DNA of 64,000 nucleotides, taken from the NCBI GenBank assembly GCA_003194525.1, contig NBIV01000199.1:102904-166903 (forward strand), written 5' to 3'. The notes beneath the pieces are model-generated. The model ran no database searches. It was not told the DNA's origin and worked only from the letters and a program-made list of their open reading frames with translations. Below are positions 1-64,000 of the stretch, piece after piece. The stretch's first letter is position 1; each line of letters begins with the position of its first letter. This DNA is from Gracilariopsis chorda. Taxonomy: Eukaryota; Rhodophyta; Florideophyceae; Gracilariales; Gracilariaceae. Both the position numbers and the translations under genes were made by a program.

Positions 1-398
1 TGGTATATGCAGGGTGTTGGGCGTCACCGGAAGGAAATCGTTGGAAGTCCCCGGTTATCGCATGAGTAGCTGTTCACACAATAGTGTCGCAAGGGGCCAC
101 ATTTTTGGGGACGAAGATCAATAAAATGGTCATATCTCGACAACGCAGTATCCAAATGCAACGTCGTCAAGTCCACAGAATCGCCATCCAATGGCTTGAA
201 ATCATGAGAGCGCAAGTTTTCTGGAGCATGTAGCAAGGTCATCTACACGGCTCGTCTTTAACCCTTTCAAACAACCCAAGTACGCACATTTCATAATATG
301 AACAAGATACTTGCGCCTGCTAGCGCATATTTTTCAAATATCTACTCCGTCACTCTCTCACCACTCCCACGTGCAACCCTCTTATCGTCTAACTTCAG
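1..398. other. No gene recognised
   Basis: Only short overlapping open stretches on both strands; none resembles a known family. It lies downstream of the pogo-type remnant and may contain that element's end, but no inverted repeat was identified. Confidence 0.4.
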
Positions 399-2027
399 CT
401 ATCTCTGCATAAGTGCCGCCACTTTTTGCCCTCGCGAGCCGCTTTCATCACGACAAAGCCGGCGGATTTCATTCAAGTGGCTGCGCAGAATAGCGCGCTG
501 TGGTGCAAGCTGCACAAGACGGTGAATGTCTGCCTTTGGTTCCTTGTATTCCGCAGTCTCTTCTACGGCAGCCTTAGCGGCAGCAGCATCGTTCCTACGG
601 GGTTTTCGTTCATTCAAAGCATCCATCACCTTGCCGTTTGCGATGACCGCACCGGACGTTGTATTCATTCTGACGTGCCTCTCTTCCTCCAAAACCTCTT
701 CTCGCAATCAGAAACGGCCACTCTTTTTAAACTTCTCAACAAGGACTGCAACTGTGACATCACTAACCTTACCCCCATTTCTATGGGACATGTACTTTCT
801 TAACGGCTCAATGTTTGGAGAGAGAAGTTCGGGGTCCCAAATGCCAGTCTTCTGAAACCCGGGTATTATGTTCGGTGCGGTATGTGACCTTGCATAGTCG
901 TTTTTTATGCACTGCCCGACATTAAAGACGTTGAGCTTGTTTTTCTGTCGGGCTGCACGATGCAGTTCCTGCTGCAAAAAGGACTTGTACGAGGAGAAGA
1001 CCGTAACGTCGGGCGGCTGCGTTACATGCGAGGTATTAGATGAAACGGCAATGCCAACCACACCGTTATCCTTAAACAGCCTCAGGGTCTTGCACTGCAC
1101 ATGCGTTCCATAACCTTGAAGAAAAAGAAGAATCTTATGATTATTTCTGCGCAGATGCTCTGTCTCATGCAAGAAGCCTTGCGCCCATTCCAACAATACT
1201 TGCCTGTATGCGCCAGTAGGATTGCGTTGAAAGAAAAAAAATTCGGGCAACACTGCATGCAATGAGTGCACCTGGCCACGATGTTTGTGGTAATGTGATA
1301 ACTTTCCTGGAAGTAAAACAACAGGGTTTTACGTCCTGTGGTTTCCTGGCACAACCGACATGATGGTCACCGGATCCAAAATCCCTTTTGTGGACAACGC
1401 TTTTTTCAAAACCTGTGATCCTTTCCTTCCGATTCCTTTCTGAAGACTGCCGCCTTTCATTTTGGCGAAAGAAGCGCCGGACTGGTGGGTCTTAAAAATT
1501 TGTTCCGAATGTTTAATATTATGGCGGTTTAAAGCTGCCTCTACACACGAGCAATATGTTCGGTCAGTATTTCTGGTGTGACAACCTCGACTCGTTTGTC
1601 CTCTACCATTTGCATGTGATGCATTTGTAGGTTGTTTCTCTTTGGAGAGTTATGGACCCATCAGGAAGACGGAGGATTATCAATAAAGTTGATTTACTCT
1701 TGGCGGTATGGAGCAAGAAGTGACACATACTGTTCCACAGATTTTGCATCCCCTGTCTGCTAAGGGGTGTGTTATTTTCTGCGAACCCAACAAGAGTCTG
1801 AGCGAAAATTGTTTCCTGCTTTGAACAGAGTTTGGTAAAACGAACACATTTCTGAATGGGCAATAGAATGTCGGATGGCTTTCGCGGTTGTGGTGCCGGT
1901 ACTTTGCTATTCCAAGCTTCAAAGACGCGTCTGAAAACACTGATTGACACGTTGTTTCTTTAAGAGACTGTTTGCCATGAAGTGTTAGTGCTGACCCGCT
2001 CGAATATTGTGGTTTGAAGAACCTCAA
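399..2027 (-). pseudogene. Decayed pogo/Tigger-type (Tc1/mariner superfamily) transposase
   Basis: The best-preserved part is 1271-708 on the minus strand. It reads like a DDE_1 catalytic domain: an LLFL-GYGTH block where the family has LLLD-GHxxH, then SHVTQPPDVTVF (family pattern SHxxQPxDxxxF), and near its end GFQKTGIWDPE (family pattern GFxxTGIxP). The third catalytic Asp survives in PPDVTVF, but the Asp expected in the LLLD-GH block is Gln, so the enzyme would be dead. A charged tail continues at 707-399. Upstream, 2027-1603 holds overlapping fragments in two frames whose layout fits the CENP-B-like helix-turn-helix N-terminus of this family, though the match is weak. Several frameshifts separate the pieces. 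Family call is confident; exact ends are not. Confidence 0.75.
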
Positions 2028-3435
2028 GACTGTGGTTCATTTGGGCTACCGATGGAGTAAAGCCGCTGTGTGTGCGCGCCCCATGGTCTACTTGGGTCTG
2101 CGTTTTGGACTATATCAGAAGAAAAAAACGCGCGCTTTTCGAATTAATGTTTACGAAGGACTAAGAAAAACTATGGGGCTTCTCACATGAGATGCATCCT
2201 TGCTACTTGTGCTCTTTATTGCTCGTGATGAAAAAAAGTAGCATCTATGGTGCTGTTTAGGGCGTGCCGACTTTTCGAAATCTGCCGCTATATTATTTGA
2301 ACAGCTATCGGGTGCGGCATGTACTGTGTGACGCCTGTTGCTTAAACATATGATTGAATTTGGCAGGCAGCTCCCCCCACTTTTTGTGGCCCTAAATGAC
2401 CTTGGCAAGAGAGGCAGTATGTATGAGATTTAGTCTCATTTCAGAGCCTTTCCTTCTCGCCTGTTTCCACCACAAACGCACGCGCCACCGCTAAATGCCC
2501 CCGTGGAAAAGAGCAACGTTCGCCGTTTCTCGAATGCAGCCGCGCGGAGGCAGGCTCGTCGTCGTCGCCACCCACTCCTGACTCCACTCACTCATGCTCC
2601 GAGGGATGTGACTACAAGTGACCAACTGCCTCTCTATGGAGCAGCCCATGCTCCAAACAGCGGTTACTACTCTTCAGCGTCACCACTGGCTCCTGCAGCG
2701 CCTCGTCCGCCATCCAGTTTGCTGCACTCCGCCTCACCCCCAAACCATACCCAAGTCAGCCCTGCACGGCCGCAGAGAATACTATTTTGGCACGACGCAA
2801 GGAAGGAAATTTACTTGTCTAGACGGGTACCGACTAAAGGTAGAAGCAGATGCAGTGGAGCAACTTTGTTCGAACCGCAACAGTTTGCCGCAAATACCAG
2901 GCCACTCAATAGTCTGCGCACATATGAAATGGGGTTCTGAGCAATAATATCGTTGACCTTGGCATACTGCATTTCCATCGTGGTCTCATTTTCAGATATG
3001 CCACGGTGTATGTCCTCCAACTTTACTATTAAATCGTTGCACCAACTAAACCCCCTGATGCTGAAAAGGATTCCATCATTAGCATCTTGTGCATTAGTTG
3101 CCTGCATGACGGGATGCATGTCCTCGGACTCCTCAGCCTCCATATCAATGAATGGATAGTATAGAACGGAATGATGTGCCGAACTAGAATCATCTGCCAT
3201 CTCACGAATGAAAGAGGTTGCAACTGGCTGTGCCGTCATGTCGTTGTTGGAACAAGAGTACTGAAGCTGAACAGTCACATTGAAGGGTATTATATAGACA
3301 CAAGGTACCCTAAGACGGACACTGCTTTTGCCAAGCTGGTATATCATGGCAAGGATGTGGGCCATGATAGGTTATTATGAGTTCTTGCTTAGACCAATTA
3401 TGCATAACTAGAGATTATGCGCCTAAACTAATTGT
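2028..3435. other. Unassigned stretch with one weak ORF
   Basis: The longest open stretch is 3365-2811 on the minus strand (184 codons, acidic middle, no recognisable domain). It overlaps an equally long plus-strand ORF (2503-2940), so neither is well supported. No repeat or RNA gene was seen. Confidence 0.3.
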
Positions 3436-3444
3436 CTATAAAAG
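3436..3444 (+). promoter_or_regulatory. TATA-box candidate
   Basis: The sequence CTATAAAAG is a near-canonical TATA box, followed by a pyrimidine-rich leader with CTTCTTCTTCC. No long ORF follows, so it could be the core promoter of a solo LTR or of a noncoding transcript. Downstream, a phrase around TAGACCTAAGG-TTTTGT occurs twice (about 3675 and 3731), which fits a decayed LTR. This is inference from the motif only. Confidence 0.3.
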
Positions 3445-4758
3445 CCCAAGGTCGGCGGCCTCCAAGCCAACAAGGGCCAGACTACTTCTTCTTCCTTTGG
3501 CGACCCCCTCCTTCCCTTAGATCTGTCTGCTCCTACCTGCCTCCAACACTAATCTACCACCCTTTCTTTCCATAACAGTGCAGCTTGGTCTCCTGCACAA
3601 TCTTGAGTGACTCGGCTGCCTTGGTCTGTTACGAGATCAGCCGGCGTATTAGTTTGCTCCAAGCCACGCATTAGACCTAAGGGTTTTGTCGTGTGTGTTC
3701 AGTGAAGAAGTTTGTATCCATATTGCGCTAGACCTAAGGTTTTGTTCGTGCATCTGTTGTCGCCATTGTTTTTATCTACCGCTGGTAGCTGGCCATTCTC
3801 TTTTGTACTCGTTCATCATCATCTACTTCCGCCTTACCATAGTCGAGGCCGTGCATTTCTTGCGCCTGTCGCTGCAGTACTCAAGTTGCTATGAATCCTT
3901 TTCGGTCTACTATCTATTGGCATTGCACGCCAGTGCTGGTACTCTCGATCTACGAATTTACTGTCAAGCTACTCTCCGGTAAAGGAGGGTACAAAAAGGG
4001 CTGTTGTCGTCCGTTGTCGTGAAATCGTGCAACATATCTCACAGAATTCTTTTGAATTTGTGGACGGAGTCTTTGATGTCCCTGGGTCAAGCACCATAAG
4101 TTGAATTCCTATGTTGAATGTTACGTGGATGTTCTAAATTTGCTTACTGCAAATCAACATAAATCATACGAGCAGTTTTGTCTATCCAAACCAAACTGTG
4201 TTTGTTGAAAATATGAGTTTGGACCCAAAATAGTAGAGTAATTCTGACAACAGATCTTACATTACTAGACGTTTGTCTTTGAAACTGTTTCAAAGATTTC
4301 TAGAAGCAGACGATATTTAAATGTTATGGTTGAACTGTTTCTTTATTTGCTGCAGCAAACCACCCCTTTAGGACCATTGGGGTGTCACTCAAATGTGCTG
4401 GCCACTGAGCCCAGAGCACAAGAAATTTATCCTTCATCCACTGCATGGAAACCGAAACCTCTTTTCCCACTACCTGAAGGTAGCATGATAGTTTCCGTCG
4501 CCCTCTTCACTTTAGTTTTTTCTTCAGTACACAGCGATATGAGATAGAGAGGTTTGAGTAAAGTCGGTCTGAACAACAACTTTGAACATTCGTCGTCATT
4601 GATATATTCAGAAATGTCACAACTGTCATCATATATATCCGATTACACATGTTTTCTAATCTCGGAGTCTGAAAATTCCCTGTTGAACGTATCAGAATCA
4701 TCTTCCCTAGGTTTTCATGCAAAAAATTGGAGGAATTGGCTCAACTCTACTGTTTTGG
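3445..4758. other. No gene recognised
   Basis: AT-rich sequence with only short open stretches between the TATA candidate and the target duplication of element C. No domain match was seen. Confidence 0.4.
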
Positions 4759-4763
4759 CTCCC

Positions 4764-5072
4764 TGTTAGTCGGATACGATACGCGGTTGAAGCCTGTCTG
4801 AATAGCGCGGTAGGCAAAAGAAAACAGTCACAAAAAGGCTTAGAAGTCTCCCTGAGTTCTGTCCCCTTCCTTTGGAGTTCTCTCCGAAGGCAGGCTTATT
4901 TATTCTGTAGTTCTATTGCGCGCAGCCTTCTTCTGGAAGCCCACCTACGACTACTTAGGTTGCGTTTGCACTGTGTGGGCTACCACACGATTCAAACTGC
5001 TTCAGTTTGAATTTTGGTGATTCTTCCGGAAACCACTGTTTTCACTTTGGGAAATTGCTGCAATAGTTACCA
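4764..5072 (-). repeat. 3' LTR of element C
   Basis: In element orientation the LTR starts TGGTAAC and ends CTAACA, the canonical TG...CA ends. It aligns without gaps to 9772-10080. The target duplication CTCCC abuts it at 4759-4763. The pol reading frame runs to 5067, a few bases into this LTR. Confidence 0.92.
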
Positions 5073-6509
5073 GTCCCCCATAATCAAACGACTCGTTTGA
5101 ATAGTGTACTTCAATGTTGCGAGCAATTTTTCGCTGACGCTGGGTTCCTGACTTTTGCTGATTTCCAGCTGTTCTTTCAGTAGTACGGGTACATCTTCTT
5201 TGAGTGATTTGATAGATACCCAGTCTGTTTCATCGTCGGTAAAACCTTTCCACTTCACAAGCAGTTCTGGAACGCCAGCTTTGCGGCGAAGGTCCTTGAA
5301 TTCATCGATAGCCAGTAAGTCTTTTGCTTGATACGCAAGATGGTCCTTGATTTCTTGAGTACCCATAAAATCTTTGTTGCTCTCAAACTTCAAACTGCGT
5401 CCATGAACCCAATCTTTCTTTCTTTACAACAATTCTTTCACTTGAAAGACGTAGTTGTCTCTGAAGAGTGCAACTCTAAAAGCTCCATGCCATTTCAGAT
5501 TGAGTTTTGAACCAATATTCTCCTCCAAGACACCTCGAAGTACGAAATATCCCTTTGAGAAATTGATGCTTCGGATTCCTGTTTTGTGATTGTGAGAGTC
5601 TACCGCAGCCTTTCTGCGCTTATCTGCGCGGCAAGCACATTCTATGTGGAGCAGGGAGAGTGATTCGTGCAACTTCTCGGTATCAATTAGGGCTGTCCCT
5701 CTTGCGCTTTCGACACTTCTTGTGGTCACAACGTCATGATCTCTGACAATGGCAGACAGTGTTGAGTCCCATCGTAAGCCGTTGAAAATCGTAAGAGGAA
5801 ATTTGCCATTCAGTCTACGCGTGGGGGAATTATTCAAGGCAGACTGAACTAGAGGAAGGATTGACGGCCAGCCCTTTTGCGGCATTTGAAATTCAGACAG
5901 TATCGCCCTTATCGTTCTCAGTAGCTTTCTGCACACTTCTTTCACAGAATCATTAGTCCAAGGACAATACGGGAGTGTGAAATGGTGATTAGACTTCAGT
6001 GCTTCGGCGACCTGTTTCACTAGCTGATTCTTGAACTGGTTTCCTTTGGCGGATATCCAACATTTTGACACTGCGAATGATGCGAACCAGTCCAGTAGTA
6101 CCTCTGCTGTGTTCTCCGCGTCAGCATCTGATGTAGGCTTCAGCCAAACGTATCGCGACAAGTAGTCCTTGACGATTAGGACTTACAGAAGGCCTTTCTC
6201 TCCGCGTTTCATGTAACAGTAGTGAAAGTGAATTATTTCGTTTGGCTTATAGGCATGCATGGTGTGGCCGAGTGGTCTGGGTACAGTAGAACCAGGCTCT
6301 GTTGCTATGCATTGGAAACAGGATGATACAAACTGGTGGGTGTCTTCGCGAATGTTCTTCCAACTAAAATGTTCAGAGACGGATGCCAGCGTAGGGTCGA
6401 ATGCTCTGTGGCCTCCTCTTCTGGTATGTGCGGCGATAAGTGGTCGTAGATGCAGCAGCTTGTCCAGTTCAGGGATCCATATCTGGCCTGAAACGAATTT
6501 CCAAGGCTT
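5067..6509 (-). pseudogene. Integrase with C-terminal chromodomain, element C
   Basis: Reading down the minus strand, the N-terminal zinc module is visible at about 6450-6330 (AAH, GGH, then CFQC). The core follows and is broken by a stop near 6180. The three catalytic acids appear substituted: His in IIHFHYCYM where an Asp is usual (HFDYLYM), Ala in WISAKGNQF (usual SDxGxxF), and Lys in DSVKEVCRKLLR (usual VERxxR). A GPY/F-like stretch and then a chromodomain (5393-5067) end the frame; the chromodomain keeps LLVKWKGF and ETDWV. In chromoviruses this domain steers insertion to marked chromatin. Overall layout is family-typical, but the enzyme should be inactive. Confidence 0.85.
5073..5081 (-). 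promoter_or_regulatory. Polypurine tract of element C
   Basis: On the minus strand the nine bases directly before the 3' LTR read ATGGGGGAC, a purine run in the position where plus-strand DNA synthesis is primed in LTR retroelements. Confidence 0.7.
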
Positions 6510-7214
6510 CTATTGCTTCGAGAGATTGTTAGGAGGTTGTGTGGAGTGCATATTTTGTGACGCGATTATTTCTTGCTTCAATGGCCAGTCAAGTTCTTCT
6601 TCGATACTTGGACTGATCGGGGTGGCCATAAGTGCGCTGGCTCTTCCTACATTAGAAAACTGTACTGTATTCTTTGGCTCTGCCGCCCATCTAGAGAGCA
6701 TGTCGGCCCAGATATTCTTCTCTCCCGGGATGTGCTCGATGATGTAACAGAATGCGTTCAGCTTGAGGGCCCACCGCATGAGTTGGTTTGCTGCATGTCG
6801 CGCTATCCCCGGGTTCTGGCCATATGAGTCGTATATGTATACGAGGTTGGAATGGTGTGTGTAGATTGAGGTCATTCTGCTAGCTGTGGGATAGTCCATT
6901 CTGCACATGGCTTCGACTATAGCTAACCTTTCCTTTTCGGCGACGCTCCTTCTTTCAGCAGAACCCCTAAACGAACCAGACAGGAAATACATTGGCTCGT
7001 GGATTTGGTTTTCAACTGATTTGCGTTCTTCCACCTTAGGCGACTGCGTTAGGATGGCAGACCAATGAAAATCCGAGGCGTCGGTGAAGAGGCAAGTTCT
7101 GTACCTTTCCTTAGGCAGCGAGAGCCTAGTTGCCACAGCTAGTTGTGAAATAATTTGGTTGAATGCTGTTTTGTGTGTGTTCCTCCAGGAGTTCCTGATG
7201 CGAATCTTCCCCAC
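6510..7214 (-). pseudogene. RNase H domain, element C
   Basis: It continues the same frame as the integrase. Visible landmarks are FTDASDFHWSAIL (first catalytic Asp), an AEKERLAIVEAM helix (Glu), and IPGEKNIWADMLSRW (late Asp). The usual TDH motif before the helix bundle reads THH, losing one acid. The segment ends in the linker to the integrase. It would remove RNA from the RNA/DNA hybrid during reverse transcription. Confidence 0.82.
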
Positions 7215-7226
7215 TGCCTTCTTGGT

Positions 7227-8238
7227 TCATTTACCGGCCTGCTTATACGCTTCTTCGAGTAGGTCGTGGAGCGGCTGAATTATCTGTGAGTAGCTCGGAA
7301 TACAAGATCGTATCCAGCTTGTGGCACACATTAGTTGCTGCAGTTCGCTACCCATCTCAGGCTTTTGCATGGTCGACAGTGCTTCAAGGTTCCGAGGGTC
7401 GAAACGGACTCCTTCTTGCGATATGATTTTGCCGCAGAACTTCACTTCCTTGCAGAAAAACAAGATTTGGCCGCGTTGACTTTGACACCAATGTTGCGGC
7501 AGACAGATGAAAAGCCTTAATGTCGTCTAGTAGCTTCTCCTCCGTTTTTGCGTACATGAGAAAGTCTTCAAGCCACTGTATCATTCGCTGTACCTTTCCT
7601 GCAAAGTGTTCGGTAGTGACGAACGGGAAATGATTCCCAGAACTCATTCCTCCCTGAAAAGTTCGTGTTGGTGAGTAAACTGCATCTGGGGTTTGTATTA
7701 ACATGGTTTCTTGCGAGGTAGGGTCTAAGGGTATTTGCCGGTACCTGTGGCTGAAATCGATGTTAGCAAAGCATTCGCTCTCACTACACTTCTGGAGAAG
7801 GGACTCCAGATGTGGCATGGCTGACTGCAGGGGAAGTGTCCTGGCATTGGTTCCACAAAGATCCACTATGAAACGTAGCTTTAAAGTCCCTGTCTTCGAT
7901 ATGGCTAGTGCTGGGCCTGCCCAACGCGCGCTCGGGTTCCTATATACGGTGCCGACTTTCACCAGCTGCCGTATTGTGTGTTGGATGAAACCTCTTTGTT
8001 TTGGAGCGTAGCGGCTATGCGCGCATCGGAAGGGCTTGACTTTACGTTTGAGGCGCACGGACAGTAGTGTTACCTTTGCAGGAGGATCGGGCCCCAGTTT
8101 GAGGTGAAAAAAGTCCCGATGGCTTTCCAATAATGACTTCAATTCTTTGGTGCCTGTAGGAGACATTCCGTTGGCTGTGGCGTTTTCAACGGCCTTCATT
8201 ACTGCTTTCTGAATCGTTTTTGTCATTTTTAATCCCAA
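7227..8238 (-). pseudogene. Reverse transcriptase, element C
   Basis: The palm and fingers are readable: RFIVDLCGTNARTLPLQSAMPHLESLL, then FANIDFSHRYRQIPLD (first catalytic Asp), and a TFQGGMSSGNHF block. The YxDD box reads WLEDFLMYA, so one of the two metal-binding acids has become Glu. The frame shifts near 7440; the connection and thumb continue at 7463-7227 with the FCGKIIS and VRFDP motifs. Protease lies upstream and RNase H downstream, as expected for Ty3/gypsy. Confidence 0.85.
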
Positions 8239-8793
8239 ATACTGCTTGTAGACACTCTGGAAGTTCTATCGGATCGTAGTCTGCTTCTTCGTAGCTCAGT
8301 CCTTTGAAGGTTATCGAAGAAAGCCGCGCAGTCTCTGACTTCAGCTCTCTCTCTGACATACCCTCGATTGCTGCGCCCACTTTTCGAAGATGCGTTCCCA
8401 GATCGAGTCCGATTGCCTTCAGAAGCGGTGTACATAGTAGTACTTCTGCCATGTCGTCTTCTGCAATCAAAAATTCTACATCTCGAATGCAGACGGGGAG
8501 GCAAGTGTTTGGAAAGGTCGTCGTAAGTGATAGCTGTTTTTTCTCGCAGCTGTCGATTTGCGCATTTCGGTACGGTCTCTAAATGGTGGCTCTAGTATCA
8601 TTGGCTCCTCGAGTCTCTGACGGGGCGTGTTGGGATGCTTTTCCCTGGTTACTGCAAATAATGAGGATGAGATGGTAGAATAGTCGGCTCCTGAGCCTCC
8701 CAAGGCAACTTCTTCCACGTCGTTGAGCAATACCAAGTACCTGCCTTTGTCTTCATTTGGAGTTGTTCGTGAAAGGTAACGAATGGAAGGCAT
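8186..8793 (-). pseudogene. Retropepsin region, element C
   Basis: Two frames share this stretch. The first (8793-8476) has GGSGADYSTISSSLF, the active-site loop of a retroviral-type aspartic protease with the catalytic Asp replaced (family DSGAxxxxI). The second (8470-8186) has EVLLCTPLLKAIGLDL, close to the usual ILLGxxFL block near the C-terminus. A frameshift separates them. The protein would have matured gag and pol. Confidence 0.7.
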
Positions 8794-9033
8794 ATTCGCC
8801 TTCTTCCCGTTTTTGTTCTTTTTTGCCTAGAATCAGTCCAAAAGTTCCCGCCATTTCTCCTCCGAGGGGACTGGACATTTTGTCATGGGATGGATGCCAT
8901 CGCATTCTTCGGTGTTGAGGCACGGCCTATTCCAGTCTCATTGGGCTTACTTCTCTTTCATGTTTACGGACTCTGCCTTTTTTCCGAGACGTTCGCGGAC
9001 GGGGCTGTTAGTCTTCTGGACCTTTCCTGGGCG

Positions 9034-9624
9034 CTATTTCCCGGTCCCGTTCTGGGTGTTCTTCTGGTAGCTCTGTCCGTGCTTTCGTTTCGGCTTTGAA
9101 GTATCTGACTGAACGGCATGAACTTGGTCCTCGAATTTTGACAGTGTGTTTGCAAGGAACTTCACGTTTCCTTTCTGCTCTGCAGTCCACATGCACACCT
9201 GGTCTCTAACCAGTTGCTTCGGTTCGGGCGGTTCTACTTTGCTCACGAGCTTCGTGACCAACTGTTTGCATCTGTCGCTCTCTGTGATTACCTCAGAAGC
9301 ATTATGCTCATCTATTGCGGTTATAACGTTGAGCACAAACTGTTCTGTGGTTCTCTCAGAGTCTCTCGGGAAGATCTTATACGTTACTCTGAAAATTGTC
9401 TCATCCACGCGATCATTGAGGTGTTGAGATCTGTGTGCCAGGAGAGAATAAAACCAGTTCTTCACAGAGTCGTGCGTTGCTTCTTCGGCCTTTGAAGTGC
9501 CCTCGATCCTGCCTAGGATGCAAGGGCTGTGCAGCAGCTTGGGTTTGATACATTGACGAATTGATGCAGCTTTGATTCTCTGGTTAGGCGGTCTGCGTGC
9601 ATTGATTTCATTCACGGGCTCCAA
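9034..9624 (-). pseudogene. Gag-like protein, element C
   Basis: An open frame of 196 codons beginning with ATG just inside the 5' LTR. It is helical and charged in the middle and basic at the C-terminus; no CCHC zinc knuckle was found. It is in the same frame as the first protease piece and the reverse transcriptase, so gag-pol was probably one reading frame. Assignment rests on position and general character rather than on a strong motif. Confidence 0.6.
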
Positions 9625-9771
9625 ATAGGATGAGTAATTTTTGTTTCAAAACGAGTCAGTTCCGATTGCGTTGCTTTAGCCAAGTTTGAGGCTTGGATAG
9701 TGTTAACCAGTCCATAAGTAGACATCTTCTTCTCGTATTGTTCCGGTAAGATTTGTCGTTTTAAAGCGCTT

Positions 9772-10080
9772 TGTTGGTCACTTACGATATGCCGTTGAAG
9801 TCTGTCTGAATAGCGCGGTAGTCAAAAGAAAACAGTCACAAAAAGGCTTAGAGGTCTCTCTGAGTTCTGTCCCCTTCCTTCTGAGTTCTCTTCGAGGGCA
9901 GGCTTATTTATTCTGTAGTTCTATTACGGGCAGCCTTCTTCTGGAAGCCCACCTACGACTGCGTAGGTGGCGTTAGCACTGCGTGGGCTACCACACGATT
10001 CAAACCGCTTCAATTTAAATTTTGGTGCTTCTTTCGGAAACCACTGTTTTCACTTTGGGAAGTTGCTGCAATAGTTAAAA
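9772..10080 (-). repeat. 5' LTR of element C
   Basis: This 309-bp copy aligns base for base with 4764-5072. Its outer end has lost the canonical dinucleotide (reads TTTTAAC where the partner has TGGTAAC). The target duplication CTCCC follows at 10081-10085. No clear tRNA primer-binding site was recognised next to it. Confidence 0.9.
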
Positions 10081-10085
10081 CTCCC

Positions 10086-11969
10086 ACGTCCTAGATACTC
10101 TTTCAAAATTCGAAGTAGATGATCTCAATAACTATAGAGCTTCTGTTTTCGAAAACTTAGCTTCTGACTTCCACACATCTTTCGACTTTTCGGATTTTGC
10201 GTTCTCCGGTCTTCGAATGAGATTCTACTCAAAATTGTTCCTAAGTAGTTTGATGGGTGTAGAATACTGCATAAGTCGACCAGCCTTTCTGCAGATAGAT
10301 CTAAGACTTGGGAGTCAGTCACACAAAGGGAGTGTACAGAGTGGTCTGTACCATTTATCATCATGATAGCTGGCTTTGGTAACAATTTGTGTTTTCCATC
10401 GAAAGTTGTTGCTAGTTTCTTGTGACTACGGGAGTGAATTAGGAATATGAAGGGAAGTTTGATCGCTTCATCATAGTTGTGGCGTAGAAGTACGCATCAA
10501 ATGAGAATGTTACAAGATGTTCGTTAAGTAATTGGAAAAAGGCAGGGCTCTCCAGATTCCGTTAATTTTTTCACCGAATAACCCCCGATTCTACTCATGA
10601 AAGTGATTCTAACATGACGTAATGAAACTTATTTACTTTGTTATACCTGAAACCGAAAACAGGTTCTTAATTAACATTCAGGGCAAAAACCTATAAAGTA
10701 GAGCACCATAGTCATGGCAATGGATATTAAACGTTATTAAGGACATCGATGGCATTATTTCGAATCTAGAAATGTTATGGGATTCGTTTTTGTCAGTTTC
10801 GTACGGTAATTGTTGACTTGAATAAAATATTATTAAAATGAAACAGATATCATGTAATTCAACTAAATTTACGGCATACAGTAAAAACGTCTAACGGCAC
10901 TTTTGACTGTTTCTATGTCCTTTTTATGCCGAAAACATCTTCTCCAGTTTGATTTTAGTTGTACGTTTGGTCATAGATTTGCTCACTCTTTCTTAGTAGT
11001 GAGAGATGTGACTGGTGACAGCTTTTAGTCTACTAGAGAAATTCTTTTTTGCAATGTTTAAAAACATGATACCGGATAGATTTGGTATCAATTCAAAGTT
11101 TTTAGGTAGGCATATGAGCGATTTATAAAACTAGGTCTAAAGAGAATGAAACTATTTTATACATTCACGTTTAAAGCCGTCTTCTGAAAACAATACAATT
11201 ACACTGGTTTTAATTACATTTAACATCTAGTTCGTAATATATGTCCAAGTCATGCCAAACAAAAGGAAGATAAAAACCTTACACGTATAGTGTTAGAGCT
11301 CTGAAGACATCTTAGAACAAGCACCTATTTTTTCAAAACATAAAGAAGTGCCACTTTACACTTTTCATTGAATTTCTAGGCACAGAATTGAATGAGGCCG
11401 TCACAGTTTCAAAAGATGGGTTCCTGACGGTTAAAGATTACACGTTTCATAATGCCTTTGTAAACTGAAACGTTTACGAAGATTTCGGTCGCTTGGGAAT
11501 GGCTTCTGGGACTTCTCCTATTTGTACACTACGGTAAGACACAATTTATCTAACCTGGAGAACCAAAACCATTACTCCCGACTTCATCCTTCTTGTAGAT
11601 CTATGTTTTGAGAAAGCCTTCAGATATTTTTGCAAAAGAGATGAAATAACTATAAAGACTGGTGTCCGAGGCGTCCTAGAATTCGTTTTGAAAGTCATAA
11701 TTGTACGTTTAGAGTTTTTGTTTTATGATATACTCATACAGGGCCTCTAACTGTTTTAGATTTGGTGAAATAAATGATTTTGGGAAAACGCTTTCTTTTC
11801 GTTTTAAACATGTTTATGAACCTGCACGGGGTGATATCTTGGGTATAACGAGATGTGGTTAAATACAAACAAAATGGCTTCGATGAACGGCATTGGAGGC
11901 ATTGCGTCGAAGACTCAACCTTAGGTGTAGGGGTTAGTACCATGTTAATTACGGCAATGCAAAGAGATG
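10086..11969. other. AT-rich stretch without genes
   Basis: No open frame longer than about 86 codons and no motif of any family. The sequence is richer in A and T than the flanking elements. It may be old host spacer or a very decayed element. Confidence 0.5.
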
Positions 11970-12760
11970 GGAAAGCACTCCGAAGACGTTCCAGATCTTC
12001 CTCTCACGACAACGAAGCAGTAGGAGAGCCATTCCAGGGATGGCACGACACAGTCGGTTGTAAGCCGAGATCACCCTTTGCGCCGAGCGCAGAAAGGTAG
12101 AATAGGAAGTCCTTCAACACAGTTTATTGCTCCAACCAGGACGAAAGAGTCTGCACGGTGGCACACACGACAAGTATAAGTGCGAATCGCAGATTGCCGG
12201 AGCTACCCAAGTATAGGGAAAAGGGAGAAGAGGGAAGAACAAAAAGGGGTAAGTCACGAAAGGAATTGGGTACGACATTAACAAGGCCAGAAGCACCCGT
12301 ATACACGGCGCAACCACAACAATGGCTAAAGCAGTCGTAGGGATGGGTTCCTCCGTCAAGCAAGGGGGCTGAGCCGTGGCCGACGGGATACCTCTCCGAG
12401 ATGGAGCTTATTCCGCCCAAAGCCTGTGATTTCAGAGGCAAGACCTTGGTATCTTTACCCTTGTAGGGAACCTTTACTGGTACGGCGATCGAGTGACGCT
12501 GTACCCAGTGGAGTGTCTCTCTCACTGTAATAACTAAATGAATACAAACATAACAAATCATTTCTATACAACACTGTAGTTTGGCCATGGAAGATGTGCA
12601 GTATCTCTCGCCAACATACGTCCAGTGAAGCCGTGTGCCACGTGCACTTCCGATTTTTGAGGACCACCGTAAGCCCTTACTCATCAACAAGCAACTTAAC
12701 CAGAATGTCTGTGGTAGCAAATAAATTCTTGAGCAGGCAGTAAATTTCATATCCTCGTCC
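11970..12760. repeat. Repeat X, copy 1
   Basis: This stretch aligns with 23480-23572 joined to 31268-31955. Shared landmarks include TTCCAGGGATG near 12034, GGAGCTACCCA near 12198, GGGATACCTCTCC near 12388, and CCACGTGCACTTCCGA near 12637. On the minus strand a 223-codon frame (12795-12124) is open here, but the shared protein-level signal lies in another frame (12667-12455, with KCTW and ILH blocks also in copy 2). The repeat therefore probably derives from a coding element. Family unknown. Confidence 0.75.
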
Positions 12761-15700
12761 TCAGACGGAGCGACAACGTTAATGAGAAACGGCACGAAGG
12801 CGGAAACTCACCGTAAAAGGGGACCCGCCTCTGTAGTTCCGGATCAATGTTTAGAGTCTATGACATGTTCGTTTATCCCTCTTCCTGAACTACCTCTCTT
12901 TCCTACGGCTCACCTTGCATTCCGAGAGTGTCTAACCCTCCTCCCAGTCGTCTGCTCTAATTTTGCGGTGACTTCACCGGTTTCAGGTCAATTTCCTTGC
13001 CAGCGGCAGCAAAACATCCTGCATCGAGGAGATTTCTGGCACTACAGCCTGTTCAAGCTATTTCATAGCCTGCGATGGGTTCGTCACAAGGCACACCTTC
13101 GGGTTACACTATTCGTCCTGTAGAAAAATACTTATATGCGTACTCTCTAGGCGAATTAGATCATGAATGATTCAGTACAGACGCAGAATCGGTTCAACTC
13201 ATGTATGAGTGGACCCTAGGAGCATTTAGGTGAAATTTGATAAGAACTCTATTTGGTATTTTTGGAACCTTCGTGGGTGATTTCTATAACATCTGGAATA
13301 GATGGAAGTGTGGTAGACGTACGGACAACATTCATGGCTGGCATGATTCACACGTGTCATGTTGGGCCGTGGCCGGCCAGGGCGTTCAGTGAAGCAGACA
13401 TGTGGACCATTCGTTCGGCACGCTACAGTAGGAGTGTTCTTAGTTTTATTATGACCCTTAGTAATTAAGGGAGGAAAGCCCTTCCGTTTCAACCAGTAAT
13501 AGAGTTAAGCTATGACTGGGCTCTGAGTTTAACGCCTGCAAGAAGTGCAAAATTTCGCCTGGGGTTTTACTGCGTGTGGTCTCGTTATACTCACCCGCAA
13601 ACTATAAACCAGAACCGATGATCTGTCTTACTCCGTGGGCTCGCCCGTGGTTCACTGTTTTTTCCGTATTGGTTATTCTCTAGTTTGTGAACTGATAGTA
13701 GTTTGGACTCAGTATTGAGTTTTGACGTGCTAGCTGAGTGAGTAACACCCCCACTGCCCGGTTTCTGTTGGCTTTCCACACGAACCGCTGGGTTGTACCT
13801 TTCCCTTGGATTCTTCCCGCTCTTATTCTTTTTTCTTTTTTGGTTTCTCATGGAGTGCAACAACGCTTACATGGACCAGTGCACTAAGTTGTCCAGCTGG
13901 TATTCCTATTCTCCGTAACACCTTCGCCGGTACATTCGGAGTCCACCTTGGTTTCACATCCCAAGCCCGTATGGTCCGGAGGCCCCGTCGCTGTACTTAC
14001 CTTGCAAAAAAGCAAATCTGCGAAAACCTTTAGAAGGATCTCCGGCCTAGGAGTAATGCTCCACACTTCCCATTCCTGCGACTTTCTTCGGTCAGACGGC
14101 TGCTCTGGTACGGCTCACTAACAACGCTGTTATTGGTACTGATGTAAATACCCGGCGCAGTTGCCTCATGCTCAAGAATGCACTGTTTCATACACTGGCC
14201 GTCTGCGACGAGGAACTCATCGCGTCATACGTGGATACTGGTACTTCTGTGGTCAAGTTACGTGTCCTTCGCCTCGTAGTTCCAGCTTCTGATGCGCCCC
14301 CACGTGTTTTCCAATTATCATTCAGAGAGGTCACAGCTCGAATCGAGTGAAAGAGCTTCGCGAACAAGTTGTTTCTCACCGGTCCACCGTGAAGATTACT
14401 GCGGTCAAATTGGTTCTTTATCGTTTACGCGAATACCTCCCGAGCCAGTCTAGCTGAGACAATCGCCACTCGTCGGTATACTCACAAGACTCATTTACTA
14501 CAATTGCAACCCTGGGAGTGGGATTAAACACTTTCATTTGGGGAAGCAAGATTCATTCGGTATGGCTTGATGATAAACAGTCGAATTGGAAAAGTCTTAT
14601 AACTTCACAAACAGCAAATTTAATCGAGTTATATCTTCGATGAAGTACTAACGTAAATGCAGACGGGCCTAGAGCAAAGTTTTTTTGAATAAAGAGACCA
14701 AGCAACCGAATTATAAAACTTTCCGGCGAAGCCACGACTATGGTATTTTAGAATCAACAATCCCGATGTCAAGGAAGTATAAAAATTATCAAACGGACAC
14801 TAAACACGTTCCTACCGGACTGTATGGACTCGTAAGCGTATTTGGTAAGCTCTAATACGTCCTGGATGCCCAGAACCGGGGGTAGAATACCGTTGGGTTT
14901 GGAAATAGCATCCGTCCCAAATTTATTGTAAGCTTGATAGGAAGTTATAATATTTGAAAAAGACGTTGTGTACGAAAAGAACACGCCATCGTCGATGGGA
15001 AAACCGTGCAGCTGGACTGCACAAGTGGCGTACCAGCTTGCTGGATGAAAATCCTCCGGCATAATAGTCCCGAAAAACGATTGCTTTAGTTGCCATCAAC
15101 TGCGCGGATGTAGCCGATGTGTGCGGGAAGTCCACGAGTGAGGGCGCTTCCATTCGTTATTTCCCTCCACTTTCATTGTAGGTAATTCAACTTGGGAGTT
15201 ACACAGTGTAACTAGCGTAGCTGTTCTTGCATGGTGGTAATATCGAACCACTTTGGACGGCTGGAGGTGCTAGATCGGCTCCAACGTATCCCAGCTTGGG
15301 TCATACCTGTACCCATGGGAGTAGTTTTCGAATATACCATCTCCATTATAGCCATGCTTCACGAATTTGTCGAGAATATACTTCTCTATGAAGACTTCCC
15401 GGCCTTGCTATGTTGCTGGCACACCCGTCCGGGTGAGCTTACCCTCTTGAGAGAAACTGTCATGTAGTATAGTGTCTGAGTGCCACGTTCGCTCAACGGT
15501 GCCCTCCCCGCGAGGGGTAACCGTTTCATCAGCCTGCTAGTCGGCTGGCACTATGAGGCGGCGAGATTCATCCCTTGCTGATAGTAGTGCGTGCGCCAGC
15601 TTCTGTAAGGTCCTTTTGTGCTGCGCAGAGTGTGGCATCGATTTGGTCTCCCCAATCTGGGGTTCTGATGACGCCTGCGATGGTTGGCGGCCACGGGGTG

Positions 15701-16329
15701 TGGTTTAGTCTGCCTTCCTTTCTACACTACCTCGCCACCTCTGCGCCTTGTCTTGGGTATGCCATATTTCTTGGTGTGGCTTCTCCCTGTAGGCTTCTCT
15801 TTGGGGCGTGTGCAACTGGTACAGCGTCGTGGAACGTTAACACAATATTCTGAGTCGGATTTTTTTTAGGCCGTGCTCGATGATTCCGTCATCCTGAAAG
15901 CCTGGCTCGCCACTGGTGATCATATCAGGGTCTCATAAGAAGTTTGGACTGCGTGATCACAAACGTGATGATGCTGTGAATTACCTTCCCGTTCGACGTT
16001 GTATACTCCCGTTACCAACTTTGGATTTCTTCGCAGAAGCTTTCTACTTGTGATAGGGCATTTATGGCAGAGTGCGACTTGAAATTACCTGTTGGAGCCT
16101 GCCAATAGCATCCAGAGTTGCTGGTATATCATATTCACACCCATGGTCGACCTGTAACTGCCTCATGCTCGGGTTCGCCGCTGCTGCGGAAAGTTCCGTT
16201 GGAGGTGGCGACTGCGTGGGGTTACTGCAATCAAAAAGAACACGAACGGAGGTTTAATGCCACTGCGAGGGCGCTCGATCATTCTCAATCCGGGTTCTAT
16301 GGCCTGAGTCACCTTGACATGTCGATTTA
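12761..16329. other. Unassigned, probably decayed repeat DNA
   Basis: Only short frames on both strands. A 60-codon plus-strand frame at 14168-14350 contains YVDTGTSVV, which faintly resembles a retropepsin loop, but nothing around it supports a retroelement call. The segment may include the missing 3' end and LTR of element A; no repeat pair was found to prove it. Confidence 0.35.
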
Positions 16330-16654
16330 TTCGCGACTGGGGGTTCGTTTTTCCCGTTCCCAGACGGAGCTACTGGGCGATGAGAAATTCTTGAAGTTAC
16401 TGCATGAAAGTGGTAGGTTTCGTTCGACGGTGGTGTAACGCAGCCGGGGGAGCCGTTGGAATACAGCGTAACCGGTTCTTTCTAGGTACATGGCCTCCGG
16501 TGAGATATGGTAGTACGGCAGGCCACTCCACCGATGTACATGGTGCAGAATCACCTTCAGGCGTAGGGTCTCGCATGAATAGTGCAACATAAAGCCAGTT
16601 TGAAAGAGACAGCACGATGCTTTTTCAAGATAGCCACTCATGCGCGTAACTAAT

Positions 16655-17795
16655 TCATACGAGGACTATGTCCATACTTACGGAGATAAACTTGAAAAGA
16701 CCATCTTGCAGTGGCGAGAAATTGTAGCGCTTCTCATTTTCAACGTAGTGGTAATCCTTGCAGACGAACACGAAGCTACAGGTATTGATCTCTGCCAGTG
16801 TACAACTTTGCAAGCAAGCGTCAAAATCCCGCTTGTTTACGGCTTGGGCGCAACTCATAGACGTCCGTGCGGCGGGTACAAATTGGGTAAACGACATTTT
16901 CCAATTCGGACGGTTGGTCCTCACAAAAGATAATGCGGACAATGTAGCTTGGGAATCCAACGCCCCAGGCGGCAGGGGCCGAGGCAGCACCCACTACAAT
17001 TGAGATATACATGTTCTCCGATGCACTTGAGTTTTGGACACAAACGTGATCGCATCAGTGTAGAGATCCAAAGTGGTTATCAATCACGTAGAAACAGAGG
17101 GATGCGAGCATCTTCTGGTTGAACCCTCCAGTTGCCCATTAGATTGGGTATTATAGGTATTCATGAAGAGGTTCTTCGCATCCAGTATCCAAGAGACGTC
17201 CTGGAAAAACTGAGATGCAAATTGCTACCCATTTTTGGAAAGTAGCTCCACGGAAAGTCAGTAAAAAGTACGCAATGCGTAACGAACGCGTTTGCAAGTG
17301 TGTAGGCGGTAACTCTCTTGAGAGGCACTGGCCGGACAAACTCCGAGAATCTACCCGTAATAACATGTAAGAACGTATTCTGGCTCTGTGTACTGGGAAA
17401 CGGTCCGAGAATGTCAATGGTGACAAACTCGAGCCTCTTCCCGGCGGGAACAACTTCAACTTCTTGTAGATCTTCCAGAGTTTGACCAGTTTATTCGAGC
17501 ACTCTGTGCAGAATCGCACCGTAGCTTTGCGATCAACCGCCATGGCGGGCCAATAGATGTCCCTGCGAAGGGTAACGAAAAGATGTCTCCCTTCTGATTG
17601 TTCACTGAGTTTTGGATAGTGCGAAAAATGCAGGAACCGCTTCTGCAGGGTTTCAGGTGTAACCACTTGCGGAGTTGCTTCAACAGTCCTGGAGAGGTAG
17701 GCGATGTCGTTCACCTCGGAAGGGCAACCTTCTCCACAACTGAAGTTAGCACAATTACTTGTTAGTAGAGGGGCACCAAACTGTTCCCTGACCAT
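16655..17795 (-). pseudogene. Integrase remnants, element A
   Basis: At 17795-17500 the zinc module and start of the core are readable: RDIYWPAMAVDRKATVRFCTECSN, matching element B at about 59615-59695. Frames then shift repeatedly through the catalytic core. The C-terminal piece at 16990-16655 has VPAARTSMSCAQAVNKRDFDA and DGLFKFISV, matching VPAARKSMARAEATSKWGFDA and DGPFKVISV in B. The middle, with the catalytic acids, is too broken to score. Confidence 0.75.
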
Positions 17796-19400
17796 ATCCT
17801 GGGTCTCGATAGGTACAAAAGTTCATGGGTTGGGCCCCTCAATGTTCTCGCTCGACGCGAGTAGTTCGTCTAGTCCAGGACCCATATCCAAGTCTTCTGC
17901 CTATTCTGAAGTTTCTGACGTGCTTCCGCTTACCATTTATTACGTTACCACGTCATTACCCGCGCTCAAGAGGGCTTTTGCACTAATAAGCGAACGCGAG
18001 GTTGTGTTGGCTTGGGTGTTCTTCGCATCTCTCTTGAAAACTACATGGAATCAAGTTCTGCTAGGCGGAGCATACAGCGCATTAGGGGGCCAGATAGATC
18101 TGAAATGTTGATTTAACACCTCATTGAAGAGTGATCCGTGTAAACCGTGTAGGATAATACCATAAGATAGGGATGAAGTGTCGAGAGAGCCCGGACAACT
18201 TCGGGACACTTCTTTCTTGAAACGGAGTAAATACGTTGGTGAAAGCTGACCGAACGCGATCAATACCCAGTGGGGGATCTTTCCACGTCCAGGGTGTCTT
18301 TGGATAGAGCACATCCAACGTAATGGTCGCTGGCATCCGTGGTCACGGATTATGGGAGCCCCGGGTTCGGTAACGCCAAGATTGGTGCTGAAATGGCGTC
18401 CTCCCTCAAGTAATTGAAAGCAAAATTTTGAAGGGCGGTACGTGGTTCCAGTTCTGGTGGCAGTCTGTCCCACAAGAGCGCGTTTAAGGGAGCCGTGATA
18501 ACCGCCAAGTTGGGGATAAAACACTTGTAAACGTTGACTAACCACAAAGAGGAGCGGAATTCAACTTGAGTGTCGGTTTCCTTTGCTTCAGCAACGGGAT
18601 TGACGCGAACTTCCTCCATCTACAGCCGTCCAGGACGAGTAAAGTGTCTATGATACTTGACGATGTTGCTGAAAAACTCATACTTCTTCAGTTTGAGGTA
18701 GTTCGTGCGTCATGCAGCACGGTCATCACGTTCCTGACGTGGGTGTGTTGGTCTTCCAGATGGTCTGAGAAGATAATAATGTCATCCATGTACACCAGAC
18801 AGGTCCGCCATTTAAAGCAGCTCATCAGAATATCAATGAAATGCTGGAAAGTAGTGGGTGCGTTGGTTAAACCGATTGGCATCCGCTTGAAGGGATACGA
18901 TTCAGTAAGTCAGACGAAAGCCATCTTTTTGCGGTCCTCCTCCCGAGTGTGAACTTGGCAGTATACCCAACTGACGTCCAATGCAATGGACACGGTGGTA
19001 GTGCTGTCAAGCGAATCGACGTACTTGTCCATACGAGGAGTGCGTTACGTGTCTCGTAAAGCCCCGCCATTGAGCTGGCGATAGGCGATACAGTACTGCC
19101 AGTTTCCATCCCTCTTCAAAGCCAATACTGCTGTAAATGCCCACAGAGATTGAGCTGGTCAATAAATCCAGTGCTGAGCATCTTGCTCACTTGTAACTGC
19201 TCTTCTGTCCGATCTTTCGGCTTCGCCCTGTATAGCGGTTGCGGAATCGGTTGTCTTTGGCAACAAGTCAATCAGATGTTCCATACCATAACTCTGACCA
19301 AAACAGACATCCCGTATTAGAGTAAGCTCCCGTAACGTGTCTCTTACAGACGTTCACGGTTTCACTCTGGTACATTACCAAGGGTGACGCCCTCCATAGC
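17796..19400 (-). pseudogene. Reverse transcriptase and RNase H remnants, element A
   Basis: The reverse transcriptase core is clear at 18882-18688: GLTNAPTTFQ followed by CLVYMDDIIIFSDHLEDQHTHV, so the YMDD box is intact although the gene is broken around it. Upstream a VYCQVHTREEDRKKMAF stretch corresponds to the WQVPV block of B. The thumb (LVNVYKCFIPNLAVITAPLNALL) at 18619-18350 and RNase H fragments at 18545-17800 follow in several frames. Confidence 0.8.
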
Positions 19401-19543
19401 TTTGATCGGGTCAACCATATCATAGCTCGTGGGCCCATGCGTTCTTGCTTTAGGAGCGGCTGCCAAGGGGCTCTGGGAGTGGTTTCCTGCAGCTATAACC
19501 TCTTCCGTCTCCTCAAACTTCTCAAGGCTAGACTTTTAATCTT

Positions 19544-20280
19544 CTACGGAGGCGATATTTCTGAGTACATTGGCGGCAGTAGTATTCGCAGTAGCGTTGC
19601 AAAGAAATGCATGGTAACCGATCCGAAAACGTGGTTCTTCACCAGATACAGGGCCTCTGGGACAAGTTTGGAAAGAAGCAAATGAAATGGAACATCCGGT
19701 GGCACATTGAAGATTTTTTGTGCAATGGCATGATGATATGTTTCGTACAATGATGCACGAGGCTGTAAAACTGGAAGCCAGTTTTGAAGGGAAGTGACCT
19801 CCATCATTACCTTTGTTTCAGGCAGAAAAGAAAACAATGCCACAACGCGGGTTGTTCTAAACTCTCGTGCAACAGGACGTAGTTACAGCGTGACAAGTAG
19901 CCGGAATTGCTGTTTTGATGCCCAAATCAGCAGTTTGGGAACAATAGGTACAGTTGATCCGCCGTCCCGCTCGACCAGTTTCTGGCGAAGCGGAATGGCG
20001 TCGATGAATCTGTCCTAGTATTCACATTCCAGTATAGCTGGAGCTTCAAGCCAGCCACAAACGATAAAGTAGAATTGCACCCAATTGCACGACCAAGTCG
20101 ATGGTTTTTACGGTTCTCAACGGATTGTTGTTCACGTCAGTGACGTTAGTAACCGCATCTGTACGGATGTGGGACCGTATTTGTGGAGATAGCTGATTCC
20201 ACGATGACGTTGGCGCCAGCACTTGTTTCCCATACAGTGAGATATCTCATGAAAAGCTGTCGGCTGAGGCCAAAGTAGTG
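19544..20280 (-). pseudogene. Protease and linker remnants, element A
   Basis: The fragment at 19843-19544 corresponds to the B segment around 57350-57560: ASLYETYHHAIAQKIFNVPPDVP matches the B block ASLYEKSQLGLANGVVSISTDGP. Upstream, a broken stretch near 20280-20000 aligns with the B protease region that holds the DTGAG loop; here the Asp of that loop is lost. Frames change several times. Confidence 0.6.
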
Positions 20281-20569
20281 TAAACTTTGTAATTACGCTG
20301 GGCTATAACCAAAATTCGATTCTGGATCCGATTGTTTCTTATCCGTATCTATGTACGATCCAGAACATTGAGGTGTTGTAAGTCCGCATCAACAGTGTCC
20401 TTCCTTTACAGGATTGTCATCGGATAGCGAGGGGGCGGCGCCTCGTGCGTCGTCACACTCGTCTCTGCGAACGCCTCTAATGTTAGGGAGACGGGCTTAA
20501 TTAGGTTCCCTGAGCAGGGTCAGCTGAGGGCTGTTGCCCAGATTCCTCGACCACCATTGCATCACAACG

Positions 20570-22170
20570 TTAATTACGGGGTCCTTCGTGAGCGGTTTTT
20601 GAATCGTGCCCCAGCAAACTGGAAAGAACCGGATGTGCCCGAGTATACCGCGCAGGTATGATAGTTTGGAGAGCGTGAGCAAAGTACAACTTGGCGCGAA
20701 GATACAATTCTATCGGCGCGAACCACTTCTCCTGCAGAGTATGGAACTCATAGCTACCCACAATCGTGGGCATTTCTCTCAAAAAAAGGCAAACACTGCG
20801 GTGCAGTATGGTCCGACGTGTAGCATAAATGGAAAATGAGGGCCACCAACAAATGTGTATTGACATTCCCAGTTTTGGCGAATTGTACTACGGTGCGGTT
20901 ATTAACCCATCCTAAGCATAATTGAAAGGTCTGTACATTCGCATGGATAGCTGGTGGTGGTGCAACGCAGTTGTTCGCCATGTAGAAGAGCGACCCTTCC
21001 TGTGCCGCTTCGAACGAGGTATCCGTCGTTGCCGGCAGGTCATTAGTCGGGACTGACTCTACATCACCGTTGGCAAGCTGCTTGTTGTGGTATTTCTGTG
21101 GGTATTGATCAACTGCTAAGAGCGAGAGGGTCTGAGAGCAGTCCGTCTCCATCACTGCAAGTACAGGTCTTGACCTCATCTGAGAATTCCTCGCACGAAG
21201 TGCATCATGTTCCGCTTGTGTGGCCTGGACAAGTTCAAGTTAGGTAGCCCCCGATTTGTCTTTTCCTTGACGCCCAACCAGGGTATGAATGATGCGATTG
21301 AGTCCGCGAACAAACATCTTTCAGCAATCTATTTAGAGATTAGACATTACCACGACAGTGGAAGGCCTTTGTCAGGCGATATGAGTATTCATTCTCAGTT
21401 TTGCTCGGACGCTGACACGTGTCTCGTAAAGCGAGGATAGATGACTTAATTGCATCCTTCTTCGCGCATGACCTTAACAGGTACTGCACTACTTCCATCC
21501 GGCTGGTAACTCCCGACTTGGAAGCTCTAGATGAACCTATAAGATAGTTGTAGTGATCTTCAGCAATTCTTCGTAGGAGATACGGTAGCGCGATACATGA
21601 TTGTCCTTCACTCATGTCCAATACATCAGCTTCCGCTACATATCGGGCGAGGAAATCCAATAGCAACATTGGCTCTTCCCCTGGAAAGGTGTGGTTGCGA
21701 AGCGTGATCTGAATTGGCTTGATGTAATCCTTCACATTCCCCGTAATGTGGGGTATGCGTTCCAAAGAGAAATAGCCAAGCCCATAATACCCGTCTGATA
21801 AATTGGCTATTCTGGTTGAAACTCCTTCAAACCATAGTTTTGCCTTCCCCCCTCGGGCGGTTAGTGATGTCCACGTGACTGGCTATTGAACTTCTAGAAC
21901 TGAGTGACCGATCACGGGAGCGAGAGTGTCCTCGGGAATGGGCTCAACGTTCGTGACTGCGCTTACGAATACGATTGCGTCAGTTTCCGCCACGTCTGTC
22001 ACGGCGGTCCTCATCGCTGGATAGGTCCGAGGAATCCGAATGACCCAAATGTGGGAAAGACCTAGACGAAGAAGAGGAGTCGGAGTCGTAATGCTCATGT
22101 TTTGACTTTGGCCTACTACAGTTGCAGTCACTTTCATCGTGTTCGTCACGTTGAAATGCAATAGCAACTG
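20570..22170 (-). pseudogene. Gag remnants with zinc knuckle, element A
   Basis: The piece at 21765-21340 includes SEGQSCIALPYLLRRIAED and SILALRDTCQRPSKTE, matching B at about 55560-55780. The piece at 21179-20754 ends with a knuckle in which HLCYTSDHTAPQC matches the B knuckle CHLCYARGHNSPQC but has lost the first Cys. Farther upstream (22167-21883) is a Ser/Arg/Asp-rich stretch in another frame. Gag would form the retroelement particle and bind its RNA. Confidence 0.72.
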
Positions 22171-23479
22171 GATCTTACAGAGAATTACCCATCAAGATGG
22201 TTTGTTCTGACGTCTCGAGACGATCTTCTACGTGAAAAAGTGGTTGTTAATTCCTTCCACGAAGGCAGCAATGGAGGTGAGTGACGCAAAGGGAAATTTG
22301 AAGGGATGCAAGAGACGTTTGCCAGCTCTGGCTCGGATGTACTTCGAGATGCCCTCAGCAACAACTTATGTACGGGTTGAGTCGCACCAAAGCACTCAGA
22401 ATAAATCCTAAGCTACAAACCAGTGAAACTGAATACTACCAATCATATTCTAACATTATACAACTGTGCTGGCGACAATTCAAAGAAAGCTTTCAACAAT
22501 AAACCACAACAGACCCCAGTGCATTTCAACAAGGCATGGCAGTTACGTGCACTCACGAGGGCATGACCGTGCACGAAATCAAAAATCCTGCGTATCTTTG
22601 TAACCCGCCTCCATGCAAGTGCATCTGCCACATCATCACAGTTCGTTCCATACAGTAACACGTCACTGTATTCTCAACGACATCCGTCCAGATTCCCCCG
22701 AACGGCGCGCAGAACTCTACCACCGTGCATATCTATACACTTGATAAGCTGTACACTCTGTAGAGTTGTCAATATCTTATTCTTGCACACGTATATCCCA
22801 CAAATCCAATGTTTGTCTGCAAGATTGGATTCAGGAACAGCATGTGCCTTCAGCCAACATGCAGCGCGTCCACCCAAACATTTCAAAGCAGTGTTGACGC
22901 CAGACCGTAATAAACGGAGGTCTTCGGCGATAGAATTGCAGGGGTATTTTCAAGCACCTCAGAATGGCTCTGGAAATATCCTACAAGGGTGTTGTGTGCA
23001 GTTGACGGGGCTGGAACTTGGTATTTCAGTGAAGAAACCTGGGGGTTCCAGGCCTTGGACAACGAGGATTTCCACCAGCAGTAGCTGACGTGGATTTGGA
23101 AGCATTGGGCACACTAGTAGCCACTAGAGCAGAACTAACCACGTGCTTGGGAACAGCAAAGTAAGTTGGAAGATTCTGGGCTTGCAGAGACTGACCTGAA
23201 GGATTGGCGGCAATTTCCGCGGCGAGCGATGAGCCTATCCGAATCATAATCTCTTAAACGAACCGATGTACGGGAGATTCCCCACCGTTATGGTAGCGGC
23301 TACGGGTGACTGCAGGCTACGCAGCGGAGTGTTTCATAGAAATCCGTTGAACCGTTAAGACGAGAAATCAACGGATCTTCGGGAACAAGAACCTCAAGGA
23401 GGAAACGAAACATGTGAATGGCTCGAAATTTATAGGTCGGGAGAGCACTTTGTACTGCAATGCCCAGAAACCGGATCAC
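22171..23479. other. No gene recognised
   Basis: Short frames only. It lies between the 5' side of element A and the left part of repeat X2. It may hold the 5' LTR of A, but no partner repeat was identified. Confidence 0.35.
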
Positions 23480-23572
23480 ACTCCGAAACCCGTCGGGAAC
23501 TTCGTCTCACGAGGAAACATCAGAGGGAGACCCCTTCCAGGGATGACATGACCCAGTCAGTTGTAAGGTCAC
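23480..23572. repeat. Repeat X, copy 2, left part (split by element D)
   Basis: It matches copy 1 around 11985-12070, including TTCCAGGGATG and CAGTTGTAAG, and runs up to the target duplication GTCAC at 23568-23572. The match resumes at 31268, so element D inserted into this copy. Confidence 0.8.
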
Positions 23573-23837
23573 TGTCGCGTGCCTATGGTGCACACGCATT
23601 GATCTACATATAGTTTTTATTCTGCACAATTTTATTGGGCGCTGCCCAGCTTCCAGCATGGAAGCTGAACATTGCGCCCGCATAAATACGCGCCTCTCAC
23701 ACTTGCGGCTTCACCGCTCGGAGGGGGAGGCAAGAAAGCAACCTGCACACCAGAAGAGTCCGTGGCCCTCCCTTCGTCACCATCATCTCCACCCCCACAA
23801 CAACAACGCGCGTCCTCCCCCGTTTCCTTGCGCAACA
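23573..23837 (+). repeat. 5' LTR of element D
   Basis: It starts TGTCGCG and ends GCAACA (canonical TG...CA). It holds a CATAAATA block near 23689 that could serve as a TATA box. The target duplication GTCAC is directly upstream. Relative to the 3' LTR this copy has A or T at most of the nine differing positions. Confidence 0.95.
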
Positions 23838-23872
23838 TAGTACTCTCGAGGAAGATTGATGCTTTGAATAGT

Positions 23873-25081
23873 ATGGCCACTAAACTAATGTTTGATGGTG
23901 AAAGCGTCGAGGTTTCAAAGTTCTTTTTCTACTTCGAGAATGTGTTGATGAGAGGTAAGCCTGAAGATAAAAAGTCCACTGAGCTTCTCTGTCATCTTGA
24001 GGGAAAAGCCTTTGACTACTACTATAACACCTATGCAGCGGACGGCGTGTTGCTTCCCGCAGCAGATGACTACCAGGCCGTGAAAACCGGGTTCCTAAAG
24101 GAGTTTACAGAGAATGTCGAGCCTCAAGAATACATCCGAAGAGCAATGATATGTAGATTACGCCCTGTTGATACACTGGCATCTCTTCAAGAGATGGATA
24201 TCTGCTTCGACAAAGCTGGATTCAATTTGGAAGCCAAGTTTGAACTGCTAAGGAATGCAGTGACCGAACATATGGACATGACACAGTTCGTTCTTTTTCG
24301 TGGTGTTACTGACTATAATTCTCTAAAGGCAACAGTCAGAGACTTTGTCGCTTGCCGAGACACTCTAAACGCTTCCTCCAGTGTCAGAACGCCACTTGGT
24401 ACGGAAAGATCTGAGAGAAGACGGGTTCTTCGCCGACCAGAGCAGACGGTGCAGAGCATGGCGTCCAACATGGAAGACTTGACGGACAAGCTTGCACATC
24501 TCACAATACTGGTACAAAAGAAGCAAAGTGACCAAAGTGTTGACGGAAATGTGAGAACTTGTTCTTTCTGCCAAAAGCCAGGACATGGCGCCAACAGGTG
24601 CCCTTCAAACCCACACCGTGACACAAGATGTAGGCGCTGTCATAAGCTTGGACATTCTGGGGCTACTTGTTGGTCCCGGTACCCTATTGAGAAAGAAAAA
24701 AACGTTCGACTTGCGGAAGCAAACGTCGAATCCAAGGCAGAGGAACCTCTGAGAAAGAGGATTTCTTTACAGGATGCAGAGGCCACTGCCGCACAGGTCA
24801 CCGTAGTAACCGAAGAAAAATAAGAGGATCCCGTGGTGGCAATGAAACGTGGTCCAGATGGCGAAGCACTTCCTAAGCAACCAAGGACCTCAAGGGTTGA
24901 TATCGGCTCACTGCTAAACCCGAAAAACCAACTTCCTTCTACAAATTCTAAAGGTATAATAGACCTAACTGGCCCACCGCTGTACAGAAAACGCAGAAAA
25001 GCGGCTTCACGAAGGAAAGGTGCGAAAAAGAAGCCAGTCACCAGAGCCAAACAATCAATTCCAGAACAGGTTGGAAGGTAA
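23873..25081 (+). pseudogene. Gag with two zinc knuckles, element D
   Basis: The first ATG after the LTR in this frame is at 23873, only 36 bases past the LTR end. The protein has an alpha-helical capsid-like part and two CCHC knuckles near the C-terminus, CSFCQKPGHGANRC and CRRCHKLGHSGATC. A TAA at 24821-24823 ends it after about 316 residues. The frame continues unchanged with a very basic Lys/Arg-rich stretch (KRRKAASRRKGAKKK) up to a second TAA at 25079-25081, and then into protease. The basic stretch could be a nuclear localisation or RNA-binding segment. Confidence 0.88.
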
Positions 25082-25933
25082 AATGTCTTAATCGAGCTCG
25101 CTAATGCCTCTTGCGGACTCAAATTCGGCCAGGTGCTACGTGGAGACGCCGAGGAGGCCAGACGCGAAATTAGAAAGTTGTTCGTAAAGGGAACCACCCC
25201 ACGAAAGGTAGCAGCGGTGGAAACCGGGACCAGCCCGAGGAGACTTAAGGTAGTAGCCGTGAAGCTTTACGGTACGACCGTGCGTGCACTGCTCGACACT
25301 GGGGCCTTACCCAACCTTTTATCCACGAAACTATGCGAACGGCTGACCTTCTCTCCAGAACCTAGTGTAAGGAAGATTAAGGTCGCCGATGGGACTTCTT
25401 CCACAGTTCGACGGGTCCTTCGCGACGTCCCTGTTGTCTTTGGAGATTCAAGAGTCACATTGAACTTTCTCGTTGTAGATGACCCCCCGGCTGATGTCAT
25501 AGTTGGTTGCCCAGTGTTAAAGGAAATAATGGCTTGCATCGATCTTGGGAATCAAACCGTTTCCGTTACTATCGACGGGGTAACATCTGTGTTAGAACTA
25601 GAGTATGATCAGAGAATTTCTGAGTTATTAGAATCCGAGACTGATATTGAGGATTTCACGTCCGACTCGGACCTTGTTCCGTTATCATCGAGCTCAGAAG
25701 AAGAGAACGATGACCTGTTAATGTCCGTGAGAGAAGTCAAACCATTTGAGCCAGACCTCTCAACTGCAGAGGAAGCTGAAGGACTTCCAGATCTCATCGA
25801 AGAAGATGCAGAAGAAGAGGAATACGGTCATGACCAGGAGATAATAACCATGCAAGACCACGACGATGATGATGAGAAATCTTTACTTCTTGCAACAAAA
25901 TTGAGACATTTACCGACAAAGATTCAAAAATAA
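25082..25933 (+). pseudogene. Retropepsin and acidic linker, element D
   Basis: The active-site loop LLDTGALPNLLS and the later ADVIVGCPVLKEI block are those of an aspartic protease of LTR retroelements; the catalytic DTG is intact. The frame opens directly after the TAA at 25079, so coding probably includes NVLIELANASCGLKFGQVL before the first ATG-like start. A long Glu/Asp-rich linker follows (about 25600-25890), then a third TAA at 25931-25933. Only that stop separates it from reverse transcriptase. Confidence 0.85.
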
Positions 25934-25936
25934 TTC

Positions 25937-28540
25937 ATGAAGATGCTAAAAGATGAAAATCTCGAGGCCTGGTGCTTAAATGACTTGCGTCCTTCGGACG
26001 TGCCAGTGAAGCACTCTTTTGAGCTCAAAGATAATAACCCAATCCACTACCCTGCAAGGCGCCTCTCACCACGCCATAAAGACCTCGTCAAAGCAGAAAT
26101 TGAGAATATGTTGAAGACAGATATCATTACGCGCGCCACCTCAGCATGGTCCTTCCCGATCATCATAGCCACTACGAAAGATGGCAAGCCACGATTCTGT
26201 GTGGACTACCGAACGCTCAATGCCAGGATGAAGGCTGATAGATGGCCTCTCCCGAAGATTGAACAGATATTTGACGATCTAGAGGGAGCCAATGTCTTCA
26301 CCACACTAGACCTTTTTTCCGGATATTGGCAGGTCCGGGTATCGGAGGATTGTAAGGAAGCCACCACCTTTGTTTGTAGATTTGGCACGTACAAGTTCGA
26401 AGTAATGCCGTTCGGACTTATGAACGCGCCAGCCACATTTCAGCGGATGATGGATGTTGTCCTTAGAGGATTGAAGTATGCTCGGGTATACTTAGACGAT
26501 GTCGTGATATATTCGAAATGTATAGACGACCATCTGACACCTTGTCAAAGTGTGTTCGCTCGCATCCGAAACAATGGTTTGAAATTGAAAGTGACAAAGT
26601 GTAGTTTTGCCCAGTCCAGAGTCAAGCTATTAGGACACATCGTGGACAACACAGGAGTTCATGTAGACCCAGAGAAAATCGCGGCCATACAGAAGGCCCC
26701 GAGCCTCTCGTCGACAACGGAACTTCGAAGCTTTCTTGGCTTAGCGGGGTATTACAGAAGATTCAATCCAAATTTTGCAGAAGTGTCAGCCGTTATTCAT
26801 GAAGCCACATCGTCAAAAAAGCAGTGGAGTTGGACCCCAGAGATGCAGGATGCATTTAACCATCTTAAAAACAAAATGACGTCAACCCCTGTGCTTACAT
26901 TCCCAGACTTCAATCAGCCTTTCATAGTAGACACCGGTGCCTCATCGATATCACTGGGCATCGTACTATCACAAGAGAAGGAAGATGGGAAGATCCACAC
27001 TATGCAGTACGCTAGCTGCACTATGAACAAGGCTGAACGACGGTACTCCACATGTGAGAGGGAAGCTCTAGCAGTAGTCTTTGCTCTCAAGAAGTTTAGG
27101 GTGTATCTCTTGTCATCAATGCCCTTCAAACTAATCACCGATCATCAGGCGTTAAAGTACGCTTTTCGAAATAAATATATCTACGGTAGACTAGCCAGGT
27201 GGATGGACCTTTTGGCCGAGTATGTATTTAAGATTCAATACCGAGGCGGTAGCAGTAATCAGGCCGCGGACTACCTTTCTAGAATTGACATACCGGAAAC
27301 GGTGAGAGAGGGAGATTTGAGTCTGGTCGTACAAAATATCACGCTAGACAACGACCTTGAAGGCGGGTTGGTGGCTACAAAAAGATTTCTTTCTGGCGTG
27401 GAAATAGGAATTGAAGACGCACAACGAAAACCCACAATTAAAAGGAACGCAAAAGGAATCATTGTTTGGAATGGAAGGCTCATGAGGAGAACATCAAAGG
27501 GATTGCGATCGATCCCCTTCCGAAATGACAGAAAAGTGATCTTAAGAGCCTTTCACGACGACATCGGTCCTTGGGGAATAGACTCTACCAGGAGTTTCGT
27601 ATTGGGAAGGTACTGGTGGCCGAAGATATATCGAGACATCTTGGACTATGTGAAGAGCTGCAACGGGTGTCAACGAGCGGTAGGCATTCCGGCGTATAAA
27701 ACTGGCCTAAAGTTTCCCTTGACTGGGCTCTTTCATGTGTTTTCCATCATTTCTGCGGTACCACTACCTACATCCCAGAAGGAAAATCGATTCATACTAG
27801 TATGTGTGAAACACGTGACGGGATGGCCGATTGCTCGAGCCACTGGAACGGCTACGACCCAAGTAGTTATGAAATTCATACGCGAAGAGATCGTACAGCC
27901 ATTCGGTCTTCCCAGGCTCATTATATCTGATAATGCAACCTGTTTCCGAGCTAAAGCACTGACGAAATTCATGAAAGAAAAGGGTATCACGTGGAAAACG
28001 GTACTCGTTTATGCACCCATGTCAAATGGGAGAGCAGAACGGATGGTTGGTACCCTGAATAGTGCGATAGCCAAAGAGGTTATCCAAGGAAATGAAGAAT
28101 GGGACATAGTTCTTTCAAGAGTGCTTTACGGATATCGAAGATGCCAGATGGTAGATAGAAAGTCCCCATTTGAGCTACTATATGGCACAGCACCAGCAAT
28201 GAACCACCACGAGCCCATCGCGCTTGTTGCTCACTATAGCAGTATCCACAGGAGACTAGAGCTAATGGAAGCAGAAATAGGTAGAGCAACTCGTGCCTTA
28301 CGCCAGGAAGAAATTCAGAGTGACGAAAGCAGAGTAATTCGCTTCAACGTTGGTGCCGAAGTGCTCGTAGCAAAAGGACAAGCACTCAACGCCAAGAAGA
28401 AATGGGATCCATTTGAGTCCTCGTTCTACGGCCTCTGCCGAGTAATAAGAGCATCTCACCCACGCTATGTTCTAATTAGCTCGCATCAAAGGGTGTCCAG
28501 AGAACCTATACACGCCAGACGGCTGGTATTATACTATTGA
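25937..28540 (+). CDS. Pol: reverse transcriptase, RNase H, integrase (867 aa), element D
   Basis: A single open frame. Reverse transcriptase (about residues 60-240) has the WxFPIIIATTKDGKPRFCVDYRTLN, TLDLFSGYWQV and intact YLDD motifs, and the LGHIV and FLGLAGYYRRF blocks follow. RNase H (about 330-450) has FIVDTGASS and TDHQAL. Integrase has the zinc module near residue 535, where His-Cys-Cys remain (FHDDIGPWG, CNGC) but the second His appears to be Pro. Of the catalytic triad, Asp in IISDNATCF and Glu in SNGRAERMV are present, but the first Asp is missing: the usual DxxGPLP block reads FSIISAVPLP. The C-terminus has a GPF-like SFYGLCRVI block and no chromodomain. Integration is probably lost while reverse transcription motifs look intact. 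Confidence 0.92.
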   Translation: MKMLKDENLEAWCLNDLRPSDVPVKHSFELKDNNPIHYPARRLSPRHKDLVKAEIENMLKTDIITRATSAWSFPIIIATTKDGKPRFCVDYRTLNARMKADRWPLPKIEQIFDDLEGANVFTTLDLFSGYWQVRVSEDCKEATTFVCRFGTYKFEVMPFGLMNAPATFQRMMDVVLRGLKYARVYLDDVVIYSKCIDDHLTPCQSVFARIRNNGLKLKVTKCSFAQSRVKLLGHIVDNTGVHVDPEKIAAIQKAPSLSSTTELRSFLGLAGYYRRFNPNFAEVSAVIHEATSSKKQWSWTPEMQDAFNHLKNKMTSTPVLTFPDFNQPFIVDTGASSISLGIVLSQEKEDGKIHTMQYASCTMNKAERRYSTCEREALAVVFALKKFRVYLLSSMPFKLITDHQALKYAFRNKYIYGRLARWMDLLAEYVFKIQYRGGSSNQAADYLSRIDIPETVREGDLSLVVQNITLDNDLEGGLVATKRFLSGVEIGIEDAQRKPTIKRNAKGIIVWNGRLMRRTSKGLRSIPFRNDRKVILRAFHDDIGPWGIDSTRSFVLGRYWWPKIYRDILDYVKSCNGCQRAVGIPAYKTGLKFPLTGLFHVFSIISAVPLPTSQKENRFILVCVKHVTGWPIARATGTATTQVVMKFIREEIVQPFGLPRLIISDNATCFRAKALTKFMKEKGITWKTVLVYAPMSNGRAERMVGTLNSAIAKEVIQGNEEWDIVLSRVLYGYRRCQMVDRKSPFELLYGTAPAMNHHEPIALVAHYSSIHRRLELMEAEIGRATRALRQEEIQSDESRVIRFNVGAEVLVAKGQALNAKKKWDPFESSFYGLCRVIRASHPRYVLISSHQRVSREPIHARRLVLYY

Positions 28541-28718
28541 CGTCCTGCTCATGTGCAAGAGTAGAATATACAAGCAACTGTGATAGGAATCACTGCGTAC
28601 AACTTAGGATAATATATTAGCTGCTAAGAAGAACTATTATCCGCAGCTACCTGCGTTTATTTATGCCAATAGAATCCATCCATATTATCGACCGAAAAGC
28701 TAGTTCGGAACCAGCTCA

Positions 28719-29309
28719 TCAATTTCCGCTTTCGACTTCATCATGGGGCAAGTACTTGATGGAACGTTCATCTGAGTCTTTGCGATAAGCCCATACATGA
28801 TGACCGTCCGAGAACTGAATGGGATGGGGAAACTCAGCAAAAGCTCGGCCACCTAGTTTAATGGCAGAAGACATGACTTGGCGAACCTTCTTCTCTCCGG
28901 CCACGATAGGTACCATTACGGCGTGAAATTGAGGGTCATTTTTCTTCCGATCAACGAGGCGGGAGTTACTAGAACGTCTCGTAAGACCTTTGCTGGCTGC
29001 ACGGTGAACTGGAGCAGGCTCGATTATCACACGAACCTCGCCCAAAGTAGCCTGAGGGAGAGCAGCGTAAGCTCTGAAAAGTTCCGGCTCATGGGGATAA
29101 CCACCTCGAGTAGTTCTGGTTGGCGGCGTCTGCAAGGCCCCACGACCTATCGGAGGGACGATACCAATGGCATTGTCACATTGCTCGACATGCGTGCCTC
29201 TACCAACGGACGTGTAGGGATCTTGAACCCCCCGGAAGCGAGTATAAAGTTCCCTTAACTTCGGGCAAAGGCAATCAAGGCCAGTAATTTCATCACGGGA
29301 TTGACTCAT
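28719..29309 (-). CDS. Hypothetical antisense protein (196 aa) inside element D
   Basis: An uninterrupted ATG-started frame on the strand opposite gag-pol, the last of the antisense genes counted from the 3' LTR. It is Arg- and His-rich with several Pro-rich turns and no recognised domain. It lies between the end of pol (28540) and the antisense peptidase-like gene. Being intact in an element whose LTRs differ by about 3% suggests function, but no family was recognised. Confidence 0.5.
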   Translation of the reverse strand: MSQSRDEITGLDCLCPKLRELYTRFRGVQDPYTSVGRGTHVEQCDNAIGIVPPIGRGALQTPPTRTTRGGYPHEPELFRAYAALPQATLGEVRVIIEPAPVHRAASKGLTRRSSNSRLVDRKKNDPQFHAVMVPIVAGEKKVRQVMSSAIKLGGRAFAEFPHPIQFSDGHHVWAYRKDSDERSIKYLPHDEVESGN

Positions 29310-29544
29310 GATTGAAAGAACTTATCTAAGCAAACTGGTGACTTCGGTGAAAAAAAAGACTAACGCAATCATCACCTGAACAGCTCTTATATAGAAGAGC
29401 ATTGCAAAGCGAGTGAAGACCACTTTGTAGTTACGTCTACACTGGAGAAAAGCCTCTCGAAGACAAGATGTATGCACATAAAGAAGAATCATTTATTTGG
29501 CTGGAAGGAACACCATACGCATAGGAACTATGAGGACAATTCAC

Positions 29545-30725
29545 TTAGTCTCGGCGACCTTTTGGACAGAGATGACGGACCTCAATGATCTTCGAATACC
29601 GGGGATGGCCCCCAGCGACTAGGAAGAGGGAATCCTTACAGAGTCGCAAGGGATGGCGCTCTGCACTATCCAGTATCATTCGGCGACGTCTATCGACCGC
29701 AACCAAATGGTTAAAGCGGGGTGAAGCATGACGGCCATCATACACGATACGCACGAGGTAGTAGCCAGAAGTCACGTTATCCCAAGCGGAGAAGTTCCGA
29801 AGCTCTATAGAAGTTTTTCGAAGCTCGAACTTAAAAGGGAGCCTCGTTACGAAAGAGCTCATCTCCTGCAGACTCGCGAATGTAGTAGGATTCGTGTCGA
29901 AGTACTCTGACAGCCTGTTAGCATCCTCTCGGCCACCTGTCGCATCTATGATATTCAGGAGGGCTGTTGCATACACTCACAATCGCTACTGCGAGTGTAA
30001 ATACGACACTCGTCTCGTATGCTGAACTCCAGCAAACGAGTATCCAACGGGCGCGCCCCTGAGCCTTGAGAGATGGAAACAGCGAACCCGGGATTCGCTT
30101 TGCACCATTCGATGATCAAACTACGGCAGTCTCTACCATCGATATCAACGCCAGACCCCGGAGCAACAGGCGGACTAGGCATATGTCCACCCTTCGCAAG
30201 ATTCTTCGCGGCGGTCGCAATCGGAGCAATACGAAAAGCCGGGCGAAATAGAGTCGTGTCGAACATCTGCAGGGTCCATATGTCGATCACCTGAAATCCA
30301 GAGAGTCCAACTTGTCTTCCATTTGCTCTTCTAAACTGTCCTTCAAAGAATAGTATGCGGTCTATGTCCCATCCGGAGTGGCGTGAGCTCGATCTCGCAG
30401 AGTTGGCTATTGAGGGGGCATCGTGGGCATGTGCCGAAAAAGAACCAGCTTTCGAAGGAGCAGACCTTTCTCGAGGGGATCGATTATTACTCGCATCAGA
30501 GTGATGTGACCTCTTCTCTTGATCGGCGACGCGAGACGTCGGAGCTGGCACGGAGCGTAGTCGCGGCGGCATCGGCAGATTTGTCTTCCCAGCGAACGAT
30601 TTTCTCGGGGCCTTTTGTCCATGAGGGCTCGGTTTGTGTCGAGTTGACCGTTTGGATATAGATTCGCTAGGTCCTTGTTGCCGACGTTGTTGCTTACGTC
30701 GAGCGTTTTTGCCACCTTTTCCCAT
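29545..30725 (-). pseudogene. Antisense cargo gene, possible papain-fold peptidase, element D
   Basis: The first frame (30725-29955) starts with ATG and encodes a strongly basic N-terminus (GKNARRKQQRRQQG), a disordered Ser/Arg region and a folded part (about residues 120-250) ending in SSDCECMQQ. A second frame (29976-29545) overlaps it, has no ATG, and continues with ALLNIIDATGG, later HLVAVDRRRRMILDSAE. A Cys in a DC-x-ALLN context followed by HxxxVD and ILD resembles cysteine peptidases of papain-like fold (C39-like, or Ulp-like with DC-G). Joining needs one frameshift, a programmed shift or an intron in the 22-bp overlap. Function is an inference; an RNA-binding structural protein is an alternative. 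Confidence 0.5.
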
Positions 30726-30988
30726 GGTTTCTCTCCCTACCTGAACACTTATGCCTATTCTACAACGTTAAGTAGATCGATTTTGGGGGCGTAAGGGTAT
30801 CAGAAAGATATTCCCAAAGGGCGTTGCCTAGTCTTGTAGTTCACTTTCGGCTTAGTACCTAGTCACGCTAGAAGCGTTTTCGGTGTGGTCCGGTATCCGC
30901 TCGCACTTGAAGGTCGCTAAGCGAGAGAGCACAGAACTTGGAGAGAGGGCCTGTTATATAGTGCTGAAACGCCGCCCAGGGCGGCGGT

Positions 30989-31002
30989 TTGAGGGGGGAG
31001 TG
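30989..31002 (+). promoter_or_regulatory. Polypurine tract of element D
   Basis: The run TTGAGGGGGGAGTG directly precedes the 3' LTR, the expected position for priming plus-strand synthesis. Confidence 0.8.
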
Positions 31003-31267
31003 TGTCGCGTGCCTGTGGTGCACACGCATTGATCTACATATAGTTCTTATTCTGCACAGTTTTATTGGGCGCTGCCCAGCTTCCAGCATGGAAGCTGAGC
31101 ATAGCGCACGCATAAATACGCGCCTCTCACACTTGCGGCTTCACCACTCGGAGGGGGAGGCAAGAAAGCAACCCGCACACCAGAAGAGTCCGTGGCCCTC
31201 CCTTCGTCGCCATCATCTCCACCCCCACAACAACAACGCGCGTCCTCCCCCGTTTCCTTGCGCAACA
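31003..31267 (+). repeat. 3' LTR of element D
   Basis: 265 bp, aligned without gaps to 23573-23837 with nine differences. GTCAC follows at 31268-31272 as the second half of the target duplication. Confidence 0.95.
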
Positions 31268-31955
31268 GTCACCATTTGCAGCGAGCACAGGAAGATAGAC
31301 CACGAACCACGACACCACGGTGTATTGCTCCAGGCAGAAGGAACGGATCCACACAGTGGCACAAATGACAGGCGTCAGTGCGAGCTGCATGTAGTGGGAG
31401 CTACCCAGAAATAGGGAAAAGGGAAATTGGGAAGAAGAAAAGGGGGTGGGTCACGAGAGGGACTCACCACAATATTTGCGGGGTTAGAAAAATCCGTATA
31501 AACGGGCATAACTACAACAATGGGTAATGCTGTCGTAGTGATAGATTGTGTAGTTGAGAAAAGGGGTTGAACAGATCGCGTGCAATGGGATACCTCTCCA
31601 AGATTGATTTTAGTACTGTCGAAAGCCTATGAGCACAGAGGTGAGAATTTGGTACGTTCACCCTTGCTGGGGATATTTACTCGTACGGGGGTCGAGTGAT
31701 GCTGCACTAAGTACATATCTCTGTCACTGAAATAACAAATGAATACGGAAGTAACAACTCATTTCTATCTACCAATGCAGCTCACCAATATAACATGTGC
31801 AGTATCCCTCGCCACCGCGTGTCCAGCCATGCCTTCCGCCACGTGCACTTCCGAGTCATCAGGACCACCGTATGCCACTCATCATAAATGGGCAACCTAA
31901 CCGGAATATCTGTGATAGCGAATAAGCTCCCGGACAGGTGCTGTACTTCAGATAT
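31268..31955. repeat. Repeat X, copy 2, right part
   Basis: It continues the alignment with copy 1 from about 12075 to 12755, including GGAGCTACCCA, GGGATACCTCTCC, TGTGCAGTAT and CCACGTGCACTTCCGA. On the minus strand a KCTWRKAWLDTRW frame (31976-31782) parallels the copy 1 fragment at 12667-12455. The family is not identified. Confidence 0.78.
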
Positions 31956-32998
31956 GTGAGTGGCAGCACCAAACAACTAGGAACCCAAAATAGCCAGCCC
32001 GATAACCGAAACGAATTGGTAAAGCTAGAAATACGGCACCTCGTGGAAGGCATAGCCCGCATTGTCTTGCCGAAAGCGAGTATTTTACTGCAAATACCGA
32101 ACACTACTGTGCTAAGACAAGAAAGGTTTGACTTTCCTCATGTCGAAGGAGGAACCTTGCACGAATCTCAATAGTAAGCTGGCTGACACAAAAATCCATA
32201 ATGCACGTGTGCCATTTTTTGACGTGCACCTATTTTTGCACCTACAACTATAGATACCTAGTTGGGAATTACGGTGCATAGCAATAGTCACTTAAAACTT
32301 CCTCTAAGGCATAGGAACCCACAGCGTACGGAATCTGTTGTCCCAGTAGGCAGTATAGATATAATTCTGTTAAACTACAAGGAAAGCCGGCTTTCGGCCG
32401 CAGGGGGTACTTCGCACCTGGGCTGAGAGTTTGAATAATATATCCACAAAAGTTTAGGTTTACGCATAAACTAATCTCCGCAAAAATAATGGAGCTGCGC
32501 CCCAACAAAGTCTACAGCTTCTTGTAAAATGTTCTTAACCCTGACTGGCACTTGATGGAAATTGTGCGCATTTTGGGGCATTTTGTCTTTAATATGAAGT
32601 AGTAAGACGTCATCAGATGTTGTCACTCGCGAAAGCTAAACATAGTCCTAACGTGGCTAGCAAGAGTTTGTTCGAAAGTCAAATATCCTTTTATTCAGTG
32701 TTTTTCCTTGCTATTTATTTATAGTTGCTGCAAACGCGAATCGAATGCGAAACGGGCGACATTTGACTTTCTTCTCTGCGAACGCAAAGACGAAGCCAAT
32801 TTGGTGCAGCAAAAAGCCTTCCTGAAATTCTCCATGTTCGTCCGTGCCCGATATTCTAAACAGTCTGCGAGGAATTCTGGTAACGATGAAAATCTTTACA
32901 TTCAGAATATGGGGATGAATTATTTTTCAAATCAAAATAACAGGAGCATCCGACTGCAGTTTAAAAAATGCTGGTGCGGGACTGTGGTTGGAGCGTAA
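31956..32998. other. No gene recognised
   Basis: Short frames only. A repeated GACGTGCACC/TGCACGTG motif near 32200-32250 could form a weak hairpin. The 3' end of the Helitron may lie in this stretch, but no CTRR terminus with hairpin was identified. Confidence 0.35.
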
Positions 32999-35720
32999 AT
33001 ATACCTCAAATCAGGTCCAATTATAATATTTGTGTGAACCTTTCCACCGTTTGGAACTCGATTGGGAACGATAGTTGTTGCAACCTTCAAGTCAAAAATC
33101 CTTCGTAGGAAATACTCTGCTGCGTTCCAGTCATGTTTCAATACTAATTGAAGTGTTGGGGCAACGATCAATCGGATGAGCTTGACATCTTCCTTCTTCT
33201 GTGTTGTAAACAATTGCAACAAAAAGTTTTATGCTTCATGTATATCTGCCGTGGACATGAGTGAAAGCCTTTCAGATGCACGAAACGTTCAACGAACAAG
33301 ACTGAGCAAACCTTTGTCAAGCATTAGATCATCTTCTTGAAGAACCTATTCTGTAGGGCAAAGACATTTAACTCTTCTGTCCCAAAGCTCGCAAGAGTAA
33401 GATAGAAGCTCCCGTAGGAGACTAACTGCAAGTACACGAATTGTTCCATCTCTTTCGGATATTCCTCTGGTTCTTGGACTCACTGGTAGCTGTTGCATAT
33501 AGTTTCCAGCCATGATTATCTCCAAGAGCTTTGCTAGAGTTTCTTAATCGGTCTTGAAAATCTCAAAGAACATTTGTGGGCACATTAAAGCTTCATCAAT
33601 GATCAGCAGAACAACCTTTTGGATTAGTTCTGCTCTCTTTAACCGTGGTTCATACTTGGAAAGTGTTCAACGCTCTCTACTTTGCGAATCTTCGTTTTCA
33701 TCAACTCCAAATCCAAGAAAATTATGCGAACTTATTCCGCCTTCGTATAGTGCAGCAGCAATACCTTTCGTGACTGTCGTCTGCACAAGTAGCCCTTCCT
33801 GCTCATCAATATCTCTTAGCTAAGATAGGAGATCGGTCATCCCTGTTGCCACCGGTACTTTAATAAGGAAACACCACCATCTGTGTTCAATCTTTCAGAA
33901 TCTCTCACCCTCTTTTGAATATTGTACTTCTCTCATTATTTTGTCAAAAACGTGCTTCTGACCCTCTTTTAGATCATCACGTCGCTCTTTCAACCTTCTC
34001 CTGGAGCTCGAAGAAGAGCTGCGACGTCTTTCAGGTCGTTGCTCTCCTAGGTAGCGTTTGCTCTTTGAGATGAAGTTATGATACAGAATGATGAAAGAAG
34101 GGATCATTTGTGATAAACTGAGCACCATTGCTGTCCGAAATCTCAAAGATTTTTCCATTCATTCTTCTCTTTCTTTTGCTCTGTTCTCTTCGGTTTTGTC
34201 TGCAGTTTGAGCTCTTTCTTGCTTTTCAATCGCAGTTTTAGGACTTACACCTTATTGAAAAGAAGTGCCCACCAAAGTAAAGCAGCTCAGCAAGAGTCAA
34301 ATAGTATCTTAATGCCTCATCAAAAGCCGTTTTGTACTCTCCACGATGGATATGCAGTCTACGGGCTACTGCCGCTTCTCGATAGGTTGAGTAAACTTGG
34401 CTCCCAACACGTTTCGTATAATCAAAAGAGTAAAGTGCTGAGTTCATGAGCAATATTAGAAGAGCTAAGAGTACGAGATTTTTGGTAGAAAAGAATCTAA
34501 TTCGAGTCACAGTTCGATCATTTTCGGATCACTGCATGACATAAATTCGTGGGCTTCCTCCATTACGAGTAGATTCAGACTCTGGTACAGAGCGCGGTAG
34601 CTTATCGTATAAACGTACTGTTTCTTATTATTTTATATCGTAGAAATCCATGTACCAGGAAGGCACCTGGAACTATCTTTCCAACAAGGAAGATTTCAGA
34701 CGTCTAGGCAGTCTTACGTTTCAGATCAGAACTTGTCGCTTTCCACGGAGATATGTGTGACGACGTGAATGTATAGTGGGAGTGATGCGAGCATGCCTGA
34801 ACTCAAAGAGGCCATGCAGCTTCAACCGCATCCACCGGTCTCGCTCTCATGTACGCCCTTATCCCATTTTGAGCCATGTCAATCTGTGCACCTGATTAGA
34901 TTTTCATTCGACTTGATACAATTAAGTCCTGTTCTATGGCACTCTTGAAAGCATATTTCATCAGGTATACTACAGTTCTGCGACCTTGGGGTCTTTCAAC
35001 ATTGATGTGAGCCTTGTACTTCATTGTGAGTTTCAAATTGTACGGAACCACTTTCAAATCTTCTGTACTTCTTCTTCCATAATTCACTCAGTTGGTGTCC
35101 TCATTTATCGTTGTTCCGGGAACAATTTCTTGTCGAGCAAACCCAAATTGGGAGCTCCCTTCAGATTTACGACCACGACCATGTGCAGTGTGTCTGTGCA
35201 TATTGAATTTCTTCACCACTTTTCGGAGTTCCTGGTCTTCCGTAGAGTGACCTTGAGCAAATCCGGCTTTGAAGAAAAAGTTTCAATGATCTCAGAATCT
35301 TCAATTACGCCCCCCTCCAACCAAAGAAGAATATGACGATGTGGAGTATTTCTCTCCTGGAACTCAGCTCTGGCGGCAATTCCAATGCTTTTAACGAAAA
35401 AGGGCTCATGTGAATTATCCTTTAGAACCTTCATAATTGAATTTGCCTAGTGGTTGTACACTCGTGCAGTAGGATCTGGCCTATTAAAAGCACTGCTTCT
35501 TTGTCCCTGTGGAGAAAATGCTCCTTTGTTTTCGTTGTCCATAATAAACCTTTTCATCTCTTTACACTACACGTTCATTGTGATTGTGACGAAAAGCGTC
35601 GGGGGCCCAGGGAAACAACCATTGATTGCACATCCAGTCTTTTTTTGTCACCAGTACGCCGGAGAGTTTTTGTAATCACGTGGAAGGAAGAATATACCGA
35701 GAGAGCCGAGTTAATCTGTT
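32999..35720 (-). pseudogene. Helitron Rep/helicase remnant
   Basis: Minus strand, from high to low coordinates. A GPPTLFVTITMN stretch near 35600 matches the Helitron GxPxLFxTxTxN block. Then FQERNTPHRHILLWLEG (about 35350) carries the HUH nickase signature HxH, and VVPYNLKLTMKYKAHINVE (about 35030) the next conserved block. Near 34400 a YSTYREAAVARRL helix resembles the FxEAAxxxGL block that precedes the helicase. PIF1-type helicase pieces follow at about 34000-33380: KGIAAALYEGG, LLIIDEALM (Walker B) and MQQLPVSPR (Helitron GDFxQxLPV). The Walker A loop is destroyed (PVATGMTD). Several stops and frame changes. A rolling-circle transposon copy, inactive; the ends were not found. Confidence 0.85.
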
Positions 35721-36053
35721 ATGATGTGGGTTCCAGCTCACAGCCCACGTTCTTTAACTATCCTCATCGTCGGTGTTCTCATTATACTAGTTTGGCATTC
35801 AAAAGGCAAAGAATTGAAATGAATGAATAACGACTCGTCAAACCCAATTTTGAATGAATCAAATTTCTCAAAATAATTCCATACATAGCACCGAGCTAGT
35901 TTGCTTGGGACAAAAGAATAGCAGTATACTAGACATTTCCCAGTTTCTTTGGAGGTAAAACTTGCGCCAGACTCCACTAATACCTACCCTCTCAGGTGCA
36001 CATGGAATCCAAATCTTACTGGTCCTGAGCGAGTGCCCCTTCAAATAGTAAAA

Positions 36054-36082
36054 TAGAATAGATAGAATAGATAGAATAGATA
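36054..36082 (+). repeat. Short tandem repeat, 9-bp unit
   Basis: About three copies of AGAATAGAT run directly into the TATA-like motif upstream of the transposase gene. Confidence 0.85.
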
Positions 36083-36094
36083 TATAGCGTTTAC
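36079..36094 (+). promoter_or_regulatory. TATA-like core motif before transposase gene
   Basis: GATATATAGCGTTTAC resembles GATATATAGTGCTTAC found in both spacer units before the oxygenase gene. It lies about 210 bp before the proposed ATG at 36307. Confidence 0.5.
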
Positions 36095-36306
36095 ATAACC
36101 AAATAGCACTGGCTTTTTATCACCCGTTGCCCGACCTGCCCCTTGCATCGCATGCTCTACCCCACGCCCTACGAAAAGATGCTCTGCATCACGTGCACCA
36201 CCTCACCTACGTGCGCCATAATATTACGCTCCCCGATATCCCACTCCGCCACCACACTCCCTTCTCTGTTTCCAAGTATCCCGTTCTCCGTTCTCCTTCC
36301 CCCGCC

Positions 36307-39300
36307 ATGATACCCTGTTGCCATCCCCGTTGCGCTTTCTATGGCCGCACTGCGTTCTCTCTCCAGAGTCACCAACGCAGGTGCACTCATCGACTCACCC
36401 CCGACAAACGCCCTTCCTCCTCCGCCAACGCTCCCGTCCAGTTCCCTCCAAGGACCAAGCAAGGAAAATCCGTTCCAAACCTCTCCACCATTCCTCCTCC
36501 CACTCCCTCACACTGCCCCTCCGACAACGTTCCCCTCACTGAAGATGAAACCTATCACATCCAACAGGCCTCCCTTTCCCTCCAAACACAAGACGCACAC
36601 CACATGGCAGGTCACGCCCTCTGTTCAGTCTGCTCCTCAAACCCACCTCCCCATACCTCGTCCCAATCCCCCTCCCCTCTCCTCAACAACCCCCATCCCG
36701 AGCAACTCGTCCTCTGCATCTCCTCCATCGCTTCCTCCTTCAGCACACGCAAAGCTGACGAACTCATCTCCCTTCTCAATCACCCAGACTTCTCCAAGTC
36801 ATCCTTCCAGAAATCCATCTCCTCCGCAAAGCAATGCCTCGCACTCCAAGAACACCTCCTCAATGAATGCATCAGCTCCACCGGCTTCCTCCCTCTCACA
36901 CTCACCGACGAACTTAACTCCTTCTCCGCAACCCTCTTCCAAAAAACGCGCCACAGACGTCCTGAAGCAACCCCTCGCTCTCGCACACTTCAACAACACC
37001 TTCTTCCAACCCGTCTCCCAATCTTCCCCTTCCTCCTCTTCCACCCCCGCCTTCGCCCATCCTATGGCCGCATCCTTTGGAAACAAAGTCGTTCCTGCCT
37101 TCAAACAAGCCATCATGCAGTGCCACATCAATGACATCGTCTGGCACACCCCCGAAACAACCGGTATGGAATCTTTCGTCGGTCTCGTCCAGTTATAGTC
37201 CGATAAGTCCACCACTTCACTCAAGAGCTCCTCCATCAACTCATATCCCCTTCAAATCACCCTTCTCATCTTCTCAGACGCATTCTGCTGAAAGTTTATC
37301 TCCGAAAACCTCACCCTCGTAGGATACCTCCCAACCTCCTTCTCCCCCTCTTCCTTCCCCGACCACGCAGACTTCATCCCACATTCGTCCTCCAACATCC
37401 CACGCGAAACAAGAATTGACCTCATTCAGCGCACCATCTCTGCAATTCTCAACCCACTCCTATCTTCCGCCCTCCTCGGTTTCTCATTCCGTGACGCCCA
37501 CGGTGTACTCCGCCACTGCCACCCCATTCTCTGCAGCTACTGCGCAGACATCCCAGAGGCAAATGACATCCTCCCCATCTCGCACGGAACACGACCACAT
37601 CACCCCTGCCCCAGATGTACCGTCCCCTGCGAACACCTCTCCCTCAACACAAACTCCATCCACTTCCGCACACAATCCCAGACTCGAAACAAACGCAGAG
37701 AATACGCCGCTCTCCTTCGCCAGTGCAACGAACCCCAGCTCGGCCGCAATCCAAAAGTCGCTCGCACCAAAAAGGTACAAGCAACCAGAGTCCTCCAGTC
37801 CCTCTCCCTCGCAAAGTATCCCTGTCTCTTCGAATCTTACGCCATTTTCAACATCACTCTCCTTCTCTCCTCTTACAACATTTTTGCCTTCGAACCCCTT
37901 CACAACTTCCACCTCGGCGTCTCAAAGCTCATCAAAGCCACTGCCATCGAACGACTCCGCTCCGAATCACTCTTCACCACAGTCGGCCCCAACAACACCA
38001 AACGTTCCTTCTATTCCATCCGCACCTCAATCCTCAAACACTCCAATTCCATCCTCGCCGCCATCGAAAAGAACTCCCCCGCACCCGGCCTCCACATCTA
38101 CTTCTCCACAACCGTCATATCCCAAGCCCTCAACGGCTTCTTCAACACAGAAGGCTTACGAGGAATGCTGGAAGCAAAGGATTACCGCACCATCGACATG
38201 GTCTTCCCATTCATCGGCGCCTTCTTCGACAGATGCTGCAAATAAACCGACTCCTCCCCCATCACTTCTGTCTTCACCAAGTACATAGACCTCCTTCTCT
38301 TCTCTATGCGATACAACTCCTCCCCCGAATTGACAGACACCTCCCTCCTCTCTCTCGAAAAACACATAAGATCCTTCAAAGTCATAGCCGCATCCATTCT
38401 CGGACCCTACCACTCCTCCCACCTCGGCACCCTCAAGTTACATCTCCTCGACCACATCGTCGAAGACATACGCCGATACGGGGGTCTCCAATTCAACGAA
38501 GCAGGCATCTTCGAGCACGCCCACGTCCTCTTCAAATCACATTACTCCAAAACTTCCAAACGAAGAGCCATCGCCCATACAGAAACCATCGGTGCTATAG
38601 ACCGCTTCAATCTTTTCAAACACTGGAATCTACTTTCCGCAGACCCTTCTCTATCCTCCCATGCTCGACCTCAAACTCAACCGCAACTACGCAAACCTTC
38701 CTTCGTACGTGACGGAAAACATCTTTCCTTCTACGACATCTTCACAGCCGCAAAGTACCTTGCATCCACCCCCAACGCAAGTCAAAAATTTCTTCAAGAA
38801 CTCTTCTCCTCAGACACGCTCTCCATTATCTCACAACTAGGTCCCACCACACTTCATTCCTTCGTCTCCCTTTCCATCGAATATCTCAAGATAATCCTTA
38901 ACCCAACAACCTCCTTCAAACTCGTCTCACCTTCGTCAACTCCGCATACGTCGTCGGCGGTTACATCCCAACACTACACAATTACAACCAAGAACGAAAC
39001 GAACTCATCCTCCAAAAACCCTCCGTCCCTCTCCTCCAGCGCATCTTCGCCGTTCCATCATTCGAACTTTCCAGATCACCAAAGTTCTCCCATATCCTTG
39101 TCGCTGGAACCAACTCCTCCTCTCCATCCACAACCACTGTATGGGTCTCCAAGCTCATTGCCCTAGTTCGCTTCAAACTACCTTCCCCCTCTTCAAGCTC
39201 TTCCACCCCCATGACAAAGGAATTTGCTTTCGTACAATTCCTTGAACTCGTACCACCCCGCGACAATGTCGATATCACCCTCAACTGCGTCTGCCTTCGG

Positions 39301-39504
39301 TGGTCAACCGATGACGAGCGGGACCACACCACCGATCCAGTTCCCATCTCCAAACCTTCCCCCGACGACAACGTATATCCTTGGTTCGGCCTCATTCCTT
39401 CCACCTCCATTCTAGGTGTAGTCCGCCTCATTCGAGAAAACTACCCCGCCCCGCCATTCACGCCTCTTCTTCACTGGCGCTTCCATGTTTTCTACATCAA
39501 CTGA
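36307..39504 (+). pseudogene. KDZ/Plavaka-type transposase, broken
   Basis: The proposed ATG opens a C2H2-like finger (CCHPRC, then HQRRCTH), typical of the N-terminus of Plavaka-like transposases. The frame runs Ser/Pro-rich to about 36960, moves to the second frame until about 38930, then returns to the first. Core landmarks: SDAF and LVGYLPTSF near 37285-37345; a zinc-like HxxC, CPRC pair after IPEANDILPISHGTR near 37560-37620; FEPLHNFHLGVSKLIK near 37895; KLHLLDHIVEDIRRYGG and NEAGIFEHAHVLFKSHY near 38440-38550; C-terminal HWRFHVFYIN. In-frame stops: TAG 37196, TGA 37289, TAA 38243. The family assignment rests on this motif order; catalytic acids were not assigned with certainty. Confidence 0.75.
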
Positions 39505-39583
39505 TTCTATCGTGACACCTCTTCAAAGTCTTACGCCCCACAATCTGCAACACATCAGTAAACCACCCGTTCCACCAGTAACA

Positions 39584-42013
39584 CTATTCTTCTTCAACTT
39601 GTTCTTCATAACCTCCCAGACCTTCCTCCCACTGCGCCTTGACATGATCCGTCGCCTCACCTCTCCCAAAATCTCGACTCTCTTTCACCAACCTCTTCAT
39701 CCACACATCTTCTGGCCGACATGCAGCAACATAACTGTCCAGCACCCCTCCCAGCCATTTCGTCATATGTTCCGAAAAGTATTCATCCTTCGCGGCCAAG
39801 TATATCTTCCGCTTCGAAAGTATCGACAGCGCTACCGTCGCTTCTCTATCCCATTCCCAGCTATACAACGCGGGTCACCCTCATCGCATTCTTCATTCTC
39901 AAATTCTTCATGATATAGCTCTCTCACCCTCTCCCACGCCACACCAAGTATATTCTCTACCTCGAGCGGAAGATACTCACATTACAACGTAGCAAATACC
40001 AACTGCCGTCTTCCTCCACGCCTCAAATCTGTGTCCATTGCCATCAAAACACATCCGATCCACGCATTTAAACGAGCCAAATGCACCACTGTCCCATCAA
40101 CGTACTCCATCTTTCCCTCCCTTTCCGTTCCCAACTCATATTCAATGAATTTTTCCAATACTTCCACCGCAGCCCCGTTCTTTAAGTACATGTCCCCTTT
40201 ACTAAACTCTTTCAGGCACCCAGCAACCTGAAATCCAGAATACGTAAGATTGTCGATTGTTTTCATCCTCCAAGAACATAAACTACCGCTTTTCGCCTCC
40301 CCATTCCTCTTGAACTTCGTCTTTGCTTCCTGTAACTGCTTTTTCAACTCAATGTCTAGCTCCGTCCCCTCTCGCGGTCTCACACGTCTGGTTATCAAGT
40401 CATATCCAAGCAACGAAAAAATTTTGTCCCGTTCCACACGCTTCCGAACCCCAATCACATCACTCAACTTCTGCTTCATACGTAGCCTCAAACACCTGTC
40501 CGCAACAACCTCCCGCACACATTGATCTTTCCTACCCGCTTAACGAATCGACTCCCATCTCTCCCCCTCAATCTCAACGCCAAACAAGTACTTCAATAGT
40601 TCATTACTTCCTCCTCGCGACGAAGGCGTGTACGACCTCATCTCAGACGCAATCTCAAACGGACATCGAGGTACAATCTTTTTTCCTCCCACAACAAACA
40701 CACTCCCTTCTTTTCCCTTCCCCAATACTTTGCATCGATTCGTCCAGTTCCTTTCCATACCCTCCGAATTAAAACAAAGCTCCGATACCTCCACCTTCGC
40801 ATAGTACAACAATCTATCATATACTACCCTGGCCAACCCATAAAAACCCTCTTGCACATCAACCACATACTCCCTACGCCCTCTCAATTCCTTTTCACCT
40901 TCAGATCCCTTTCTTTCCCCTTGTCTCACCTTCATCCCTTCCCGGAAGCTATCTATCAGCAAATTCTTCTCGCTCATCTCTTCTCTTATCCTCTTCAGTT
41001 CCTCTCGCGTCAACTTCAGCGACATCTTTAGACTGCAGTGGTCCCCTTTGATCTGCCCGAGTTCTGCGCTCAACATATTGACCCTCTCAACTAACGAAGA
41101 TCGAGACATCACAACGATGTCGTCATTCCCTGCATCTCCCAAAATATTGACAGGCAGCCGTCGCTCCTGAGCAGGCTCACTTGGCCACCGATGAACACTT
41201 CCTTTCCTCTCTCGCATTCCTTCCGGAGTCCGTGGCGTTATGCTTCCTTTATCGCTTTCCAAGTCTTGAGCCATTTGCACTTTTCGCGCCCTTACCAGGG
41301 TGCTCGTACGTTCTCCGCTTTTCGATGCTTCCTGTATTCCATCTGTCACTCTGACCGCTTCTTCCACTTCTTTCGTTTCCTTTAAATCAGAGCGGCGTCC
41401 CACTCCTTCCTTTATTCTCTCTCTCGTCCATCTCCCCTTCACAATGTGATCCTCTTCGTCCCCATCATTCTACCAAAGGGACATTTACCTCTCCTCCATA
41501 TTGATTTCCCCTTGGGGCTCCACCTCTCTTCAGCGCAACTGCTTCTTCTATTTGTTTCCTTTCCGGCATTTCTTCATCTTTATTTTGGTCTTCGACCCGC
41601 ACATTTGCTTTCAACCCTCCCTGATGTGGTACCTCTTTTCTTCTTTTAGCAACCGAACCTTTCTCACCCTCCACCCCACCACCAGACCCAGGCATAGATC
41701 GCTGTCCCCGAACCAAATCTATCCTGCGTGCTACATGAGCATGGGCATCAGCCTCCAAATTCTCACTCATCGTGCGCTCACTCGTCGTGCGCTCACTCGT
41801 CGTGCAATCGGATCCGACGTTCTTTGCCCCACCTCTTCTCCCTCTCTTCGAAGCACCTTCTCCTGACCTCCTCCCCGATGATCCGCTCCTGGGAACACAT
41901 GATTTCGATTTTGCTCCACTCGCGGTTCGCTCCTCAATAGCATTTCGCAGCGTCCTAGGCGCACTCGCCGCACCACCCCCTGCCAGGCCTCGCTTCTTTC
42001 CCTTCGGTGCCAT
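39584..42013 (-). pseudogene. Basic coiled-coil protein of the KDZ-like element, unknown function
   Basis: ATG at 42013 begins MAPKGKKRG and a very basic, disordered region with a 15-bp tandem repeat encoding SERTT (about 41767-41812). Near 41465 the frame shifts by one and continues. Residues coded around 41110-40900 form a long coiled coil (LVERVNMLSAELGQI, LKRIREEMSEKN). A folded-looking part follows (GFYGLARVVYDRLLYYAKVEV). An in-frame TAA stands at 40540-40542, after which the same frame goes on to 39982, and another frame to 39584. It is convergent with the transposase. No family was recognised; a DNA-binding partner of the transposase is one guess. Confidence 0.5.
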
Positions 42014-42181
42014 TCTTGGAATCCAAAATCTTGCGCAAGGGGCTAGTGACACTCTGGGATGGCGCACGCCGTGTGTTGTCCGGAAAAATCTCGCCACTCA
42101 AGGCGCGCATAAATCTTTGTTTTTTGCGAAATCTTGAGAGTACAATCCTCGGTGGTACCGAAAATGGACGTTTCTTTGTCA

Positions 42182-42192
42182 CATATATATCG
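42182..42192 (-). promoter_or_regulatory. TATA-like core motif before coiled-coil gene
   Basis: On the minus strand GCGATATATAT stands about 170 bp before the ATG at 42013 and is followed, as in the spacer motifs, by a short AC-rich tail and ACGTCCAT. Confidence 0.45.
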
Positions 42193-42310
42193 CTTTGTAT
42201 CTTTCATCCTTACTGAAAAGTGATTTTCTCTTAAGTTAGGACTACACATCCGTTTAAATAATAAACGTCGCCCTTTAGCCAAGCTGTGGACAAAGGTTTA
42301 TAACAACAAA

Positions 42311-45300
42311 CTAATCAATGACTATCGTTCCATCCTTCACATTCAAATGGGTTTGCCAGTCATAAAAATCACCGTATCTGGCGAAGAGTTACTCTCTTTG
42401 CTCTATGTTGGCTGTCGCCTCCATCTTAATAAGTTTGTAGTCCGTTAATCTCCCTGGTGTTCGTCGCACTCCCGGTGTCCGTTTGATTCGCACATTAGCC
42501 TCCCTTTTTTTCACGAGGCCATCCACCATGGCATCTTAATGTTTATTGCCTTCCACATACTATGGATCGTTGATATACCCCGCAATAAGAAAAGGGGCAT
42601 GAACCACCCATAAAACGGAGTTTGCTTGTTTTTCATGCCATTTCGTCAGCTGTTTTCGATGCAGAAGTGATTAGAACTGTTGACCGTACACTTCTATCTC
42701 CACCGAATACTTCCAGAAGCGATCCTTCGTCACACCCATGACTTCCTCCCCGTAGGTCTTGTGCACTTCTTTCCAATTCGAAAGGTCATTATAAACCGTC
42801 CAGTAGAAATAGCACAATACCTTGCCTGCAGCAATTCGACGAGTTGCAAACACTCCAACACCAGCCTTTTCGTGACGAAAGTAGACTTGCCCACTCGCAA
42901 CCCATATTGCACAGCCTCCATTGCCAATAGAGACTTCATGTTCTCCAGATTCATTCTTCCCTGCAGCTCCCTCGGCCATCCATCCATAGCTTTCTTCCTT
43001 CCCAACTTCCCTAGAATTTCACTTTGCCACAAAGTGGAGAGAAAGTCGACAAGGTATGGGGGAAGAATTTGGTACGGTGGAAATCCGTCGACAGCCCTCC
43101 ATAACACGGTGTGCCTGCTTCTTCCAATTGGGAATGCAGAGGAAACACAATGGGCCATCTTTCGAAGCTCCTGGCTCTTCTCAATATCCGTGTGTCTTTC
43201 CCGTATTATGGAAGCGAAGCGAACAATAGCGGCATGCTTGGCGTGTTCAAAGCAAGCTTTGTCCGGTTCAAACCCCGCAAACTTCCGATGCTTGGGCAGT
43301 TACATCCACGCCATTGGTGTCGAGAACGTTCCGGCAAACATGCCAACCACGAGGTCTCCTGGCTGACTGAACCAGCAAATCAGCTCATTCAACAGTGCCC
43401 TACACTTCTGTTCCGGTCGCACCCTCTTCCTCGTATACTTCCCATCCAGGTTTTTCACAGACCACATGAGCATCTCACTATTTGAAATCGGCGGCACCTG
43501 ATCCATGATTGCATGATACGCTGGGTATCGTGAAGCAACATAATGGAAGTTCTCACAGTTGACCATCCAGTGCTGTTGTGCATAAGGTACTCCAGCACAA
43601 ACAGCATGTACAGCGTATTCTGTTGTCTGGTGCAACCGGCAACTTCTTCTACCAACGTTACCCGTCGAATTACCTAAAGACCGTACAAAATGGAGGGGCT
43701 GTTCGTCGATGACAAGGGAGTAACGCATCGTATCAGAGTCATCCATGTAGGTAACTTTCCGTAGCACATCCCGCCACAACGGTACCTGATCCCATGAGCA
43801 GAACGGTATAATATGTCCACCAGGACGTAGAAGCGTTGACGAACTCCTCGCTGACCTGCTCATGCCCTTCTCTGTCAGAATATCGTGTTCGCTGTTCTCC
43901 AAACGACGCTCAGAACGAGTCCCATACGGCGGATCGGAAAGCAGGAACTGTACCCTTCCTTCAATAGATACCTCGCTTTCGCCAGACTTGTTGTGGTCAA
44001 CTTCGATGAGATGTTCGAACTTGCAGTTGTGGAGACGGAAGTTGCGGGACATCTCCTTCTCACAATACTTGTAACCTATCACATCATCCAAATTCGTAGG
44101 GTACGGTGGTGCACGAATCCCCGTGCCTTCGACATCATACCATACGTTCTGCGACAAAGCTGTTGTCTGCAGTCCTTGAGTGGCCTTTGGTGCAGTACCA
44201 CGTTCTGCAGTACCACGTTCCGCATCCTCTACCATCTCTATCTCTTTCATTTCTTCCAACTCACACTGATCACCACCTTCCACACGCTCAGCACGTTCGT
44301 TCCCATTACCAGCCGTACCAGTTTCTACCGGCTCCACGATGATGTCAACGTCTTCTGCGGGCTCTTTTTACACAGCTTGATGTACTTTGACATTGCATTC
44401 ATGCAACGCAATCAGCTTCAGAGGCTTTATGGCCTCTTGAACCGTGGTGACAAGAGATTCACTAAAGTTCTCAAACTGCAGAGGGAAAAGTCTCGTTCTC
44501 GTGATGATGAACCTTTTGAGGGCATCCAATTTGCTGGGAGCAGAGATGTCGAACAGTTTCTGTTTTACCACCACAATAGAAAGGTCACCAAGGTATTCTT
44601 TGGCAAAAAGGCGAAGCGCTGTATCCACTGGGTCCGGCAGATTCCATGCCCATTTGGTAACGTTTTCTTCTACGGTGGTGACGTTCTTCTCCTCCAGACA
44701 CTGTTTGGAACAATCTTTGTGTTGGAAGCCCATGGAGCGTTGTGCGATATCGGTGAAGACTACACTGATATAGTAGAGTCGAATGTAAGGCAAGATCATA
44801 AACTCAATGTTGAGAAACCCGAGGAATTGGGCGAAACCATCCCAAGCCCTGGTCACCAGCTGCACACCATACCCGAATTTCTGACTCTGGGTCATGTCCG
44901 ACAAACTCACTTTCGAGAACTTCCTAGCTGCCATGCCCCTTTTCCTTTTCCTACCATTTCCTTCCTTATCCACGGCAATCTGTTGCACCATAGACAAGCT
45001 AATGACCATTTCAAAGTCGGTTCAAGGATCCGTGTGGAAAGCGGAAGATTTCTTGGTTGCTCCCAGAACATGGGACTTGCAAAAGACAGATAGCAACACT
45101 TTACGTGGAATTCCTTTAAGCCCTTCCCTTTTACAATAAACCTTCCAAAATTCCTTTACACGCCTGTCGTCTTCACGGTCCTTTACGTCCACCACTCTTG
45201 ACATAAGAAAGAGTTGACGTGGAGAGCCTCTGAGAGACATTTTACGGAGCTTGAAGTCCGAATACGAGATGTAATCTGGTCTGATGAGAGTGAGAAACAT

Positions 45301-45459
45301 TTTCTTGGCAGAGTCATGAACGTTGCGACTTTGTACCGCGAACTCCACAAAGTCGGTGTGCTTCAAACTTCTTGGCTCATCGACATTTTGCCTCATCGCT
45401 GCATAGTCATCACGAACTGCAAGATAAGCATCAATAAGCTCTTCTCCGGTTCTGTGCAT
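42311..45459 (-). pseudogene. DNA amino-methyltransferase fused to SET domain, broken
   Basis: ATG at 45459. One frame runs from there to about 42980, crossing stops at 45022 (TGA), 44368 and 43300 (both TAA); one frameshift then leads to 42311. The first 360 residues have no recognised domain. A 15-bp repeat encodes RGTAE. The methyltransferase follows: catalytic LLSDPPYGT at 43941-43918, a RPGGHIIPFCSWDQ block, and after about 170 residues GDLVVGMFAGTFSTPMAW with KHRKFAGFEPDKACFEHA, the AdoMet-binding motif. This order (DPPY first) is that of beta-class N6-adenine or N4-cytosine enzymes. The C-terminal SET domain spans about 42862-42365: GVGVFATRRIAAGKVL, NDP, KREANVRI, and EATANIEQRE-LFARYGDFY, with three further stops. 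DNA and histone modification in one chain is unusual. Confidence 0.8.
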
Positions 45460-45504
45460 CTTGAAGGAACCCGTTTCCTTCGGATTATGTTTCTCTCCGT
45501 TTTG

Positions 45505-45652
45505 GGTCGAGGATCGTGGTACGAGGTGTCATAATGCTCCATTGCGAACAAGATGGAGCGCCAGGACGCGAAATTTTAATTAAAATTCATGCCTGTCGCT
45601 CCATCGTGTTCGCGATGGAGCATCACGACAACTCGGACCATGGTCTTCGACC
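45505..45652. repeat. 148-bp imperfect palindrome 1
   Basis: Arms of about 60 bp run from GGTCGAGGATC to GGTCTTCGACC around an AT-rich centre (AAATTTTAATTAAAATT). Each arm contains a smaller hairpin built from CTCCAT and ATGGAG. The second spacer repeat has an equally long palindrome. Confidence 0.9.
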
Positions 45653-45752
45653 AAAAGATTATCAAATTGTTTTTGAAATGCAATTAATTGGGAGGGGAGT
45701 TGCAGGGATGCTACGATGACGACGGATGGATGTCATGAAACGCCTTGAAAAC

Positions 45753-45770
45753 GATATATAGTGCTTACGT
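45753..45770 (+). promoter_or_regulatory. TATA-like core motif in spacer repeat 1
   Basis: GATATATAGTGCTTACGT, identical to the motif in repeat 2. The inner ATATAT is palindromic, so it could also serve the minus-strand gene starting at 45459. Confidence 0.5.
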
Positions 45771-45993
45771 CCATCTCTTTGGAACCAAGCAGGTGTGATC
45801 ACGGGAGCTTCAAAAGAAAGGGGTAACACTGTTGGAGACGACCACTCTGGTACTTTTTTTTAACAAGGAAAAGTTGTTCTTCGGGTCCAATAGAAGTTTT
45901 CAATCGTCCAAACCGACGCAACGAATGCGGTTGCGAAGAATGCGCAAGTCGCTTTTGACTTGGTTGCCACGGATTATGTTTCTCTTCGTTTTG

Positions 45994-46141
45994 GGTCGAG
46001 GACCGTAGTACGAGGTGTCATGGTGCTCCATTGCGAACACGATGGAGCGCCAGGCATGAACTTTAAATAAAGTTTCGCCTCCTGGCGCTCCATCATGTTG
46101 GCGATGGAGGACCACGACAACTCGGACCATGGTCCTCGACC
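45994..46141. repeat. 148-bp imperfect palindrome 2
   Basis: Arms of about 60 bp, outer ends GGTCGAGGACC and GGTCCTCGACC, inner ends GGAGCGCCAGG and CCTGGCGCTCC, around a centre with TTTAAATAAAG. Better matched at its ends than palindrome 1. Confidence 0.92.
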
Positions 46142-46240
46142 AAAAAGTTATCAAATTCTTTTTGCAATGCAATTAATTTGGAGGGGAATTGCAGGGATGC
46201 TATGTTTACGACAATGGATGTCATGAAACGTCTTGAAAAC

Positions 46241-46258
46241 GATATATAGTGCTTACGT
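46241..46258 (+). promoter_or_regulatory. TATA-like core motif before oxygenase gene
   Basis: GATATATAGTGCTTACGT, about 100 bp before the ATG at 46353; the downstream CCATCTCTTTGG could hold the transcript start. Confidence 0.55.
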
Positions 46259-46352
46259 CCATCTCTTTGGTACCAAGCATACGTGATCGCGGGAGCATTC
46301 GACGTCAGCGGGTGCCAAGAAAACGCAAGCGCGACCTTTGAAGTACTCAGCC

Positions 46353-49300
46353 ATGGATTCCACTGGGAATAAGATAAACGCACCATCACGGAAACGGACT
46401 CCGAGGAAGCCTGTTTCGCCGAAGAGACGTGTTATAGATATGCCGACCACGCGAGGCAAAGCGAAGAGCCGGGGCGCCACCCGAACTGCCAGCCACCCTG
46501 AGACATCAATTGGGGGCAATACGGGTCAGGTGCTCAAGGTCGATGCGGAGGTCAATCTGTTGGTACGATTTGGGAGTAGTGATGCGAAGGTGAAGTTAGG
46601 AGAGGCGAATTTGCGCGGTGTGGGGGTTGCTGGGGGGCCCGGGACGAGACTCTGTCGTTCATTACACAACCATCCCCTGTCTTCTACGCAGAGACCTGGA
46701 GACGACTTGGTGGTTATCTTTAAGACAAATATTCGTCACACGAAAATGAGAAGTACCTTTATGTTTTTGGGGGTCCCGAGGAACCGCCCGCAACTTTGAA
46801 GGAGATGGTTTCAGCGGGATTATATGCAGGGGACACTGCAATGATGAGTGTCAAAAATGAAGGCCGAGAGGTGAATGAGTCGGTTCCACCGCAGTCAGGA
46901 GCAAATGTGAAGACTGTCCACAAAAGTACAGCTTTCAGGACCACTGCAAGACAATTCAAGCGCCTTTCCGCTGTTGCTGGTACACCATCAAGCTTTTTGG
47001 TGGCCAAAACGCCGGTGAAAAGCCTTGAGAGCGGTGGAGAGGCTCCAGTGAAAACCCGTCAGAGCGGTGGAGGAACATCAGGTGCTCTGGCGGGCGGCTC
47101 TGGAACCCGAGGAGTCCCTGATGTCGGAGCAAGCTTCGACGATGACGTCATAGAGGTGCCTGTACTCTCCAAGAACGATGTTGATCCGGATGAGAGGGTT
47201 TTATATGATGACGGTGATGCTGTTCCTTCGGAAGAGGTGGGTAACAGTTTGGGGGTTTTAGACATCAATCGAGATTATTATGACTAGCACAATTGCGTAA
47301 TCGATATCCACAACATTCGATTTCCGAAGAACATGGCCCGTTCAAAGAATGACAAACATCTTCGAGATACTTCGAACAAACTGAGAAAATTCGGATATCT
47401 CCCTTCTCTTGGGTCGATTGCGGTGGCCCTGTTGGAGGATGTGCCGGTTCGTGACGCCATTGGTGCGAGTGGGCGTTTGATTGTTCCTGTGGTTTTGGTG
47501 GACGGCTTCCATCGAGTGATTGTTCGACTGGACCTCGAGCAGGATGGTGCGAGATGGGCACGGACTACTGCTAGTTTGAACGTCACGCTTTGGGAACGCA
47601 ACGACGGCCGGAGAATGACATTGAATGAGGTGTTGTGGCTGGGGAAGACGTTGAATGATTCGAGCTCTAATGTTCTGTTGATATCCTTCGCAGATAAGAT
47701 TCACACTGCTGTTTCGTTTATTCGTAATGGCGTAGAGCAGGATGGGTATGATTTTTCAAAGCTTAAACCAAGCCAAATCACGGGGGTGTTGTGTAGCAGT
47801 GAGACCAAAGGGGAGAGAAGGGAAGATACGTCATTTCAATCGCCATTCTGCTCTTGCTCTGAAGTTTGTGCGTAATCCCGGTCTGTTAGAGTTCTTCGAT
47901 GTGGTGTGTCAGGAGACGCCTCAAATTGGAATCACTCATGTGTCTAGTGATATTCTGCTTGGAATGTCAGGGGATAAGTTTCGTTTTACTATTTAATGTC
48001 TACAGGCACATGTTCGAGTGAGGTCGGCGGCCACTGTTAAGATGGGACCGTTTGAGGATTTCCGAAAGTACTTTTTCGACTGCGCTTCTAGAACGTATGA
48101 CATTTGCAGTGAGCTGGGGAGTTCCATGAAGGAGAAAAAGAATGTACAGGAAGTGGTGAATACCACTGTTACCATTGGCGATTCTGACCGGACTATGTCA
48201 AAGTATATCATATCTCGTCTGGGGAAGTGGTATACGAAAGAGAAATGAAGTTCACTCGAGTCCAGAGTGAGTAGTAAGGTGAAAGAGCTTCGTAGGACGT
48301 TGTCCAGCGCTTTGTCGGGCATACAGGGACAGGATGCTACTGCTGCTGCTCCCTTTGTGGCCGATGTGGACGTGATCAAGTTGCTTGGTCTGAATGAGGA
48401 AGCTGCTCAGGAGGCTCCAAACGCTGACCAGGAGGCTCGAAGAAGTAAGCGAATATCAGAGAAGCGTAAAATGGTGGTCCTGGACGAGGATGAAGATGAA
48501 GGGTCAGTTGATTTTGAGCCACCAGTGAAGAGGCAGAGACGATCGAGTCGTAAGCCGAATGCACCTGGTGTGAAGCGACCTGGCTTCGGTATCTTGCAGG
48601 AGGTGGTGGAGGCGCTGCGTAGTATGGAAAGGAGAGATTTGAAGAGGTCGTTGACAGCACAGGAGATCATTGTGCTCGAGTCAAGCGAGGATGAAGCTCA
48701 GGAGAACTTAGTGGATGATGAGGAAGACGAGGCAGAGGAGCAGCAAACCGCAGGCAGCTTTGACGATAAGAATCTCGACAAGCTTCCAGCTGGCTTAAGT
48801 ACGCCAGGAGAGCTGGCTATGGGAGCGGAAATGTCTTGGGTGGACGAGGTATACTCGTTGCCGAGTGAGTGGCCTGCAAGCGGAAATGCAGTGAAGCATT
48901 CCCATCCATGGGTGCAGAGGAAAAATCTGAGGAAGCACCATCGGGCGGAGTGCCTATCACCTGATGACTTCCGAATGGGTCATCATGCTATGTACTGGCG
49001 TGCGTTGCGCAACATGCAAAAAGAGATGGGTACTACGACACGTGCAGTGCTGGGCCTGAAGATGCCGTCATCAGGAACGGCATCGAATGAAGAGGAAGCG
49101 TTATGGATGGCTGCTTTTGAGAGAGAGGACTTGGCTCGTGTTTACTTTGCGAAGAAGAGAGTGGAGCTGTCGAAGAGAGGGTTTTGTGTGCTGGAGAATT
49201 TCAGGACAGATGAAGGCATTGCGAGTGAGGCTTCGAAAAGGGGACTGCAAATGGACGAAGATGTGATAGGAGAACTGATGAAATTCTTCGAACGCGACTT

Positions 49301-50230
49301 TGTTTCGCAACCGGATCTCACGAACGAAGCGAATCGTGTTTTCTGGAATATGATCATCAATTAAGGAGGGGTAAAGGATGTTAAGAATGGTATCAAGGCG
49401 GTGGAGGGTTTCATCACAACCAAACGAGGGATTGCGGACAGAATTGAGGAGCGTGAAAATGGTGCGGTTCTTGATCAAAAGAGAGCCGTCTTGGGTGCAA
49501 GGCTTGGTCAGATTGCAGCGGCTTTCGGGTTGTCAGAAGGTGGAACGATGTATGCCCCTCCCACGGGTGGCTGTATCCTTTGTACTGGAGAGGACTGTCC
49601 GAGGCAGGTGCTACACACGGATTTCAGGGGTTTGACGGAGAATGACAGGATGAGAAATGTGAACCCGGGGTATTTTGAAATGGAATCGGGACCGGATGCG
49701 TTCATGATTTGGGTTTGTGTACGGTCACATACTCTAACAATGACACGGGGTAACTAGAAAGAGCTTTTGGCTTCTATGATGGTTCGTAAGTTCAGAGTTC
49801 CACCGTTTTCTGTGTTCATTGGAAGAGGGGATGTATTTCATGCTGGGGTTGGGTACAATGATGCAATAGCGAAAGGCTATTGCATGTAATACCATATGTA
49901 CTTTGTACCTGAGGGATACAATCTCCCGGATGCGGTGCATAGGCAAAGCGGTTTTTGCCCTCCCTTTTTTAATGATGAAGAGGACCGTGGCGATTTATGT
50001 GAGGTGGGAGGAGGGGAAGAGGAGCGGTGAGATGAAGCTGACGATAGAGATGTAGTTATGCAAGAAGCCCAAGGTGAGAATCCGTCGGATGAGGAGGATG
50101 ATGAGAATATACTGAAACCAGCGGAAATGAACACTGATGGAGATTATGAACAGGAGGATGACGATGAGGGTGAAATGGTTCCTAAAGGAGCAGAGGGACT
50201 GATAGGTGAGGATAATGAAAGCGATTGATA
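46353..50230 (+). pseudogene. 2-oxoglutarate/Fe(II) oxygenase-like protein, broken
   Basis: ATG at 46353 opens a basic N-terminus (SRKRTPRKPVSPKRR). The frame shifts near 46640 and 47800, then stays the same to 50230. In-frame stops: TAA 46721, TAG 47285, TAA 47994, TGA 48246, TAA 49362, TAG 49755, TAA 49887, TGA 50028. The C-terminal third looks like a double-stranded beta-helix oxygenase: RGFCVLENF near 49180; CPRQVLHTDF with the iron-binding HxD at 49614-49622; PGYFEMESG and FMIWVCVRSH; then FIGRGDVFHAG with the second iron His at 49839, and YHMYFVPEG. A TAA sits near where the 2-oxoglutarate Arg might be. An acidic tail ends it. In fungi KDZ elements carry TET/JBP oxygenases acting on 5-methylcytosine; the substrate here is unknown. 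Confidence 0.75.
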
Positions 50231-50901
50231 ATGATAAGTAAACTAGTGATATACGTTTGTTAAATCTGATGATTGCTTTTTGATCTTTATAGTGAGTGTT
50301 TATAGTGAATGTTTATAGTGAATGGGAGAGGTTTACTACGATGGGGATTACTTTTTGTGCGGCTTCATTCGAATGATGCGTAATAATGAAGGGATGATGT
50401 CTACACAGATTTCGCTTTGTTATTTTCCATAAAGAAAGGTCTACAAGTATGAGAAAAAACATGGGATGGGTGTATTGGAGGGGAGAATGAAGGGGCAGCT
50501 CATATGAAACACGAATGGATGTAAAGTTGAGTATTGGATTATGTATGAGAATTGAAGGTGATTGCACTTGTGTGAAGGATCCCGTTGTTATAGCCAAATA
50601 CCGCGATTTTCCATTCTGTTGATATAGAAAGTACTGGCTCTTCTCATACATGAATGCATTGTGGCGTGTTTTATGTATGAAGAAGAGTGAAGAGGGTGAA
50701 GGCATTATCGTGCAGAGGTTCAAAATATTGTTTTGTGTGTTGGGAAGGACAAGGGGTGAGCAAATGAGAAGATAATAAGCTGTGCATTTAAGCAGTGAAA
50801 AAGTTGGTTCAAGTGAAGAGGGGTGACATTAATTATCGACTTTTGAAAATTCATTCACGACTCTTGAAGATTCATTTCATTTGAGAACATCCACACGCAC
50901 C
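50231..50901. other. Intergenic spacer
   Basis: AT-rich. It holds a short tandem repeat with unit GTGAATGTTTATA near 50290-50325 and otherwise no supported gene. A 136-codon minus-strand frame here has no recognisable character. Confidence 0.5.
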
Positions 50902-50952
50902 ATGACTACTATTTGCAATTTTCGGTCAGTGAGCTTGGGGTTAGGACGATGA
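50902..50952 (+). promoter_or_regulatory. Short upstream ORF overlapping the next start
   Basis: A 16-codon frame begins with ATG in context ACCATGA and its TGA stop overlaps the ATG at 50949 (ATGA). Such an arrangement can allow termination-reinitiation of translation. Whether it is translated is unknown. Confidence 0.4.
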
Positions 50953-51560
50953 TGGGAGGGGATGGTGGGGAAGGAGGTGCAGGCGAGGATGGTCGAGGAG
51001 GAGGGGTAGGGGGAGGTGGAGAGAGACGAATGGATGGGTTCTACCGCAATGTGAAGGAACTATTGAGGAGCGCTGGGGAAGGGCTTAAGGAGCGTTTGGA
51101 TGAGTTCATTGAGGAGGTTGCAGTGGAGTTGGGAGGGATGGTTCTGAGTGCATCGGAGGAAGGAGTGCCGATAGGTGCTGTGGCTGAGTTGCGCTGGAGG
51201 GTGAGGGAGGCTGGGGTGTGGGCAGAGCAGCAAGTCGATGGGGTTGTGGCGTGTGTGGGAGAGGAGCTGGAGAGGCTGTGGAAGGAGAATGAGGAGTTGC
51301 GAGGACGGATTTTGGAGTTGGAGAAGCGGTTTTTACTGCTGGACAGGGCTGTGCATCTAGTCGAGGATATGTGGAACAAGATGTGTGGAGGTGGAGGGGA
51401 AGGTGGGGTGGGAGGTCCTGTCGGGAGTGGGTCTCCAGTTACTCCTGGAGGCAGAGGAGGCGCGAAAAGGAGGTTGGAGGAGAAGGACGAAGAAGGATTG
51501 GAGGTTAAGAGTCGGTTGAAGAGGAGGCATGGAAAAAGGGAAGAGGGAGAAGAAGGCTAG
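50949..51560 (+). CDS. Glycine-rich coiled-coil protein of the KDZ-like element
   Basis: An uninterrupted frame of 203 codons, the only intact gene in the cluster. The N-terminus is almost all Gly/Glu/Asp; residues about 30-150 are heptad-like helices with a strong coiled coil (EELERLWKENEELRGRILELEKRF); then a Gly-rich stretch and a very basic C-terminus (KSRLKRRHGKREEGE) that could be a nuclear localisation signal. Base composition is GC-rich and G-heavy on the coding strand, unlike its neighbours. No family recognised; plausible roles are a structural or DNA-bridging partner of the transposase. Confidence 0.6.
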   Translation: MMGGDGGEGGAGEDGRGGGVGGGGERRMDGFYRNVKELLRSAGEGLKERLDEFIEEVAVELGGMVLSASEEGVPIGAVAELRWRVREAGVWAEQQVDGVVACVGEELERLWKENEELRGRILELEKRFLLLDRAVHLVEDMWNKMCGGGGEGGVGGPVGSGSPVTPGGRGGAKRRLEEKDEEGLEVKSRLKRRHGKREEGEEG

Positions 51561-51758
51561 TGATGTTTAGGAGTGTCATTGAGGCTGTTAGGACGGTGAA
51601 ATGGGTGGTATTGGAATCTGATGCGCGGTGCGTCGGGTGTGTGAGAACGGAGAGAGCTACCAAGATGAGTTCCTGAGGATGAGTTCGAAATCAAACTAGG
51701 GCAGCATGAAGTTTGAAATTCAAAAGATGGAAATAAAAATGTTAGTTTTGGTTTGGTG

Positions 51759-51801
51759 CTCGAAATGGCGCTGGCCGCACAGCGGCCAGCGCCATTTCGA
51801 G
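51759..51801. repeat. Perfect hairpin, 20-bp stem, 3-base loop
   Basis: Left arm 51759-51778 and right arm 51782-51801 are exact reverse complements (starting CTCGAAATGGCGCTGG) around the loop ACA. It lies about 200 bp after the last gene of the cluster. It could be a terminator-like RNA hairpin, an end structure of the element, or the footprint of a small inverted-repeat transposon. Confidence 0.92.
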
Positions 51802-52249
51802 ATCTGTATCTAGCTTTTAATGGAGAATGAACTTGCTCCAAACTTGAAATTAGCGATGCGCGGTACAGGTGAGGCAAGGCTCTGTAAGATATGGAAGTTT
51901 GAATTCCAAAATATTTCTTTTTCACTTGGCATGGGCCAGAAACTAGCAGAATCTATCAAGTTCGTAGTATTTTTGAGCTTTTGCCTAAGAAACTTGAGAT
52001 CTAGAACCTCTATTTAGCATTCCGAAAACACCGACGATATGCTGCTCCTGCATGACCCGCAGCTTACACCCACGAATGTGCACATAACTCATCCCATGCC
52101 TGTTCCCATTGCCAACCAAGTGCTGCCTGAAGCCATTCAGTTCGGCATCCCTCCACAACAAATCATATTTTTTGCGTTCTTCTTTCATTGAGTTAAAGTA
52201 CTTGCTTTTCTGCTTTTGCTTTCTTCACCAATTTTGTCTTCCCACCGCT
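51802..52249. other. No supported gene
   Basis: A 67-codon minus-strand frame (52188-51985) is the longest. No domain was recognised. The right end of the KDZ-like element may lie here. Confidence 0.35.
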
Positions 52250-53545
52250 GTTTATGAGTCCTACACCGCGGCGCGCAGCGCCGCTCGTGGCCGACGGCCG
52301 CTTCCTCTTTCTCTCCACTATAATGATTTACACTTTTCTTTTGAGCCTTTTTTTGTTTGATGGGAGGCCTTTCCAAAAACAATCCCCTTGCAATCGCCCT
52401 TCAGTGCAGCAAGAAAAGGCGTTTTGCGCAACGCTTCCTTTCCAATCAAATAATTCAGCAGCAGCAGCAGCAGCAGCAAACCTCAAAGCTTATTGGCTGC
52501 AGCTCTATGTTGACTGCCACTGCTCCTCAGAGGCTGGCACTACATTATTGCTACCCATCCCACTGCACAGTGGTTGCCACTGCAGTCATTTTGGCAGTGC
52601 CGGCCAATTACAAACCACTGTACTGTCCATCCACAACTGCAGTGCCCGCCAATCACAATACCACGGGCGCTCAATTGCTACTGTATTCTATATTCACTCT
52701 CGTCGCCGCGGCCCTCATTGGTCTGCAGGTCGTGTGCGAGCGATAGCCATCATACGAGGCCTGCAGATTCCCCAAAGTCACCCCTACTCAGCGGCGCGCA
52801 GCGCCGCCCACGGCCGAAGGCCGTTTCTAATTGTCTCAACAGCACCCCGTACTATAACTATATACACATGTATGAGGGGGGTGTTGTTGATTGACGGAAG
52901 GCGTTGCGCCAAAAAAATACCCTTGCATGCCCTCTTCAGTGCATGCAATTTTCACGCCCCCCCGCCAATCAAAAAAGTCAGCAGCAGCAGCAGCAGCAAA
53001 GCTCAGAGCTCATTGGCTGCTGCTGCATGTTGACTGCCGCAGCTGCTAAGTGGCTGGCACTGCAGCAGTGCCACCCACACTGCTGCACAGTGGCTGGAAC
53101 TGCAGTTATTTTGGCATTGCCAGCCAATTACAATCTACTGTACTCGACCTACACTGTGCAGTGCCAGCCAACCACCAACGCACGGGCTCTCCACTGCAAC
53201 TCTATTCCATACTCACTCTCAGCACCGCAGCCCTCATTGGTTTGCAGGCTGTTTGTAAGTGATAGCGAGCAGAAACGGCCTGCATATTCCCCAAAGTCAC
53301 CCGTATTCAGCGGCGCGAAGCGCCACCCGCGGCCGAAGGCTGCTTCTACTTGTCTCTCCATTATAATAATTTGTTCATGTATGAGGGGGGTGTTCTTGAT
53401 TGAATGGAGTCGTTGCGCCACAGAACCGTCTTGCACGCCCTCGTTTGCGCATGCAATACGCCCATTTGGAGCAACGCCTCCCTAACATTTAAAAAACTCC
53501 TGCAGCAGCAGCAGCAGCAAGGCTTGCTGCTTACTGGCTGGCACT
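52250..53545 (+). repeat. Tandem repeat, ~520-bp unit, with CAG tracts
   Basis: Two full units and a partial third. The GCGGCGCGnAGCGCC box starts each at 52268, 52791 and 53310 (spacings 523 and 519). Each is followed by TTTCT(C/A)..ACTATAATnATTT-like sequence and, about 190 bp on, a run of five or six CAG triplets (near 52458, 52980, 53502), then a region of short inverted repeats made of CTGGCACTGCAG-like words. Overlapping open frames in several registers (poly-Ala or poly-Gln from the CAG runs) look like by-products of the repeat. Confidence 0.88.
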
Positions 53546-53789
53546 CCCATAATTACTGATGTGCAACGCCCTCAGAGAGGGATTCTTGGTATTTGAATGC
53601 TTCCCGGATATTATCGGTTGTGTAGTTTGTTTATGAACTAAGGCCCACAATGGTGGATATGGACACGTGGGGCATGGTTTTGGGTCAATTGGCGGTTTGC
53701 CATAGTAGTGGATGTTGCCACGACATGTGGAGTATTTTAGTTGATTTTATTTATTATTTTCACACCCATTTCTGGCAAGCTATTACTTA

Positions 53790-53814
53790 GTGCGACGGCG
53801 CACTGCCGTCGCAC
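53790..53814. repeat. Short perfect hairpin
   Basis: Stem GTGCGACGGC / GCCGTCGCAC with loop GCACT. It lies in AT-rich sequence 700 bp before element B gag. Confidence 0.85.
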
Positions 53815-54490
53815 CAGTAAACCTTCCCCAACAAGGGACCCCAACCTGGGGAATTGGCTCTAGTTGTTACCGCTTGCGTGCGTGCTCTACTCCTTCTTGG
53901 AGGGAAACGCCGTAAACCACGGGACATCTAACCCCCTTGCGCATCTAAAGAGGCCCATCCTTGGGAGTATAATTGTTTCAATCACATTGGTGTTTCGCTC
54001 CTTATAGGGAGTCCTGTCCACCGGCAATGCCGTATTTGTTCGTCGCTCTCACGACTCATCCTCGCCCACTCTTCCTCCTTTCCTTTCACTCTCCTCCTTT
54101 CCCCCTTTCAGGGTAGTACATCCCACTACCCGCGGCTCCTCTTGTGTGCAACCGCTCACACTTCCCCACTTACGTGGAAACATACCTCTACTGAGGATCA
54201 CACCCCGCTCACGCGGATACCGATTCTTCGCCTTCTGCTCCCTGCACAAATTGCGACAGGTGTCTCTGGTCTTCCAAACCGGCTTCGTCGTGACAATTCT
54301 GGGAGGGCTCTACCCAACTGGGTTCACCTCGTGAGAGGAAGATCCCGAACGTCTTTCGGTGCTTTTACCCTTTGCGGCATTGCATCACAAAGTGGCCTCC
54401 CGACCCAGAATCGTTTTTTCCCTCTTACGAGGTTTTTTTTTCATTCACCAGAAGTTCCGTGATTGTTTCCCGTCGTAGCGGTATTTTCTC
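53815..54490. other. Leader or LTR region of element B (unproven)
   Basis: Pyrimidine-rich sequence (CTTCCTCCTTTCC near 54070) before the gag start. It would be the place for the 5' LTR and primer site of element B, but no matching copy was found downstream of 60912. Confidence 0.35.
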
Positions 54491-56662
54491 ATGTCGAGAA
54501 ATCCCCCCGATGCGGAGCCAGTGGTTACGCGTAGTTGCTCCCGCGACAACGCAGACACTTCCAAAGTTCGGTTCGTACCCCATATCCCTATACGGTCAAG
54601 TTCCAGCAGTGCTGGCGGGGCTTCATTGCGGAATGATACCCCTGACCGGTAACCCCGGAACCTCCTCTTGCCCTCGTGATCACCCCTGCAGGGGAATGCA
54701 GCATCGACTCCGGCTGTTGCCACAGTGCCCCAGGCATCCCGGCCTGCTCCCGCTGTCGCAGCTTCAAGCCCCCGTGGAACGGTGGATAACACCCCCCAGG
54801 GGACTTCCCTGGAATCCCAGGTCCGAGCTCTGTGGACCGCCCATAACACCCTTGTAGGGGAACTAAAATCCCTCCAAGAGGTGGTCTTGGCAACCCCCGT
54901 AAAGGAAGTTGCCGAGGAACTCCGTATTTTACGTTGTGACGTCAACTCCGTGTTGGTGAGTTTGGGCCAACTCGCCACCTTCATCGAAGGAGTTGAAGCC
55001 CGATTTGATCGGATTGGTGCCTGCCTGGATACGCTAGAGCAGTTCGTCCTGATGTATAAACCACCCCCGGATGATCCACTAAACGAGGCTCGCACAACGA
55101 TCAGCTTGCTGGGAAGAAGAAACGCCGTCATCGACGGAAACACCACCGAAAATATTCGGACTCTGATTCTTCGATATCGTCGGACTCATCCCGAAACCAT
55201 TCGGTTAGCTCGAGCTCCTCGGACTCCGAGTTGGAGGACGAGAAGCGAGGCTACTCCTCCCACTCGAAGCGGTCATTGGCCACTGAAGGTGTGATCCGAA
55301 CCCGCCAGAAGGAGAAAAGATTCCCGGTCTCCGGGAATTGAAACCGACACAACCGGACTACCGGAAGCTTTTATCATACCGGTACTACCAGCTCGAAGAT
55401 TCGTCACTTGGACGTATGCCCCGTGGTACGGGAAAGGTGCGAGAATGCATGAAGCGAATGTAGCTCTCGCTCTGCAGGCAGTATTTTACTGGAGAGGACC
55501 AAGCCCTGGTACTGGATTTCTTATCCCGCTTCGTAGCGGAGGCCGATATCCTCGGTATGAATGAGGGACAAGCCTATTTGGCTTTACCGTATTTCTTACG
55601 GGGAGTGGCGGAGGACCAATACAAATCTGTCAGAGGATCTTCCCGTGCCTCCGAGGGAGGAGTTACTTGCTGGCCGGAAGCGTTTCAGTATCTACTGCGT
55701 TCCTACCCCACAAACACCGCTATTCAACAGGCTATCCTCGCTTTGCGAGATACACGCCAGCGTGCTGGAGAGACCGAGACCGATTAATCAGTGCGCCTTA
55801 ACAAGGCTTTCCACAGATGTGGTAACGTATACCCCGCTGGGGAGCGCTGTACCATGTTCATCGATGGTCTTGACCCGGCAATCCGGAGTTTAATTACCGG
55901 GTATCGGGAGGACAAGCGGAGGATCACCTATCTCGAGCTGGTCCAACACGCCCGAACGGAAGAGGATGCACTTCGTGCAAGAACTCCGAACAATTGGTCT
56001 AAATCTGCCAAGGCGTTGATGATGGAAAGCAAAGCTTCCTCACTGCCGCTCACTGCGGACGGGAACCCTGGACAGGGATTTGATACCGTGAATTTAGTGC
56101 AAGGGGATGGTGTGTCAATTCCAACCACCGATTTACCGTCAACGACGGAGATGACCCGTGATACGGGAACAGAAGATCCGGTTCTATACGGTGGTAACGG
56201 TCGGGTCCAACCCCAACGACTCCCGTTTTCAAACGGTCATTCCCGTTATCAACGGCCTGGATGGACTGACACCCGCCCTGCGGTTCGCTTCTCCGATACT
56301 CGGAATAATAATCCGCGTGTCGCGGTGTTGGCTCTCATTTGCCATCTTTGTTATGCCCGTGGCCATAACTCGCCTCAGTGTATCTGCTCACTGAAGGATA
56401 TGGACAGGTGGTGGCAAACTACGAGGCCCTCAATCCAGAGGAAAAACGTGCCGTCCCGACGGCTTGCTACCTCCGTGCTAAAACGGACTTTTCCCATGCC
56501 CTACCACAGACTCCGCATGAGCGGCAAGCTCCATACACCCCGATTTGGGAGATCGCGCAACCATCCGTTGCAACCCCCGCTTATGCGGATACGAACCCCC
56601 GTCAACGGGATGAAGCAATCGTTGTCGAGGATTCCCAACCACCACTGAAAGCAGAAAACTAA
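54491..56662 (+). pseudogene. Gag with zinc knuckle, element B
   Basis: ATG at 54491 (MSRNPPDAEPVV) starts a disordered N-terminus; stops TAA and TGA fall near 54650 and 54680. A coiled-coil stretch follows (about 54825-55050, LVGELKSLQEVVLA, VLVSLGQLATFIEGVEARFDRIGACLDTLEQ). After a Ser-rich stretch in another frame, the capsid-like part is at 55557-56000 (ALPYFLRGVAEDQYK, ILALRDTRQRAGETE), with a stop at 55785. The CCHC knuckle CHLCYARGHNSPQC is at about 56338-56380. Frame then changes again to 56662. Element A has the same blocks. Confidence 0.78.
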
Positions 56663-56679
56663 CTGAGGGAGTCTCCCCT

Positions 56680-57711
56680 TTGGGAGAGGCGTCCCCAGAC
56701 AAGAGGCTGTCGGCGCCCGAGGCGTCCCCGGTGAAATTCTTCTCGAGGAAAGACACCACTGACGCGGACTCTACGCACCTTGGTGTGTTGCATCGCCCGT
56801 GGATACGGAGTAAAAATCCCCGGATTCCCGGTAGAGTCTTGGTCTTGGCCAAGCGCAATTAGAAGGTCTATGCCGACCTTGGCCTTGATCCGCAGTTTAT
56901 GGTGAGGTTTCTCACCGTCCTGGATACAGGTGCAGGCCCCAACTTTGTTGTGGAATCATTGTTACCCCCGCTTGTGTGGTCTCGTATCCGCTCCGACGCG
57001 GTCCCCGACATCTCGGATGCGAACAACAATCCGTTACAAACTGTGGGCACAGTGGACCTCGTCGTGAGACTTGGTACCTCTGTGGTGAAGTTGGACTTCA
57101 TCGTTTGCCATTCATTGGCAGCACCAGTCATACTGTGATGCGATTACTGGGACAGATTTGTCGACGCAATCAGGCCCCCCCTGAGGCGTGTAGAATTTGA
57201 CGACGCATCGTCGGTTCCGATTGTTCGCCGCCCGCTAAAGCGGTCCTCTTGGAAAAAAGTTCCCCTCCCTCCCGTGCAGGAACCACCGCCCGCGTCCCGC
57301 GAGTCCACCAAGCTCCGCGTCGCTGCCTTGGTTTCTATACCGCCTGAGTCCCATGTCTGGGTGCAGGGAAATTCCCGTCAACACGGTCTTTGGGTTATAC
57401 AACCCCTCGCCTCGCTGTACGAGAAATCCCAGCTGGGGCTGGCTAATGGAGTTGTTTCCATTTCCACGGATGGTCCTCTCCGGATATTGTTTGCCAACCT
57501 TGGCAAACACCCCCAGTATCTGGTAAAACACCAAGTAATTGGGAAAGTAACCCCCCATTCTATGGGAATGCTGCCAACCACGATGAAAGCAGCCGATGTA
57601 ATCGGAGTTACCACCTCTTCTGAGGAATTTGCCCCGCCGTCCAAAGACTTCAAGCCTAAAGAGGGGGAGGAAACCGCTACTTCAGCGTCGAACACACCGA
57701 ATAGCTCATAA
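56680..57711 (+). pseudogene. Retropepsin and linker, element B
   Basis: The active-site loop FLTVLDTGAGPNFV near 56910-56950 keeps the catalytic DTG. Farther on, VVKLDFIVCHSLAAPVIL is followed by a TGA (57136-57138) where a Gly is usual, then CDYWDRFVDAI, matching the ILGxDxxDRFV block. Other stops are TAG 56860 and TAA 57709. The linker to reverse transcriptase (57230-57700) includes the VWVQGNSR and FANLGKHPQYLVKHQVIGKV blocks. Confidence 0.8.
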
Positions 57712-60700
57712 TTGCGAACCACACCTGTTCCACAGGACAATGCCCCATCAAGCAACGACCGGATTGATCCGGAAAAGGCACTTGAAGCGCTGGACTTCAG
57801 CCACGTGCCAGAGTCCCAATGCGACAAACTCCGTACAATATTACGGGAATTCACCACAATGTGGGATGGCTCGCTTGGCGAGATTAATGCAACGGAACAC
57901 CGGATCGATTTATTCCCCGGTGCGCAACCGGTTGCACAACCCCCTTGCAGGGCAGGTCCGAAAGCTCTGGAAACGGAGCAGTCCCAAGTGGACAAGATGC
58001 TCCGAGCAGGTGTGATTGAGCCCACGCAATCACCCTGGGCATACCCAGTTGTACTGGCTTTGAAGGCCGACGGAACCTGGAGTTTCTGTGTCGACTACCG
58101 CCGGCTCAATGCCGGGACTGTTAGGGACACGTACCCTATCTTTCGTATGGACGAGTGTATTGACTCCCTCGGAGACGCCACCGTTTTCACGGCTCTCGAT
58201 ACCTATTGGGGATAATGGCAAGTACCTGTCAGACAGGAGGATCGCGACAAAACCGCATTCACCTGCCACGCAGGAACGTACCGCTTCAAGCGGATGCCAT
58301 TTGGGTTAACCAACGCCCCCGCCACCTCTCAGCGTGCAGTAGATATTGTACTCAACCGCTTTAAGTGGCGGAGTTGTCTGGTCTACGTTGATGATATTAT
58401 CATCTTCTCCAACTCGTTGGACGACCATTTCACTCACGTCCGAGACGTGCTGACCGTACTCCGCGATGCGGAAATTACCCTCAAGTTGAGGAAATGCGAG
58501 TTTTTCACAGATACTGTGAAATATCTGGGTCACATTATCCGTCCTGGACGGTTAGCGATCGAGAAAGCTCGAGTCAAATCCCTCATTGAGGCGAACGGGC
58601 CCCGTACTCGAACGGAACTGTGATCCTTTTTGGGGCTGGTCAACGTCTATGGACGGTTTATCCCGAACTTTTCGGATACCGCGGCACCCCTGGACGCGTT
58701 GTTGCGAAAGGGGAACCCCCCAAAACTTGGAACATTTGCGACCGAGCAATTGCAAGCCTTCAACTCCTCGAAGGAGGCTGTCACATCAGCACCAACCCTA
58801 CATCTCCCGAAACTTGGGTTGCCATACTCCGTAGATACGAACTCGAGCGACTACCAAGTCGGGTGTGCTTTTTTTCAAACCACCCCCGAAAGGGAACGAC
58901 ACCCAATTGGTTATTGGTCGCGCTCGCTCAATGTTCATGAGCGGAACTACTCCGTATCGGAGAAACAGTGCCTCGCCGTCGTATGTGAGATGACCACTCT
59001 GCGCCCCTACCTTATGGGAGTTAACTTCACCGTATAAACGGATCATTCCTCACTGAGGTGGTTAGTGAATATCTCCGACCCGTCGGGACGCCTCATGCGC
59101 TGGAGACTCCGCCTCGCGGAATATGACTTCCAAGTCATTTGTAAGAAGGGCGCGCAGAACACCCAAGCCGACGCTCTGTCGCGGTTAGCCACAAGTTGGG
59201 AACCACTCCCAGCGAAGGATGACGAAGTTCCATGTTTCATGGTGATAGGCCCGGATGATCCGGAATGTGCCGTTGACGCTTGGCCAGAAAACTGGGACGA
59301 GGTTGCTGACTTTGACGAACTACTCGCATCGCAAGATGAATTTGAGAACCCGTTGCAGGGAAACTTTGTACAGGTATCACCGTAAGAAATGATCCCAGAA
59401 CAATTCGGCGACCCATGCTCTACGAGGGTTCGTGCCCGTATCAACGGCGGGGAAGATCTCCCTTTCGGGATAAACGACAAAGGCTACCTCGTAAGGAAGG
59501 TCGAAGCCCGCCCACAGATTGTGGTACCACATTCCCTGCAATCGCGAGTGTTACATCTATCACACTAAGCCCCCATGGGAGGTCACCCAGGTGGGAGAAA
59601 ACTCTACCTAACGATTCGAAGGGACTTTTATTGGCCCGCCATGGCGGTGGATTGCTAGGCAACCGTGCGGTTTTGTAGCGAATGCGCGAAGAATCTTGTC
59701 AAGCTCCGCAAAAATGCGAATAAGATGAAAATATTCCCCGCAAGGGCGCCGCTCGAGTTTATCGCTATCGATATTCTCGGACCACTATTCACCAAGAAAC
59801 GTGGAAACAAGTTTCTACTTGTCATCACCGACCGCTTTTCTAAGCTGGTACGGACTGTCCCTCTTCGGAGGATAACCGCTCTCACGGTGGCCTAATCTCT
59901 GGTGACGCACTGGATTTTCGTCTACGGTCCCCCTGTGGAGATGCTCTCCGATAACGGGAAACAGTTCGCGAGCAAGTTCTTCCAGGATGTTTGTGGCTTC
60001 CTGGATGTCAAGACCTTGTTCACGACTACCTACCACCCCCAGTGTAATGGGCAAGTTGAACGGTGTAACCGGACGTTACTCGCGGCACTACGTTCCTACG
60101 TCGCAGATCACCCAAAGAACTGGGACATGTACGCTGATGCATTAACCTACGCGTACAACACGCAGGTACACCGCACTATTGGAGTTTCGCCATTCGAGTT
60201 CGTTCTATCTAGAACACCCCCGCCTGTGGCGCTGGAACCCCAAGCTACCTTGGACAATTTCCCATCAGTGGGTATCTACCGGCAGCAATGGAAGCAATGG
60301 CTTACTAAGCTGGTCCCTGCTGCGCGGAAGTCTATGGCACGGGCCGAAGCTACTTCAAAGTGGGGTTTTGATGCTCGCTTGCGAGGAAAACCCCCCCGCC
60401 CGATTCGGGCAAATAACTACGTCGTCATCAAGAAGGAGTACTAAAACTCGGAACGGGAGAAGCGCCATAAACTCTAGCCTGTGGCGGATGGACCATTCAA
60501 GGTCATCTCTGTAAACACCGACACTGTCGTAGTAGAGATGGGCGACACGCACGAACGGATTTCTCGTGATCGTGTTTTCGTTGCCCCTCCTCCCTCGTCA
60601 GAGGTAGTCCTGGATTCAGGCAACCCCGTTTCTACAGACTCTGCAACACCGCAATCATCCGGGATTACTAGGTCTACGGTACTACCACACCCCAGCCGGG

Positions 60701-60912
60701 GACTCTCAGACCAACCGAACCTGTCGGACTCACCGGCTCAGCCGGGTAATTCGGGCGTCTCAGCGCCCGCCCCTACCACGCCCGCCCCCTGGCGCGAATT
60801 TATACCCGCCAGGTGGGGAATGTTATCCCTTATCCCGCCGCTCCGTCTAAGGAGGGGAGAAGAACACTCATTTTCGAGGAACGATATCGCCATCGCAACG
60901 GGAAACACGTAA
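57712..60912 (+). pseudogene. Pol: reverse transcriptase, RNase H, integrase, element B
   Basis: Reverse transcriptase: SFCVDYRRLNAGT, FTALDTYWG then TAA (58213) where GYWQV is expected, MPFGLTNAP, and CLVYVDDIIIFS with an intact YVDD. RNase H: YSVDTNSSDYQVGC, EKQCLAVV, TDHSSL after a TAA (59035). Integrase: zinc module HLSH, GGHPGG, FCSEC; catalytic IAIDILGP, LSDNGKQF and NGQVERCNR keep all three acids (D, D, E). C-terminal DGPFKVISV and HERISRDRVF. Further stops: 58621, 59383, 59566, 59656, 59893, 60442, 60475. No chromodomain was seen; the C-terminus is Pro/Ser-rich. Residues are well kept apart from the stops. Confidence 0.88.
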
Positions 60913-60943
60913 CATACCGAACACTGACCGTGGAGCACAGAGT

Positions 60944-61477
60944 ATGTCACATGACACTAATCCCCCGTTCTCGGGCAGTGCCGCGCAACAAGAACCAGAC
61001 GCGCAGGCTCCGCAAAAGTGGCAATTATACCGCCCGTCACGGGAAAACAAGAAGCTCCCCCCCGAAACCGCAGCAGTGGAAATGCAATCGCCCGATCCAT
61101 CCCCGGAAGCATCGCCACAAACGCGGGGAATATACTGTGCTACATGGGAGGTTGAAGCGCAACTACGGCACACCCCGGTCAGGGAAGGATCCCCGATACG
61201 GGAGTATGGTGACGATCGCCCCCAATCCCCTGAGCAGAGCGATGCATCGAAGCCGCCATTGGCGGAAGCCCCCGCTCCAGGGAAGAATTTGCGCCAACTT
61301 CCGCAACGCTGCGACGAAGAACCAAGGAACTCGGAAAAAAGCGCGCCATTGCACGCTCGAAACCAGTCTTACCCCCTAAAGACCTCCTCATGGAGACGGT
61401 GCACCGCACTTAGCGGCAAGGCCCCTGAAAAGTGTGTCATCGGCACCTGCCTAGCACCCCCCAAAGGGGAATTTTGA
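60944..61477 (+). CDS. Hypothetical protein, 177 aa, after element B pol
   Basis: An ATG-started frame (MSHDTNPPFSG) without interruption, Pro/Glu/Arg-rich and probably disordered. It lies 30 bp after the pol frame. It may be an extra ORF of element B or the start of another element. Because the neighbouring element genes are full of stops, 177 clean codons are mildly notable, but chance cannot be excluded in this GC-rich DNA. Confidence 0.35.
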   Translation: MSHDTNPPFSGSAAQQEPDAQAPQKWQLYRPSRENKKLPPETAAVEMQSPDPSPEASPQTRGIYCATWEVEAQLRHTPVREGSPIREYGDDRPQSPEQSDASKPPLAEAPAPGKNLRQLPQRCDEEPRNSEKSAPLHARNQSYPLKTSSWRRCTALSGKAPEKCVIGTCLAPPKGEF

Positions 61478-64000
61478 CCAAAATACCTTTGTATCGGAGT
61501 TAGCCCCAGGCAACCCGTCAGTAGCCGGGACCACCACGGCAGCGCCGGAACGTATGGTGCAGAGCACTAGTACATCTGGCAGGGAGGCGGTTCGCCATCC
61601 AATCACCGTGTCACACGGGACCCCCCAGGGGATCGTGGAAAAGCCGAATCCGCAGGAGTGGTCGTCTTCCCGCAAACTCGCGGTTCGTGAGCTCCACTGC
61701 GAAGGCCGAGCCCAAGTCTGCCGCCGACTGGCGGTTCGCCCGCAATACCGCGAAAGTGGAAACGACCCTGCCCCAATGGGGAATAACTTGGCGATGAAAA
61801 TATGACGCCAAACACCCTCTTGAAAGATATCCTCCCGCACGAGCAGCGGCCGCTACCACAGCGCACGGCACCACCGAGTTATCGCCGAACACCCTGCTAA
61901 GGGACATTATACCGCACCGCGGGCAACGACTCACAAGGGAGTACAACCACCACCCCGCACGGCCGGCAGGTCTACGAACGAGAGTTCGTAGTAGACCGAC
62001 TTGTCGGACACACCTAGGACCAGGATAGTATTCTACAATACTGCGTCCGCTGGTATGGGTATGACCCCAGTGGGGATATGTGGAAGCCAATCGAACACCT
62101 TTCACGGTCGTAGGTCGTACGATACCACCGTCAAACGGGAACTGCAGCCCCAGCTACGCTGGTTAATGCCCAAGTCGGGTAACGTTGCCGCGCGAGCGGA
62201 GGGCGATAGGAAAGGATAACAAGGCAAGGTCCGTCGAAGACGGGGAACTCAAACGAGAATCACCGTTTTAAACGGGAATTTTTATTCAAGGAGCAGCCAG
62301 CTCCCCACACACTATACTACACTAGCCGGCTATGCCAGGAAAGAAGGACCAGGAAACTGGACTAGAGGTTTCACTCACCCCCATCGTCCGGGGCGTAAAC
62401 ACCAGTGAGGCGGTAGGCCAACGCGTCCGCCATAGTGGTGACATCCCCCGATACCTCGGCAGCGCTCAGACCGGCACCTCGGAGAAAACGTGCGACGATT
62501 TCGTTTTCATTCACCGTCACCCCGCTTGGGATAGAAGGTCCGGCACTTGCCGCCAAAGGTCAGTAGCCGGCTCGGCCGAAGACACCCCCTCTGGGAAAGC
62601 TTCCGCGCTAGCGCCAGCTTCCTCTACGTCCATCTCCCCCGGGTTCTTCCGGTTCGTTATCGACCATTGGGTCATCGCCGCCGTATGCGCGGTAGTAGTC
62701 GTCAGAATCGACGTACCCCACCGGGTGGTCTTCTGGCACATGCTGGGGCGCATCGCAAAGCTTGATTGACTCCTCGGATGAAATTTCCCGGAACTCCCAG
62801 GGGTCGAATTAGATAAAATCCCCCGCAAGGGCGGTGTTTCTACCCAGTCCCGGACCACTGGTGTTATCGCTGCTGCCATCTAGACGACCGCTTTGCTCCA
62901 GCAGGACCTCACTCCAGCTAACGATGTCGATGTACTCAAGTAATTGGAGGACCTCTTCATTGTTGGCCTGGCCCCCAAGGGAATGCAAAGATCCAAATTG
63001 CGGATCGCTGCCCGCAAAAGCGGTGGAGGGAACCAGAGACGATACTGGTCGTACGTCTTGTTGAGGATATAAGCCGCAGCGCGGCCGCCCACTCCGTAAC
63101 CACTACGGACCACAACCCCGACCGGTGATCCTGCATGAGCAGCGAACTGAGGTACGTAAGTAACGGCGGGAGTTCTATGTAGCACCCCCGGCAGGCGTCA
63201 TGGAACCGCCACCACTCGGGGAGTGCTACATACGACCTAGTCGGTGAGGCAGCGCAATCCGCTCTATCTCCACGTTCTGATACGGGATGAAATACCCGAA
63301 TCGGTATCGCCAACGCCGCTCATAGCGGATGAAGTTCCGGAGGAAGGTTGACCGGTATTGCCGGGAAAGAGAGCGGAACTCCGCCTGAATAATCGGTCGC
63401 TCCCAACAAAGAGATTCTTGCCGTGCTGCGGGGAAATTCCTCCAAGCAAGGGTCTCGAGGCGGAAAAGGTTGTCGCCGTACCAATCTCCCCGCGAGTGCG
63501 GAAGTGGCTAACGTCGGAGCCAAACTCCGGTGGGACCGGTACATCGAATGGAGCTCGGCTCTGCCGTTAGTATGCCATGCGTGTCAACGCGGTCTGCGCC
63601 GCAGCGACGGGTCTCGTTCCGATTCCTTCTGAAGTGGCGACTGCTCTGGGCAGATCCCTCGGAAGGGTGTCGGAGCCATCTGCAATTAGCGGTGACCAAT
63701 CCCTCATTGAGGACAGCAACCGGTTGAAACCACGGGACAAGGCAAAGGCGCGACGCGTGATTCTGATTCATCAGGTTGAGCCCCACCAGGGTGTTGTAGG
63801 TTGGCCAGTTGAACGCCGGAGCGGTTCCGGAATATACCTCCGAAGGTTGTAGCACGAAGGGATGGTCGGCTGCAGCAGCCACCTTCCCCAGTTGTACCGG
63901 ATGTTGATCGCCCTGAGGCAGGGGAACTGACCGAAAACCCGTGTTTGTATCGCCCAAGAGACCTTGGGGGTTGGCTGTTGTTGTTGACGTTGTTGTCGTT
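61478..64000. other. Unassigned coding-like DNA, mainly minus strand
   Basis: Several open frames on the minus strand (63957-63508, 63313-62957, 63185-62517) overlap in register changes. The 63957-63508 piece has a WPTYNTLVGLNLMNQNHASRLC stretch and looks like real decayed protein; the 62879-62517 piece is acidic (with an alternative frame rich in Asp/Glu). Composition and short G/C palindromes (CCCCAGTGGGGA near 62066) match element B, so a related retroelement in opposite orientation is likely. No catalytic motif was found. Confidence 0.35.

What the first reader, a model, noticed from the sequence alone, without database searches (positions are those of the whole stretch)
36054..51801. A KDZ/Plavaka-like transposon that seems to carry both a writer and an eraser of epigenetic marks
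Seen: a transposase with a C2H2-like N-terminal finger and KDZ-like core blocks, a DPPY DNA methyltransferase fused to a SET domain, and a divergent 2-oxoglutarate oxygenase, all within 15.7 kb, plus two coiled-coil genes. Known: KDZ transposons in fungi are associated with TET/JBP oxygenases. Inference: here the element would both methylate DNA (and histones or other proteins) and oxidise some base, for example to protect its DNA from silencing or to mark it for its own transposase. Having both activities in one mobile unit is, as far as I can tell, not described.
Basis: partly seen in the sequence, partly recalled or inferred. Interest (0 to 1): 0.92.

Follow-up and report, generated by a model that had tools for sequence, protein, structure and literature searches.

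The report
Transposon carrying DNA-marking enzymes
This is a worn-out copy of a large jumping gene that carries, besides its cutting enzyme, a protein predicted to methylate DNA and histones and another predicted to oxidise some target, so it may manage its own chemical marks in the host genome.

Summary
Window 35768-52036 (16,269 bp) is one DNA transposon with imperfect 22-bp inverted ends CGTCGGTGTT...AACACCGACG and a 2-bp target duplication, shown by empty sites of four other copies. The genome has 277 matches to the end pattern. Thirty-one of 182 gene clusters keep transposase, methyltransferase and oxygenase in one order: not a chance neighbourhood. The transposase is Plavaka-type, not KDZ. 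The methyltransferase is a DPPY amino-methyltransferase fused to SET (1065-aa frame elsewhere). The 'oxygenase' (1417-aa frame) joins a ParB/sulfiredoxin-like fold to an HxD...H...R domain whose fold I could not confirm. Both evolve under purifying selection (dN/dS about 0.2). In three lineages the strongest inverted repeats lie just upstream of the ParB-oxygenase gene, near where GC skew changes sign. 'Writer' is well supported; 'eraser' is not shown: its substrate is unknown, one lineage has no methyltransferase where the others do, no host C5-methylase matched and CpG decay is mild. The window copy is dead (frameshifts, stops). Host unnamed, perhaps a red alga. I judge it a new variant of a known kind, with an unusual ParB-oxygenase arrangement worth testing.

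The parts
35766..35767 (.). target site duplication, left (AT), read by rule
   Evidence: sequence; 2-bp rule from empty sites of other copies
35768..52036 (.). whole element, 16,269 bp, copy of Plavaka-type family A
   Evidence: homology of 39 other copies ends between 52035 and 52041; ends of other copies; empty sites
35768..35789 (+). left terminal inverted repeat CGTCGGTGTTCTCATTATACTA (17 of 22 bases match the right end)
   Evidence: 277 pattern matches genome-wide against 1 control
36091..39552 (+). Plavaka-type transposase gene, broken; Plavaka domain about 37310-37735; finger at 36316-36390
39662..42079 (-). accessory gene (821-aa frame in family B), broken; relatives lie beside the transposase in families A, B and C
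42314..45474 (-). DNA amino-methyltransferase (DPPY) fused to SET, broken; methyltransferase domain about 43312-43953, SET part within 42314-42880
45481..46296 (.). central block: two copies of a 489-bp-spaced direct repeat with nested inverted repeats (arms 65-157 nt)
   Evidence: cumulative skew minimum at 45197
46368..50225 (+). ParB-like plus putative 2OG-Fe(II) oxygenase gene, broken; likely start near 46440; HxD at 49614-49622, distal H at 49839-49841, the conserved R position is a stop at 49887-49889
50868..51560 (+). 230-aa ORF, G-rich, function unknown
   Evidence: weak DivIVA match, E 0.0089, below cut-off
51759..51801 (.). perfect subterminal hairpin, 20-bp arms; many other copies match it in both directions
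52015..52036 (-). right terminal inverted repeat
52037..52038 (.). target site duplication, right (AT), read by rule
   Evidence: sequence; rule

Best explanation
The stretch is one dead copy of a multi-copy Plavaka-type DNA transposon. The transposase, probably with the accessory protein, moves it and leaves 2-bp target duplications. The methyltransferase-SET protein most likely marks the element's own DNA (N6-methyladenine, from its DPPY motif) and its nucleosomes, to keep it transcribable. The ParB-oxygenase most likely loads at the central palindromes beside its own gene and travels outward, letting its dioxygenase remove or alter a mark or protein along the element. Shown: the unit, ends, gene order, methyltransferase and SET families, predicted ParB-like fold, purifying selection and palindrome position. 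Inferred: the base methylated, the oxygenase activity and substrate, ParB loading at the palindromes, and the anti-silencing purpose.
For: Same order and orientation T+ M- O+ in 31 of 182 clusters. Ends and duplications. 277 pattern matches against 1 control. Domain hits. dN/dS window against family B: T 0.17, M 0.24, O 0.18. Methyltransferase and SET motifs aligned in 9 proteins, one named Chondrus crispus (the 8 homologs were picked from the 20 of 39 with a SET annotation). P0001 (oxygenase) and P0007 (methyltransferase-SET) both list 4 contigs, longest 20528 bp, so probably one contig of another source carries both. ParB/Srx fold: Foldseek ranks 1-25. Strongest inverted repeats beside the oxygenase gene in families A, B and C.
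Against: The oxygenase domain has no Pfam match, no meaningful PDB-sequence match and no confident model. C28 of family C has the ParB-oxygenase without a methyltransferase in the usual place. The young 8-kb derivative C144 lost the oxygenase and much of the methyltransferase-SET protein, and similar copies spread, so neither is needed in cis. Palindromes differ in sequence between lineages, so a cognate site rests on position alone. The best Foldseek E is 1.1e-3, none at or below 0.001.
Confidence: 0.5

Rival explanations
1. The oxygenase is not a DNA-mark eraser: it hydroxylates a histone, the transposase or another protein, or is a catalytically inactive ParB partner.
For: No Pfam oxygenase match; C28 has it without a methyltransferase in the usual place; no host C5-methylase match (the controls that rang are prokaryotes).
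Against: H, D, H and R are invariant in the five sequences that span the domain, fused to a ParB-like fold, which points to DNA. Transitions are somewhat enriched at CpG in family A (ts/tv 1.7-2.0 against 0.8-1.0 elsewhere), so some cytosine methylation is not excluded.
Confidence: 0.4
2. The methyltransferase-SET writes repressive marks, so the element silences itself and limits harm, as N4CMT with SETDB1 silences transposons in rotifers.
For: An amino-methyltransferase captured by a eukaryote serves transposon silencing in bdelloid rotifers (PMC8885841, abstract and passages).
Against: That enzyme has SPPY and is a host gene; here DPPY, carried and selected within the element.
Confidence: 0.2
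3. Methylation times transposition: hemimethylated ends after replication are the transposase substrate, as Dam does for IS10 (recalled).
For: The methyltransferase sits in the transposon and is selected.
Against: Methylation motifs at the ends were not examined; family C appears to do without it.
Confidence: 0.12
4. A chance neighbourhood of separate elements.
For: Retroelement-rich surroundings.
Against: 31 clusters in one order; shared ends and duplications outside all genes.
Confidence: 0.01
5. An integrated replicon (virus- or plasmid-like) with a central origin that acquired a Plavaka transposase.
For: Strand composition follows position, not coding strand, and switches near the palindromes; ParB-like protein.
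Against: No polymerase or capsid match among the pieces scanned with Pfam; no relative of the oxygenase domain or of the methyltransferase in IMG/VR.
Confidence: 0.1

Closest known systems
TET+ Plavaka transposons of Agaricales (Kojima 2025, PMC12730594; two of seven text parts and passages read)
   Same: Plavaka transposase, 2-bp duplications among those reported, oxygenase gene aboard
   Different: Ends are CGTCGGTGTT..AACACCGACG, not TGT..ACA or CATCA..TGATG; the oxygenase gives no Tet_JBP match and is fused to a ParB-like fold; a DNA methyltransferase-SET is aboard; the host is perhaps a red alga
Plavaka-flanked giant repeats of Amoebidium (PMC11244446; passages only)
   Same: Large gene-carrying repeats with a Plavaka transposase; some of their genes hit red algae
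   Different: There tandem clusters with tyrosine recombinases, up to 50 kb; no methyltransferase-SET or oxygenase mentioned in the passages I saw
DNMT-carrying retrotransposons of Symbiodinium and charophytes (PMC5890265; abstract and outline)
   Same: A transposon that carries a DNA methyltransferase
   Different: There C5-cytosine enzymes in retrotransposons; here an amino-methyltransferase (DPPY) in a DNA transposon
SET-carrying HarbingerS and MuDR of Phytophthora (as mentioned in PMC12730594)
   Same: SET methyltransferase in a DNA transposon
   Different: Other transposase superfamilies; no fused DNA methyltransferase mentioned there
N4CMT of bdelloid rotifers (PMC8885841; abstract and passages)
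   Same: PF01555 amino-methyltransferase joined to a chromatin domain in a eukaryote
   Different: Host gene, SPPY, chromodomain; not carried by a transposon
Bacterial ParB/Noc/KorB proteins
   Same: Predicted fold; palindromes nearby
   Different: Fused to an oxygenase-like domain; binding and CTP use untested

Membership tests
Plavaka | Plavaka transposase domain PF18759 | tested here: met
   E 5.7e-12 window, 2.7e-21 family B, 1.7e-19 family C
Plavaka | 2 or 3 bp target duplication (PMC12730594) | tested here: met
   TG, TA, TA, TG in four of five copies with empty sites; C10 has one extra base
PlavakaA or PlavakaB subgroup | termini TGT..ACA or CATCA..TGATG | tested here: not met
   termini CGTCGGTGTT..AACACCGACG; so not filed in either subgroup
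Plavaka/CMCT | C(2)C and H(3-4)H between second D and last E | tested here: inconclusive
   CPRC follows ADIPEA in A and B, Y replaces the first C in C; HNFH has spacing 2; catalytic residues not mapped
KDZ | KDZ domain PF18758; 8-bp duplication for Zisupton | tested here: not met
   only Plavaka hit in Pfam for the transposases, 2-bp duplication; the genome search for PF18758 had no ringing control
N6_N4 amino-methyltransferase | PF01555 with DPPY and FxGT motifs | tested here: met
   1.2e-18; DPP[YF] and FxGTFSTA in 9 of 9 aligned
SET | PF00856 | tested here: met
   E 1.8e-4 but 22.3 bits against a cut-off of 22.4; in the window piece only E 0.063; precomputed PF00856 in 20 of 39 homologs
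2OG-Fe(II) oxygenase | HxD...H...R on a double-stranded beta-helix | tested here: inconclusive
   residues invariant in 5 of 5; fold model mean pLDDT 34.5
TET/JBP | Tet_JBP PF12851 | tested here: not met
   no match; the genome search had no ringing control
ParB/Srx superfamily | ParB N-terminal fold | tested here: met
   about residues 190-540 of P0001, mostly pLDDT 70-85; Foldseek ranks 1-25 ParB, Noc, KorB, Srx, best E 1.1e-3; no ParB match in Pfam for 6 sequences and one weak PHROG match, E 0.036

The most novel reading that the evidence does not exclude
A eukaryotic DNA transposon with its own chromatin-marking circuit: a ParB-type clamp loads at central palindromes and carries a dioxygenase outward over the element, while a DNA-methyltransferase-SET fusion writes paired DNA and histone marks. 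The same centre may serve as a replication origin of an extrachromosomal form, which would explain the mirror-like strand asymmetry.
Probability: 0.2. Interest if true: 0.92.

Novelty: new variant of a known kind. Interest (0 to 1): 0.74.

Why it matters
Transposons were known to carry a TET/JBP oxygenase, a SET enzyme or a DNA methyltransferase. Here a DNA methyltransferase-SET fusion and a putative oxygenase fused to a ParB-like fold are carried and selected in one DNA transposon with many copies, some of them young (C144 and C31 are about 99.5% identical). That makes a question testable: does a transposon set its own DNA and histone marks, and which base does it change? It may also give eukaryotic biology a ParB-like protein tied to a chemical modifier.

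Tried and rejected
CpG targeting: the first look at the ends showed CG on both sides in most copies and I noted CG as the duplication; empty sites showed that CG belongs to the element and the duplication is the next 2 bp. RIP-like decay: not supported; ts/tv is 1.15 and 1.05 overall and CpG o/e 0.84, but transitions are mildly enriched at CpG (ts/tv 1.7 and 2.0 there), so weak CpG methylation stays possible. Changed genetic code: rejected, TAA, TAG and TGA all occur inside matches and open frames exist in other copies under the standard code. Viral or prokaryotic relatives: none found for the oxygenase domain in viral or prokaryotic contigs, nor for the methyltransferase in viral contigs; these scans use two short peptide patterns each. 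Structure: the first job gave a usable ParB-like part only, the second was uninformative. An alignment search for more oxygenase relatives returned only its own first row. The PDB profile hits for the oxygenase (glycosylases, E 0.68 and 0.77) look like chance. PF18758, PF05063 and PF12851 genome searches had no ringing control and say nothing. The window's own empty site: the left-flank repeat continues differently elsewhere and does not match the right flank, so the AT duplication is read by rule, not proven. Host name: not established.
Full report
What is there. The window lies in an unnamed 91.3-Mb assembly of 1081 contigs. GC skew marks a block: in 400-bp steps the rest of the window has mean -0.01 (118 windows, largest absolute value 0.31), the stretch from 36167 to about 45 kb mean -0.37 (23 windows), that from 46300 to 51.7 kb mean +0.33 (14 windows). 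Pfam finds a Plavaka transposase piece (E 5.7e-12) and a DNA amino-methyltransferase (E 3.9e-6) in it.

Other copies. Protein searches of the host genome gave 118 matches to the methyltransferase piece, 126 to the transposase piece and 115 to the oxygenase piece. These are lower bounds: 114 of 268, 125 of 205 and 110 of 183 first-look candidates were scored. I clustered 109, 111 and 88 of the rows; the 51 left out are secondary fragments of loci already listed, except C184:23515, which lies about 12 kb from its neighbour. They form 182 clusters (gap under 12 kb): 31 T+ M- O+, 32 T+ M-, 20 M- O+, 6 T+ O+, 38 T alone, 24 M alone, 28 O alone, and 3 odd joins (C23, C37, C192). So 89 of 92 multi-gene clusters share one relative orientation, which fits a single moving unit. 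Single-gene clusters may be fragments, contig ends or other lineages.

Ends. Homology of 39 other copies ends between window 52035 and 52041. Of ten left and ten right sites fetched, nine left and ten right show the TIR; C4 left gave no match. I first took the flanking CG as the duplication. Seven joined flank pairs were searched for empty sites: five gave matches across the junction (C46, at 72% identity, C10, C263, C7, C150), C114 none, C135 one flank only. Aligned, four show the element as CGTCGG...CCGACG with duplications TG (C46), TA (C263), TA (C7), TG (C150); C10 has one extra base. In C263 and C7 the left CG itself is changed. By inspection C114 has AA on both sides and C135 AT with one extra base, C144 has CG, and the window AT. 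A pattern search found 277 matches with at most 2 mismatches against 1 for the reversed control; only the first 100 places are listed. Among these, exact-match pairs delimit C46 (17.6 kb), C63 (17.6 kb) and C114 (15.8 kb), each with all three genes.

Lineages. Family A (the window; other copies mostly 91-95% identical to it in DNA) is old and decayed. Family B is young. Copy C144 matches C31 at about 99.5%, is 7,986 bp long and has the same ends. It keeps transposase residues 1-834 of 1160, 182 residues of the accessory protein, residues 425-1013 of the methyltransferase-SET protein (so the methyltransferase domain and most of SET) and only the first 96 residues of the 1417-aa oxygenase frame. 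Nine clusters share its T-M spacing of 2649-2652 bp and six more have 2079-2466 bp; I read only C144. So these copies are internal-deletion derivatives, not separate elements. In family C (C28, L095) transposase, accessory gene and ParB-oxygenase are adjacent and the family B methyltransferase gives no match in the 9.7 kb read; what lies right of the oxygenase was not read. Of 18 transposase matches at 52-56% identity covering at least 280 of 317 residues (not counting C117:510, a second frame of another locus), none has a methyltransferase match in the unit's orientation within 12 kb. Unscored or strongly diverged methyltransferases would be missed.

Genes. Open frames occur in different copies: transposase 1160 aa and accessory protein 821 aa (C31, L091), methyltransferase-SET 1065 aa (C745, L093), ParB-oxygenase 1417 aa (C550, L094). 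These are stop-to-stop lengths; a shared MPTTRGKAKS suggests that the ParB-oxygenase starts about 80 residues into its frame. Pfam: Plavaka 2.7e-21, N6_N4_Mtase 1.2e-18, SET 1.8e-4 (just under its cut-off), nothing for the ParB-oxygenase or the accessory protein. PDB sequence relatives of the methyltransferase include the bacterial enzymes DpnA and CcrM. Of 39 homologs all have PF01555 and 20 have PF00856; one is named Chondrus crispus (36% identity), which with the genome size is my only ground for a red alga. DPPY is the motif of bacterial N6A enzymes and SPPY of most N4C enzymes, and that paper warns that the domain has repeatedly changed specificity (PMC8885841, passages), so 6mA is the likelier product, not a proven one. 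Relatives of the accessory gene lie beside the transposase on the opposite strand in families A, B and C.

Selection. Nei-Gojobori dN/dS between the window pieces and family B: transposase 0.17 (317 codons), methyltransferase 0.24 (342 codons; 0.19-0.22 for five other A copies), oxygenase 0.18 (360 codons). Since the A copies decayed after insertion, this understates constraint.

The ParB-oxygenase. Five homologs were found. A model of P0001 has a confident part only at about residues 190-540, and Foldseek ranks 1-25 are ParB, Noc, KorB or sulfiredoxin (best E 1.1e-3, none at or below 0.001; probability 0.90-1.00). The C-terminal part keeps HxD, a distal H and an R sixteen residues later in 5 of 5 sequences; this spacing resembles JBP and AlkB as I recall them. 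No Pfam or PDB profile supports it and the second model was poor. In the window copy the R position is a stop.

The centre. Among inverted repeats with arms of at least 20 nt within 700 bp, family A has three at 45500-46146 and a 20-bp hairpin at 51759-51801. With arms of at least 24 nt, family B (C31, its last right-end part not read) has only a 94% palindrome with 47-nt arms and a 36-nt pair at L092 1199-1429; family C (C28) has three pairs at L095 4532-4761 and one weak 71% pair elsewhere. In each case they lie just upstream of the ParB-oxygenase gene; the sequences differ. The cumulative skew minimum is 0.3-0.4 kb away from the block, on the side away from that gene (window 45197, L092 869, L095 5163). 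Third-codon-position composition in family B follows position in the element, not coding strand: transposase C 54%, G 9%; accessory protein (minus strand) G 40%, C 13%; oxygenase G 37%, C 16%. A parallel with ParB and its parS sites is a lead only.

Function. 6mA in eukaryotes that encode AMT1 lies between H3K4me3 nucleosomes and goes with transcription (PMC12695648, abstract and passages); that enzyme is of another family. A DNA methyltransferase fused to SET could write both kinds of mark at once, which is why I favour self-marking for accessibility. I saw no host C5-methylase (10 of 14 controls rang, all prokaryotes, and introns or divergence may hide a gene). CpG is not depleted (o/e 0.84) although transitions are mildly enriched there. 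A 5mC eraser is therefore less likely, not excluded. If the oxygenase acts on DNA, the element's own 6mA is a candidate, but family C argues against a fixed writer-eraser pair.

Literature. Kojima 2025 (PMC12730594; parts 1 and 3 of 7 and passages) describes TET+ transposons in fungi, PlavakaA and PlavakaB. PMC11244446 (passages) reports Plavaka-flanked giant repeats in Amoebidium, some of whose genes hit red algae. My searches for a transposon with both a DNA methyltransferase and an oxygenase, or for Plavaka in red algae, showed no description of this element; the library is open-access only and most listed papers I saw as listings only.

What the check changed. 

Noticed in passing
window 35768-52036; L091-L092; L095; L106: Mirror-like GC skew, C-rich left and G-rich right, independent of coding strand in family B, switching 0.3-0.4 kb from the central palindromes in families A, B and C. 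Could mark a replication origin; unexplained.
   Followed up: partly
window 45500-46146; L092 1199-1429; L095 4532-4761: Palindromes of differing sequence at the same place, just upstream of the ParB-oxygenase gene, in three lineages.
   Followed up: partly
window 51759-51801: Perfect subterminal hairpin matched by many other copies.
   Followed up: no
window 34700-35768: A repeat with at least 39 other copies (80-83% identical) ends at the element's left edge, but its continuation, read in ten of them, is not at the right edge: perhaps a deletion or rearrangement next to the insertion.
   Followed up: partly
window 52250-53540: About 520-bp direct repeats with GCA runs directly right of the element.
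   Followed up: no
window 5424-8265 and 23669-28540: Retroelement-like genes by eye; 25934-28540 is an 868-aa open frame that looks like reverse transcriptase and integrase.
   Followed up: no
L092 about 6583-8137 (C31): Family B has an extra stretch with ORFs between the oxygenase and the right-end gene that has no match in the window element.
   Followed up: no
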